Shown here: positions 1 through 64,000 of the stretch, one piece after another
Numbering within the stretch: position 1 is the first letter of the stretch
Layout: each line of letters opens with the position of its first letter
NCBI RefSeq assembly: GCF_026745355.1
Contig: NC_079206.1
Coordinates: 29,948,020 to 30,012,019 of the forward strand
Reading direction: 5' to 3'
Source: Beta vulgaris subsp. vulgaris
Lineage: Eukaryota; Streptophyta; Magnoliopsida; Caryophyllales; Amaranthaceae
DNA length: 64,000 bases
Translations under genes and position numbers: made by a program
The notes under the pieces: generated by a model
Seen by the model: only the letters and a program-made list of their open reading frames with translations
What the model was told of the DNA's origin: nothing
Databases searched by the model: none

Positions 1-2077
1 CCTTGTTGGAATGTGTGATAGAAAATGTCAAGTGAGAAGAAAGTGAATACAAAATGCCATTGAGAAGTGGGTTTGTGATTGCGCAATTAGATTCTTGCAC
101 AATTAAGAATAAGATACTAGATAAAGAAGTGATTGAGGAATACATTATGATGGCATCAATTTGAGAAGACAACTTAATGGAGGATATGTAAAGGAAATCG
201 AGATTGAGAAGTTTTGAGTGATATTATTATTTAAGGGACAAGGATAAATTTTTGTGTTATGAAATGATGTATATACACAAGGAACGGTTAAGATTGGTGA
301 CTGAGAGAAAAAGAAAACAAGCTACTACAGGAAAATTTTGAGTTAAAGTTTCTGTTGGGTTGGTGGATGAAGTATGAAATGGTGTATTATAAAGACATAA
401 TGGTGGATATTATTAATTAGGATTATGTGCCTGATGAGGTATGAAGACTCAATCAAGGAAAAAAAAATAATTATACCACAGTGAAAAAGATGATACAAAA
501 TTTAATCTCCTCCTTATGTGGTGTATGAACTCACTCCATATTTAATAGAAATCTTTGGGATATAGAGGTCAAAGGGAAGTATAGCTAAGTTATTTGTAGA
601 GGGCAATTTCTTTGGCAGCTTCATCATAAGAACTTCCTAAAACAGAACTTGTGAAAGAGAGTATATGTCAGTGGATGAATTTAAGCAACCGAAATATCTT
701 TGGAAATAGTATATCTTAGAATAAGTATGGCGACTTGATTGGACAAAGCTGTCATATTATTTAATGATGTGTGCACATTAGAAAATGGTACAAGATGAGT
801 AAAACAAGTACCCTATTTGTAGGAGGATTTTTTGAAGATTGTAGGTGTGTTAAGAAAGGATATACACAATGAACGTTGAGCTCATTAAATACCAGTGACC
901 GAGCGAAGGGAAAGAAATTATAACTAATGATAAGTTAAGTTAATAAATGGAAATTTAATTGGTGGACCCTTGTATTATACTAGAGGTTATGCAAATAAAG
1001 TTTTGGGAATTCAATGTGCATTGTGACATTATGTAATTATTGAGATGTGGAGACTTCATTGACGAAGAAGTTAATAATAACATAGTGGAAAAGTTGGTAC
1101 AAGAACTTAAGCTTTATCTTATATGATGCATCATTGATAGATGTTTTGTAATACGGTGGTCAGAAGGAAGTTTTACCATATCATTTGTGGGAAACGATCT
1201 ATTAATCAGCTCATCAATAGTAAGGTGTTCCTTAATAGCCAAATAAAATGAAACTTATGAGTAAGAGATCTGTCAATGTTGATAGTTGACTTTTCATACG
1301 CGAAATAGTTGGAAGAATAACATAAGTCGTATGTATTACAAAAGGCATGATGATTTGGTTTAAGTTCGTAATGCTTACCATGGGGTTCTATAATCTCGTG
1401 TGCAAACCTGAAAATGATATGAACTGAGTGGATTGAGTTTCGCAAAAGTTCCTGTTATATGAGATATTTTTTTTTTTGGTAATACCAGCGTATTAACATG
1501 TGTATTGTTAATTAGCCTCAAGATGAAAGTTAAAGGTATGTTGTGATGTTATTAGCATAACCTATGATAGTATGAATGAATTAGCATTACGGGTTGACTT
1601 AGACAAGGCCATAATGTATTTCATGTGTCGATGTTGCGAAAATAAGTCCTAGATGCGAGCCATATAATCAGACATGAACCTTTGCAACTATGAAACGACT
1701 TGACCTATGAGGAGAAACCAATTGAAATACTTGATCGTAAGGAAAAACAACTGAGAAGTAGGGTGATCCAAATGGTGAAAGTTCTATAGGCTAACCACTT
1801 GACCTCTGAGGCTACGTGGGAAATAGAGGAACAAATGAGAACGAAATACCCCCACCTTTTCTCTTAGGGTGATATGATCTTTTTGTAATGAATGCTCTAA
1901 TTGAGAGTTATATGATACTGCATGATCTGAATGTTTATTTGATGAAACGATTTATGACATTGCTTATTACGCATATACCATATGGAATGAATTTTTATAT
2001 GAATGTTTATTATCAATGATTTAGGTTCTAACTGAGCTCCAGTTTCGAGGACGAAACTTTTTCTAAGAGGGGAAGGA
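1..2077 (+). pseudogene. Decayed 3' part of a Ty3/gypsy chromovirus pol (integrase C-terminus and chromodomain)
   Basis: From about 1570 to 2077 the plus strand reads, across stops and frameshifts, as the end of a Tekay/Del-type polyprotein. A VFHVSMLRK-like segment lies near 1617-1650, followed at about 1693-1870 by a chromodomain-like stretch with EEKPIEILDRKEKQLR, an ATWEIEEQMR core and YPHLF. The coding part ends just before a polypurine tract and an LTR, as expected for this clade, whose chromodomain helps target integration to heterochromatin. The first ~1.3 kb is so decayed that I can only assign it by position; isolated fragments resemble integrase linker. No open frame remains, so this is a dead copy. 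The 5' part of the element lies outside the window. Confidence 0.7.
2065..2077 (+). other. Polypurine tract of the chromovirus
   Basis: The purine run AAGAGGGGAAGGA lies directly against the TGTAATACCCC start of the LTR. This is the primer site for plus-strand DNA synthesis and fixes the LTR start and the plus orientation. Confidence 0.75.
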
Positions 2078-2617
2078 TGTAATACCCCAAGTTTTACTCT
2101 TAATTAATTAATAACTAATCTTAATGATTAAACTAATAGTGAACATTTTAGTAAATAAAAATTTCTAAGTTAATTTCTAAGATATGTTGTTTAATAATTT
2201 TAGGATAACAAAGTTCATAAATTAAAATTCTAAGTCCTAGCATCAATCTTGTAAATAATGTAAGACTTAAGGTTAGCAAAATTCTGATGAACCCAATGCC
2301 CAATGCCCAAACCTTTTGAAGCCCAAACAAAACAAAAAGGCCTAACACTATTCTTCTCCAAAAATCAGAAAATTAAAACACAAATGAAAAGAAAAGCAAT
2401 AACTCCATCTTCTTCCTCCTCCATACGTGGAAGGACAAGAATGGAGATTTCTTAACAAAGTCAAAAACTATCTCAGTAAATTTAATTGAGTGTTCACCCT
2501 CTCAACCACCCTTAATCCACTGGTTTTCTCAAAACCCCTGAATTTAGCCACTTGTTTTCTAGAATGGTTTTGGTAATTTAAAATTCTGAAATTCATCTAC
2601 TGAGATGGGGATTCCTC

Positions 2618-2625
2618 TATAAATA
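2618..2625 (+). promoter_or_regulatory. TATA box of the chromovirus LTR
   Basis: TATAAATA sits in the 5' third of the LTR, followed by the C-rich leader-like stretch. It is the best candidate core promoter for the LTR transcript. Assigned by motif and position only. Confidence 0.45.
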
Positions 2626-4109
2626 GGAAAGAATGGTTGAGTTTTTCAATCACAAAATCAACAACAAAATACAGAAAAATACAATCAATGGGAAGAATTT
2701 GAAAACAAAAATTCAATCTTTTCCCTCCTCTGTTTTCGGCCACCATTACAACCACCATACAACAACCATAGCCCCACCTTTCTACCAGCACCGGTGAGCC
2801 TACAACACCGCCAAGGCTGCGCCGCAGTGGCAGCGACACCACCCCCACGCCACACCTCTTTCCTATCGTCCCCCTACACCCGCCTCAATCTCTCTCCTCT
2901 TCGTGAGCCGCACACACCACCACACCACCACACCACGACCCATCATCTCTCGCCTTCTCTGCCTCCCACCTGCCGACTTTTCCTCCGCCGCGGAACGCCG
3001 TCGCCCAGCCGCGCCACCAGCACCCACCATCTCCCCTCCCTACTCGCATTTTCCTCGAATCCCCCTGCACGCCTATCTTTCTCTCTCCTCTGCGCGACAC
3101 TACTGTACCACCACCCATCATCACTCGCCTCCCTACTCGCCGGCCTCCTGTCGCCCTTCGCCGCCTCGGAACGCTGCCCACTCGCCGGTCCTCCTGTCCC
3201 GACGTCGAAGACTCTCGTTCTCCCCTGCGTGTGTGTTGTTTTATTTGGGTGAGTTTTACTTTGGTTTTATTGAACATTGACTTTGTATATTAATTTTCAA
3301 ATTTATTAAATCCTTATGGCTAAGTAATAACAGTGTTAATGATGCAAGCTTATAACTAAGTTAAGTCACTTATAAATTATAGGTTAGCTAAGTTTAGCAA
3401 ATACTATTTACGGTTAGTCCTACAAAAACATAGATAGTCAAACTTTAAATTATTTAAGTTATAACATGTTTTAATATATACTCCTAAATTAGTTTAAAAG
3501 TTATAACACTTATAATTTTAATAACTGGCTCACTTATATAATTGTCACTATTAAATGGGAATAAAATATGAGTAATATTTTTAACATGATTTCTAAATAA
3601 TATCTATAGAACTAAGTATAAAGATTTTTGGATAAGCTAGTATAACTTCAACGTATTACGTATAACTTATAAAAAATACTCGTTTTGAAACATAAAAGAA
3701 CTCGTTCCTCGGAGCTCAGTAAGGACGATATTAAGGACATAAGAAGAGGATTATTATTATTATTATTCTGCAATCAAGGTAACAACTACTGCTGGTGCCC
3801 ACAATTCCTTTGAAATGCGTTTTTTTAATATGCTACTGAGATGATAATTTATGAACATGTGTTTATGAGTTGCGGGATTATTACATGTTTTGATTACGTA
3901 TCCTGAGACTTATATGATTGAAAGATACTGAGTTACAGAAGCATACTGATCACTGAAATGACATTGTTTATAAAATATTAATTGAAGTTACTGAGTTACT
4001 GAAATACACTGATCAGTGTTAAAGTAAAAAGGAATGTAACTTGATAAAGTAAAGTGAAAGAACTGGTTGGTTGTACCTACTGACTGACTGAAGGTCGTGC
4101 ACGTACCGT

Positions 4110-4172
4110 ACTGTTTACTAGGGCACTGGCCCGATACTGTTTACTGGGGCACTGGCTCACTACTGTTTACTG
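4110..4172. repeat. Short tandem repeat inside the LTR
   Basis: The motif ACTGTTTACT followed by GGGGCACTGGC recurs two to three times at a period of about 26 bp, then runs into GC-rich inverted pieces (GCAATGCCC, GGGCCAAGGCCC, GGGAGACGTCCC) to about 4245. Such arrays are common in long chromovirus LTRs. Confidence 0.6.
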
Positions 4173-4804
4173 GTGTAGGGCAATGCCCGGGGCCAAGGCC
4201 CTTGCACAGTGGTGCATACACATACTGGGAGACGTCCCAGCACTGACTGATGTACATCAACCAGAGTAAAAACTGATGAAATGGAATCATGGACTATTAA
4301 AGTGAATTGAATGAATTTTGTTTTCGTAAATGTTTGAATTATTCTTTCCCCTGTTTTGTAAATAAAATGAGTTGAAATGAGTTTCCGTTGCTAGGGTAGT
4401 TTGTTACTGAGCCTCGGCTCATAACGTTTTGCTTTTATGTTTTAGGTATGGTCAGACAGTTGAAAGATCGTTGGTAAAACGGATTTTGCTAATGAGTGTT
4501 AAAGAATCTAGTATGGCACTAATAGTAAGGGTTCGTAAGCTCAAGCTAGAAGCACTGCAAGAGAGAGAGTTCAGGATGGATCTCGTGTATCAATGCTGTT
4601 GTATGTATTTTATATCTTATGGGCTAGGAAGATTATTATTATTATAGCTAATATTGGTGAGTTTTAAGAATTATAGTCTCTAAGACTATTTAAGCTAATT
4701 ATTACATTAGTGGGCCCATAACCCACAGGTTTAATTTTCTAGTTTACGCTACCAATTATAAGTACATGTGTTTAAATGAGGTTATTAATTTTCGGAGCGT
4801 TACA

Positions 4805-5613
4805 CAAAATCAGCAGTAGGGGGAGGGGGATGTGAAGAAGAGGAGGGAATGGAAGGAGTGGGCTCATGCCTACGGTAGATCTGAGGAGGCTCAGGAACTG
4901 GACCAGTCTCAGGGGGGTGTGCCTCATCTCCAACAGGGAGAAGGTAGGTAGGTGGTGCGGTATTCTCGGAGTAGTCATCTCCTACAGGTAATTGGACCAA
5001 GTCAGGATTAGGGAGGAGTATAGATTGCCGATTTGCAATCATCCACCTAAAGTGCCTACCACTAGGGACAACATATCGGGCCGAAAGAAAATGATCAAGG
5101 TTGAGGTAGGTGGCCCCCGGAACAACATTGTTCCGATTTTTAACATAACCAAAGTGACAGGCGATGTGGGTGACTAACCCCTCCATAACGATAGGCACAG
5201 AGGAGCGAACACTGTCGTTTTCCTCGAAAGTGGGGTAAGTCGTGGAGAGTTTGTCGAATGGTCAATTTTCGATCCATATTAGCAATTCTAAAGTACATAA
5301 CGTGATCATATGTTGAATGCTTACGGATGTCTAGGGAACTTAGAAAGTCAAGGGTGATATCAGCATAAGTTCCATGGTACAGTGTAAAAAGTGACTCTAT
5401 ACCAACTCCCACAAACAAGGTTCGGGTGATTTCATAGATACCAAGAGCATGCAAGAGGTCCCGATTAACAAAGAGAGTGGGGGAAATCAGACAGTGTTTT
5501 AGTTTTTGAAAGCATACCTTTTGGTCTTTGTCCTTGAAAATGATATGGCGGTATGTAGGGTCGGCCTCAATTGCGCGAGTGTTAGTCCCACGTACACCAC
5601 ATCGGGCAGCCAT
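4805..5613 (-). pseudogene. Athila post-integrase ORF (ATHILA ORF-1-like), interrupted
   Basis: The frame opens at 5613 and runs about 157 codons to 5140; similar coding continues in another frame from 5198 to 4805, so there is a frameshift at about 5200. The first part has the family pattern of a retained HALGI segment, a region ending ITLDFLSSL and FRIANMDRKLTI. The second part ends in a Pro/Ser-rich tail that is cut by the chromovirus LTR at 4804/4805. In Athila this ORF sits where retroviruses have env, but its function is unproven. Assignment rests on position after integrase and on family-like motifs. Confidence 0.6.
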
Positions 5614-6273
5614 TGAAGAAGAGGATAAACATTGACTGAATAAACCTAAGAAGGAAATGGAAGAAGTAAAAGGAAGAAGTGATAGAGCGAGGGGAAGAAA
5701 AGTATAATTGGGATGGGAAAATTCTGAAGGAGAAAATTGAGAGTGTGGATGGGGAGGAGGGATGAAGTTGGGGTTAGGGTTACGAGAGAGAGAGAGAGAG
5801 AGAGTGAGAGGAAGAAGATGAAGGAGTTGTGAGACTTGGAAAAGAAAAAAAAATCATGGGTTATATCGAAAAGCCTCGGGTGAAAATTTTCTTCAGACTT
5901 CTTTTTCGTTTTTGTGAATGTTGCCCAAGGGTTGCTTGCGAGCCCGGCCGACCAAATATCGTCCGACCTACCCGGGCTGAAAAATTCCTTCACCTGTTTC
6001 ATTTTTTGCGAAGGCCATGAAATTTCACTCACGGGCCCGACCAGGCGGTTTGCGCCCGACTTACCCGGGTGGTTCTCAGTAAGTGTTGTTCTTCGATACG
6101 TCGGTGTGTGACCCCTTTATACACATGCCTGCAATAGTGTTCCAATATATGAAAAATTCTCACTCCAAAAGGAATAATAAAAATAGAAAATGAAAACTGC
6201 ACTAAAAGGAAGATTCGGGTTGCCTCCCGAATAGCGCTGGTTTATGAAGGTCCCGCACGACCGTTTACCTCCC
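5614..6273. other. Athila spacer between integrase and the 3' ORF, with (GA)n and GC-rich motifs
   Basis: No convincing gene. It contains a (GA)n run at 5784-5804 and GC-rich motifs at 5940-6080 (GGGCCCGACCAGGCGG and GCGCCCGACTTACCCGGGTGG) that resemble, in inverted orientation, motifs in the Athila LTR at about 12180-12310. Short open frames here are low-complexity. Confidence 0.5.
5784..5804. repeat. (GA)n microsatellite
   Basis: Uninterrupted GA dinucleotide run of about 21 bp. Confidence 0.9.
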
Positions 6274-7440
6274 TCATTCGTCAAGTGATGGTGGTGTGGA
6301 GAGGTAGAGAACCTCGACTAGACCCACAGGAGCTCCTTCCTGGTACAACTTCAGACGTTGACTGTTAACTTTGAATACTTCACCTTTCTCATTTGTAATC
6401 TTTATTGAACCAAATTTGTTCACTCTAGTAACCGTGAAGGGGCCGGACCATCTAGACATCAACTTACCAGGAAAAAGTTTGAGCCTAGAATTGTACAATA
6501 AAACCTTATCTCCCATAATGAACTCCCTTGGTAGGATCTTTTTGTCATGCCACTTTTTCGTTTTCTCCTTATAGATCGCGCGATATCATAAGCCAACAAT
6601 TGAAATTAATCAAGCTCATTGAGTTGAGGAAGTCGTTTCTCCCCTGCAAGCTTTTGATCCATATTAAGCGCTTTGATGGCCTAGAAAGCCTTATATTCTA
6701 ATTCAATGGGTAGGTGACATGATTTCCCATACACAAATCTATAGGGTGAAGTACTAATTGTTGTTTTGAATGCAGTTTTGTAAGCCCAAAGTGTGTCATC
6801 CAGCTTCGTACTCCAATCTTTCCTAGACCTTGCAACCACCTTCTCGAGAATGGACTTAACTTCTTGATTAGAAACCTCTACTTGCCCATTATTTTGAGGG
6901 TGATACGCTAATCTAGTACGATGGTAAACTCCATATTTGTTCAAAAGAGTATCCAAATGTCGTTCATGAAAATGGGAGCCTCCATCACTAATCACAGTTC
7001 TTGGAACCCCAAACCTTGGGAATATGATTCTCTTGAATAAAGCTATTACTACCTTAGAGTCATTGGTAGGGGATGCCACGGCTTCGACCCACTTAGAGAC
7101 ATAATCGACCGCAACCAAGATGTAACAATTCCCATTGGAAGAGGGGAACGGTCCCATTAAGTCAATACCCTAAACATAAAAACTTTCAACTTCAAGAATA
7201 CTTGTTTGGGGCATCTCATGCCATATCAAAATGTTGTCGGTCCTTTAGCAAGCGTCACAGGAGATGATAAAAGATTGAGCGTCCTTGAACATTGTGGGCC
7301 AAAAGAAACCCGACTCATGGAGCTTGGCTACGGTTCTCGAAGGACCATGATGGCCTCCATAAGGCGAGTTGTGACAGCGGTTCGGAATTCCTGTGACCTC
7401 CCACTCGGGAACACATTTGCGAAAAAGACCATCTGAATAT
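6274..7440 (-). pseudogene. Athila integrase (H2C2 finger, DDE core, C-terminal domain), frameshifted
   Basis: Integrase inserts the DNA copy into the genome. The core is open from 7157 to 6681: VAVDYVSKW carries the first catalytic Asp, VISDGGSHF the second, and [13 protein letters not shown] the Glu, so the DD35E triad is intact in this fragment. Upstream (about 7200-7330 on the minus strand) is a broken H2C2 zinc-finger region. The C-terminal barrel-like part ([27 protein letters not shown]) is open separately at 6516-6274. Stops at about 7158 and 6530-6680 separate the blocks, so no continuous protein can be made. Confidence 0.85.
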
Positions 7441-8960
7441 TCACGAAATAAGAAGGGATCATCCCAAAAGTAGAAAGTAAATAGTGGAGAAATCTTTTCT
7501 TTTGTTGGTAGGACAAATCAAGAGAAAGGATACCGCCTACCAAGTAATTGGCATATTCGGCAAACCAAGGGATCTGTGAGGTGACTGCATACAAATGATC
7601 ATCAGGAAAAGAATCATCTATTGGAGTGGAGTTAATATCATCTTCATGCCGAATCATGGACAAGTGGTCTGCAACTACGTTCTCTACTCCTTTCTTATCA
7701 CGAATTTCGATGTCGAACTCTTGGAGTAAGAGAATCCAGCGAATGAGCCTAGGCTTGGCTTCCTTCTTAGAGAGAAGGTACTTCAAGGCTGCGTGATCAG
7801 TATAGATAATGACTTTAGAGCCAAACAGATAAGATCTGAATTTCTCTAAAGCATAAACAATAGCCAAAAGTTCCTTTTCTAGTAGTAGCATAGTTAACTT
7901 CTGCCTCATCCAACGTCTTGCTGGCATAATAGTTAGCATGTAAGACCTTATCCTGGCGTTGACCGAGTACGGCCCTAACTGCATAATCACTTGCATCACA
8001 CATTATATCCAAAGGGAGTTCTCAATTAGGAGAACGGATAATAGGTGCAGTTATCAAAGCTTTCTTGATCCTGTCAAATGACTCAAAACACTCATCAGTA
8101 AAATCAAATGCATCATCTTTAAGAAGGGGTTGTGTTAATGGTTTAGCAATTTTCGAAAAATCCTTGATGAAGCGGCAATAAAACCCCGCATGACCAAGGA
8201 AGGTGCGGACTCCTTTAATAACATTATTACGTGGGGTAATTGCTCAATCACTTGGACTTTAGCGCGATCCACTTGGATGCCCTTATGAGAAACAATCTGG
8301 CCTAAAACAACTCCTTCAGTCACCAATGACATTTTTCCCAGTTTATTACCAAATTACATTCTTCACATCTTTTCATGCCTTTAGTGAGATTAATTAAGCA
8401 TATATCAAACGTAGAGCCATATACACTAAAATCATCCATAAAGACTTCCATAATAGACTCTATGAACTTAGAAAATCATCACGCAACGTTGAAAAGGTAG
8501 CAGGGGCATTACACAAACCAAAGGGCATTGCCATAAGGACATGTAAGGTTGTCTTTTCTTGATCATCAGAATGAATGGGAATTTGGAAAAAACCGGAATA
8601 CCCATCCAAGTAACAAAAATATTTGTGACAAGCCAACCATTCAAGCATTTGATCAATAAAAGGTAGTGGTCCTTTTTAGTGGTCATATTTAGTCGCCTAT
8701 AGTCTATACACATACGCCATCCAGTCACGATTCAAGTGGGAATTAACTCATTCTTTTCATTTTTCACAACAGTCATACCACCCTTTTTCGATACTACTTG
8801 TACAAGACTTACACACTTAGAATCACCAATAGGATAGATAGTAACTGCATCAAGTAGTTTTATCACGTCTTTCTTAACCACTTCTTGCATGTTTGGATTC
8901 AGTATCCTTTGTGGTTGAATGCATGGCGTATGATCATCCTCGAGGTGTATCTATGTCTAC
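7441..8960 (-). pseudogene. Athila reverse transcriptase and RNase H, broken
   Basis: RNase H lies at about 8012-7328: it begins [15 protein letters not shown], followed in another frame by [18 protein letters not shown] and [12 protein letters not shown]. Reverse transcriptase fragments lie upstream: CIDYRRLN at about 8700, FCYLDGYSGFFQIPIH and MPFGLCNAPATF at 8648-8500, and the connection domain (VSHKGIQVDRAKVQVIEQLP) at about 8332-8200. The usual catalytic YVDD segment (expected near 8440-8380) reads only as a degraded stretch. At least four frame changes occur. Confidence 0.8.
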
Positions 8961-9096
8961 AAAATCGGGGCTTATACCCTTTTAGTCATCGATACTGTAC
9001 CCAATGGCCTTCTTATGAGTTTTCATAACAGTCAAAAGTTGGGAGAGTTGACTGTTATCTAGTGCAGCACTGATTATTAGAGGTTTTAACTCATGT

Positions 9097-9984
9097 TCAT
9101 CTAAAAACACATACTTCAAGGGAGAGGATTAGAGGTTTAAGTTCGAGTTTCTTTACCTCAATATTGCATGCAGATTTAACTAACCTCTTTAACTTGTGGC
9201 ATTCACTAAGGTCGACCTCTTCACTTGCCAGAGCCTTCTTAATAGCAGCGATCTCATTACTCCAAATACTGCCATCACCTGAGAAAAAATCAAGACAAAG
9301 TACCGCCTCCAAAGGATCTCCAAAGAGAGCTTGGGGCATGTTATCATGGCAAATTACATCAACCACATCAATACTATAACATTTTTCCTCTAGCATAGAA
9401 CTTTTCAAATCGGTGCTCAGATTAAAAGTGACTTCATCATCTCCTACTGATAGTGTGAGTTTACCATTTTTCACATCACTTACTGCACCTACAGTATGGA
9501 GGAAGGGTCTACCCAAAATAATCGAAATTTGTGTGTCTTCCTCCATGCCAAACACAACAAAATCAACGGCAATAATAAAATTTTCTACCCTAACAGGCAC
9601 ATCTTCTAGAACACCCAGGGGGTATTTAACATATATGTCAGCCATTTGCAGAGTAATATTAGTAACTTTTAAACTTTCCATGTTTAATTTTGATGAAACA
9701 GATAATGGCATAACACTCACAGTAGCACCTAAATCACACAATGCTTTATTTATGAATAGTCTACCAATGTGACAGGGAATAGAGAAACTACTAGGATCTT
9801 TTAATTTTGGTGGAGACTTATTTTGTAAAAAGGCACTACATTCCTTTGTAAATGCAAGTGTCTCCACCTCATTAAAAGCCTTTTTCCTAGTTAAGAAATC
9901 TTTCATGAATTTTGCATAAGCAGGCACTTGAGTAATTAGTTCTGTACAAGGAACGGTTATCTGAAGATTCTTGACGACCTCCAA
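9097..9984 (-). pseudogene. Athila aspartic protease region of gag-pol
   Basis: A 295-codon open stretch. The retropepsin-like core has the Athila-style active site CDLGATVSVMPLSV (about residues 110-123) and the ILGRPFL motif about 60 residues later. The N-terminal KFMKDFLTRKK segment is typical of the Athila gag-protease linker. It cleaves the polyprotein. This is the longest intact stretch of the element but is separated from gag and reverse transcriptase by stops, so it is not expressed as a normal polyprotein. Confidence 0.8.
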
Positions 9985-9999
9985 AAACTTACCAAATTG

Positions 10000-11155
10000 T
10001 TAGTCTAGCTTACTCTTGAGTTGACGATTTGGAAAAGGAAGTTTGATAGGAAGAACCTAGATAGCATGTTGTTTGGCCTCATTTGTCTCTCTATTTTCAG
10101 TCACTTGCTTAGAGTTCTCCTTGTCAATTTTTGGTTCATCTTGGACCCATTTTCCATCGTTTTTCACACTCACAGTATCATCAGTAGGCATGGGTGGTCC
10201 ATTATAATCAGAACCACTACAAAGGGTGATGGCGTTTGACGAATCTGTTGGCTGGAGAGATTGTGCTGGTAGAGAACCTTATTGTCGAGTAGAGTTCGAA
10301 GTAGCCAACTGTGCCAACTGGCTCTCCAACATCTTGTTGTGAGCTAGAATGGACTCTATCCGTGCCTTCTTAGTTTGTTTGTCTTTTTGCATCTGCAGCA
10401 TCATATTTATCATCTCAACCATCATGGGATCGGCAGTTGGTGCTTGTGGAGATGGATTGAAAGGTGGTCTAGAGAAACCATGGGGTTGCTAAGAAGGTTG
10501 TTGGTAATATCTCTAGTTCAATGGTTGTGCCTGTGGTTGTGGTGCAGGAGGATTTAGAACATTAGTACTCTTGTATAATAAATTAGGATCATTTCCTAAT
10601 CCCGGGTTGTATGTGTTGGAGTATGGGTTGTTAGGTCGATATGATTGGAAGGCATTAACTTGTTCGAGCAAACTCCGACACTCATGTGACCAATGTCCAA
10701 CTATATCACAATTGTCACAAAAGATCTCAGAAGAATCTCCCGAATTTGATCTTGTGTTACTCCCTGTTGCTTAATAGTAGAACATTGTTTACAGAAATCC
10801 TGAAAATGTAGATTAGGGTCTTCATTAGGTCCCCCACCAAACTGTTTCCTTTCGATCATATTCATCAATGCAGGTTTGATCTCAAAATTGACAGCTTCAT
10901 CATATTTGGGCATTTGATTGCTCTAGGGAAGCTCAACCAAGGAGGGCTGTGAAAAGTCAGTAAGGCTCCGATCCATTTCTGATTCTCTGGGAATAGTAGG
11001 AATAGAATGTCTAGAATCAGAATCAGAATCCAACGGTCTATCTCCCCTTGAATTATCTCGCAATTGTCTGAAGAAGTTCTTCTGAATATAAAAGGATCTT
11101 TCATTTTCAGGATCAAATGGAAGATTACCCAAACTTAAGCTCATGCGCATAGACT
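10000..11155 (-). pseudogene. Athila gag with an internal deletion
   Basis: The N-terminal part starts at 11150 (MRMSLSLGNLPFD) and continues in a second frame to about 10730, ending in the gag entry segment (GGGPNEDPNLHFQDFC, then GVTQDQIREIL). Almost at once the sequence becomes the C-terminal zinc knuckle (CDNCDIVGHWSHEC, about 10715-10674), followed by Gln/Pro-rich linker. Athila gag normally has a few hundred residues of capsid-like domain between these two points, so that domain appears deleted near 10720. The capsid role in particle assembly would be lost. Confidence 0.7.
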
Positions 11156-11268
11156 AACTAAAGAACAAACAATTAAGAGATTGTGTCCCAAAGAATAAGT
11201 GTTCTCTGAGACGAGAATATATAATCTAGACTCTAAAAAGATTAAAGAAAATGGAACAAAACCGTAAT

Positions 11269-11286
11269 TCCCTGACAACGGCGCCA
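11269..11286 (-). other. Primer binding site, tRNA-Asp type
   Basis: On the minus strand TGGCGCCGTTGTCAGGGA lies 5 bp after the LTR end. It is complementary, with one or two differences, to the 3' end of plant tRNA-Asp, the usual Athila primer. Confidence 0.85.
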
Positions 11287-11291
11287 AATTT

Positions 11292-12548
11292 TGACAGGAT
11301 AAAGTCGTATCACCTAATCAAAGGTAGTAATCCTAAAGTCCTCTAACAAATAGTAATCAGGGCAGTAGGGTCGAATCCACAAGGAAAAACAGTGTTCTTT
11401 TCCTTATTGTCAATTAAATCTAGATTATAGGGAACGAGTGTTGTTGGTTATTATACTAAACTAGATAATAACTATATCAAGAATATCAATAATAAAGAGC
11501 CTAGGGTATGGGTTCACCAACGAACAATAATCCAGGATGAAACACAACAATCAATAATTAATAATGCACCGAAACAAGTTGATTTGTTCTCTCGAATCGA
11601 AATCAACCATAGAATGATATTAACGAGCTCTCGCAATTTATTAATACCAAATCTACCTATTGAAACTAGCCTTAATATCAAGTTTATACCTCTCGACGCA
11701 TAACCTAATATTGGAATACTATAGCAATCAAATCTAGCCAAATCAGATTGAATAGAGATAATACATTCAATAGGAATCAACAAACATCATCAAGTATCAA
11801 TACTTTATAAACATCCCTTCACAATTGATTATGGATCCCCTAAATCCTAAAAATAGACTACTAAATAATATTTGAAGCAAACATACTCATGGTGAAATAA
11901 GTAAACATGATGAATAAATAATTAAGAACTAAACAAGAATAATAAGAGAAGAGAAGGAATACCAATTGTAGAACCAATCTTGCAAAATTAACGCTTCTAT
12001 CGAAAATTCAATGTAAAATGAGAAAAACTAATATTAGGGTTCTTAGATAATTCAAACGTGCTTCGAAACTAAAAGTTGAAACTATCGTAAATAAAATGTA
12101 GCCCCTCAATTCTAAAAGGATAAGTATTTATATATCCATCAAAATCTAGCGCAACACGCGCTCAAAAATGCCTTAAAAGATCTCGCCTGACTAACCCAGG
12201 TGGATTTCTCCCGACCGGGCCCGCAAATAGAATTTTCTGGCTTCTTTCAAGTCTCAGAATATGGCTAAGTTAAGTCGCCCTACCAACCCGGGCGAGTGTC
12301 GCCTGGTCGGGCCATCAGCTTTTGACGCCCAAAATCCGATCTTCAAAGTATCACAACTTCTGCGTTATTTGTCGGAATTGAGCAAATGACCACTCCTTGG
12401 AAATCTCTTGAACCATAGAATCCAACTCATGAAAAGTGATCGCGCTCCTAAAAATACATCATCTCTTGTAGTGGTATAAAAGAATAGGAAATGCACCAAA
12501 ATATGCTAATTCCTATAATAATCAATCTGAGACTACAAACACACTACA
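11292..12548 (-). repeat. 5' LTR of the Athila element
   Basis: The inner edge is firm: on the top strand TGACAGGATAAAG starts next to the primer binding site spacer. The outer edge is inferred at 12548 from a TG start on the minus strand (TGTAGTGTGTTTGTAGTC); no second LTR is in view to confirm it. A minus-strand TATA-like motif lies at about 12123-12135. Length about 1.26 kb is normal for Athila. Confidence 0.65.
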
Positions 12549-13127
12549 AGGAGCACATTAGTACTAGAAATGGCTCCGAAGAGCGCAATTAAGACCAATA
12601 ATTCATGAGGGACAGGGGTATAAACTCTATATAAAATAGACATATCAGTACATCGCAAGATCTTGAATTCAATGAGGATCAAATTTGATTTGTAGCTTGT
12701 AGCACTCAAAGAGATACATCCTAAGGTGAGTGCTTGTTCTACAATATTGGAGGATGATTTTAATATCTTAATAAATATTTGTTAGTTGCTCATGTTGTTG
12801 GAGCATGTTAATTAAGGTTTACCTATGAGAGTAAGCAGTTTGGTTGTTCCACCAAGTTTGGGGCTTGGAACGCTCATGAATCAGATATGGACTGAAGGCG
12901 AATAAAGGAGTTATTATGTACATGTGTACGTGCTTGTGTAAGCTTGTGTGTGTAGCACCTTTATTTTTTCGCATGATTAGGTGATTCGAAGCTTAGTCAA
13001 TCACTTGAATTGAAAGCTTGTAAAGAATGTTATACTAAGTGTAAATTTATTCTCTAAGACATTTTCATTTATGCACAAGTCTAGTTGTTTTATCTTGTTT
13101 GCAAGTTGATAGACTTTAATGCATTTA
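12549..13127. other. Unassigned intergenic sequence
   Basis: No open frame or terminal motif recognised. It may be decayed retroelement sequence flanking the Athila LTR. Confidence 0.4.
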
Positions 13128-14667
13128 TCTCTATTATATAAGGGAAGAAGGGAGCTATGGTGTCCTCTTTTGAACTGACTATTTTACCCCCCTTCCCTTT
13201 CTAAATTACAAAAGGAATCTCAAAATTAAAATCGGAACTCAAAAGATTGAAGGCTAAACCAAAATATATACTGATCATTACTTTCCTAAACTTTGAATAC
13301 CTTTTCAACGGTTCAAAATATAATTACAACTAAAACAAGGAAAATCTCCCTTATCATCACACCATTTTGATCAAAAGTTGAGTCAAAGGAGGATTTTGAG
13401 CAAATCTCAATCCGACAACATCGACAGAGGGCTTTTCCAAACATATGTCCCAGCAATTTTTGCCTCTTTCAATCGTTGTAATCTCTATTATATAAGGAAA
13501 GAGCAGCTACGGTGTCCTCTTTTGAACTGACTATTATGCCCCCCTTTCCTTTCTAAATTACAAAAGGAATCTCAAAATTAAAATCGGGACTCAAAAAAAC
13601 TACCGAAAATAAATTTAACACTAACTCACAAATCACTTAAAAGAAGAAACTTTACAAATCACTCATACAATTAAGAAAATCATGTTATAAAAATCACGCA
13701 AATCACTCAAATAATCAGAAAACTTTATTAAAACTTAAAATTAATATACAAAGTAAAACTAATAACCTAGAACGTCAATACATACAAAAACATTTACTAC
13801 AAAAATTTACTTACAAATCACTGTTCTCAAGAACTATTCACAATTACATACTCAGAAAAGTTACCTATAAACACAAATTTGAAAAAAGCATAAGATTTTG
13901 ACGGCGATATCGCACATTCATCCATCGACAATTTGTGAACTTCAAAAAAGGTACATAATTCTTTTAAACTTCAAAATTATTTCACATTGGTTGAAATAAA
14001 CAATAGCAAATTAGTTGACTGTTATGTAATTAAAAAAATGGAGATGACAACAATGAGTTCAAAAGGGCTTTTATACAATCAGACTTAAATTTAATTCATT
14101 TTCATATAAAACAAATTTAGTTTTTTTCAAAAAAAATGCCAATATTAAAATTTTTGCCCATAACTTTTGCAAAAAGTCCATGTTCAGAAATAAATTTTGA
14201 AAAACAAAACAATATCAAACTTTTTGCGAACAATTTTTGCAAAAATCCATTTTCAGAAAAAAAAAAACTAAATCAATTTGCGAAAAGTAACGATTTTTGT
14301 TTTTCTAAAAAAAAAATCCAATATCAAATTGTGTATGAAAAAATCAAAATTTCATTTCAATATAATTGAAGCTAAAGTGTTAAAATTTAGAAAAGGACAA
14401 AAATTGAAAGATGAAATTTTATAAATATCAATGTATGCACACATAATTTAGAAGTTAGACAAGGAAAAAATATTGAGGTGTATTTGTAGTGAAATCATAA
14501 TTTAGAAGTTAGACAAGGAAAAAAATTATTTACTTTTTCATAGTGTTTCCTATATATAATGAAACTTTTACATATATTTGGACCTATCTCTTTTATTATA
14601 TATGCGATTAATTATCAAGGTAAAAAGGTTTATGTAAAATATCATTCAAGAATTAAAGTACAACATA
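13128..14667 (+). mobile_element. Two Helitron-like 5' ends in tandem
   Basis: TCTCTATTATATAAGG occurs at 13128 and again at 13482, each preceded by A, and the next ~110 bp of the two copies are nearly identical (both contain GGTGTCCTCTTTTGAACTGAC). The second copy also resembles the complete Helitron at 14668 further in (shared GTCAATACATAC segment). I found no separate 3' hairpin/CTAG end for either, so they look like truncated or nested copies upstream of the complete one. The interval also has internal direct repeats, for example around 14441 and 14497. Confidence 0.6.
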
Positions 14668-15279
14668 TCTCTATTATATAAGGGAAGGGGGGCATGTTGT
14701 CCCGAATGAAATTTTACCCCTTTTTCCGTTAAAATTACAAATCCACTTACAAACCAAAGGGAGATTCAAATAAAAATATTGGAAATAAAATTATAATCAC
14801 TCACAAGTCAACTTAAATCATAGAATTGCATAATTTACATTATACAAATCACTCAAATGATAAAACTTTACAAAAACCAAAAAATTAACTTACAAACTAC
14901 AACCAATACACTACAACGTCAATACATACTCACAAAAATTTGACTTGAAATCCAAGTGTCCACTTTCTTCTCAATATTTGAAGTAGTGTACTTAATCTAA
15001 AAATCAACTAAAAAATTATAATATTAGAAATCATAGATAAATTCAATAAAATTTCTATTTTCCTCATAGAATTTTGACCTTGAAAAGTTTTTTTTTTTTA
15101 AAAAAAAAGACGGGTGAGAGACTTAAGTGACAGAGACTAAACCAATTAAATTTTGTAACTAAAAATAATTATATTTTGTATGTCTAATGTTCAAATTTTG
15201 ACTTTTACATAAGTTGAAAAAAACCGAGTTTCTATCTTGAAAAGAATTCAAGCACGCATCGCGTGCAAAAAAATACTAG
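14668..15279 (+). mobile_element. Non-autonomous Helitron (612 bp)
   Basis: It begins TCTCTATTATATAAGGG, ends with a GC-rich hairpin (GCACGC-AT-GCGTGC, 15252-15266) about 10 bp before a terminal CTAG, and sits between A (14667) and T (15280). These are the Helitron hallmarks: 5' TC, 3' CTRR with hairpin, insertion between A and T with no duplication. There is no Rep/helicase gene, so it would need a partner. A second copy of the family lies inverted at 32779-33363. Confidence 0.85.
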
Positions 15280-15280
15280 T

Positions 15281-15960
15281 ATACTATAAATGGAGGAGGA
15301 TTTCTGGAAGATTTATAGTTAAATGTGTCAGTTGATAATATGTGATGATTATGTTTTCATGTTATGGTGTGATGAAACATAGTTAGAAAAAAGAAAACGT
15401 GATGATCAGTGAAACACTAACATGATGCGTGCCACACATGCATGGTGCGTGCCGCGCACAATATTGCATGTGGCGCATGGTGCTGCATGCCACACACTGG
15501 TTGCCCACATCATTGCCTTTGCAAATCTTTTGTTGATCAGGAAGATTGGTGCGCCAACACCTGATTGTATAGTGACCCGCACCATACTGACGAGACACTT
15601 TGTCTCGTGAAATGATGCATGTCTCTTTGTGTCGAACGATGTATCATTTCAACATTTTCTTTTGTAAATATTTCCTAGTATATATAGGGAGATGTTATAT
15701 ATGGAATGGGGTTAGATTCATTCACATACATGCTTAAGGAGTTTTATTTCTAGACTTCTCTCCTTGTTCATTGTAAAACACAACCCTTCAAACACATTGT
15801 AATGTATGTAGTTTTTCATCAACCAAACTCCATAGTTTCTTCTTAGTATCTCATAAGAGTTTGTCGTGTAGCTCGTTGATCATTGTGGGTCGGTAAAATT
15901 ATTGTAGGAAAGAATATTACTACATGCTCGGAAGTACCATTTGGTTTCCCACAAGATACA
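15281..15960. repeat. Possible solo LTR or LTR fragment
   Basis: There is a TATATATAGG box at about 15680, then an R/U5-like stretch with a CATTGTAAAACACAACCC poly(A)-type region and an end at ...TTTCCCACA. An imperfect GTGCGTGCC/GCGCATGG-rich stretch at 15420-15500 may be its U3. No target-site duplication was found, so the limits are guesses. Confidence 0.3.
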
Positions 15961-16270
15961 TATACATACACATCTAAAAGAAAAGGGGCGCAGGGGTTAG
16001 GGGTCTGCGATTAGTGGGTGTGGGGGAGGGGTGGGAACTGCTGCAACAATGAGATTGGGAGAGGTGGTCAAAAGGGTTGGAGGAGGAGGTTTAACTCGTG
16101 AGATAAGGGATAGTCGCAGGGGTGGGTTTGGGGGTACTCGCGAGGTTTGGGGGTGTGGGAGGCGATGGTGTGGGTGGGGGAGGGGGAGTTAGAATAATTA
16201 GTGTTAGGGAATTAGTGTTAGGGAGTTAGGATAATTAGTGTATTAGGGTTAGGGGGTTAGGGTGGAGAGA
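15961..16270. repeat. G-rich sequence with degenerate TTAGGG-like repeats
   Basis: G-rich on the plus strand. From about 16190 to 16262 GTTAGGG and TTAGGG units recur in a degenerate array. It could be an old interstitial telomere-like patch or a simple minisatellite. Confidence 0.45.
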
Positions 16271-17123
16271 GGGGTCAATGCCAAAGTTGTAAATAATAGC
16301 AAACACCAATTTAATGTTCGTTAAGAAAAAGAAAAATGGTAAATGTTTTTTTTGGAAATTCATGGGTATATGGTGGGATATCTGAAACACTTGGGGGTAT
16401 ATGGTGAATGATTAAATTATTTGTTAGGGATATATTGTTTAAAAAATTGTAAAATATAAAATAGAAGTGCAAATCCTCTATTTGCGTTAAGTTCTTTTTT
16501 AAAAATTATTTTATTTATTATTAAATGAAAATTAATGAGAGATAAAATGAAATTAAAAGTATTTTCGATTATTTAATATAATATTAAATCTCTTACTTTT
16601 CTAAAAATGTATGATTATATAGATTCATAAACAATGTTTTATCACTCTATCCTTCCCACAATATAATGTTGTTTTCGCATCTTTTACGTGTAGCATATCG
16701 TATAGATTGTATTTGATGCTTATATCGCGTAGTTAATGATTTTTAAACAGAAATACCAAACAACATTAACTGGAAATTTTGTGTAAATTTAATATTTGAA
16801 CCAATAAAATGAACTTTAATAAACAAAACCAACCAATATGATTACAATAAATTAAAGTAAATAATTAAATAGAATATATCCAATAGACACTATATTTTGA
16901 ACATTTAAAATGGAAAGCAAGTACTATAATTTGGGAAGGAGGGAATAATTATAAATTTGTTAAAAAAAAATCTTAAAAATTATTTATAATAACTATTATA
17001 AGCAATATTAGTTTTGGTTAGAGATCATGTCATATCTAGAAACATATATCTGTAATTGGAAAAAAAAACATTTGGTAGATTGCATTTATTTAAAGCATGC
17101 CTGATCACCTTTTTAATAAACTG

Positions 17124-17181
<58 letters not shown>

Positions 17182-17687
17182 ATATATATATATATATATA
17201 TACTCTTTCCTAACCCACACAATAAAAATGTGTGTTTCGAGATTCAAACCCATGACCTCTCTTTTGATATGCTAATGCACTAACTAACTAAAGTACAATA
17301 CTCATGTTGGTCTTTGTTGGAGAAAAAATCATTTAGAGACGATGTATTATTTCTATTTTTGAAGAATTGAAATACACGTTGATAAATAATCTAAGATGTA
17401 TGTATCGTTCGGGACAAGAAATAGTTCTATATTAAAAATCAATATCATGGCGTTTATTAGTCTTTTGAGTTAGTCATCTTTTATATTATATTATTTTTTT
17501 AGATACAAACCCTTTTCATTTGATAAAACTATGCATATTCACACCAATAAGTTTATACAGAGAGAATTGAAGAAAAGCCTTTGAGAATTCTCATAAGAAA
17601 CACTTATTTTTAGTCATTTTAGGAATAATCGGGGATCTTACTTTACAAAGGGAAAAAATTGAACCTTCATAAGGGAGGACTTCTAAC
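16271..17687. other. AT-rich intergenic sequence upstream of the PSY-like gene
   Basis: No gene seen. It contains a long (AT)n tract (17126-17202) and AT-rich unassigned sequence. The short frame across the (AT)n tract is a repeat translation, not a gene. Confidence 0.5.
17126..17202. repeat. (AT)n microsatellite
   Basis: About 77 bp of AT dinucleotides with one TTATT interruption. Confidence 0.95.
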
Positions 17688-17876
17688 TAGGACCGGCAAA
17701 ATTTGATCCAATTCGAGAATCTGACTTGAACTTAACTCGAAATAAGCGTGTTCGGGTTGAAATTTCTGACCTGTTTAGGTAAACGAGTTGGATTCGTATT
17801 TGAGATACTAACTCGTTTATGTAAACAAGTCGACTTGAATTCGACCCGATCCGACCCTACTTAATTACCAACCCTA
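17688..17876. mobile_element. hAT-type MITE (189 bp) in the PSY-like promoter
   Basis: Terminal inverted repeats are imperfect (TAGGACCGGCAAAAT at the left; TAGGGTTGGTAATTA when the right end is reversed). It is flanked by a perfect 8-bp duplication CTTCTAAC (17680-17687 and 17877-17884), the hAT signature length. It has no coding capacity. Its right edge is about 35 bp from the TATA box of the PSY-like gene. Confidence 0.8.
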
Positions 17877-17910
17877 CTTCTAACTCATTAAACCAACCTT
17901 AATTTTTATG

Positions 17911-17925
17911 TATATAAATATAAAT
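17911..17925 (+). promoter_or_regulatory. TATA box of the PSY-like gene
   Basis: TATATAAATATAAAT lies about 40-50 bp upstream of the start codon at 17963, giving a short leader if transcription starts about 30 bp downstream. Motif and position only. Confidence 0.6.
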
Positions 17926-17962
17926 AGTCAATTGTAACGCCTCAATTCACTCTTTCGAAAAG

Positions 17963-20900
17963 ATGGAAAATAAAGCTTTTGTTCTCTTTGTTCTTGGATT
18001 TACTTTCGTTCATTGCGTTCTTTCGATTCCTGCTTCAAATCCCAGTAAGACTTACTAACTAGTTTCTACATACAAGTTCTCATCATCTAGCATTTTAGTT
18101 GATTGTTCTGTTCTACGGTATCTACAGGAAGTCTTAGAATAAGCAAGCAGTCATTAGTCCATGATTTACTTGCCGATACTCCCAAGGTTCGTTAACAGTC
18201 TCCTTTTATACAATTACCTTGTCTTTATGCATGTAATTTTTTCAGAAAGACATGTTTATAAAATTGGATGTGGGACGACTAAGGTTACCTTTTCCTTGTC
18301 TTCTGATAAACAATTGTGAAACTAAAACACACCTTCATATATGATAGGAGAGGTAGGTTCTTCTTTATCACAAAGCAAATAATTATTGTTTTCAGATCGG
18401 TATATCAATTGACTTTGAGATCTTATAGTGAATTTTCAAGGTTTTGGACCAGGGAAGTATGAAATCACACTTTTACAATATAAAAACATATGTAAAAATA
18501 TTTTCCTCGTATATATATCTTTTTTTTTTTTTTTAGGGGACTCGTATATATATCTTAAGAGTATCATTAATAGATTTGTTATATGAAAAACTAATATACC
18601 GTTTCTCTGGAAAAAATTATAACTCTTTATTTTGAATATAGATATTTATTCCCTCCGTCTCATGATATTGTTTGTTTTCTTTTTTGAGGTTAAAGTTTAA
18701 AATATTTGATCAAATATTCTCATTAATATATACAAAAATAAAAAAAATTACTCATATATGATCTTGTTAGGTTTGCCTTAATATGTACTTTCAAGATATC
18801 AACTTTTTTATTAATACGAAAATGAAGATTTTGAAGATCAAAGTTATATCTTAGAGACCGTGCAAAATAAAATAAATACTATATCATAGGACGGAGTGAG
18901 TAATAACTAAATAAAGCAAAATTTGATTAAAAACTTAATATTATGGAAAGATGTGATAACCAACTTGTGTTTTAAATTCTAATTGATCAAGATCTAAATT
19001 AGTATTTACATGTTCTGAATTTCGATTCATATCCCCTTGCAGATGTAGTTGTGAATCGTGAAAAATCAACTAGTTTTAAGCTGCTGAATTTCTTAATCTA
19101 CATTTAATAGGTTGCAATTGTGTCGATATTCGTTCTTTTCTCACTTTTAGTTTCTCCATTAATGCTACATTAAGAAGCATGTTACATTATCAGTTAGATG
19201 ATGAGGGAAGAAAAATTAGAAGATGAGTAACCAAAAATATTATTATATTGTTTCACTAGTAGAATAAATGCTTATTGCTTTATTGTTGCGGTTATTGAGT
19301 GGCCTATTGCAGCGATTTTGTCCGCGCAACAATTAAGGAGGCAGCAATATGTAATTATTATATGGAAAAATTGTTAGAAACTACCTATTAAAGACACTTT
19401 TTTAAAAAAAATACTACCTTATATCATGTTTATTTTACAAAACTACCTTATAAGCGGAAAAACTTTAAAAAGCACTACCAAATTCAGAATTTACTAACCA
19501 TGGTTAACTATTTCCTCAAATTATCATTCTAATATAAGATTACTAAACTACCCAACCCCTCTTTGCTAATTTCTCTCACAGGAGCGTTTAACTATTGAAT
19601 ACTCCCTTAAATCGTTTGTGTAATTTCTTCTCCAACCTTTTGCTTCACCAATTAATTCTTCATTATGAGTAACAAAAGCAGATAGAAATTGGGTTTTGGG
19701 TCATGAATTGATGTCGTTGATGATGATGAAGAATATGGTTTGATGATGGTGCAAAGCTTGCCCTACTAGACACTTTTACTGCTGGTTTGTTTTTGAATTT
19801 GACTTTTGGGGGAGAGAAGGTGTGCTTGTGCTTGCCACATGTATATTTAGAGATAGAGCATCAAGTGATCAAGAAAGTGATGATATCGTAATTGTAACGT
19901 ACTGAATTTAGGGGGTATTTTCATAATCTTATATTAGAGGGATAATTGGAGGGAGTAGTTAACCATAGTTAGAAAATTATGAATTTGGTAGTGCTTTTTA
20001 AAGTTTTTCCACTTATAAGGTAGTTTTGTAAAATAAACATGATATAAGGTAGTTTTTTTTAAAAAAGTGTTTTTAATAGGTAGTTTCTAACAATTTTTCC
20101 TTATTATATTGCTGCGGCGGTTTTAAACCGCAGTAATATTTGAACATATTGCTGCGGTTTCTGGGTAAAACCGCAGCAATATATATATTTTATATTAGAT
20201 TCATAAAGTATATTGTTGCGGTTTAATACCGCAACAATATGCTATATTTAATAATAAAAAATAGATATATTGTTGTGGTTTCTTGGGAAAACCGCAGTAA
20301 TAGGTACAGGTGTAATTAAATTCGAAAGATAAAAAAATTCAGAATAATAGCAAAAAAATCAGAAACTTCCACCAGAAAATGAAATGATATTAACAAAGAA
20401 AAAAATAATGATAAGAAAAATGAACAAAGTCGAAAACAATTATAAAAAAACTGAAAGAAAAAAATTTGAGATATACAAAAATTACAAGAAACTAGAATTA
20501 CACTACCTAAACAAAAGAGCAAAAAATCTGAAACAATAAAAACAAAAATAAAAATATGCAAGAATTCACATAATAGGAAGAATTAAAACTGTCATCCAAA
20601 TTCCAAGGTTATGCTAAAATGAAATTAACCTATTAAAAAAAAAAAAAAAAAAAAACTGAATCTAAAATTTATCTGGAACTTTAGGAACTTAGACATAGAG
20701 TATATTTTATTTAGAACTAGAATTTTTTTTTACATACCGAAATTTTTTTTTTCGGAAATCTCGAAGGTTCGAATTTTTTTTTCGGAAAATACATGGGCTC
20801 GGAATTTTTTTCGAATATTAAGTCCGAATTTTTTATTTATTCTCGAGTCAAAATTTTTATTTTTTTCCGAAAATTCAGAGGTTCAAATTTTTTTTTATTA

Positions 20901-23900
20901 CTCGAAATTTTTTTTCAGGCACTTAAGTAATATTATTTATAAAAGTGTCTGCATTATTTTTCATGCTTTTAAGGTTTATAGTATTGCATTGTGAGAATGG
21001 GTAGTATAGGAAGGACATATAAGATAGTAACATTATATCCTTGCATTAGAAAGTTAGTTCAGCATCATTATTATTTTTCTTCCCTGCAAATAGTACATAT
21101 TGTCATTTCTTCCTGTGATGATGATGCATTATATTATTATACTTTCATGCTATGATGCATGAATATTTTTCCTTCCTGCTAACTGTTTACATTTTCTTGT
21201 CTGTAAGTGTTATATGTCCAAACCTTTGTTTTTGTTTACCCTATTATTTTGTGAGAACACGTTAGAGAGTGCTAAACCACTATGGTTTATTGTGTTGTAG
21301 CTCTTCAATTATGGCTCATAACCTAGGAAGCTATTTTAACATTCTGAGCGACGATGAAGTCGACGAGTTACATGCACCTAACAACCATAGAGAGTATACA
21401 AATCTACACTGGACGATGCGATGCATCTTAAGAAGAGGGTTGCCTAGTGATGATGAGATGATATTAGAAATGGACCATACTCGAGGCACCACTAGGGAAG
21501 ATATCTACCATGCTTACTTCAGGTATGAATCGGAGACTGTACCTGAAGAAGATGAGGATATCATACTCATTAGAAGATCAAAAATACAAAGGAAATTCAT
21601 TGATTATGATGCGGATGGGGAAGAAGAGAATTTTGAAGATGCTACATTCCTGCCTAAACAGTATAAGGAAGCTGAGGATAAAGACAGCAATGTAGGGCCA
21701 TAGGTTTTATATATATACTTATATTTATTTATATATACAGATATACATAAGATATTAGTCATATAAATAATGTTGGAGTGTGCCAACAAGGACAAAGGAG
21801 TTTTATAGAGTTATTATTTTAGGAGAAATATAGATACTATAAATTTAAAAATAAAAATAATATAATAGTATTTATATTTTTCCTAAAATAATAACTCAAT
21901 AAAACACCTTTGTCCTTGTTGGCACACTCCAACATTATTCCTATGACTAATATCTTATGTATATCTGTATATATAAAAAAAAATATAAGTATATATATAT
22001 AACCTATGACACTACATTGCTGTCTTTATCCTCAGCTTCCTTATACTGGTAAGGCAGGAATGTATCATCATCAAAATCCTCTTCTTCCCCATCCGCATCA
22101 TAATCAATGAATTTCCTTTGTATCTTTGATCTTCTAATGTGTATGATATCCTCATCCTCTTCAGGTTCAGTCTCCGATTCATACCTGAAGTAAGCATGGT
22201 AGATATCTTCCCTAGTGGTGTCTCGAGCATAGTCCATTTCTAATATCATCTCATCATCACTAGGCAACCCTCTTCTTAAGATGCATCACATCGTCCAGTG
22301 TAGATTTGTATACTCTCTATGGTCGTTAGGTGCATGAAACTCGTCGACTTCATCGTCGCTTAAAATAATGGGGTTAAAATAGCTTCTTAGGTTATGAGCC
22401 ATAATTGAAGAGCTACAACACAATAAACCATAATGGTTTAACACTCTCTAACGTGTTCCCACAAAATAATAGGGGTAAACAAAAACAAAGACATGAACAG
22501 ATAACACTTGCAGGCAAGAAAATGTAAACAATTAGTAGGATGGAAAAATATTCATGCATCATAGCAGGAAAGCATAATAATATAATGCATCATCACAGGA
22601 TAAAATGACAATATATACTATTTGCAAGGAAGAAAAATAATAATAATGCTGAACTAACTTTCTAATGAAAGCATATAATGTTGCTATCTTATATGCCCTT
22701 CCTATACTACCCATTCTCACAATGCAATACTATAAACCTTAAAGGCATGAAAAATAATGCAGACACTTTTATAAATAATATTATTTAAGTGCCTGAAAAA
22801 AAAATCGAGTAATAAAAAAATTTTCGAACCTCTGAATTTTCGAAAAAAAATAAAAATTTCGACTCGAGAATAAAACACTTGCAGGCAAGAAAAAGTAATC
22901 AGTTAACAGGAAGGAAAAATATTCATGCATCATAGCAGGAAAGTATAATAATATAATGCATCATCACAGGAAGAAATGACAATATGTACTATTTGCAGGG
23001 AAGAAAAATAATAATGATGTTGAACTAACTTTCTAATGCAAGCATATAATGTTGCTATCTTATATGCCCTTCCTATACTACCCATTCTCACAATGCAATA
23101 CTATAAACCTTAAAGGCATGAAAAATAATGCAGACACTTTTATAAAAAATATTATTTAAGTGCCTGAAAAAAAAATCGAGTAATAAAAAAATTTTCGAAC
23201 CTCTGAATTTTCGAAAAAAAATAAAAATTTCGACTCGAGAATAAAACACTTGCAGGCAAGAAAAAGTAATCAGTTAACAGGAAGGAAAAATATTCATGCA
23301 TCATAGCAGGAAAGTATATAATATAATGCATCATCACAGGAAGAAATGACAATATGTACTATTTGCAGGGAAGAAAAATAATAATGATGTTGAACTAACT
23401 TTCTAATGCAAGCATATAATGTTGCTATCTTATATGCCCTTCCTATACTACCCATTCTCACAATGCAATACTATAAATCTTAAAAGCATGAAAAATATTG
23501 CAGACACTTTTATAAATAATATTACTTAACTGCCTGAAAAAAAATTTCGAGTAATAAAAAAATTTTCAAACCTCTGAATTTTCGGAAAAAAATAAAAATT
23601 TCGACTCGAGAATAAAAAAAATTCGGACTTAATATTCGAAAAAAAATTCCGAGCCCATATATTTTCCGAAAAAAAATTTCAAACCTTCAAGATTTTCCAA
23701 AATAAAAAATTTCGGTATATAAAAAAATTCTGGTTCCAAAAAAAATATACTCTATGTCTAAGTTTTCGAAATGAATACGTAGGAGCAATTCTATGGTTTC
23801 CTTCAAATAACTAATAAGCTAGCTAGCTAGTTAGACACCTATAAGTCTTAAAATAACCTAAAGCTCCCAGATAGTTAGTGTGCCGCAAAGTTTTTTTATA

Positions 23901-26900
23901 CTTAAAACGGCCTATATTGCTGTGTTTTTCTAGAAGAACCGCATCAATATATTAAAATAATATTTTTTTAATACTATTTTAATATATTGATGCGGTTTTT
24001 TCGAGAAACCGTAGCAATATGTTTGCTCAATTAGGCAAAAAAAATTCCGTCGAAACCATATTGCTGCGGTTTTCGGCCGAAACCGCAGCTATATGGTTAT
24101 TTTGTATTCTGTCTTTTCTTTTTACGGGACATATTGTTGCATATGGGTAAAATCGTAGCAATATCACCGTAGCAATAAGCAATTATTCTACTAGTGTTTA
24201 TGTTCAAAATGATAATTCATCAACGACGGATGTTGTTCCAAAACAATGTACAACATGTTGCAAAACAATATATGTCATGTTTTAAAACAATATACAACAA
24301 AAAAATAGGTGTTTTTACATTCAATAAAATCCTCCCAAAACCCTCTGCTTGCGCATGATAAGGTGAGTTGCTATCGTGCACTTTTATGTGAATGGGGAGG
24401 GAGAAGAAGACACCCACGTCGGTATATAGCACGCCGGTGGTGTAGGGGTCGATTACTTGAATAGACTTTGAGCAACAATCGATTGTTGGGCCAAGTAATA
24501 CTAAGAAATCGAATGACACAACAACCTACTCTGTTGATGTTGTTCCGATGACTGAGAAGGTTGTTACTCTGGCAGTGCAGGAGTTAACTCATAAGCATAG
24601 TGAGGAAGCTAGCTATAAATGGAAGACTTTTACTGGACAAACTCGTATGGCTGAGAAAGGTGTGGGTCTTAACTTTGTAGCTCCTACAATTTTAGAAGAG
24701 AAATCAATTGCTAAGTTGGATAAGCTGGAAACTTAAAGATTGAATGAGCAACGAAAAAATGCTATTATTCTTTGTGGTGGGTAAAAATTCAACAATTTTT
24801 CTATAGGTGGCTATATGAAATCTCAGTGGAGCCTAGTTCATGAACCCCATATGTTTGAACATGAAGAAGGCTATTTTATTATCAAATTAGGCTCTAAGGA
24901 AGATAGAGACTCAATCGTTTATGTTGGACCTCATTTGTTCTTTGGGTCACTCATGATTGTCAAACAATGGTCTGCTAGTTTTTATTTTCATAAAGGAGGT
25001 GTTGAAAGTGTTCCCTATATGGGTTAGGCTACATAACCTACCCCTACGATGTTGTAGTGCTAATTCACTCAGTAGAATAGGCAGTCTCCTTAGTGTGCCT
25101 ATTTATGTTGAAAAAAATACTACTAAATGGCTTAGGGTGTCTTTTGCTCCGATTTTAATTTAGATGGATGTGACTAATTAAAGAGGTGCCTAAGAATATC
25201 CAGATTGAAGATCCAAGTGATAAAATTTTCTCTCATAAAGTTGAGATTGGCTTCCTGCATCTCGTAACAAAATGTCTGGTGATTGGAAAAAACAGTGCAG
25301 TAATGTTAGTGCTCCTACTATTGATATTGGTGCCTGGTTATAGGTAAAAATAGTTCAAAGCGTATTTTTAAGCCTCATCATGATACTAGTGCTCCAGTTG
25401 ATATTGGTGCTCCTATTGTAACAGTAGACCCTAGTGTCACTAGTGATCCTTCCATAGTAGTAGAACAAAGTACAAAAGTAACACAGTGACTACTCCACTC
25501 ACTGCTCTTGAGCCTAGTCAAGTTGAAGTTTAAGAGGAACCATATAAAGTACTCACAAGGAAATCTAAGGGTAAATAGGTGGCTATTCACCATACTAGGA
25601 TGGTTAATTACATCATACAAAGTGCTCACCATGACCCGGTGAGGATTGGGGGTGCTAGGGATCCAATCCCTATTTGTCCTAATGAATTTCATTGCTTGGA
25701 CTGTTAGGGGTCTTAATTATCCTTTGAAAATAAAAGAAGCAAAATTGTTTCTTAATCAGCAGAAAGTGAATTTTTGTGCTCTTTTTGGAACTCGAGTGAG
25801 ACTTCCTAAAGCTTTAAAAGTTCAAGAAAGTCTGAAAATGTGTGGACTTGGGAGATTAATTATGATTTTTGTCCTATAGGTAGGATTTCGATAGGTTGGA
25901 AGCCATGAGAATTGAAGTTCATAACATTCTGGCAGAAGATCCTTGCTTCTAGATAAAGTGGTTATGGCTTGGAACTTCATTGACGCTCCTTATAAGTTTA
26001 AAAGTGTTTGACTTAAGCTTCAGGATCTTAAAAGAGCTCTGGAAAGCTTGCACAAGAATCATTATTCTTATGCCCACCTTAGGTTGATGATTATAGAAAT
26101 AATCTTGTTAATCCGCAAGTTTATGATGATCTTGTCAGTAATGAGGTGTAGCCTCTAGCTGAGGAGTGTATTAACAAGTTAAGGCATTATTCTAAAGTTG
26201 AGGAGAGTATTTTCAAGCAAAAGGCCAAAATTGATTGGTTATCTCAAGAAGATGCAAATACTAATGTCTTCTTCACAACTATGAAAGTTAGGAAAGCTAG
26301 GAATGTTATTACTACTTTGAAAAATAGTAATGGTGAGTTGTTAACTGCTAGAGAAGATATCCAACAAGAGATAATTGGGTTCTGTAAAAGTTTGATGGTT
26401 ACAAATGATATCTCCTCCCTTTTGTTTGATCTTAACACTACAAGATCAAGGAATACTTTGAGTAAGGAAGCTTGTGTTGCTTTGAGTCAACTAGTGACTC
26501 ATGAGGAGATGGAGAGAGATTTGTTTTTTTATTGCTGATTCAATAGATCCTTGATTGGATGGTGTTAATGTTGTGTTCTTCAAGAAGTTGTTGGGATGTT
26601 ATTAAGGTTGATGTCTGTGAACGTACACTAGTGGAAAAATGAAGAAGGGTTGCGCTAAAAAAGGCATGTAGGGCTGCGCTTTTTGACAGCAGCCCTTTCA
26701 GTAGCAGCCCTTCACTTTTTAAGTAGGGCTGCGCTAGAAAAGCGCAGCCCTTAAGCTAGAAGGGCTGCGCTAGTTAGGAAAAAGCGCAGCCCTTCTAGCC
26801 CAGAAGGGCTGCGCTAGTTAGGAAAAAGCGCGGCCCTTCTGGGCTAGAAGGGCTGCGCTTTTTCCTAACTAGCGCAGCCCTTCCTACCAAAAAAAAAAAT

Positions 26901-29900
26901 AAAAAAAAAAAATTTTTTTTGTCATTTTTTTACTCATAATCTCACATTTTCTGAAATTAAACAGAAAAGAAGAGAAACGAAACGAAAATACTAAACCCAA
27001 AACAATAAAAAGAATGAAACGAAAATGAAAAAAAGGAACAAAAACTAATATACAAAGAGAAGTATACAATAAGTATACAAGAAATATACAAGAACATTAA
27101 TCAAAACAAAGTTGAAAATACAAGAAATTATATACAAAGAGAAGTATACAAGAACATTAATCAAAATAAACAAAGAGAAGTATACAAGAATAACATTAAT
27201 CAAAATAAACAAAGAGAAGTATACAAGAACATTAATCAAAACAAAGAGAAGTATACAAGAACATTATAGATCTGAAAATACAAGAACTACAACCTAATAA
27301 TGTTTAAATACATAAAACAAAACCCAAATACATAATTTAAGGGAAAAAAAAATTCGAAAAAACTTAAAATGGGTATTTGGAGGCTTAAACGAACTCGGAT
27401 GGCTTAAAAAGCCTAAACATCACAGCTTAGCTGTGAGTTTGACTCGTTGGCTCGTTCCGCTTCCGAAAAGGTATCACAATAGGCAATCGGACTCCGTCGC
27501 CATGTTTAGTGCAAATCATTTCAAGGTTTTTGTCGCAAATGTTTATGGGAGTTTTTGAGAGAGAAGAGAGGATAAGAGAGAAGAGAGGATGAGAGAGAAG
27601 AGAGGAAAGGAATAATGAGGGACGTGAGAGAGGAGAAAGAATGAGGGATAATATATTTGACGAATCCCCGCTCAATATTTCAAAGCCCGCGATTCCGAAA
27701 TTTCAAATTTTTTCAGGAAGGGCTTAGGCAAGAAAATCCTCTTTCTCCTTTCCTCTTTGCCGTAAGTGTGGAAAATCTTATTAGGTGTCTTGTTGAGTTG
27801 AAGAAGAATCTAGATTTTAATTTTCATCATAAATGTGAGAGGATTCACCTTGCTCATCTAATGTTTGTTAATGACTTATTGCTTTTTACTAGAGTTGATC
27901 TTCGTTATGTTACTAAGATGATAGTTGTCTTTTAGAAATTCTCACCTGGATCAGTCTTTGAGGCTAGTATTTGTAAGAGTAACATCTATATTACTGTAGT
28001 TTTTTTTCGAAGGAATATTGCTAGAGTTGGTGTTGAAACTGCAATTCTGGCTGCTGCTGACCATGGTGAGTTGCTTATAAGTACTTGGAAGTTCCCCTCT
28101 CTTCCAAAAAGTAAAACTTCACTCATTTCAAAATGCTTATTGAAAAGACAACAGAATTAGCTCAGTCTTACGCTAGAAGGTTACAGATATAAAGTTCGGA
28201 GCATTTTAAGTAGTATGAAGAATAATTGGGTTCAAATTTTCCCTTTGCCCAAAAAAGTTTCTAAAGTTGTGTGCTTGTAGGAAGTTCATATGGGCTGACA
28301 TGAGTTTAGACTCAAAGAAGGCTCTTGTTGCTTGGGATAAGTTCTATAATCCTAAAGTAGATGGACATTGGAATTCGATTAACATGGAAATTTAGAATAA
28401 AGCAACTATCCTTAAGCTGATGTGGGCTTTAGCTTTCAACTAATAAGCTATGGGTTAAGTGGATTAATTCGTACTACTTGAGAAGAACTACTATTCAAAT
28501 GTTGCTATCAGTAGTAACATTTATTTCTTGGCAACTAAATTAGTAAAATTCTGAGCAACAAGAGATTGGAAGTTGGGAATTTGTGATGTATAATAGGAAA
28601 TCCAGTGTCAAAAAGCTTACTCTCTTTTGTAGGGGAGTGTTTAGAAGGTGTAATGGAGGATACTTGAAAGTAAGTTTGTTATGTGGATGGCTATTCAGAA
28701 CATATTGGTCACTTCTAATAGAGTTAGTAAATGGAATGCGGATTCTAGCTTGCTTCATGAACTATGTCAGCATGAGCATCGAAACACTCAACACTTGTTT
28801 TTTCAATGTTCTTATGCTAATGAAGTTTGGGAGACTATTCATGCTAACATCAAGCTTAGCATTCAGAAGAGAACTTTTTCATATGAATGTAGGAAAGCTA
28901 ATATAAAAGCTCATGGAAAAAGCAGGTCCTCTAGATTTTATGGAGTTTATGTGATGCATTTCACGGAAAAGTTTATGCTATTAGAATCAAAGGAACAACA
29001 AAGTGTTTGATAACATTTGTGTTCCCTGCGAGGTAATTTTTAGAGTGGCTTGTGAATGCAATTATGCAGAAAGAGCATTACTTGTATACCGACTAGTTGT
29101 TTGTTTGTTGTTTTGGGTTGTTAGCCTCAGTGTAGTTGGTTTTGTGATGCCTCTATGTAGGCTTGGGTGTTTTGCCTTTGTAGGCTTCTGGGTGTTTTGC
29201 CTTTGTGTAGGGTTCTGGGTGTTTGTTAGATGTTTTTACTCTGTACATTTTTGTAGTTGACAAATTCAAAGTTGTTAAAACAACGTACAACATGTTCTAA
29301 TTTACAAATTCAAAGGTGTAGGCTTCTAGGTGTTTGTTAGAAAAGAACATACAACTTGTTTTAATTTACATAAGAAAATTTGTTATTTACAGTCGTGTCA
29401 TTAATGTTGTATGGCCAATCTAGATCGTTAGAACCAGCCTAATCCAATAGCCTATATCTATTCTTTCCCATTTTTACCAGATCCTGCCCCTTTATGCATG
29501 TAACAATTTTAGTTAGAGTCACTTCTCACCTAGAGTCACAACACTTCTCACATAGAATCACAAGTCACAACCATAAAAAAGTTAGTCACAATTTTTATAA
29601 AAGGTTAGAGTCACAACTTTTTTTTTAAAAGGTTAGAGTCACAACTTTTTTTAAAAAAAAAGGTTAGAGTCACAACACTTCTTACTTAGAGTCGCCACAA
29701 CATTTTAATTCTCACGTGAAGATGCATTCTCAAGTAATTTTTTATCTAATGTTAAATTCGTTCAATTTTCTTGTTAGTTAACTTGCATTCTCAAGAATGA
29801 TGTATTGTGTTTCTCACTCTCATGAATTTTTATACACTTTTTTAATCATTGTTTTAATTTATACTCACCTTATTCCTGATCATCCTAATATGTGTTTTAA

Positions 29901-32197
29901 TGAGAAATGAATCAACTAAAAAGAAACACAATACATCATTCTTGTGTTTCTTAAAAATTGCAACAAATTAAAGCTTCCACCCTTGCCAACAGACAATTTT
30001 ATATGTCCTTCGTTCCATCTTCTCTAAAAAAGCTTTTGTATAAAAGAGAGAAGTGTTTCACTTATTATGAAACAAAGGAAGTATTTTCTATTGCTTAGTA
30101 ATAAATTAGACCAATTCTAGTAGTATCTTACATTATAATATTGGTTTACATGTAATAAATGAAATTTTGTTATAAACTAGAATTAGAAGAATGCAAAAGT
30201 CAAAATTTTGAGATTACAAGGAAATAGAGGAAGTACTTTAATGGTCAAAGGGGTGCTTTAATACAATTTGTCGAAGGTTTTCTATGTGAATGGCTTTTTT
30301 TTCAAAGAAGACGGTTGGTTATTTTTGTGTTTTTCATCTGTGTCTTTTATGTATATGAATATGGTTTTGAATTATTTGGTGCCACAAGACGATTTTTAGA
30401 TGATTATCTATACGCAATGGGAAAGAATTAAAAGAAATTTCGACAACACAAAAGTAAAAACTAAGGGCCAATTCGTTATCATTTTTTGTTTTTAGTTTTC
30501 AATTTTTTTGAAAACTAAAAACCAAAAACAAGAAACCAGAAAAAGTGATTTTCACTTTTTAGTTGTCAGTTTTCAAAATCATCATGTTCTCAATAAATTT
30601 CACTAATTTTTTATTCATTATAAGATACTCCCTCCGTCCCAAAATATAGTTCCCATTTCTATTTTGGGAGTCAAATTTTAAAAACTTTGACCAAATATTC
30701 TTACTAATGTATACAAAAAAAATATATTCATGAGGGGTCTTGTTAGATTCGTCTTAATGTATAAATTCGTAATATCAACTTTCTATATTTTTTACTAATA
30801 AGAAATAGAAGATATCGTAGGTCAAAGATACGTCTTGGACACTGCGCAAAATGAAACGGGAACTATATTTTGGAACGGAGGGAGTATATATCATATGACT
30901 TTGAAAATAAAAAAAATCAAAAAACAGAAAACCATAGTAATATTGCACGGGCCCTAAAAAGACAATTTTTTCATTTTTGACTGTTGCCAGTCTTTTTTGT
31001 TTCTCAACTTCTATGCGTTGACCATGGCCATTTTTTAAAAAGGATTATGAACATTATTTCACTGAAATATGATAAATAACTAATGAATAGTCCACTTTCA
31101 AGGAATTAAATGGAAAAAAAAAGTTGGAGGTTTTAGGAAAAATTGGAAAAGAATTATCTCTCCTCCCTCTTTTGCCTCTTCTTTAAAATCGCTTAGTCAA
31201 TCATCATCTCCTATCTTAAAGCCTGTTCTTTTCGGCATAAAACAACTGAATTGAACTGAATTGAATTGAATTGAATTGAATTGAATTGAACTAAACTGAA
31301 AAAAATAGTGATATGTAAGAGTAAAACTATTGTCCAGAGATGAACTGAACTGAACTGAATTGAACTAAATTTAACTGAATTTAACAGAACTGAACTGAAA
31401 ATAAGCTGTTGAGAACATGCCCTTATTTTGTCTCTTCTTTAAGATCTCCTAGTCATATGTTCTCTCCTTTTCAATAATCTGGACCTAGTTATTCTGTCCC
31501 TATATGTGAAAAATTACGGCACTTTAGATTTGTTATTATTGTTGTGAGAAATATGGAAAGAGAGAAGCTATATATTAGAGTGTATTGTATTCGTATTGAT
31601 GTGTAAACTGATTTCTTACATCGATGGTATTTATAAGCAAAAATTTTCTACTATGCACAATTGTAATTCAACGACAGCGTGTCGTTTGAAGAAAATTTAC
31701 CTGACATGCATTAAATGCATGCAAGAAATGTGGACTTCACATAGACGTGAACAGTGAAAATTTTCATTCCACAGTTTCTCAACAATTATTTCTAGAATTG
31801 ATGAACATCTATCTCTATTTAAATAAATAGTTATTTGCAAAATAAAGTGGAATTGGCACTACCATGTTCACAAGTTTTACTCGTCAAGAGGCCAAGTAAC
31901 TTTCTTTCTCCATGTAGAAAGAACCGCACAAATCGTATAGACGGAATTTTATTCAAAATTTGAGAAATAAACTTTTTAATAATAGTTATGTTAATACAAT
32001 CTTACATACATCGCAATTCGTATTATTGCACACAATACTTGCAGGATATCAATTTTAAAGAGGACCACGAAGATGTTTCAATGTTTGAATTGGAAAGTCA
32101 AGGAACAAAAGAAACATCCATTTATATTGATGACTATCCACCACCCGGAGCTAGCAAGGGCCATGATCCACCTCCCCCACCCATCGGCAGTCACTGA
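17963..32197 (+). CDS. PSY: PSY-like secreted tyrosine-sulfated peptide precursor (three exons)
   Basis: Model: exon 1 17963-18044, exon 2 18128-18186, exon 3 32045-32197; 97 residues. Splice sites are CCCA|GTAAGA, TCTACAG|GAAG, AAG|GTTCGT and TTGCAG|GATATC; the frame is open through both joins (phases 1 and 0). Residues 1-24 form a signal peptide with hydrophobic core AFVLFVLGFTFVHCVLS. A variable acidic middle follows, and the C-terminus carries IDDYPPPGASKGHDP then a proline run. That segment aligns without gaps to the PSY consensus: DY, Pro 5, Ala 7 and HDP conserved. Known PSY peptides are sulfated on this Tyr by Golgi TPST, trimmed, secreted and sensed by LRR receptor kinases to tune growth versus stress. 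The gene is inferred from sequence only. The 13.9-kb intron 2 is unusual and may reduce or prevent expression. An alternative is that exons 1-2 and exon 3 are separated relics, but preserved phase and motif argue against that. Confidence 0.72.
18045..18127 (+). other. Intron 1 of the PSY-like gene (83 bp)
   Basis: GTAAGA donor, T-rich body and TCTACAG acceptor; the length is typical of a small plant intron. Confidence 0.7.
18649..18900. mobile_element. Stowaway MITE (Tc1/mariner), 252 bp
   Basis: The ends are inverted repeats of the CTCCCTCCGTC type (left TTCCCTCCGTCTCATGATAT; right, reversed, CTCACTCCGTCCTATGATAT), flanked by TA on both sides. Non-coding. Confidence 0.88.
19364..20100. mobile_element. 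Mutator-like element with ~190-bp terminal inverted repeats (737 bp)
   Basis: The left end GGAAAAATTGTTAGAAACTA is repeated inverted at the right end, and similarity continues for about 190 bp. A perfect 9-bp duplication TTATTATAT flanks it (19355-19363 and 20101-20109). Long inverted repeats plus a 9-bp duplication define Mutator-like elements. The centre is about 350 bp with no recognised gene. It lies inside the CACTA sub-terminal region, so it is younger. Confidence 0.9.
20634..20656. repeat. Poly(A) run
   Basis: About 20 A in a row just outside the left palindrome arm. Confidence 0.9.
21311..21703 (+). CDS. Unrecognised acidic ORF in the CACTA left arm
   Basis: Open from ATG 21311 (MAHNLGSYFNILSDDEVDE) to a stop at 21703, 130 residues; an upstream ATG at 21269 is possible but its first 14 residues are not conserved in the inverted copy. 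It is strongly acidic (DDEVDEL, EEDEDI, DYDADGEEENFED), with a basic RRSKIQRK patch. I do not recognise a family. A TTGTAG splice-acceptor-like site just before 21301 suggests it could be one exon of a gene taken up by the element. The inverted copy at 22004-22400 is the same gene with a stop. Codon-level conservation between the copies, including many identical residues, means recent duplication rather than proven function. Confidence 0.4.
   Translation: MAHNLGSYFNILSDDEVDELHAPNNHREYTNLHWTMRCILRRGLPSDDEMILEMDHTRGTTREDIYHAYFRYESETVPEEDEDIILIRRSKIQRKFIDYDADGEEENFEDATFLPKQYKEAEDKDSNVGP
22004..22400 (-). pseudogene. Inverted, broken copy of the acidic ORF
   Basis: Starts MAHNLRSYFNPI at 22400 on the minus strand. 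It has a 9-bp insertion or difference near ILSDDEVDE and an in-frame stop in place of the Arg codon after LHWTM, then is open from 22267 to 22004. It differs from the plus copy at scattered residues. Confidence 0.6.
22505..23617. repeat. Three tandem 371-bp units in the right palindrome arm
   Basis: CACTTGCAGGCAAGAAAA starts at 22505, 22876 and 23247, an exact 371-bp spacing; the GACTCGAGAAT edge recurs at 22861, 23232 and 23603. Units 2 and 3 are almost identical, unit 1 is more diverged, which suggests stepwise unequal exchange. Confidence 0.9.
24197..24480. other. Unassigned sequence between CACTA and LINE
   Basis: Contains short repeats of an AACAATGTACAACATGTT type that recur at about 29280-29360 on the far side of the LINE. 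No gene. Confidence 0.4.
24481..26625 (+). pseudogene. L1 LINE, 5' part: ORF1 (DUF4283-like) and start of ORF2 endonuclease
   Basis: ORF1 remnants at 24548-25170 carry the plant-LINE RNA-binding domain pattern: GYFIIKLGSKEDRDSI, then VGPHLFFGSLMIVKQW, then in another frame VRLHNLPLRC. ORF2 begins about 25680: MNFIAWTVRGLNYPLKIKEA is the endonuclease start, and the nearby LxETKV-type motif reads FGTRV, so the catalytic Glu seems to be Gly. The stretch to 26540 is the ORF2 linker (FFTTMKVRKARNVI, NGELLTAREDI). Stops and frameshifts are numerous. The reading is broken at 26626 by a CACTA element and resumes at 27718. Confidence 0.75.
26626..27717. mobile_element. Truncated CACTA element (left end intact, right end lost)
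   Basis: Starts CACTAGTGGAAAAATGAAG, with the family's sub-terminal GGGCTGCGC/GCGCAGCCC palindromic units (26640-26885), A-rich middle, and ~30-bp AAGAGAAGTATACAAGAACA repeats (27052-27260). It is over 85% like the complete copy at 52395-54317 by eye. At 27715 it passes directly into LINE reverse transcriptase at the shared word GAAGGGCT, so the right terminal palindromes and the CTAGTG end are missing. Confidence 0.85.
27718..29260 (+). pseudogene. L1 LINE, 3' part: reverse transcriptase and zf-RVT domain
   Basis: Begins GLRQENPLSPFLFAVSVE (the usual GLRQGDPLSP motif) and has HLMFVNDLLLFTR in place of the catalytic FADDLLLF, so one of the two Asp is replaced by Asn. Next come thumb-like segments (WSQVFPLPKK-type) across stops, then at 28681-28860 the zf-RVT domain (AIQNILVTSNRVSKWN, HLFFQCSYANEVWETI). 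The 3' end near 29260 has no clear poly(A) tail. The part between the ORF2 linker and the GLRQ motif, normally over 150 codons, is missing where the CACTA sits. Confidence 0.75.
29507..29710. repeat. Minisatellite of GGTTAGAGTCACAAC units
   Basis: Units of about 20-35 bp with a common GTTAGAGTCACAACTTTTTTT core recur at least five times with variable T/A runs. Confidence 0.8.
30475..30954. mobile_element. PIF/Harbinger-type (Tourist-like) MITE
   Basis: Ends GGGCCAATTCG... and ...TGCACGGGCCC, with subterminal TTTTTAGTTTTC / GAAAACCATAG complementarity, flanked by TAA (30472-30474 and 30955-30957). The 3-bp TAA duplication is typical of PIF. It contains a Stowaway at 30628-30884. Confidence 0.65.
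30628..30884. mobile_element. Stowaway MITE nested in the PIF MITE (257 bp)
   Basis: CTCCCTCCGTCCCAAAATAT at the left is perfectly mirrored at the right for at least 12 bp (ACGGAGGGAG end), with TA on each side (30626-30627 and 30885-30886). Confidence 0.92.
31221..31420. mobile_element. Short MITE with (TTGAA)n core
   Basis: Ends GCCTGTTCTTTTCGGC and, reversed at the right, GCATGTTCTCAACAGC; the interior is two arrays of TTGAA/CTGAA pentamers (31247-31300 and 31341-31398). No clear duplication, so superfamily is uncertain, perhaps hAT. Confidence 0.5.
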
Positions 32198-32252
32198 ATG
32201 TAATACAAATATTTCTTTCAATATATCTCAAATAATATAATAATGGTAATGT

Positions 32253-32258
32253 AATAAA
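32253..32258 (+). terminator. Poly(A) signal of the PSY-like gene
   Basis: AATAAA lies 56 bp after the stop codon, in a U/A-rich tail with several TAATAA-type elements. Confidence 0.5.
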
Positions 32259-32778
32259 TGATTATTGTAAAAAACTCATATGAATAGGATGCACACTAAT
32301 TAGTGTGCACCCAATAGATATTATGTAGGCTGTTATGACTACAACTTCTATTATTTTGTCTTTCTCTCTCCTCATATTTCCTCGCCTTTTCAGTTTTTCT
32401 TTCATAAATGCTTCATTTTCTCTCTCTTCAAGCTTTCACTATGTTTTTTTTAGTTTTTTTTGATATTGTTGATTGTACAATTGAACATGTTATAGAAGAT
32501 TAAAATTATATTGTCAGTTTCGATATATTGTGTTTATGTGTGGTATATTGTGTTTCTCTGTGCTATAGTATGTTTATTGCGATAGTGTTTCTTTCTGTTA
32601 TAATGTGTTTGTGATATAGTGTATTTCATTTTGATATAGTATATTTGTTTGTGATATATAGTGTGTTTCTGTGTAACATAGTTGATTGTACAATTGAACC
32701 AGTTATATAATATTAGGATAATATCGTCAGTTTCAAAATAGTGTGTTTGTATGTGTTATAGTGTGTTTTTATGTGGTA

Positions 32779-33363
32779 CTAGAATTTTTTGCACGCGATG
32801 CGTGCTTGAATTTTTTTCGAAACAGAAACTCGATTTTCTTTGGCATAAGAGTCAAAATTTGAATATTAGACATACAAAGTATAATTGTTTTTAGTTGCAA
32901 AATTTGATTGGTTTAGTTTATGTCACTTAAGTCTCTCACCATTCTTTTTTTTTTTTTTTTTTTTTTTTAACTTTTCAAAGTTAAATTCTATGAACAAAAT
33001 AGAAATTTTATTGAATTTATTTGTTATAATTTTTTAGTTGATTTTTGAATTAAGTACAATACTTCATAAATTGTAAAGAAAGTGGACACTTTGATTTCAA
33101 GTCAATTTTTTCCTAGGTTGTAGTTTGTAAGTGAATTTTTAAGTTTTTATAAAGTTTCTTTATTTTAGTGATTTGCATTACGTAAATTATGCAATTTTAT
33201 GATTTTATTTGACTTGTGAGTGATTGTTATAATTATATTTTTGGTATTTTTGTTTGAAGACCCCTTTGATTTGTAAGTGAAATTGTAATTTAGAATGGGA
33301 AGGGCAAAATAGGCATTTCAAAAGATGGACATCATTGTTTCCCCTTCCCTTGTATAATAGAGA
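32779..33363 (-). mobile_element. Non-autonomous Helitron, minus strand (585 bp)
   Basis: Reverse of the element at 14668-15279: the top strand starts A|CTAG, then the hairpin GCACGC-GAT-GCGTGC, and ends ...TTGTATAATAGAGA|T. The interior aligns along its length to the other copy. It sits between A and T and splits a minisatellite, so it is younger than the array. Confidence 0.85.
32945..32968. repeat. Poly(T) run
   Basis: Uninterrupted T run of about 24 bp inside the Helitron. Confidence 0.9.
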
Positions 33364-33540
33364 TAATTTTTTTTGGCAAGAGTTATAGTGTTTCTTTGTG
33401 TTATAGTGTATTTGTTAATGATATAGTGTATTGATCTCTTATATAGTGTTTATGTTTGTGATATAGTGGATTTATATGTATTATAGTAGTGTGTGTCCCC
33501 ACTCATGTGCGTGAGCCTGGTGCACACTAATTTTACTGTG

Positions 33541-34574
33541 AACCAAGTCCACACAAGTCGAATTGATCTTTATTTAGACAATTCGTGATGCTAAATCTAT
33601 ATGCATACGGGATTTTCTTTTGGTAAGCTCTAATAAAATATATTTTTTGTTGAAACACCTAATTCAAATATATACTCCCGTTAAGTCAAAAGGCATATTC
33701 AAATAATAAAAACAACCTGATTTTTTTTCTTGATAAACAAACGAACTAAACTTGACAACATGACTGATTTATATTTGTGAAAAAACATTATATAGTAGTA
33801 GTCTAGTACAGTGGTGGAGCCGCGATTCTCAAAGTGGGGGGGGGGGGAGAAAACACGGATGTAGACTCTCAGATTAAAATGTTAGAAAAAAACACAACAC
33901 ACATTGTTTTCCCTTGACCTTACACTTGTTTCAATTAGGTGAATCTGAATCACTTGACATTTTCTAATTAAATTGATAAACATGGATAAAGTACATTATA
34001 AAACTAAACTAGTCAGTTTTAAAGCAACTCATATTTACAATTATAAATTAAGTGACAACTAACAATTAAAAAGGCACCTTCACAATCACATCCACCAACA
34101 AACAAGCAAAAGCAAAGACTATGAAATATGTATTGGAATTCTTTCTTGTTCTTCCCATGATATCATTAACTATAACTCAATAGTCAAAATACTGTATTCA
34201 AATCCTTTCTTACTCTTCTCGCTTACAACTGTAGCGCAAAACAAGTTAGAATATAAATTTGATTTCCTTTCTCTTTTTACCTTCCCCTCTAAAAAGCGAA
34301 AAAAATCATGACAAACAACAAATCAATTCGACTAAAACAAGAATAAATAAATCAACTCAAGAATTCATGATCAACGACAAATCAATTCAACTAATTCAAG
34401 TATTCAACCATAATCATAACCAAATAATGATAACAATAACAATTTAAAAACCAATTTACTCTATAATTAACAAATATTACCTGAAAAAAATGAAATTAAA
34501 ACTGAGGGTTTAGAAAAAAAATAACTCACTGGCGACAATTGTCTTGGCGACTGGACAGCTCCATCCAAAGGCGT
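33541..34574. other. AT-rich sequence without a recognised gene
   Basis: Contains a poly(G) run at about 33836-33848 after a CAGTGGTGGAGCCGCGATT motif that resembles transposon ends seen in many plants, and CAAATCAATTCAACT-like direct repeats at 34318-34410. Nothing else recognised. Confidence 0.4.
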
Positions 34575-35071
34575 ACGTCCAAATGTAGCTTATAAATAAT
34601 CACTAAGTTTATCGTTAAAAGACTCAAGGCCATTTTGCCAGGTCTTATTTCTAATATCAGTCAAGTTTTATTTTTGGAAGACAAATAACTAATAACATCG
34701 TTATCATGCAAGAAGAGCTTCATACTATGAGAAAAAAAAAACAAGGGGAAAAAGGTTATATAATGATTAAAATTGATTTTGAGAAGGCTTATGATCGACT
34801 TCGATAGACATTCATTCGAGATACTTTGTAAAAAATGAACCTCCCTATTCTCCTAATTAATGTGATTATGGAGTGTATTACAACTTCCTCCCTTGCTTTG
34901 GAATGGAGAGCCTACTGAATCTTTCAAGCCTAGCCGGGGGATTCGACAAGGAGATTCTCTTTCTCCATATCTCTTTCTCATGTACATAGAGAGTCTCTAC
35001 TAAACCATTGAAGACACGATAGTGAAGCATCGATGGAAGTCAATCTATGCAAGTCGAAATGGACCAATGTT
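34575..35071 (+). pseudogene. Second L1 LINE: reverse transcriptase N-terminal part
   Basis: Begins inside ORF2 (ITKFIVKRLKAILPGLIS-like, then GRQITNNIVIMQEELHTMR). KIDFEKAYDRL holds the first catalytic Asp. GIRQGDSLSPYLFLMYIESL follows after a stop. Several stops are present. The element lacks ORF1 and endonuclease, so it is 5'-truncated, as is common for LINEs. A CACTA element interrupts it at 35072. Confidence 0.8.
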
Positions 35072-36603
35072 CACTAGTAGAAAAACATTGATTTGCGTCT
35101 CCTCAATTGCATCGCACAACTGGATATATAACCGGCGCTGAAATTTATGGGCGCATCATTACGTCGGATACTAGAGTGCTCCGACGCATATTATGAGTCA
35201 TCTGCGTTGCATATAGGGTGCATTCGACGCAAAACATTAAAGCAATTTGTTGGGATTTATATTTTAGTCCACTCGGCGCAATTCCTCGGCCCATTTTATG
35301 AAGCGGAACTAACTATGTGCGTTGAAGGTAAGCCCATCCGACCCACATTTCTCACCTCCCCTTTTAATTTTCGCATTATCTCAATAATCCCTCAAACCCT
35401 AACCTATCATTCTCTCACTCTCTCTTTCCATCTCCTACTCCCACTTTAACCGCCAACTCCACTCTCCTACTTTACCTATTTCCTTTCGTCCCTCGCTTTC
35501 TTCTACTTTTCTCCTCCTACCATTCGAAACTGAAGAGCAACAAACTCCATTGAGACCAAATCTGAAACCGAATAGCAAATAACAAATTTTGTTTGTTGGA
35601 AATAAAACTCACTATAAAAAACCGCTCCCTCCATAAAAAAACCCATATCTGAATCTGAAGAGCAAATATGGGCGGTGGTTGTAGATTTTACCATTCAAAC
35701 TCAAGAATAACGAAGGAAAATTGAAGAAGAACAAATGGCAATTTAAAGGACAACAAATTGAAGAAGAGTAAGAACTCCGGCGCAAGTTAAACCATATCTT
35801 AACCTTCGATGGTAATGAATGCTGATAATATATATCTAAGGTTTTGTAGAGTTTTTGTTTTCTATTTGATTAGTTTTTGGGAGATTTGTTTGTTGTTTTC
35901 GAAAAATTTGTGATTCTTATGAAATATTTTTGGGAGGAGGTGCAGATTTAAACCTTCCCTTCGTAATCTCTTCTGTTTTGAATTTGGTTAGTTTAAACTC
36001 TTAATCAAAGTACATGATTAAAATTATTGGTATTGTTTTTTTTAGTGTGTGATTTTTCTTTTTCACGTCCATTCGTTGTATTCGTACAGGGATAGATTAT
36101 ATAATTTAATGTAAGGGAATAACTTGCTACATTTGTCGTTATTAAGTACACTTTGGAGTTCTGCCAACATCGCTCGCTGATCTTATTGTCTAAATGGCCA
36201 TAAATCCAACTTGAATAAAGTAATAGACGTGTACAAATTCAAAGAGGGTAACAAAATTTCTAAAAAATTCGACTAGTTCTTCGAGTTGAATCAGAATTTG
36301 TTTTTAAGAAAAAAAAAACAACCATTTGCGTCGTGTATGGGAGCCTATCGGACGCAAATTTGGACCCTTTGCAATTGATGATTTGTCATACGCGACTCAA
36401 ATGACACGACTTGTTTAAGCCTTTTTCATTATTTGCGTCGGATGGGACCTACAATCCGACAGAAATGACACGAATTTTGCGTCGAACTTCCATCTGACGT
36501 AATTTACTTACGCACAATTTGCGTTGAGAGCTCTCGCCTCAGACCCAAATCTGACGCAAATGGGGTATGGAATCCGATGCAAATTGATGTTTCTGTACTA
36601 GTG
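35072..36603. mobile_element. Non-autonomous CACTA element (1.5 kb) inside LINE reverse transcriptase
   Basis: Starts CACTAGTAGAAAAACATTGATTTGCGTC and ends with the inverse ...CAAATTGATGTTTCTGTACTAGTG. Flanked by a GTT duplication (35069-35071 and 36604-36606). Sub-terminal TTTGCGTC/GACGCAAAT repeats are frequent at both ends (35090-35240, 36320-36570). Internal AT/CT-rich sequence has no transposase; the frame at 35147-35449 is probably chance. Confidence 0.92.
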
Positions 36604-38537
36604 GTTACCTAATCTCTTTTTTCCGCCGATGATATTGTTTTAGTGGAAGCAAGTGTAAACCAACCTCAGGTGGTGCATGAGTGCCGCCAAAGATTTTGCT
36701 TAGTCTCGGGTCAAAAAATCAGCCTGCCAAAATCGAAGTTTTCTTCTCCAAGAATGTTCACATGAATGAACAAATGGAAATCAGTGAGGCTCTAAACATT
36801 GAGGCAACTAATGAGCTAGGGATGTACCTTGGAATGTCGACTATTACAACTAGTGACCATAAGCTTGTGGGTTAGATGACCAAATATTTGTCTCTAGCGG
36901 GTCGTATTACTCTTGCTAAATATACTTTGTCAATAATGGCTAATTATTCAATGCAAACTGAGAAGCTCCCAAGAATGGTTTTGATGATGTGGATCAGAGA
37001 GTGAGGAGATGTTCATATCCTCGCTTGGGAGACTCACCAAAAGCCTCAAAATCAGGATGGTCTTGTTATCCCTTCGGCATGGCAGTCGAATGTCGCGTTC
37101 TTGACAAAGCTGGGTTCACACATCCTCATTAAACAAAATTCCTTATTTTGGGATCAAGGCATGTCGAATGATATTGTAAAGGGAGATACAACATTTATAG
37201 GTTTACTCCCAATCAAGGCATGTCGAATGATTGGAAGGGTATTATTGAGAATGCTAAGGTTCTATGTGAAGGGATGCAGGTAGCTGTGAGTAATGGCCTG
37301 CGAACTTTATTTTGGGATCATAAGTGAGAAACTGAAACCTCTCTCTCCAACTTAGCAACTCAAGCTAAACCTGATGAATTTTTAGATGCTAGAGTCAGCA
37401 ATATGCTGGACTCTTTGCAAGGATGGGAATCAGAGTCGTTTATCGAATACTTACCTCCTGATGCTTTGGAGCAAATTCAATCTTTTGAATTCAAGGAGAA
37501 TCAAGAGATTGGAGACCTTTTATATTGGAGCTCGGGTAAGAAGAAGAAGTGTTCTATTAAATCTTCTCTTAGCATTATGCGAAATATAAGTGACTCAGTA
37601 GATGACGAGTGTTGGAATCTAATCTGGACTATTCCAATCCAACAACACATCCGAGCATTACTGTGGATGGCATGCCATAGTAGAATCCTTGGGAATTTGA
37701 TGAGATTTAAGCATAAGATGAATGAGGATACTACATGCTATATTTGTGGGGCGGAGGAAGAATCAACCCTACACATCCTTATGAATTGTCCAACATCCCG
37801 TATGATTAAGTCCATGCTAGGGGGCACTCTGTATATTTAAAACACCAAAATAAAGAAGGATATCCTATATGGGCTACCCTTTTCTGCATATCTAGTTGGT
37901 GGATTTGGAGATGGCATAATAGTATTACGTTCAATTTGGAAAAAATCAAGATGTTCTGCAAGATATTGGAGGCTTTATTCATGTGAGATATAATATCGTG
38001 ATATTGAGAAGAATGCATGTCTTAGGCCAAGAGATGCACATTCAAGTGAGAAGGTGGAGTTGGGAGTAATTTGGACACATCCGCCCATGTAGTGGTATGC
38101 ACTAAACTCATCACATGGTGTTGCTAAGGGCGCCCCAGGTCCAACGGGTGTTGGGGTAATGTTGAAGGATCATTCTGGCTGTCTCACCTCATCACTCTCA
38201 TTGCACTTTGGTTACTGTAATGCTTTCAACGATATATTTATGGCGCTGACTAAGGGGTTAAAGCTTGCTTTTGAGCTACAAATTAGCAAGTTGATAGTAC
38301 AACTGGATAATCTTGTCTGTATACAATTGCTCCAAGAACAAGAAGCGTGTAGAAAAATATGCACTCATATGATAAATCACTCCATACATCTGATTTAACA
38401 AGAGGATTGGGAAGTGCGGGTTATACATGTGTATCTAGAAGGAAATCGAGCTGCAGATTAGCTTGCCAATCACAGAATTACTCAACTCCTCCGTACCACC
38501 ATTTACTCTTCTGCACTTGCTTAGCTTAGCTCCTTTA
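36604..38537 (+). pseudogene. Second L1 LINE: reverse transcriptase C-terminal part, zf-RVT and RNase H
   Basis: Resumes just after the CACTA with the catalytic motif as FSADDIVLVEA (both Asp kept), followed by LVSGQKISLPKSKVFFS-type palm/thumb sequence. The zf-RVT domain is open at 37403-37840 (HIRALLWMACHSRIL, CYICGAEEESTLHILMNCP). A plant LINE RNase H domain follows at about 38090-38480: GVMLKDHSGCL, ALTKGLKLAFELQISKLIVQLDN and NRAAD. Stops at about 36870, 37325, 38396 and 38459 kill the frame. The copia element at 38538 splits the tail. Confidence 0.8.
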
Positions 38538-39163
38538 TGCTGGATATTTAGAGTATCGGGGTATTGATTTTTATGCTTCGTTAAGTTAAGTCACATAGGA
38601 TAAGGTGTCGTGACTTGAAGTAACGTTTGTATTAGAGTTGACTAATGTACGTAATACAATACTGAAAGAGCGTTCCCTCGGGTATGGAGGGCTCGCACGA
38701 AATCGGCAGGAATTCGAGAAAAAGCAGCAAAGGAAGAATCGGGAGAAGGAGCGCTCGCTCCTTGGAGTAGCGCTAGCTCCCCTGGCCCCGTGTTGTTTAT
38801 TTGTCTTTTGCGGTTTCTCGAAATGACGGTTATTGATATGTTTTGCTTCATTTAAACGTTGCAAAGGCTCTAATGGATCATATGCTTGATATGTGAATGA
38901 AAATAAACCAGAGAAAACTCTCTCAAAGTTCCAGAGCACAAAGTTTCATTCATAGCTACAAATTCTTTCTTTCTTACTCTCATTTGACGAATTTCATAAC
39001 AAGCGTGATCTTCGTTGTTCTTCTTTGTATCTCGGAAGTGAATTCCTTGTAACCCTTGCTCAGTGTAGGGTAGGAATATGATTTGGGAAAGTGTCCCAAC
39101 ACGCCTAGAAGATTCAAAGTTCATCTAGTAATCATCTTTGTCACCCTATTTCCATTTCTAACA
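38538..39163 (+). repeat. 5' LTR of copia-1
   Basis: TGCTGGATATTTAGAG ... CCATTTCTAACA, 626 bp, matching the 3' LTR with only scattered differences. The leader after it is just 24 bp before the gag ATG at 39188, and I see no TGGTATCAGAGC-type primer site. Confidence 0.92.
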
Positions 39164-39187
39164 ATCAAAAAGCAATATCACTTTAAG

Positions 39188-40030
39188 ATGGCTACAGTTC
39201 GTGAGATGACTTCGAATTTTCAGAAACGTGATAAGTTTGAAGGTGTGGGTTTCCGTAGATGGCAGAAGAAGATGCACGTTCTTCTCACTTCTCTTTCGGT
39301 TGCATATGTCTTGAGTACTCCAAACCCGAGTTTGTGGAAGAAGAAACGTTGGAGGCATCAAGGAGAAGGATCAAGTGGGAGAACGATGATTATATATATG
39401 CCATGGTCACATTCTCAACGGTGTGTTTGACACTTTGTTTGATGTTTATTAATTCTATGCATCTGCTAAAATACTTTGAGATGACCTTAAGTCAAAATAC
39501 ATGGCCGAAGATGCATCTAGTAAGAAGTTCTTACTTTAATAACTTTAAGATGATTGAAACTAGGCCTGTGATGGAACAATTCCATGAAATCCAAAGGATT
39601 TTAGGAAGCTTTAAACAACACAATATTAGTATGGATGAGACATTTCTTGTATCTTCAATAATTGACAAATTACCACCAAGTTGGAAAGATGTTAGGAATA
39701 CTCTTAAACATAGAAAAGATGATATAAATGTGGACCAATTGGGTGCTCATCTTCGGATTTAAGAGGGCATTCAGGTTCAAGATGGACAAAAGGAGGTAAA
39801 TCCTAATTCCTCTACCACTAACGTGGTGGAGGATGGAAAGTCCAATGACTCAAATCCTAAGAAGAGGGCTAACAACTACACCAAAGGCAACATTTTGAAG
39901 AAGCCTAAGAATGGTGGAGTTGGTCAACAACGTGGTTGTTGGGAGTGTGGCAAACCCAGACACTTCAAGAACGATTGCTTCTTTTGGAAGAAGAAGATGA
40001 ACAAAAGAAATGAGCAAGGTGGAGGGAAAG
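39188..40030 (+). pseudogene. Copia-1 gag with CCHC zinc knuckle
   Basis: Starts MATVREMTSNFQKRDKFEG at 39188; the frame shifts near 39270 into the frame of 39259, and stops at 39762 before resuming at 39823. The middle has the UBN2-type gag pattern (QFHEIQRILGSFKQH, IIDKLPPSWKDVRNTL). CWECGKPRHFKNDC at about 39939 is an intact CCHC knuckle for RNA binding. Confidence 0.85.
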
Positions 40031-40560
40031 GCGAGTCTAGCCAATCCCAAGCCAAACAAGGTACTTGTGCACAACTTTCATGTAATTCGGGTTTGAATTA
40101 TATGTGTATGATTTCTGAAATCTTTTGTGTACAGGATGATTGTTCATGGTATATCGATTCGGGAGCTTCAAGGCATGTATGCAAGGAGCGGTCTTTATTC
40201 AAAACCTTCAAGGAGGTGGACAATGGAGAAGTTCTATACATGGGCAATGACTCTAGATCAAGTTCTTGGTGTAGGACAAGTAGAGTTAGTCTTTAGTTCC
40301 GGAAAATCTCTAGTGTTGAGAGATGTTGTATTTGCTCCGGAACTTAGGCGTAATCTAGTGTCTGGAGCTATCTTGAATCGTATAGGTTTTAAAATGGTTT
40401 TTGAGTCAGACAAGCTTATATTATCTAGGGGTGGTTTATTTATTGGACTTGGTTATTTATGTAATGGTATGTTTAAACTTAGCATTTCAAATGCTTTAGT
40501 GAACAATGTGTGTGTTATTAATGACAATTCTTCTCTTTAGCATTTAAGACTTGGTCATGT
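40031..40560 (+). pseudogene. Copia-1 protease
   Basis: CSWYIDSGASRHVCKE near 40141 carries the intact DSGA active site. After a frameshift near 40220 the segment MTLDQVLGVGQVELVF continues, then VVFAPELRRNLVSGAIL, up to the gag-pre-integrase region (HLRLGHVNYRNLYSM) at about 40540. Confidence 0.8.
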
Positions 40561-41440
40561 TAATTACAGAAATTTATATTCTATGAATAAGCATGATTTA
40601 ATCCCTTCTTTTGATCCAAGTATTGAGAAGTGTAGAACATGCATGCTAACCAAAATAACCAGGAGTTCTTTCCGTAATAATGTGGAAAGAGATACTAAGT
40701 TGCATGATCTAGTACATAGTGATCTTTGTGATTTTCATAGTGCACCTTCTTTAGGAAACAAGAAATATATAATAACCTTTATTGATGATCATGCACGCTT
40801 TAGGAATAATACATGAAACAACCGCGGCTTATACACCACAACAAAATGGTATAGCGGAAAGAAAGAATAGAACTTTACAAGAAATGGTAAATTCTATGTT
40901 ATCCTACTCGGGTTTGAGTGATGGTTTTTGGGGTGAAGCGGTTTTAACCGCTTGTTACATCTTGAATCGTGTTCCATGAAAAAGAACAAAGTAACCCCTT
41001 ATGAATTATGGTACAAAAGAAAACCAAATCTAAGTTACATTAGAGTTTGGGGATGTAGGGCAATAGTGAAAGTGCCGGAACCTAAACGTAAAAAGTTAGG
41101 TGAAAGAGGAGTTGAATGCATCTTTATAGGATATGATGTTCATAGCAAATCCTATAGGTTCTATGTTATAGAACAAAACAACTTTTGGTCGGTTCACACT
41201 ATTGTGGAGTCAAGAGATGCTATTTTGATGAGACCAAAGGACATAACTCCAAGTACCGAAATTCAAGAAAATGATCAAACTAATGATCAAGAGTTAGATG
41301 AACAAATTCTAGATGAAAATGTTGCATCTACATCAACTCAACCAAGGAGAAGTAAACGGGCTAGGAAAGAGAAATCTTTTGGCCGGATTTTCATGTATAT
41401 TTGGTTGAAGGATCAAGAGATAGTGTTTTAACTAAATTTC
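40561..41440 (+). pseudogene. Copia-1 integrase with a core deletion
   Basis: The H2C2-like finger (CRTCMLTKITRSSF) and first core motif (ITFIDDHARF) are present to about 40800. The next residues jump to GIIHETTAAYTPQQNGIAERKN, so about 70 codons including the second catalytic Asp (the SDxGGEY segment) are missing. The Glu-bearing NGIAERKNRT helix and the C-terminal domain (PYELWYKRKPNLSYIRVWGC, GVECIFIGYD) remain. Integration activity is certainly lost. Confidence 0.85.
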
Positions 41441-42960
41441 CATATGTCTATAATGTGGAAGGGGATCCTTTAACATATGATGAGGCCATGCAATCTCAAG
41501 ATGCTTCATTTTGGAAGGAAGCTATTGATGATGAAATGGACTCAATCATGGGGAATAACACATGGGTTTAGCGGACCTACCTCCTAAATGTAAACCAATA
41601 GGGTGCAAATGGATTTTCAAGAAGAAAATGAAATTGATGGAACTATTGACAAGTTCAAAGCCCGGTTAGTGGCACAAGGCTTTTCTCAAAAGCCGGGTAT
41701 CGATTATTTCGATACATATGCACCTGTAGCTCGAATCTCCACTATAAGATTATTGATTGCTCTTGCAGCAATTCATAATCTTGTGATCCATCAAATGGAT
41801 GTCAAGACTGCGTTCTTGATGGAGAATTAGATGAGGAGGTTTACATGAGACAACCGGTTGGTTTGTTGTCAAAGGTCAAGAACAAAAAGTTTGCAAACTA
41901 ATTAGATCTTTGTATGGGCTAAAACAAGCACCTAAGCAATGGCATCAAAAATTTGATGAGGTAGTGTTGTTAACGGTTCAAATTGAACAATTCAGACAAG
42001 TGTGTATATAGCAAATTTGATGACAATGGTCATGGTGTATGATTTGCTTATATGTAGATGACATGTAATTTTTGGAACTGATTTATCCCAAGTTGAAGTG
42101 GACTAAATCTTTTTATCGTCTAAGTTCTCAATGAAAGATTTGGGGAGGCGGATGTCATTCTAGGAATTAGAATGAAGCAAAGGTAAATTGAGTTTGTCTC
42201 AATCTCACTACATCAAAAGGTTCTTAAGAAATTCGATGTTAGTGGTTGCTCTTTTGTGTCAACTCCAATGGACCCTAGTGAGAAATTACTACCTAATAAG
42301 GTAGTGCTGTATCTCAACTTGAGTATTCAAGGGTGATTGGATGTTTGATGTATGCTATGACGAGTACTAGGCCGGATATCGCATTTGCGGTAGGCAAACT
42401 TAGTAGGTATACTAGTAATCCTAGTATACAACATTGGCAAGATATTCGTCGTGTCTTAAGGTATTTGGGAAAAAACCAAGGACTATGGTTTATCCTATAG
42501 TGGATATCCTTCGGTTTTAGAAGGGTATTCGGATGCAAGTTGGATCTCTAATAAAGAGGATCACTCTTCTACAAGTGGATGGGTATTTCTACTTGGGGAG
42601 GTGCTATATCTTGGGCTTCCAAGAAACAAACTTGCATAGCTGATTCCTCCATGACTTCGGATTTATCGCTTTTGTTTCCGCAAGCAAAGAGGCGAGTGGT
42701 TGAAGAATCTCATGATTGAGATTCCTTTGTTGCCAAAACCGATATCGCCAAGCGATTCATTGTGATAACGATGCTGCTTTGGCAAGGGCATATAGTCAAG
42801 TCTATAATGGTAAGTCAAGACACATTGGTGTGCGGCATAGCTACATCCAAGGACTTATCAAGGATAGTGTAATCACTGTTGACTATGTACGTACAACGTA
42901 TAATCTAGCGGATTGTTTTAAAAGGCCTTGGCTAGAGATAATGTAAAGAGGATGGCAATC
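41441..42960 (+). pseudogene. Copia-1 reverse transcriptase and RNase H
   Basis: Reverse transcriptase: [21 protein letters not shown] and [10 protein letters not shown], a stop where NGEL is expected, then LYGLKQAPKQWH and LYVDDM in other frames. RNase [19 protein letters not shown], then ASKEAEWLKNL-like and CDNDAALA with RHIGVRHSYI at 42716-42946. At least six frame changes. Confidence 0.85.
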
Positions 42961-43502
42961 GGTTTAGGATTGGAGCCCCTCGAGAATCACGAATGAGGGA
43001 ATCTTAACTTAACGCCCAATATGACGTTGGGTCTTAAGTTCAATAAGATTAATTTCTTCATTTAGATGATTGTAGAACTTTTATTCATCCTAAGTTGTAG
43101 TTCTATCACTGTGTTGTATAAGGAGGTTGTTAATCTTAATAGGTCTCTTGTTTATGCTTTTCACAGTAGCATGTATTTTAGAGATCTACCTATGTAAGTG
43201 TGAAGTTTAGCCGCTTCAAGGAGCTATTGGGGCATAGCTTTGATACACTTATGAATAGATATGGACACAAGGCTTTATGTGTCGGTTTATAATGAGTTTA
43301 AGTAATTTATCTTGTGTGTATAGTATCTTCGGGTTTCCATTATGTATTGAAATTGGTTCAATCGTTATCGACACCAATTGGATACGGATACTTGGAATGT
43401 GTACTATACTATATGGAAGTTCAAGTTTTATACACTTTCATTTATGCATGAGATGTATTTGTTTGTGATGATGTATGTGCTAATTATACAATCAGATACT
43501 CT
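42961..43502 (+). other. Non-coding 3' region of copia-1
   Basis: About 540 bp between RNase H and the polypurine tract; no further gene recognised. Confidence 0.5.
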
Positions 43503-43516
43503 AAATGGGGGAGGAT
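43503..43516 (+). other. Polypurine tract of copia-1
   Basis: AAATGGGGGAGGAT abuts the 3' LTR start. Confidence 0.75.
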
Positions 43517-44144
43517 TGTTGGATATTTAGAGTATCGGGGTATTGATTTTCATGTTTCGTTAAGTTAAGTAACATAGGATAAGGTGTCGTGACTTGAAGT
43601 AACGTGTGTATTAGAGTTAACTAATGTACGTAATACATTAGTGAAAGAGCGTTCCCTCGGGTTTGGAGCGCTCGCACGAAATCAGCAGGGATTCGAGAAA
43701 AAGCGGCAAAGGAAGAATGGGGAGAAGGAGCGCTCGCTCCTTTGAGGAGCGCTAGCTCCCCTGGCCCCGTGTTGTTTATTGTCTTTTTCGGTTTCTCGAA
43801 ATGACGGTTATTGATATGTTTTGCTTCATTTAAACGTTGCAAAGGCTCTAATGGATCATATGCTTGATATGTGAATGAAAAGAAACCAGAGAAAACTCTC
43901 TCAAAGTTCCATAGCACAAAGTTTCATTCATAGCTACAAATCCTTTCTTTCTTACTCTCATTTGACGAATTTCATAACGAGCGTGATCTTCGTTGTTCTT
44001 CTTTGTATCTCGGAAGTGAATTTCTTATAACCCGTGCTCAGTGTAGGGTAGGAATATTGCTTTTGGGAAAGTGGTCCCAACACGCCTAGAAGATTCAAAG
44101 TTCATCTAGTTATCATCTTTGTCACCCTATTTCCATTTCTAACA
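43517..44144 (+). repeat. 3' LTR of copia-1
   Basis: TGTTGGATATTTAGAG ... CCATTTCTAACA, 628 bp, pairs with the 5' LTR. Confidence 0.92.
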
Positions 44145-44310
44145 CTTTTTTTATGGAGATATTAGAGGGGGGTCAATCCCTCGACTGCTTCCTCCTTAGT
44201 TCCTACTGCTTTTTTGTTGCTCTAGTTTAGCTCTAATGTAACTACTTTATTTTTTTAGTTTGCTCTTGGTTGTATACCTTGCTTGAATAAAAAAAGGCAA
44301 CAATAATAAT
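44145..44310 (+). other. Tail of the second LINE after the copia insertion
   Basis: The sequence following the copia 3' LTR continues the LINE C-terminus (Ser/Cys/Phe-rich end, CFLLSSYCFFVAL) and its 3' UTR, ending in GAATAAAAAAAGGC and AATAATAATT, which may be the LINE tail. Confidence 0.55.
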
Positions 44311-44371
44311 TATTTATGGAGAGATAGCATGAATATAATTCGATTTATGTTAGGAAACTGTGATATAAATA

Positions 44372-44397
44372 TGTGTGTGTGCGCGCGCGCGTGTGTG
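44372..44397. repeat. (TG)n(CG)n microsatellite
   Basis: GT, GC and GT dinucleotide runs in succession. Confidence 0.9.
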
Positions 44398-44496
44398 ATG
44401 TAACTCCAAAAGGAAAATTAGAAAAATAATTGAATATATTTTGGCTCGAAATCTTTTTGGGCGTATAATTCTAATGAACATATATATATATACGAT

Positions 44497-44660
44497 ATAC
44501 CAAGGACCCTTGGATCCAATGGTATGACTTCCTATCTCCCACATGGGAGACCGCTGTTCAAATCTTAGTGGAAGCAACATTTCAATTTTGTTTAGAGGGA
44601 GGGGGGTTTGAGGCTTGTTGGGCCTCTAGGTGAGTGGCCCTGTGCGAGGGCAACTCAGAG
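44497..44660 (+). repeat. Possible tRNA-derived SINE
   Basis: A box-A-like ATCCAATGGTATGAC and box-B-like TGTTCAAATC lie about 35 bp apart, as in the internal RNA polymerase III promoter of SINEs, followed by a non-tRNA body with GGCTTGTTGGGCC. No duplication was found. Confidence 0.4.
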
Positions 44661-44689
44661 GAAATTCATATTACCACGGGTTCTCGAAA

Positions 44690-45249
44690 GGGGACCCAAA
44701 TAGGAGGACTCCTGTGAGAACACCTCATCTATGTGAGATCACTTTTTTATGTGAGAACAAATCTGAACATTTGGATCTAATCTAATCTAACCATTCTAAA
44801 TACACTTATGAGTAATGACATTTTCGTAATTTAGGTTAACCCTGACCCCCTTCTTCCCCACCACTTTAACGACACCTTTATCTCTCTCTAAAGTTTTTGC
44901 ACAGCTTCTCTTTCTCTCTCCTCTTTATCGTTGTTCATGGAGTTTTAGTTCTTCCAAGTTTTAGTTCATTTTTTGCGAATTTCACACAATTCTTTCCAGA
45001 ATTCAAAATGTATTATTCGAAATTTTAATTTGATATTTATGCAGATTTTTGTTCGATTTTTTATTTGACTTCAATGGTAGCGTTTTCTCCATAGTTTTAG
45101 TTTGATATTGTTGTTGTAGGAAACTTGAGCAGAAGTAGTAGTGAAGTTTTATGCTTAAGACATGTTTTTGATCAAAGAGTGTTGTTGTTTGATGGTAAAG
45201 GGAAAGATTGTTTGTGGGAAATGGTAGGCTTTTTTCATTAACTTTGTGA
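44690..45249. other. Possible Mutator-like end and upstream region of a FAR1-like gene
   Basis: GTGAGAACACCTCAT, GTGAGATCACTT and GTGAGAACAAATCTGAACA, followed by TTGGATC, resemble plant Mutator-like terminal sequence. A CT-rich leader-like stretch follows at 44870-44935. The flank 45040-45130 partly repeats at 49900-49965 on the other side of the copia-2 insertion. Confidence 0.35.
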
Positions 45250-45534
45250 TGTTTTTTTTCATACATCCTCAAGGCTTACACCATCAACTATTTATAGGTG
45301 TGGTAAGAAAACTTGTGCATCTTCTAGAATTTTCTAGGATTTTTACATCTAGATTTTTCTTAAGACTTTTCTAGGATTTTCCCTAGTCTAGATATTATTA
45401 TACATCATTCTAGAAAGATATCTAGATTTTGCTAACATAGATATTTTCATGGAAATTTTCCTAGATTACTCTAGATATTATAATTACATGATCTTTCTAA
45501 TACTATGGAGAATTTTCTTGATTAATATCTAATA
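45250..45534 (-). repeat. 3' LTR of copia-2
   Basis: Matches 49632-49896 apart from a ~20-bp extra piece (CTAATACTATGGAGAATTTT). On the minus strand it is preceded by AGAAAGGGGGAA, the polypurine tract (about 45535-45547). Confidence 0.85.
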
Positions 45535-45547
45535 TTCCCCCTTTCTG
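45535..45547 (-). other. Polypurine tract of copia-2
   Basis: Minus-strand AGAAAGGGGGAA beside the LTR; primes plus-strand synthesis. Confidence 0.7.
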
Positions 45548-46682
45548 AAAATTCTTGTACTCTAAGTTGTCATCTGAATTGAATGAACTTCTCAGTTGGA
45601 ATTGGTTTTGTGAATATGTCTGCAAGTTGCTCCCCCGTCTTGCAAAATTGTAGCTCGATCTCTTTCTTTTCGGCTAGTTCTCGGATGAAGTGATGTCGTA
45701 ACTCGATATGCTTCGTTCGGGCATGAAAGACTGGGTTCTATGGCATGGCTATTGCAGACATGTTATCACAGTAGATAGTTGTTGGTTCTTCTGTTGTATG
45801 TTGTAGATCATTGAGAATTCTTTTAAGCCATACCGCTTCACATGCTGCACTTGCTGCTGCTACGTACTCTGCTTTTGCTGATGACAGAGCTACTGTTGCT
45901 TGTTTCTTTGATGACCAAGATATGACCTTGGTTCCCAGCTGGAATATGTAGCCACTCGTACTTTTTTAGTCGTCAATACTTCCGGCCCAATTGTTGTCTA
46001 TGAATCCTGTAAGCTTGTGATTCTCTTCTGTTTCGTATAGAATTCCATAGCCTTTTGTTCCCTTGACGTACCTGAGAATCCTTTTTGCTGCTACCAGGTG
46101 AGCTTTATTTGGCTCACTCATGAACCTGGATATGATGCTGACAACATGTACTATGTCAGGCCTTGTATGTGTAAGATAGATGAGAGAGCCAACCAGACTT
46201 CGATATATTGATGCATCAACCTTCTCTTTGCCATCATTCTTTGATAGTCTTTCATTAAGTGCCATTGTTGTAGCCAATGGCTTGCATTCACTCATGTTGA
46301 ACTTCTTAAGTAGGTTGTCTGCATATTTCTCCTGTGAGAGAAATATTCTTCCTGGGCTTTGCTTGACTTGCAAGCCAAGGAAGTACTTCATGGCACCAAG
46401 GTCGGTCATTTCATATTCCGACATCATTACCTTCTTAAATTCCTTAATCATTTTTTAATTAGTGCTTGTGTAGATTAGATCATCTACATAAAGACACAAT
46501 ATGTGAAAATCTTGTGATCCTTGGGCCTTGATATATATTGATGGCTTACATGGGCTTTCTGTAAACCCATTTTGAAGTAGGTAGCCATCTATTTTGCTAT
46601 TTCAGGCCCTGGGTGCTTGTTTAAGCCCATAAAGGGCTTTATGAAGGCGGTATACTTTGTCTTCTTTGCCTTCGATGAGATA
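45548..46682 (-). pseudogene. Copia-2 reverse transcriptase C-terminal half and RNase H
   Basis: On the minus strand: LYGLKQAPRA followed by a stop in place of Trp (about 46600), LYVDDLIYT near 46490 with both catalytic Asp, a stop near 46457, then an open stretch 46451-45966 (YFLGLQVKQSPGRIFLSQEKYA, YRSLVGSLIYLTHTRPDI). RNase H continues to about 45590 with STSGYIFQLG, SSAKAEYVAA and TKHIELRHHFI; its first Asp is Asn (TGFIDNNWAG has DNN where SDSDWA is usual). Confidence 0.85.
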
Positions 46683-48059
46683 TTATTGCGGTTGCTTAAC
46701 ATATACTTCTTCTTCGAGCTCCCCATTTAGAAATGCTGACTTGACATCTAATTGAAAGACTGGTAATTTAAGTTGAGCAGCAAGAGCAAGGACTGACCTG
46801 ATAGTCTCCATGCGGACAACGGGAGCATATGTCTCGTTAAAGTCAATCCCTGGTTGTTGGGAGTAACCTTTTACAACGAGTCGCGCCTTGTACTTCTGGA
46901 CGGAACCATCTTCGTTATACTTGACCTTGTAGACCCATTTGAGCCCAATGACTTCTTTGTCTTCAGGTTTCTCAACAAGCTCCCATGTGTTGTTTTTCTC
47001 GATCATCTTGATTTCTTCATTTATGGCCTCGATCCATTTGTCTTCTCGAGCAGCTTCTTGAAAGCTTTGTGGTTCGCTTGTGAAGAGAGCCATGATAGCT
47101 TCATTGCACTGGAAATCCTCCAAGTAGCTTGGTGGTCGCCGATCTCTTTGTGAACGTCGCACTACTAGAGCTGAGCTTTGAGAGCTTGATCCTGATGTTG
47201 GACTCACCGACCTCGAGGATGTTGTTAGAGATCTCGGTGATGATGGACTAGAGGATGACTGTGTTGCTGGATGATTTGAGCCTTCATCTTCTCTTGGGTT
47301 TGGTGGAAGAAAATCCCCTTCATGTGGTTGAGATTCCTTCTCTATCCACATCCATTGAGCTGCTTCATCGAAGATGACATCTCTTGAGATGATTAACTTC
47401 TTAGATTCGGGCTGATAGAGACGATATCCTCTAGACTCGTCATTGTATCCAATGAAAATACATTTTTCTCCTTTTCCATCAAGTTTTTCCCGATTTTCTT
47501 TCGGGATGCGGGCATATGCTATGCACCCGAAAACTTTGAGGTGCGCCACACTTGGCTTTCTCCTATGCCAAGCTTCATAGGGTGTCATACCCATGACGAC
47601 CTTCGTGGGAGATCGATTGAGAACGTAGATAGCTGTATGTACGGCTTCGACCCAAAAACATTTGGGCAAGTTTTTGCCTTGCATCATACTTCGGGCCATC
47701 TCAGCAATGGTCCGATTTTTCCTCTCTGTAACACCATTTTGTTGAGGTGTGCGTCTTACTGTTAATTCTCTTTTAGTCCCATGCTCCTTACAGAAGCTGT
47801 TAAATTCTTTACTTGTAAATTCTCCCCCATGATCTGTTCTAAGAATTTTTATTGAATGCCCACATTGTTTTTCTGTGAGGGCTTTAAATTGCATAAAGTG
47901 GAAAAATGCTTCTGATTTTTTCTCCATGATATAAACCCACATCATGCGAGTGAAATCATCGACAAATAATAGAAAATATCTTTTTCCGCCAAGAGACGGA
48001 TTTCTGGTAGGGCCCATATATCTGCATGAACAAGCTCTAATGGAACTCTGGCCCTTCAT
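46683..48059 (-). CDS. Copia-2 integrase and reverse transcriptase N-terminal half (458 codons open)
   Basis: A long intact frame on the minus strand. Integrase core: FVDDFTRMMWVY (first Asp), LRTDHGGEF (second Asp), NGVTERKNRT (Glu), so the DD35E triad is complete. Then PYEAWHRRKPSVAHLKVFGC and GEKCIFIGYNDESRGYRLY mark the C-terminal part, followed by a Ser/Pro-rich linker. Reverse transcriptase begins EAINEEIKMIEKNNTWELV and runs through KARLVVKGYSQQPGIDFNETY and QLDVKSAFLNGEL before the stop at 46683. It is a piece of a polyprotein and would not act alone. The start at 48059 is simply the first Met after an upstream frame break. Confidence 0.85.
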   Translation of the reverse strand: MKGQSSIRACSCRYMGPTRNPSLGGKRYFLLFVDDFTRMMWVYIMEKKSEAFFHFMQFKALTEKQCGHSIKILRTDHGGEFTSKEFNSFCKEHGTKRELTVRRTPQQNGVTERKNRTIAEMARSMMQGKNLPKCFWVEAVHTAIYVLNRSPTKVVMGMTPYEAWHRRKPSVAHLKVFGCIAYARIPKENREKLDGKGEKCIFIGYNDESRGYRLYQPESKKLIISRDVIFDEAAQWMWIEKESQPHEGDFLPPNPREDEGSNHPATQSSSSPSSPRSLTTSSRSVSPTSGSSSQSSALVVRRSQRDRRPPSYLEDFQCNEAIMALFTSEPQSFQEAAREDKWIEAINEEIKMIEKNNTWELVEKPEDKEVIGLKWVYKVKYNEDGSVQKYKARLVVKGYSQQPGIDFNETYAPVVRMETIRSVLALAAQLKLPVFQLDVKSAFLNGELEEEVYVKQPQ

Positions 48060-48660
48060 GATGAAATAGGGAATGACAATCTATGCATTTTGCCATATAT
48101 ACAACCCTCACATATTTTTCTTTCATTAGATATAGGTGGAAGCCTAGTCACCGTTTCTTTTTGTTTTAACAGTTTTCAATTGTTATAATTTAGATGCCCG
48201 AATCTCAAATGCCACAATGTGGACTTATCCACCATAGAACTTAGGGCAACATTATTCTCCAATTGCATTCTTAATAGAAATATTTTATTAGGAGCCATTT
48301 GAGTAGTAGTAATTAATTGCCCTTTTTTCTTATCAAATCTGAGGCATTTATTAGCATCAAATTTCACCATGTAGCCTCTTTGGATTAGTTGGCCTACACT
48401 TAATAATTTTTTTTCAAGCCCGAGGACATAGAAAACGTCAGAAATAAATTTAGACGAGCCCTTTTTTGTTCTAACGGCTATTATCCCCTTACTGGCCACC
48501 TCTTGGTTGCTTCCATCACCAAGAGTAATTTGTGTTTTTATGTTTTCATCTAGACTGACAAATGAATTTTTGTTGCCATTCATGTGGTTTGAACACTATC
48601 ATATACCATATATCATTTGACTCTTGGTGAGCATTTAAACATGTATAAAATAATTGATCT
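48060..48660 (-). pseudogene. Copia-2 protease and gag-pre-integrase
   Basis: A 135-codon frame (48583-48176) holds the protease body (IKTQITLGDGSNQEVASKG, VFYVLGLEKKLLSVGQL) and HLRFGHLNY. The active-site segment just upstream (about 48620-48585) reads ATAGTG then TTCAAACCACATG: a small deletion of about 4 bp breaks the DSGCSNHM motif and the frame. Confidence 0.75.
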
Positions 48661-49609
48661 CTAGGCTCCTTATTTTCCGTAAAATTGGCCTTTCCTTTTG
48701 CCGGAACCAACAATCTTTTTCAAAATGAGTGTGTTTTTAACATCTTTTACACTTATACCGGGAATCTTGTGTATTATGGCCATTTTTCTTATATAAATTG
48801 CAATAGGAGCTAGATTGGTTATTTTCTCGAGTTCCTTGATTTTTATAAATTCCTCTCCCCCTGCTACGGTTATATGAAGTACCTCCTTTACCGTAGCCAT
48901 TTTTACTTTTATTTTCTCCATTATTAGAGAATTTTAATTTTGCTTGAAAAGCTTGTTCTAGTGGTTGCTCTATAAATCTACGCATTCTATCTTCATGTGC
49001 TAGAAGGGAGCCAATTAATTCAGTTAAACTTAATTTAGATTAATCTTTATTAGACTCTTCTATAGCACTCACTATATGATCATAATTTTTGGGAAGACCC
49101 CTTAATATTTTCCAAAACTTGGACATTTCATTTTATCTCCATTAGTTCGGATTTGATTTATAATATTTGTTACTCGAATAAAAAAACTCTTGAATTGTTT
49201 CATTTTCCGTCATTAATAGATTGTCAAAGTCTCTCCATAAAGATTGGAGTTTGAAGAGTATTACCTTTTCAGAGCCCCCATATTTTATCTTAAGGATACT
49301 CCAAGCCTCCTTGGCCGTTGTATCAACCATGATGGTAGGGAGAATAGTTTCATCTACTCCCCGATAGATCAAGGATAGGGTATAATTATCCCTTATCTGA
49401 TTTTGTTTATATTGCTTGCAGCGTGTTTCATCCCAAGTAGCTTCTTGGATCAAATCATTTGGTTGTTTATAACCATTTTGCACTAATTCCCACAAATCTT
49501 GTGAGATAAATATGGATTTCATTTGGATAGACCATTGTTGATATTTTTCACCTTTAATTATGGGTACCCAATTTACCTGGGGATAGTTAAATGTGTTTGA
49601 GAAAGTCAT
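48661..49609 (-). pseudogene. Copia-2 gag
   Basis: Starts MTFSNTFNYPQVNWVPI at 49609 and is open for 155 codons (YQQWSIQMKSIFISQDLW, DTTAKEAWSILKIKYGGSEKV), the DUF4219/UBN2-type gag. After a frame break the tail at 48985-48670 has a Gly/Arg/Asn-rich region and a damaged zinc knuckle: YCNLYKKNGHNTQDS keeps Cys-1 and His but has Tyr and Ser where the other Cys are expected. Confidence 0.8.
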
Positions 49610-49631
49610 TTTAATTTATGTCGTTTGATTT

Positions 49632-49896
49632 TGTTTTTTTTCATACATCCTCAAGGCTTACACCATCACCTATTTATAGGTGTGGTAAGAAAACTTGTGC
49701 ATCTTATAGAATTTTCTAGGATTTTTAGATCTAGATTTTTCTTAGGAATTTTCTAGGATTTTCCCTCGGCTAGATATTATTATACATCATTCTAGAAAGA
49801 TATCTAGATTTTTCTAACATAGATATTTTCATGGATATTTTCCTAGATTACTCTAGATATTATAATTACATGATTTTTCTTGATTAATATCCAATA
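49632..49896 (-). repeat. 5' LTR of copia-2
   Basis: On the top strand TGTTTTTTTTCATACATCC ... AATATCCAATA. The leader between it and the gag ATG is only 22 bp, with no recognisable tRNA-Met primer site. Confidence 0.85.
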
Positions 49897-50761
49897 GTTG
49901 TTTGATTGTAATGGCGTTTCCTTCAAATTTTAGTTCGATTTTGTTGTTTTTGAACCGAGGAATAATTGATTTTGTTGTTTAATTTTGTTTGGTTTTATTA
50001 TTGATTTGCTTGATTTCATATTAGGATTGTTGTAACGAATTTCAATAAATGAAATCTCGATTAAGGCTGTGGAAGGTTCCAATGACAGATTAGTATGGTA
50101 TTCATTGAAATTTTATTAGTTTTTGATTGGTATTGATTGCAGTTAACATGTATTCATTTGTTTATATTGAATGTTTAGTGATTCTTTTTCTTTGTTTTAT
50201 TTTTAGGTTAATTACTATCTTTTCTTTCTTTTTTCTGTAATCTGTTCCAGACATGTGTTTTTTAATTATATTTACGAATATGTGTGATTTCATTATTTAT
50301 ACTTTCAATGCATAAATCAAGCTACTTTACGAGGCGATTTGGGCCGAGATTTAGTTTATGAGTAAAAGTGATGATCACATTGTCCATTTTGATATATTTT
50401 GGGATCATGTAGGTAACTTGATGATGTACTGATGGATGGGGTTGGCAGCAAGTCAATCCTTCAATAATGTATGTTTTGCTTGACTTTAGAAGTTCGTGAA
50501 ATATGATGATTTTAGTGTTTTTTTTTTTTTGGCAAATCAAGATAATTATAGATCTTAGTGATGCCAATATTTAAAATTTAGGTACTCTCCTTTTGTGTGA
50601 AAAGATGGCTATGAATACGAAATGTGGATCAACATGTTAATTAGTTGTTCAATGTCGTTTTCTCATAGTTTTGCAGGCTTAGTTGCTCAATGTTGTTTTC
50701 TTGATTCTCTTGCTAATCTTCTTTTAGATATGGTTAATTAGTATTCTGTTTTCTTTTAGAT
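49897..50761. other. AT-rich sequence, no gene recognised
   Basis: May be intron or upstream part of the FAR1-like gene that follows. A poly(T) run lies at 50520-50530. Confidence 0.4.
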
Positions 50762-51390
50762 ATGGAGGTTGGATCTTCTTCATCAGTTCTTGATTCAAGT
50801 TTATTTTTTACTAATTGATATGTCAGTTTGTAATGTTCTAACTTTTTTGTTCCTCATGTTCTAAACTTTAATTGTTTATGTTCTATATATGTATTGTATG
50901 TTTTCTGAACTTAAATTCATAGTACTTGTAGATGTCGTTGTGAATAATGATCAATCAGTTTCTATAATACAACCTTTGCTTGAGTATAATATGCAACCTA
51001 CGATCGTCTTAACAATATAACTTTACCTCTTATGTTTCCAAGTGTAAAGAGGATGAAACTAAGGAAGTTAAAACTAGTAGAAAAAGGTTGATCACTCGTG
51101 TTGGTTGCAATTCTCAAATGGTTTTAAAATATTATAATGGTGAAAGTGTTATTGTTAACATGTTTCGAGAGTCTCATATCATCCTCTTTACCCTCCAAGT
51201 TGTAATGAATTTCAGAAAGAAAGGAGGAAAATAAACATTCTACACAAGAAAATGATTGTTGATAATTCAAAGGTGAATTATTGCAATGTTCTTTGGTGTA
51301 ATCTATCTTCGATGAATGTAAATATTTATGTTGTACTTCCTTTTTATGATCTTGGTGAACATTTGTCCCGTGAAAACTTATAGAATGGTG
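50762..51390 (+). pseudogene. FAR1/FRS-like gene fragment (Mutator-transposase-related), broken
   Basis: Possible first exon at 50762 (MEVGSSSSVLDSS). A second segment at about 50933-51020 reads DVVVNNDQSVSIIQPL. From 51047 the sequence reads SRKRLITRVGCNSQMVLKYY then NMFRESH, and after a frameshift near 51190 PSCNEFQKERRKINILHKK. This is the order of the FAR1 DNA-binding (WRKY-GCM1) domain: TRxGC, (V/F)xxFxxEHNH, and the RxxRK(I) tail. The first HNH residue pair is changed and the transposase-like domain is absent. Such domains occur in FAR1-family regulators and Mutator-like transposases; here it is probably transposon-derived. Confidence 0.5.
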
Positions 51391-51559
51391 AAGAAGCTTA
51401 TTGTATGGCGAGATCCACTCAAGAATGAGGGATTTCACCCGAGTGACAAGGATTTTCGTTGCGAGCTTATAGATGGTATTGCAGAGACTGGTAGGTCTAA
51501 CTTGTTTAATTGTTTCCGGGGAAGATTGCTTTGGAATGAGTCAGATTAGGACTTGTCAA
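51391..51559. other. Unassigned short ORF region
   Basis: A plus-strand frame ending at 51549 (IVWRDPLKNEGFHPSDKD, ELIDGIAETGRSN) is open for about 73 codons but I do not recognise it. Confidence 0.25.
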
Positions 51560-51885
51560 AGGTTCTCTAGAATTTCTCCCTGTCGTATACCAATCTTTGA
51601 TGGTAGTGCATAAGTCCGTCTCAATGATTCCCCAGGCCTTTTGGGAAAAGATAGGATGAAATAAAGCCATCTGGGCACGGGGCTTTCAAGGGTTTCATGC
51701 AAAACAAGGCCGATCGGATTTCTTGCCTGGAGGAGGGGTGAGCAATTTTGATCAAATTATGCGTATCATGCGGCCTAGGCTTAGAGAGGAGGCTATAGGA
51801 GTGTTCTGTTGTGTATAACTTACAATAGAAAGCTTGGATGTGATTTCTAATGGTTTCTTGATCATGCATTTTCCCTACCACCTCA
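51560..51885 (-). pseudogene. L1 LINE ORF2 fragment, minus strand
   Basis: On the minus strand the frame 51881-51621 reads as the ORF2 linker leading to the start of reverse transcriptase: IRNHIQAFYCKLYT, then EIRSALFCMKPLKAPCPDGF (usually KAPGPDGF). Both ends are cut. It abuts SIRE-type copia sequence. Confidence 0.7.
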
Positions 51886-51942
51886 TCTACAATTCACCGC
51901 CCCCTCTTGTAGTTGATATAGTGTTTATACCAAACTAACAAT

Positions 51943-51956
51943 TGGTATCATAACCC
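51943..51956 (+). other. Primer binding site, initiator tRNA-Met type
   Basis: TGGTATCATAACCC matches the plant initiator tRNA-Met complement TGGTATCAGAGC with a few changes. Confidence 0.75.
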
Positions 51957-52003
51957 GATTCCTCCAAAAATCAGTTAACACGAGGAGCTAGTACCTGGTA
52001 ATC

Positions 52004-52394
52004 ATGAACACTACGGGAGAAAGACTAGACAAAGGTTACTCAAGCCAACGTCTGCCTATGTTCAATGGCAAGCATTATCCATACTGGAAGAACCGTATGG
52101 AAATATTCATTAAGGCTGAAAATTATCAAGTGTGGAGAGTCATTAAAATCGGTGACTTTGAAGTCACTGAGAAAAATGAAAAAGGCGAGTCAGTACCTAA
52201 ACCTCTCTCAAAGTACGATAAAGAGGACTTCAATAATATGGAGATGAACAACCTGGCAAAGAAGATTCTCCATTGTGATCTTGGTCCCCATGAACACAAT
52301 AGAATCATCGATTGCAAATCGCTAAGCAAATGTGGGAACTTCTACAAGTGACACACGAAGGAACAAGCGAAGTCAAAAAATCAAAGATAAACAT
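52004..52394 (+). pseudogene. SIRE-type gag, N-terminal part
   Basis: MNTTGERLDKGYSSQRLPMF followed by NGKHYPYWKNRMEIFIKAEN is the characteristic SIRE/Maximus gag start. A stop occurs at 52349 after a frameshift just before WELLQ; the CACTA begins at 52395. Confidence 0.82.
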
Positions 52395-54317
52395 CACTAG
52401 TGGAAAAATGAAGAAGGGTTGCGCTAAAAAAGGCATGTAGGGCTGCGCTTTTTGACAGCAGCCCTTTCTGTAGCAGCCCTTCACTTTTTAAGTAGGGCTG
52501 CGCTAGAAAAGCGCAGCCCTTAAGCTAGAAGGGCTGCGCTAGTTAGGAAAAAGCGCAGCCCTTCTGAGCTAGAAGGGCTGCGCTTTTTCCTAACTAGCGC
52601 AGCCCTTCCTATCAAAAAAAAAAGTAACAAAAAAAAAAAAATTGACATTTTTTTACTCATAACCTTACATTTTCTGAAATTAAACAGAAGAGAAGAGAAA
52701 CGAAACGAAAATACTAAACCCAAAACAAAAAAAAGAATGAAACGAAAATGAAAAAAAGGGAACAAAAACTAATATACAATGATGTGATTCTATGGATTTT
52801 GTCGAACACTTTTGTGATTTTATGAAATTATATACGAAAACAATAACAATTGAAAGATAAACTCTATTTGTTCCCTCAAGAACTAGAGGATCTCTATCTA
52901 GCCTCAACTAGTAGATTCACACAAACCACGATTTATGTGTTCTTGATGCAACGATCAAAATCAATGCAACATGCACTTGATAACTTTACTTAGAGTAAAC
53001 GAAAAAAGCTGTCTAACCTTTCATAAATAAAATCGTGTACTTATATACACGTTTAACAAACCCTAAATCTTATCACCTTAATGCTAATAAGATAAACACA
53101 AACTAAACAAAGATAAAGCAAAGCTAGCACACGCCTAACTTAACCTAAAAATCCGAATTCACTTAGGATAAGGATTATCATGCCTTATCTTATTTGGATT
53201 CCTAACTTGACTCAATGACAAAGGAATTAGACTCCTAAATATAATAGGATTCCTTTTATCATCACACAACTGAAATTAACCTAATAAACAATTAAATTAC
53301 ATAGAATCCTAACAGAACTAGTACACTATGTATGAATCCTAACAGAACTAGGATTTGTAGAAAATGACCATACTCCATATGTATCATACAAAGAGAAGTA
53401 TACAAGAAGTATACAAGAACATTAATCAAAACAAAGATGAAAATACAAGAAATTATATACAAAGAGAAGTATACAAGAACCTTAATCAAAATAAACAAAG
53501 AGAAGTATACAAGAACATTAATCAAAACAAAGAGAAGTATACAAGAACATTAATCAAAATATATAAACAAAGAGAAGTATACAAGAACATTATAGATCTG
53601 AAAATACAAGAAATACCTCCAAACATTAACCTAATACATAAAACAAAACCCTAATACATAATTTAAGGGAAAAAAAAAATTCGAAAAAACTTAAAATGCC
53701 TATTTGGAGGCTTAAACGAACTCGGATGGCTTAAAAAGCCTAAACATCACAACATAGCGGTGAGTTTGACTCGTTGGCTCGTTCCGCTTCCGAAATAGTA
53801 TCACAATAGGCAATCGGACTCCGTCGGCATGATTCGTGCAAATCATTTCAGCGTTTTTGTCGCAACATTTCTGGGAGTTTTTGAGAGGATTAGAGAGAAG
53901 GAGGAGAGGGAGGAGGGATGTGAGAGAAGGAGGAAAAGGAATAATGAGGGACATGAGAGAGGAGATAGAAGAATGAGGGATATATTTGACGAATCCCGCT
54001 TAATATTTGAAGCCCGCGAACTTGAATTTTTCAAATTTTTTTAAGAAGGGCTGCGCTTTTCTTCAAAAGCGCAGCCCTTCACTTAGTAGGGCTGCGCTTT
54101 TAGAAAAAGCGCAGCCCTTCTGAAGTAAGAAGGGCTGCGCTTTTTCTAAAAGCGCAGCCCCACTGAGTGAAGGGCTGCGCTTTTATAAAAAAGCGCAGCC
54201 CTTCTGTTGTGTAGGGCTGCGCTTTTGTACAAAAGCGCAACCCTTCACTAGTAGGCCTGCGCTTTTAGAAAAAGCGCAGCCCTTCCTCCGCAGCCCTTCC
54301 TTTTTTTTCCCCTAGTG
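52395..54317. mobile_element. Complete non-autonomous CACTA element (1.9 kb incl. a solo LTR)
   Basis: CACTAGTGGAAAAATGAAG at the left and ...CCCCTAGTG at the right, flanked by CAT (52392-52394 and 54318-54320). Terminal regions are arrays of GGGCTGCGC/GCGCAGCCC palindromes (52410-52610, 54045-54295). It is the complete relative of the truncated copy at 26626-27717. A 607-bp solo LTR sits inside it. No transposase. Confidence 0.93.
52780..53386. repeat. Solo LTR (607 bp) inside the CACTA element
   Basis: TGATGTGATTCTATGG ... CATATGTATCA, flanked by TACAA (52775-52779 and 53387-53391). The other CACTA copy has the uninterrupted site (ATATACAAAGAGAAG at about 27048), which proves a clean insertion. 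No internal retroelement genes remain, so it is a solo LTR left by recombination. Confidence 0.92.
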
Positions 54318-55700
54318 CATGCTCATGCAGTGATATGAGTTGTTCCAGATGAAACCTAAAGAGTCAGTTCAAGATATGCTCACAAGATTCTCCAATATTA
54401 TAAATGAACTTGACTCTTTAGGAATGTCTATCACTCCAGAGGAACAAGTTTGAAAAGTCCTAAGGAGTCCCCCAGTACAAGATGACAATTGGATGGTGAA
54501 AGTAACAACTTTGCAAGAAACTAAGGACTTCACTACCTTTAATGTTAAGCAACTTGCAAGTTCCTTGTTGACTCATGAGCTACACCTGGGAACTCATGAT
54601 GCTGATCCTAGTAGGCCTAAAACTTTGGCTCTCAAGTCTGAAAAACAAGATGATTCAAAAATTGATGATGAGGAAGCTGCATTAATCGTGAAAAAAGTTT
54701 AAGAAGTTCTTTAACCGGAACTACAAAGGAAAGAATGCTAGAAAGCCCTCAAAGCTAAGCTGTCATAATTGTGGAGGTCCTGATCACTTTATGAAGGAGT
54801 GTCCACTTTGGGAGAACGATAAGGAAAAAGGAAAATACACGGAGAAAGGGAAGGAACAACAAAAGGCTTTCTCAAAACAGAAATGAGAAGGGCCATGGTT
54901 GGAGCCTAGGGGGAATCTGCCTCTGAATAGGAACAAGAACAACCTGAAGAAGAAACAGCTCATCTGTGTCTCATGGCAAGGACAGATGATGAGGAGGACT
55001 TGCCGAACAACAAGGTATGTATTAATATTATTGAAGAAGAATTATCAGAACTTAAAAATAACCAATTTATTAAATTGCTTTTAGAAACTTTGGATGATTA
55101 CAAGGTAGTCTACATTAGAGAAGAGTATATGGAGAATGCCTTGGAAGTCTCCAAAGAACATTCAAACTGGTTTAAAACTTTAAACTCAAATATTGAGGAA
55201 CAATTTGTTGAAGTGTGTAATGAATACCGATGTATTCAAGAAGCATATGTAAAGGTTAAAAATGAAAACTACTTCTTGAACATGGAGATGGCAGAATTGA
55301 AACTGTTCATTCTTGAAGGAACCAATTCCCCTAGAAATACCAAAACATATTTCGAGAAATTAAAATCTGAATATGATTATGTTTTAAATGAAAAACTCGT
55401 ACTTAAAGCGAAATTTAAATCTTCAAGAACAAAACTTCCTGATCCAGTTAGCTGGATACAGAAATATAAAAGTGAAGGAAGAAATGGACTAGGTTTCAAT
55501 CATAAGAAGAAAAACAAAATGAAGAAATATGTTAATCTGCCAAGCAACTGAATATGCTCTTACTGTGGGAACAATGGTCACTTAGTATCTGATTGTTCCA
55601 CCAGAGAACATATTTTAAGGAACACTCGCTTAGTTAAGCAAGTGTGGAAAGTTAAAAGGAACTCAAGCCCGACAGAGGAATCCAAGTCTGACTGGGTTCC
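54318..55700 (+). pseudogene. SIRE-type gag, C-terminal part with two zinc knuckles and coiled coil
   Basis: Resumes at the MQ/YELFQMKPKESVQDML segment. A frame at 54493-54702 covers the end of the UBN2 region. CHNCGGPDHFMKECP at about 54763 is the first CCHC knuckle. The 192-codon frame 54973-55551 is acidic and Glu/Lys-rich with heptad-like spacing, a probable coiled coil. CSYCGNNGHLVSDC at about 55556 is a second knuckle, reached after a stop. Confidence 0.78.
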
Positions 55701-55932
55701 TACCACTGACTAATTGTTCTGGATACAGGCTAAAGTGAGGCGGAACAACCTGTTGTACCTCGATAAAGGTTGTTCTAAGCACATGATAGGGGACAAAACT
55801 AGATTTCTCTCACTTTCAACCTATGGAGGAACCGTGGCATTTGGAGACAATCTTACAGGTAACATTGTAGTTGTAGGTAAGGTTGGGAAATCTCAGTCAC
55901 ATTTCATAGATATATGTTTTTCTGGGATATGA
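55701..55932 (+). pseudogene. SIRE-type protease start with altered active site
   Basis: YLDKGCSKHMIGDKTRFLSL aligns to the family's YLDSGCSxHMTGD, so the catalytic DSG is DKG. The domain ends at a stop at 55932, soon after GNIVVVGKVGKS. Confidence 0.75.
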
Positions 55933-56476
55933 GTGGCCATGCTCTTATATTAGTTGGAACACTTGTTTATGTATGGGGAACCCTTATATTTCAACCACTT
56001 ATATCCCGTAAATGGTGAACTAGAGGGTAATTAATTTGTACTGATTCATTTATAAAAACATAGAAACAAATATATATAGTTATCCACATACCGCCCAATA
56101 TGTTGAACTTATTTTATTTTAGTTTTAAATAACATTTGAAATACAAACTTCATTTCATGAAATTTGAAGTTCATTTCTTTACTGGGAAAATTTATCCAAT
56201 TACTCACTCCATATTGTCTATTGGAATATATGATGCCCAACAATCTTCAATGCACATTACAAAAATTGGGTAATTATGTACATTGCAAAAAATCATCAAT
56301 ACAATCTGATATTTATGTTCACTACACTATCTTTTTGAATGTTATTCATTAACGGAAGTTTACAATATAGTGTTTTAAAAAATACACAAACAGGGCTCAC
56401 ACAATCCACTATATCTCTTCCTCATCCTCCTCTTCTTCCTTCTTGTCCTCCACCACTTCGTCCTGCTCCTGGTCCT
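55933..56476. other. AT-rich sequence without a recognised gene
   Basis: Nothing supported. The short frame at 56164-56352 looks like chance. Confidence 0.45.
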
Positions 56477-56774
56477 TGTGGTGAACCCACTATAAACAAC
56501 AAGAAATACACAAGAAAGGAAACTAATGATGTATTAAGATAGATAATCCCAGAAATGGGTAGTAAGTATTGTACTGCTTTCGAGAGGAAGAGTCTCATCA
56601 ATTACAATAACTTTCGCTAATTTCTGAATGCCTTCTTTATACAACTCGCTCACTATATATAGAGCTACCATAACAAAAAGTTGCTCCTCTCTCTTACACC
56701 TCAGCATACTTTTCTCTCTCTATAACTAATTGCAAATGACTCAACAATCTAAATAATAGAATGATGACAGAACA
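56477..56774 (-). repeat. 3' LTR of the Reina-type element (298 bp)
   Basis: Top strand TGTGGTGAACCCACTA ... GATGACAGAACA. The first ~115 bp match the partial LTR at the window's right edge, including GATGTATTAAGATAGATAAT. Confidence 0.85.
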
Positions 56775-56794
56775 TTCTTCTAGAATTCCTTTCA

Positions 56795-57346
56795 TTAATA
56801 TATTGAAACGAATGGGTGGCCTTGGTGGATATATTGCATTACCCCCTTCCCAAACTCGTACCTTGTCCATGTGGCTTCAAACTCAGACATGCATTGCCAC
56901 TGGATTAGGACCTCTAAAGTGGAGACATCCCCGTTCAATGTGGTGCACATTCCCAACAACTTTTCAGGTGTGGCTTCCAACTCCAGATCGCCATTGATGT
57001 GCTCAGGTAATGGAGTAGGAGGGATTGAAGGGGGCCTCTGGACTCGCTTAAGTTGAGAGACGTGAAATACTGGATGGACTTTACTAGAAGGTGGGAGGGC
57101 AAGCTTATACGCCATTGTCCTAATTCGTGAGAGCACTTGGTATGGCCCATAGAATCTGGCAGCAAGTTTCTCAAATGGCCGACGAGCTAAGGATTTCTGG
57201 CGGTAGGGCTCAAGCTTGAGGTATACCCTATCGCCTATCCCATAGTTCTCTTCTCTTCGTTCCCCGTCTACTATTACTTTCATGCGTTGCTGTGCCCGAA
57301 GCATGTGGGCTCGAAGTTCGTCCACGATGGCATCACGTTCTTGCAA
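56795..57346 (-). pseudogene. Reina-type integrase C-terminus and chromodomain-like tail
   Basis: GDRVYLKLEPYRQKSLARRP, then FYGPYQVLSRI, VHPVFHVSQLKR, and a chromodomain-like end with EVLIQWQCMSEFEATWTRYE. The start is the first Met after a frame break at about 57347. Confidence 0.85.
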
Positions 57347-57349
57347 TTG

Positions 57350-58230
57350 TTAATCTAAAGAATCGAGCATTGTTACACCATGGTTGTGCCGGAGGAGATG
57401 AGGTGCTTCCCGACCATACAAGGCTCGGAATAGAGTCATCTTTATGGACACATGTGGTGAAGTGTTGTACCAGAATTCCGCCCATGGTAACCATTGAGCC
57501 CAAGTACGAGGCTTCCCTCCCACAAAGCACTGAAGATATCTCTCTAAACACTTGTTTACCACTTCCGATTGGCCGTCTATCTGAGGGTGGTATGTCGTAC
57601 TACGTAAGAGAGTCGTGTTGGGGAGACGAATGATTTCCTTCCATAATATGCTCATGTAGAAGCGGTCGCGGTCGGACACGATGGAAGCTGGGAACCAGTG
57701 GAGACGAAGGACTTCTTAGATGAACACTGTCGCCACCATGAGGGCCGTGAACGGATGAGATAGGCCAATGAAGTGTCCATATTTCGTGAACCGGTTCACC
57801 ACTACCAAAATCGTGTCAAAACCCTTAGATTTTGGCAACCCCTCAACGAAATCTATAGTAGTTTCATCTCAAACTTGTGTCGGCACTAGTAAGGGCTGCA
57901 GCAACCTGACCGGTGATTGAGTTGAGGCCTTGTTCAATTGGCAGGTCGAACATTGTCGGACGTGAGTGGCAACATCCTTCCGCATTCCGGGCCAGAACCA
58001 CTCGACGGCGAGACGGAGGTAAGTTTTAAGGTTGCCGGAGTGGCTTTCGTAGGGGGAGTCATGGTAGAGTTGGAGGATCTCACGTGTTAGTGGGTGAGAG
58101 TTCGGAAGAACTTTCCGGCCTTTTTAGAACAGTTGCCCATGTTGGATGTCATTGCCCTTGATCTGCTTCCCATTCTAGATCTCATTCATTAAGTGAGAAC
58201 TAAAAGGGTCATTTCACAACTAGGCTTGCA
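57350..58230 (-). pseudogene. Reina-type integrase core and zinc finger, broken
   Basis: Frame 57679-57350 carries SDRDRFYMSILWKEII (second catalytic Asp), TTYHPQIDGQSEVVNKCLE (Glu) and WAEFWYNTS. The first Asp region and the H2C2 finger lie at 57700-58130 with stops. Confidence 0.8.
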
Positions 58231-59241
58231 ACTTGGCCCAATTAGATATGGGGCTAGATATAAGAGCACCCAACGTGGGCTCAGGGGAAGCTCGACGGGA
58301 GAGGGCGTCTGCAACCCTATTTGAAGCCCCGACTTATACTAAATCTGGAAGTCAAAGCCCAATAGCTTGTGGAACCAACATTGATATTTCGGGCCCACTT
58401 CTCGTTGGTCCATTAGGAATTTTAGGCTTTGCTAGTCTGTGCAGCTCACAAATGTGCGGCCTAATAAGTAGTGGCGCCACTTAAGGACAGCTAAGGCAAT
58501 TGCCATTTATTCTTTTTCGTAAATGGGCTTTGCTCTCCCTCTAGGCCCCAACGTATGGCTGTAATAGGCAATGGGTCGTTGGTCCTGCATGAGTACGACT
58601 CCTAGCCCATAGCCCGATGCGTCGGCCTCAATAACAAAAGTCTTGTTTAAGTTAGGTATAGTTAGGATTGGAGTTTGAGTCATAGCTTTCTTCAATTTTT
58701 CAAAGGACCAAGTTGCCTCCTCCGTCCACCCAAAAGGAATCTTTTTTCAACTGATCCGTTAGTGGCCCAGCCAGAGTAGCATATTGGGTTATAAACTTGC
58801 GGTAGTAGCCCGTCAAGCCTAAGAACCCACGCAACTCTTTAATATTCCGGGGAATGGGCCAATCCACCATAGCTTGGACCTTGCTTTGATCAACCTCAAC
58901 TCCTTGGGCTGAGACCACGTGACCCAAATAAGAAACTAGGGGTTGGCCAAACTCACATTTCTTCATATTTGCATTGCGCTTATGGGCCGTAAGTATTTCC
59001 AACACTTGGGCCATGTGTTGGGCGTGTCTCTCCTCATTTTCACTATAGATAAGGATATCATCAAAGAGCACAAGCACGAATTTCTGTAGGAAGGGACGAA
59101 ACACATCGTTCATCAAGTATTGTAATGTGGCCAGGGCATTGTGAGCCCAAACGACATCACCAAGAACTCATAATGCCCATCATGAGTACGAAATACAGTC
59201 TTTGGAACATCCTCTCTTTTCATCCTAATTTGATGATATCT
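58231..59241 (-). pseudogene. Reina-type reverse transcriptase C-terminal part and RNase H
   Basis: Reverse transcriptase frame 59116-58700: LVLFDDILIYSENEERHAQH has the catalytic FDD, then YLGHVVSAQGVEVDQSKVQAM and LRGFLGLTGYYRKFI. RNase H frame 58695-58507 starts FVIEADASGYGLGVVLMQ and PIAYYSHTL, and continues, broken, to about 58250. A frameshift lies at 58700. Confidence 0.85.
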
Positions 59242-61760
59242 TGTAATCCCCCACAATTTTAAAGGATTTTATAAATATATTTAAGTATTTATATGGTTAT
59301 ATTTAAACTGAAATGAGTTTGGAAAAAATGATTTGACTATTTAAAAAGGTTGACTATTTTAAAAGTCAAATGAAATTATTTTTCATGGCTTAATAAAATT
59401 GAAAATATTTTAATTAAAAATATTAAAGTATATTGAAAAAGAAGTCTAATGGAATTGAAAATCCTAAAAGAATAAAAAGGAAAAGAGTCATGTTGATGAT
59501 TAAAGTCTTAAGTTGTTCATCTTATTGATCATCAAATTCATTAAACTTATCTCTTTTCCTAAGCCCAAAAAGGGAAGCCTTTATATAAATATCCTAAACC
59601 CAATTATTTTATCCCACACAATTATTTTTTCCCACAACTCACGCCATTCACGTTTCTTCCTCCCTTCGTTTTCTCTCTCCTCTTTGGCCGACGTTCTCTT
59701 TCTCTCTCTCAAATCACCTTTCTTCTTCTTCAATTAACGTTTCTTCTTCAATAAGAAACGTCACAAGTCTCCCTAAGATCTCAAAATCTGCTTCCGTGCT
59801 GCTGCTTGGGTCCTGTCCTTGCCGGCTCCTTTGTTCTTCCTTTTGGTGGCTATTTTCTTTCTTCCTTCCTAAGATTCCATTAAAAGACTAGGTTTTTATG
59901 TTATTTTATTATTATTAATCATGTTTACTAGTCAAATCATTGTTTTTATATATATATAATTTTGGCATATATAGTATATTATAAGAAATTTCAGATTTGT
60001 TATATTGGGTTTATTTTAGTTTTAATCATGAAAACAAGAGTTTTTAGGGTTTTAATTGCTAGAAAACTAAAGAAATATATTATGAACTATGAGATTTACT
60101 TAGTACGTGATTTTAAATACGTTATACATGTTTTAAGGAAGGTTATTGAATTTTAAAGATGCTGTAATTTCATAAAAGGTTATTTATAGAGTTTTGAGAT
60201 TTTTAATTGCTAGAATAGTAGTACTATACTAGGAATTAAAAATAACTTAAGTTTGACACTTAAAATCGATTTTAAAACGTGTTTTAAAGGGGTTTTAAAT
60301 TATTTAAAGCTGCTGTAATTTTTATTTTAAGTTATTAATTTTAGTTACCTTGTTTTCTAGGCGGAGAATACATTGTAGGAGACTTTTAACAATTTAAAAG
60401 TGGCCTACAGGCTAGTATATACGAGGTACGTACATTATTACGTGCTATGTGTCTTATTATCATGTTTTAAGGAAGGTTTAAATTTTAGTATCATGTATAG
60501 GATCCTAATTTGTTCGTATATGTGATTTCTGGAAATTATTTTACATGTTTATGCCTGTGTGCAACATGTGACTTAGAATTGCTTATGAATATTGAATTAT
60601 ATGTTGTATGGAATAATTGATGCAAGCATGTCAAGATAGTTTATTTATTAATTCACAGAAGAATTAGTACATGTTATAAAGTGAATCATGTTATTCATGT
60701 ATTCTTTGAGAAGTATTATTTTATTATCTTATGAGGACCGTGGACCTTATTTGGTATGTTTACAAGTTATACCTATATAAAGGTAAGATTATTGTTGGCT
60801 AGGTTCAACAATTAAAGGAAGTTAAGATTAAGAAGGAGTTAAAGTAGTCTTGGATTGTAAGTTGTGATCACTTATTTAATCCAAAGATAAAAGAAGTTCA
60901 GTTGTGATTGTCTGATTTTTATTTATATGTTATTGTTATGTGTGTGTGTGTCAACATAGTAATAATATGTAAATAACGTAAAGCGTAACGAGAATAGTTA
61001 TAGACTTTAGACTTGTGCACGTCTAGAGTTGGACATTAAGGGTTGGGGTTATGGTGAGCGTGCCATAGCTTTTCTAGGAATGGATTGATCAACATCCCTC
61101 TTTTATTTCAAAGGTTCCTCGATATCGCAGGTCATTTTTGGAATACGTGGTAGCTCCCGTATTTCATATTAGTAGGCAAGACAACTCGTTCCAATAACTA
61201 TTCCATTTAAAGTAATAAAAAGATGTTTTGAGTTTAATTCAGTAAAAGTTGCCTGCAGATTATTAGATGTTTATTTATTATTTATTCCTACACGTTATTT
61301 AGTATCATGTTTAGGAGTGTGTATGTTTAATATGTAGTACTCAACTTTGCTGATTACGTGCTTTATTTATGTGTGTGATCATGGCTTTGCTTATTGATCA
61401 TGTGATGGATCATTCTGGTAAGCAGAGTCGATATTGCATTGACATTACAGGTTCACAGATGTGCATCGCATTGGGAATCTGGAGTGGAGAGACTGTATAT
61501 CTAGCGTACTTTAATTTCTGCTTTCGCAGGAACATTTTTATTTCAGTTGTTTGAATATTTAAGTTGGTTGTTTAGATTCTTGACATTTGTCTTTTACTTA
61601 GTGATTTTTAATAAAGTTGGTTTTTGGTTACTCGTTTTTCCGCTGCAAAATTCTGAATAAGCCGATACGTTATCACACGGGCGATAATACTTGGGTAATT
61701 CTCCACTTATGTATTTACAAAAGTATTTTCTAGAAAAGAGAGAATTATCGGGGTGTTACA
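59242..61760 (+). repeat. Solo LTR of a Tekay/Del-type chromovirus (2.5 kb)
   Basis: TGTAATCCCCC ... CGGGGTGTTACA, with TGTAA/TTACA inverted ends, lying in the reverse transcriptase of the Reina-type element. Flanks are TATCT (59237-59241) and TATCC (61761-61765), a 5-bp duplication with one change; removing the LTR restores the LDIKSGYHQIR reading. A TATATAAATA box at about 59582 is followed by a CT-rich leader (59640-59760). No internal genes, hence a solo LTR. Orientation is inferred from TATA and C-rich leader. It is the same clade as, but a different family from, the LTR at 2078-4804. The small frames inside are not genes. Confidence 0.88.
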
Positions 61761-62580
61761 TATCCGGACTTGATGTCAAGTTTGGAAAAGATTATTGCCC
61801 CACGCAACTCATCTAGTAGTTCATCAATTACTATTGGGTATTTATCGGGGACGGTTTGTTTGTTAAGGGCCCGATAGTCAACACAAAATCTCCAAGACCC
61901 ATATTTCTTTTTTACCAACGAGACTGGGATGGAAAATGGGCTTGAAGAGGGTTGGATGATGCGGGCCTCCATCATCTCTATGATCAACTTCCCTATCTTG
62001 TTGTTTTGGATTTGGGGATAGCAATAGGGCCTCACACTGATTGGGTTGTTCCCCTCTTTTAGGTTGATGGCATGTTCATGGGTCCGGGTAGGGGGGAAGA
62101 CCTACTGCATATTAAACACATGCCAGTATTGTTTGAGGATGGGCTCCAAGAACAAAGGTATATTAGGTGGGGCTGGATGTTCTAGACTTGTTAAGTTTGG
62201 GCCGTTTTAGTGAGTTGGGTCGGTTTCCAAAAAACACAGTTCTACCAGGATCCCCCCTTTTGCTTTTGTATTACCTTCATCATGGATTTGAGTGAAATCC
62301 TTGTGCGGCCCAGTGAAGGGTACGCATGCAAAGTAATGGGCTCTCCTTGAGCCTTGAATCTCATAACCTGAGTCCTCCAGTTTGTGGTAACCACTCCAAG
62401 TTTTTCCAGCCATTGATGTCCCAAAATGAGGTCCTAATGGCCCAGCTCTAAGGTTAAAAAGTTCTCTATCACCATTACTCCTTGTAGTAGAAGCTTCACT
62501 CCTTGACAAACTTCGTGGCTCTGCACCGCCACTCTTGTGCCTAAGGACTCGACGAACTGGGCGGTAGTAGTAGTGGGGAT
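61761..62580 (-). pseudogene. Reina-type reverse transcriptase N-terminal part and linker
   Basis: Frame 62035-61745 shows [56 protein letters not shown] and [10 protein letters not shown] (first catalytic Asp). Upstream to 62580 is the protease-reverse transcriptase linker with several stops and frame changes (HQWLEKLGVVTTNW segment). Confidence 0.82.
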
Positions 62581-62811
62581 TTAAAGGGAGGTCACGGTGC
62601 AAGTGGAAATAAAGTTATGCATAGCTCTGAGGTCTATCATCACCACCACTTCTTTCGCACCAATTGATCCCACCATTTTCATGGCGTGTGGGTTAGTAAA
62701 TCCCACCACCGGATTTAGCGACACCAATGGTGGATTTGCTTCTTCAGTTTCGGTTTTAGGAACTTCAATATCCCCTAGGGCTTCCTCTTCGTCCGCCGTG
62801 GCCAACAACAC
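62581..62811 (-). pseudogene. Reina-type protease with altered active site
   Basis: VVVMIDLRAMHNFIS stands where the family has VVVLIDSGATHNFIS, so DSGAT is DLRAM. The catalytic Asp remains but the flanking residues needed for the active-site loop are changed. Just downstream the frame breaks. Confidence 0.8.
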
Positions 62812-62823
62812 GCTCAGCCCCGG

Positions 62824-63846
62824 TCATTTGCAATGGTGGCTTACGCTCCATTTCTCGTCACGCCGGTAACATAATTCTCGTTCTCGCCGGTGTTGGTATT
62901 CTGTGTCCGATAATCGCCTTATCCCTCCATTGTTTGTTCTGGGAATGGCTGGGTTGTAGGTTGGGCTTTTTGTGGAGGTGAAATTTGGGCTAAGATAAGT
63001 AGTTCGGGCAGGGGCAAGATTCGAATACTGGGCAGGGTATTTGTTGGTTGTTGGGCTCGGGTGATGCGGGCTTTTGGTGAAGAAATTTTTGGGTTGGGTT
63101 TGGTTCAATTTTTTTTCCATCTTGAAAGCTAATTCCATGGCAGTCTCCAAGTTAGGAGGCACATGTAACTTTAACTCTGCCTTGATATCACTCTTGAGTC
63201 CTGTGATGAATTGACCCAAGGTCACTTCTTCTGTCACTCCGTCCAGAGGTGCAGCATACTCGATGAACTTTTTCCGATATTCTGCCATCGTGCTAGTCTG
63301 AGCTACTGATAACCACTGCCCGTAGAGGTAGCCTTCCTGGGTAGCTTGGAATTGCCGTCGCAACAGCGTCTTCAGCTTAGCCCACTGGGTGATCGGTCTC
63401 CGCCGATGCTCCCACTGATACCAAAATAAGGCATCGCCCTCCATCACGACGACGACGACTTCCACCTTTTCTACATCCGTCAAGCGATAAAAATCATGAT
63501 ATTGCTCTGCTCGCATGATCCAACTATCGGGATTCGATCCATCAAACAAGGGCATGTCTAATTTTTTGAACCTGCAGTTCGATCTGCCAGTACCACCTGG
63601 TGAGTTATATGATATCGGAGTGTTGGGAACATGCGTGAAATCGAGGAGACTGGCCCTCACCCTGTCTCGGAATCGAGTTTTGCCTTCCATAAACACTTGC
63701 ATTTGGGCGATCATTCGAGCTAATTTATCGAGGAAGGTTTGTTGGGTTTGCACCGATCCCACCTGCATCTGCTCCATGAAAGCCTGGATTCCGGCTAGCT
63801 CTTGCTTGACGGTTTCTACCCTGTGTGATATGTTACTAGGCGCCAT
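62824..63846 (-). CDS. Reina-type gag (340 codons open)
   Basis: Starts MAPSNISHRVETVKQELAGI at 63846. The capsid-like retrotrans_gag domain spans about residues 95-225 (LDMPLFDGSNPDSWIMRAEQ, WAKLKTLLRRQF, FITGLKSDIKAELKLH), then a Pro/Asn/Thr-rich linker and a zinc knuckle. The knuckle reads CYRRDEKWSVSHHC, so the second Cys is Arg and zinc binding is doubtful. It is intact as a frame but the following protease is not. Confidence 0.85.
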   Translation of the reverse strand: MAPSNISHRVETVKQELAGIQAFMEQMQVGSVQTQQTFLDKLARMIAQMQVFMEGKTRFRDRVRASLLDFTHVPNTPISYNSPGGTGRSNCRFKKLDMPLFDGSNPDSWIMRAEQYHDFYRLTDVEKVEVVVVVMEGDALFWYQWEHRRRPITQWAKLKTLLRRQFQATQEGYLYGQWLSVAQTSTMAEYRKKFIEYAAPLDGVTEEVTLGQFITGLKSDIKAELKLHVPPNLETAMELAFKMEKKLNQTQPKNFFTKSPHHPSPTTNKYPAQYSNLAPARTTYLSPNFTSTKSPTYNPAIPRTNNGGIRRLSDTEYQHRRERELCYRRDEKWSVSHHCK

Positions 63847-63863
63847 TAAATCACCAAGCTACA

Positions 63864-63878
63864 CCTGCTTTGATACCA
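63864..63878 (-). other. Primer binding site, tRNA-Met type
   Basis: On the minus strand TGGTATCAAAGCAGG lies 2 bp from the LTR, matching the initiator tRNA-Met complement with one or two changes. Confidence 0.8.
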
Positions 63879-63880
63879 AC

Positions 63881-64000
63881 TGTGGTGAACCTACTAGAAA
63901 CGCAGCAAGAAATACACAAGAAAAGAAGGAAAATGATGATGTATTAAGATAGATAATCCCAAAAATGGGTAGTAAGGATTGTACTGCTTTCGAGAGGCAG
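63881..64000 (-). repeat. 5' LTR of the Reina-type element, cut by the window edge
   Basis: TGTGGTGAACCTACTAGAAAC on the top strand; matches the LTR at 56477 for the visible 120 bp. Confidence 0.85.

Follow-up and report, generated by a model that had tools for sequence, protein, structure and literature searches.

Do two small exons and a third lying 13.9 kb further on, beyond a tract of transposons, belong to one sugar beet gene, and if so, what might that gene produce? We analyzed a 64-kb stretch of Beta vulgaris DNA (the window) for which a preliminary description had claimed that three exons join into a precursor of a PSY-type sulfated peptide. We consider it likely that the locus is a sugar-beet host gene for the secreted precursor of a PSY-like peptide, a reading suggested by its exon structure, an N-terminal hydrophobic stretch, an RSLR site, and, at the C-terminus, a DY...HDP motif whose score is that of a PSY motif.

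The three exons (Table 1) do join in phase as described, giving a 97-residue precursor with GT..AG borders at both introns. The expectation that no host gene would be called here did not hold, as existing annotation has BVRB_5g125400 / LOC125497514 at this place. A search of ~5.8 billion proteins returned an identical 97-residue protein, the Beta vulgaris hypothetical protein BVRB_5g125400, together with isoforms X1, X2, and X4 of uncharacterized protein LOC125497514, which map exactly to the window. All four database proteins could be rebuilt letter for letter from window exons, and the first two exons and the last exon are common to all four records. From the isoform numbering, our guess is that the 97-residue form is X3, which is absent from the listing. 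The precursor had no Pfam match and no solved-structure match at E up to 10, and Rfam gave no match in the window at gathering scores. No mention of LOC125497514 together with Beta vulgaris was found in open-licence full texts, the scope of a search that leaves subscription papers outside, and no beet PSY study was evident from the titles and abstract starts of the matches listed for sugar beet and sulfated peptides among open-licence texts. The gene is real and apparently unstudied. It is flanked on both sides by a 76% inverted repeat (14666-15281 and 32777-33365).

Table 1. Features of the PSY-like gene and of the elements within its second intron (window coordinates; a point marks features given no strand).
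Feature	Position	Strand	Details
TATA-like sequence TATATAAATA	17911..17920	+	~42 bp upstream of ATG; spotted by eye
Exon 1, coding part	17963..18044	+	start codon, hydrophobic signal-peptide-like stretch, first base of Arg28 codon
Intron 1	18045..18127	+	83 bp, GT..AG
Exon 2	18128..18186	+	rest of Arg28 codon, then codes SLRISKQSLVHDLLADTPK
Intron 2	18187..32044	+	13,858 bp, GT..AG, full of transposons
Stowaway-like MITE	18648..18902	+	CTCCCTCCGT-type ends; 71% match to 30626-30886
CACTA-type DNA transposon	19254..24196	.	4,943 bp, inverted ends CACTAGTAGAATAA, TTT on either flank
Near-palindrome in CACTA element	20690..23057	.	arms 20690-21845, 21859-23057; 1043/1138 aligned positions identical
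Decayed L1-type LINE	24309..29257	+	ends approximate; DUF4283 and zf-RVT matches, many stops
Isoform X4 cassette exon	24560..24659	+	100 nt; exact match to X4 record (P0004)
Second CACTAGTGG-type element, nested in LINE	26626..27715	.	right end approximate; related copy 52395-54052
Isoform X1 cassette exon	28000..28065	+	66 nt; exact match to annotated isoform record (P0002)
Isoform X2 cassette exon	28027..28065	+	39 nt; exact match to annotated isoform record (P0003)
Stowaway-like MITE, second	30626..30887	+	match to 18648-18902
Exon 3 with stop codon	32045..32197	+	acidic spacer, PSY-like motif, proline-rich tail
PSY-like motif DYPPPGASKGHDP	32132..32170	+	precursor residues 77-89

The motif DYPPPGASKGHDP is present once in the six frames of the window, where base composition predicts ~4e-6 matches to DY..P.A...HDP, and that pattern appeared in none of 60 first-order Markov sequences. 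Scored on a matrix built from 20 published PSY motifs (RaxX kept outside the training set, background frequencies being assumed values), it reached 27.1 bits, inside the range of 22.8-43.5 bits that the 20 motifs gave when each was left out in turn. TaPSY7, which is shorter and needs a gap to align, was left out of the motif matrices, as were RGF motifs of any length other than 13 residues or given incompletely. The beet score was reached by none of 400,000 random DY-11mers, and the motif topped the 58,313 stop-free 13-mers of the window, the runner-up standing at 14.7 bits; a second PSY motif, looked for across the window, was not found.

By score, then, the PSY-type C-terminal motif of the preliminary description stands, but by pattern it does so only in part. 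The motif agrees with DYXXXX[AP]NXXHXP, as given in excerpts of two reports (PMC7913133; PMC11641228), at D1, Y2, A7, H11, and P13, and D12 is also intact, but it has Ser in place of Asn at position 8. Because of this replacement we call the beet gene PSY-like and not a strict member. Excerpts of the family literature count Arabidopsis PSY9, which has Asp8 and no Asn8 (PMC11534595), and soybean GmPSY-XSP4, which is without His11 and Pro13 (PMC9369194), as PSY genes, so single motif residues are not absolute. Length and motif placement are those of the family: at 97 residues with the motif at 77-89, the precursor lies within the 60-200 residues, motif in the second half, that the excerpt of PMC7913133 sets out. 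Its N-terminal stretch, a putative signal peptide, has a hydropathy of 2.68 (149 relatives have a median of 2.85), and its hydrophobic start was matched by 11 of 10,000 shuffled precursors. We think that the beet peptide would work like a PSY. Ser8 and the tail PPPPPIGSH bear out the earlier suggestion of a divergent variant, which the gene may be whether it is a paralogue or a diverged orthologue; no other Caryophyllales species appeared by name among the matches listed in the profile searches (120 of 831 in the second).

The same departures could mark a decaying PSY gene, in which the transposon load, the lost Asn8, and the lost KTPG-type tail reflect relaxed constraint and the hormone is inactive. 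Asn8 is carried by 162/162 listed relatives and Ser8 by none, a count in which the later relatives are 120 of 831 matches listed and relatives without Asn8 are under-sampled, since 18/20 rows of the first profile query carry Asn8 and the second query consisted of Asn8 proteins. On an earlier N-terminal profile (76/82 relatives passing length and motif filters), the beet precursor reached 29.9 bits, whereas 13 relatives, each withheld once from the profile, gave 49.6-96.2 bits; as a lone query in the protein search it matched just its own four records. Against decay, the reading frame, the GT..AG borders, the hydrophobic start, and all of D1, Y2, A7, H11, D12, and P13 are intact, and PSY9 and GmPSY-XSP4 are counted in the family despite the departures noted above. 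We judge decay unlikely, though it is the most serious competitor of a working PSY-like gene.

A different concern is that exons 1-2 and exon 3 are different genes or transposon-carried gene fragments, and that the annotation joins them in error through the long splice. The two parts lie 13.9 kb apart, the exon 2 donor (AAG/GTTCGT) is weak-looking, and the annotation might be computed without reads across the junction. Yet each side matches its own end of PSY precursors. Exon 1 is similar to PSY precursor N-termini, and its open frame ranks first of 1126 window frames on an N-terminus profile of 77 relatives, at 12.1 bits with the next at 9.9. These relatives were the new ones from a beet-free search (77/80 passing length and motif filters), which was built from 14 matches of the beet-containing search and so is not fully independent; in that beet-containing search, E 1e-3 was reached by 2/82 relatives only. 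Residues 1-76 scored 19.6 bits on the profile, a value reached by 0/2000 shuffles, and again by 0/2000 when residues 1-21 were kept and the rest shuffled. Exons 1-2 alone scored 17.3 bits (0/2000 shuffles), and keeping residues 1-21 while shuffling 22-47 reached that score once in 2000. Without the start, residues 22-76 gave 6.1 bits (4/2000 shuffles as high) and residues 22-47 gave 3.9 bits (10/2000). The hydrophobic start supplies much of the N-terminal signal, which is weak without it.

Relatives also vary at the place where the beet exons meet. In the soybean-type record pairs P0030/P0043 and P0054/P0048, extra residues directly follow QD(L/H)LAK (VQDLLAK or VQDHLAK), the paired records being otherwise alike, except that P0054 is extended at its N-terminus. 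In beet, HDLLADTPK precedes intron 2, and the isoforms gain residues at this same joint. The simplest reading of the soybean-type variation would be alternative models around an old intron there. Wheat PSY genes are described as having two exons in some cases and three introns in others (excerpt of PMC11641228), and tobacco PSY genes as having three introns in 8/9 and two in one (excerpt of PMC12153210). Because exons 1-2, taken by themselves, look like the N-termini of PSY precursors and the motif fits PSY, the long splice most likely unites two halves of one PSY-like gene, as first claimed; with the in-phase join and the first two and last exons shared by all isoform records also weighing against separate genes, an artefactual splice is very improbable. 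Membership of another sulfated-peptide family, RGF/GLV or CIF, is barely credible in spite of the DY start held in common: ten such motifs (five RGF/CLEL, five CIF/TWS) scored <=5.3 bits on the PSY matrix, and the beet motif, at 27.1 bits as a PSY, gave 4.8 bits on an RGF matrix (five members left out in turn, 14.7-36.8) and -1.1 bits on a CIF matrix of first 13 residues (four CIFs left out in turn, 18.1-22.1; TWS1, -2.4). The comparison of exon 3 with PSY families that had been proposed places its motif with PSY, far above RGF and CIF motifs.

Intron 2 is as rich in transposons as had been claimed, a CACTA element, a LINE, and two MITEs making up 0.751 of its length (the LINE ends are approximate), and it is probably an old intron position enlarged by transposon insertion. 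The left-hand MITE has CTCCCTCCGT-type ends, and we take both MITEs to be Stowaway-like. The CACTA element has both hallmarks of its type, namely CACTA inverted ends, identical over 14 bp, and a 3-bp target duplication; two open stretches from it had no Pfam match. Within it, the near-palindrome, with arms of ~1.2 kb, overlaps a 371-bp unit present three times in tandem (22503-23617), and a transcript of the near-palindrome could fold into a long hairpin. Also nested in the CACTA element is a segment at 19356-20108 with inverted arms of ~198 bp, 91% identical. In the LINE, 3/10 pieces were above Pfam cut-offs, and DUF4283 precedes zf-RVT, an order of an ORF1-type domain and zf-RVT associated with plant LINEs. 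A putative reverse-transcriptase core, GLRQENPLSPFLF, was recognised by eye, the tested piece having no Pfam match. The element nested in the LINE and its related copy both begin CACTAGTGG and contain many AGAAGGGCTGCGCTTTT-type repeats in both orientations.

Elsewhere, the window holds two Copia-type elements, one on the plus strand (38538-44144; direct repeats of ~630 bp, 95% identical) and one on the minus strand (45250-49880; a 465-residue open frame, and direct repeats of 249 bp that are 96% identical). Decayed LTR-retrotransposon coding sequence occupies 4800-9999 on the minus strand, with RNase H above cut-off and weak Athila ORF1 and protease matches under it. A zf-RVT (LINE-type) stretch on the plus strand and a retrotransposon gag on the minus strand lie at 37328-37840 and 62824-63858, respectively, and a 206-residue open frame (54931-55551, plus strand) had no Pfam match above cut-off.

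The annotated isoforms include exons from inside the transposon tract, which were absent from the preliminary description and are new here. The X4 exon adds 33 residues and shifts the frame, so that in exon 3 the reading frame ends with GYQF and the product lacks the PSY motif. It sits in an open stretch (24461-24733) with no Pfam match of its own; because this stretch shares its frame with the first DUF4283 piece and lies ~125 bp upstream of it, we infer that the X4 exon is of LINE origin. The X1/X2 exon falls inside the LINE and uses another frame; on one side of it is the zf-RVT domain, on the other a stretch that by eye looks like reverse transcriptase. X1 and X2 keep the PSY frame and motif, and their spacers are longer by 22 or 13 residues. 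Taken as annotated, these models point to two parts of the transposon tract as possible cassette exons. If the isoform models rest on reads, exon choice determines hormone production, which is the most interesting, unproven point of the locus. In a more far-reaching version, the intronic retrotransposon would be a hormone switch, a secreted protein lacking the hormone being made when 24560-24659 is included and hormone being made when it is skipped, while a second transposon-derived exon would alter the pro-region and the Ser8 peptide could have changed receptor preference in beets; we regard this version as improbable.

If the beet gene behaves as its family does, the precursor would enter the secretory pathway, TPST would sulfate the tyrosine, and subtilases would free a peptide starting at DY. 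The peptide would then act on PSYR-type receptors and repress PSYR signalling, favoring growth over stress response. This processing and receptor model is set out in excerpts of two reports (PMC7913133; PMC10519359), the second of which also describes PSY peptides as setting the balance of growth and stress response. RSLR, at residues 28-31, is the sole RxLx-type site of the beet precursor and is of the type reported for subtilase SBT6.1; RxL[KR] within residues 16-55 was found in 58/162 relatives only. Of the two cassette segments, one would lengthen the spacer and the other would remove the hormone. In Arabidopsis, according to an excerpt of PMC10241880, genes are transcribed through heterochromatic transposons, in which the IBM2/EDM2 pathway suppresses premature termination; by analogy, the beet gene may rely on IBM2/EDM2-type machinery, which is a conjecture. 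With a crop hormone exon that can be joined only by splicing over or through transposons, one could ask whether transposon chromatin adjusts how much peptide hormone is produced. Ser8 likewise makes the beet motif a natural test of the need for Asn8, and scans demanding Asn8 would overlook genes of this kind.

Among known systems, the beet precursor shares its layout with PSY8-like precursors (DYPGTGANNHHDPKTPGRA type): a hydrophobic start, an RSL-type stretch, a (S)VQDLLAQ-like stretch, an acidic spacer, and, close to the C-terminus, a DY motif containing Ala7 and HDP. The PSY8 label is based on one record named 'like AT3G47510' and a review table in the excerpt of PMC11534595. Beet differs from this type in Ser8 for Asn8, Pro-Pro at positions 4-5, Lys-Gly at 9-10, and a tail that in the relatives is of the K(T/S)PG type. 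Arabidopsis PSY9 and PSY7, compared by motif alone, each have 8/13 identities with beet, and PSY9 is likewise without Asn8, whereas both have Pro7 in place of the beet Ala7. The nearest of the 26 motifs compared is that of RaxX of Xanthomonas, a bacterial PSY mimic, with 10/13 identities and prolines following; RaxX is bacterial and has Asn8, and so short a likeness is no proof of common descent. For the intron, the closest parallel is with the Arabidopsis IBM2/EDM2-dependent genes, whose introns hold heterochromatic transposons and whose full-length RNA needs IBM2/EDM2. As the excerpt of PMC10241880 presents them, these resemble the beet gene, at the level of sequence, in being host genes with long intronic transposons and transposon-containing isoforms.
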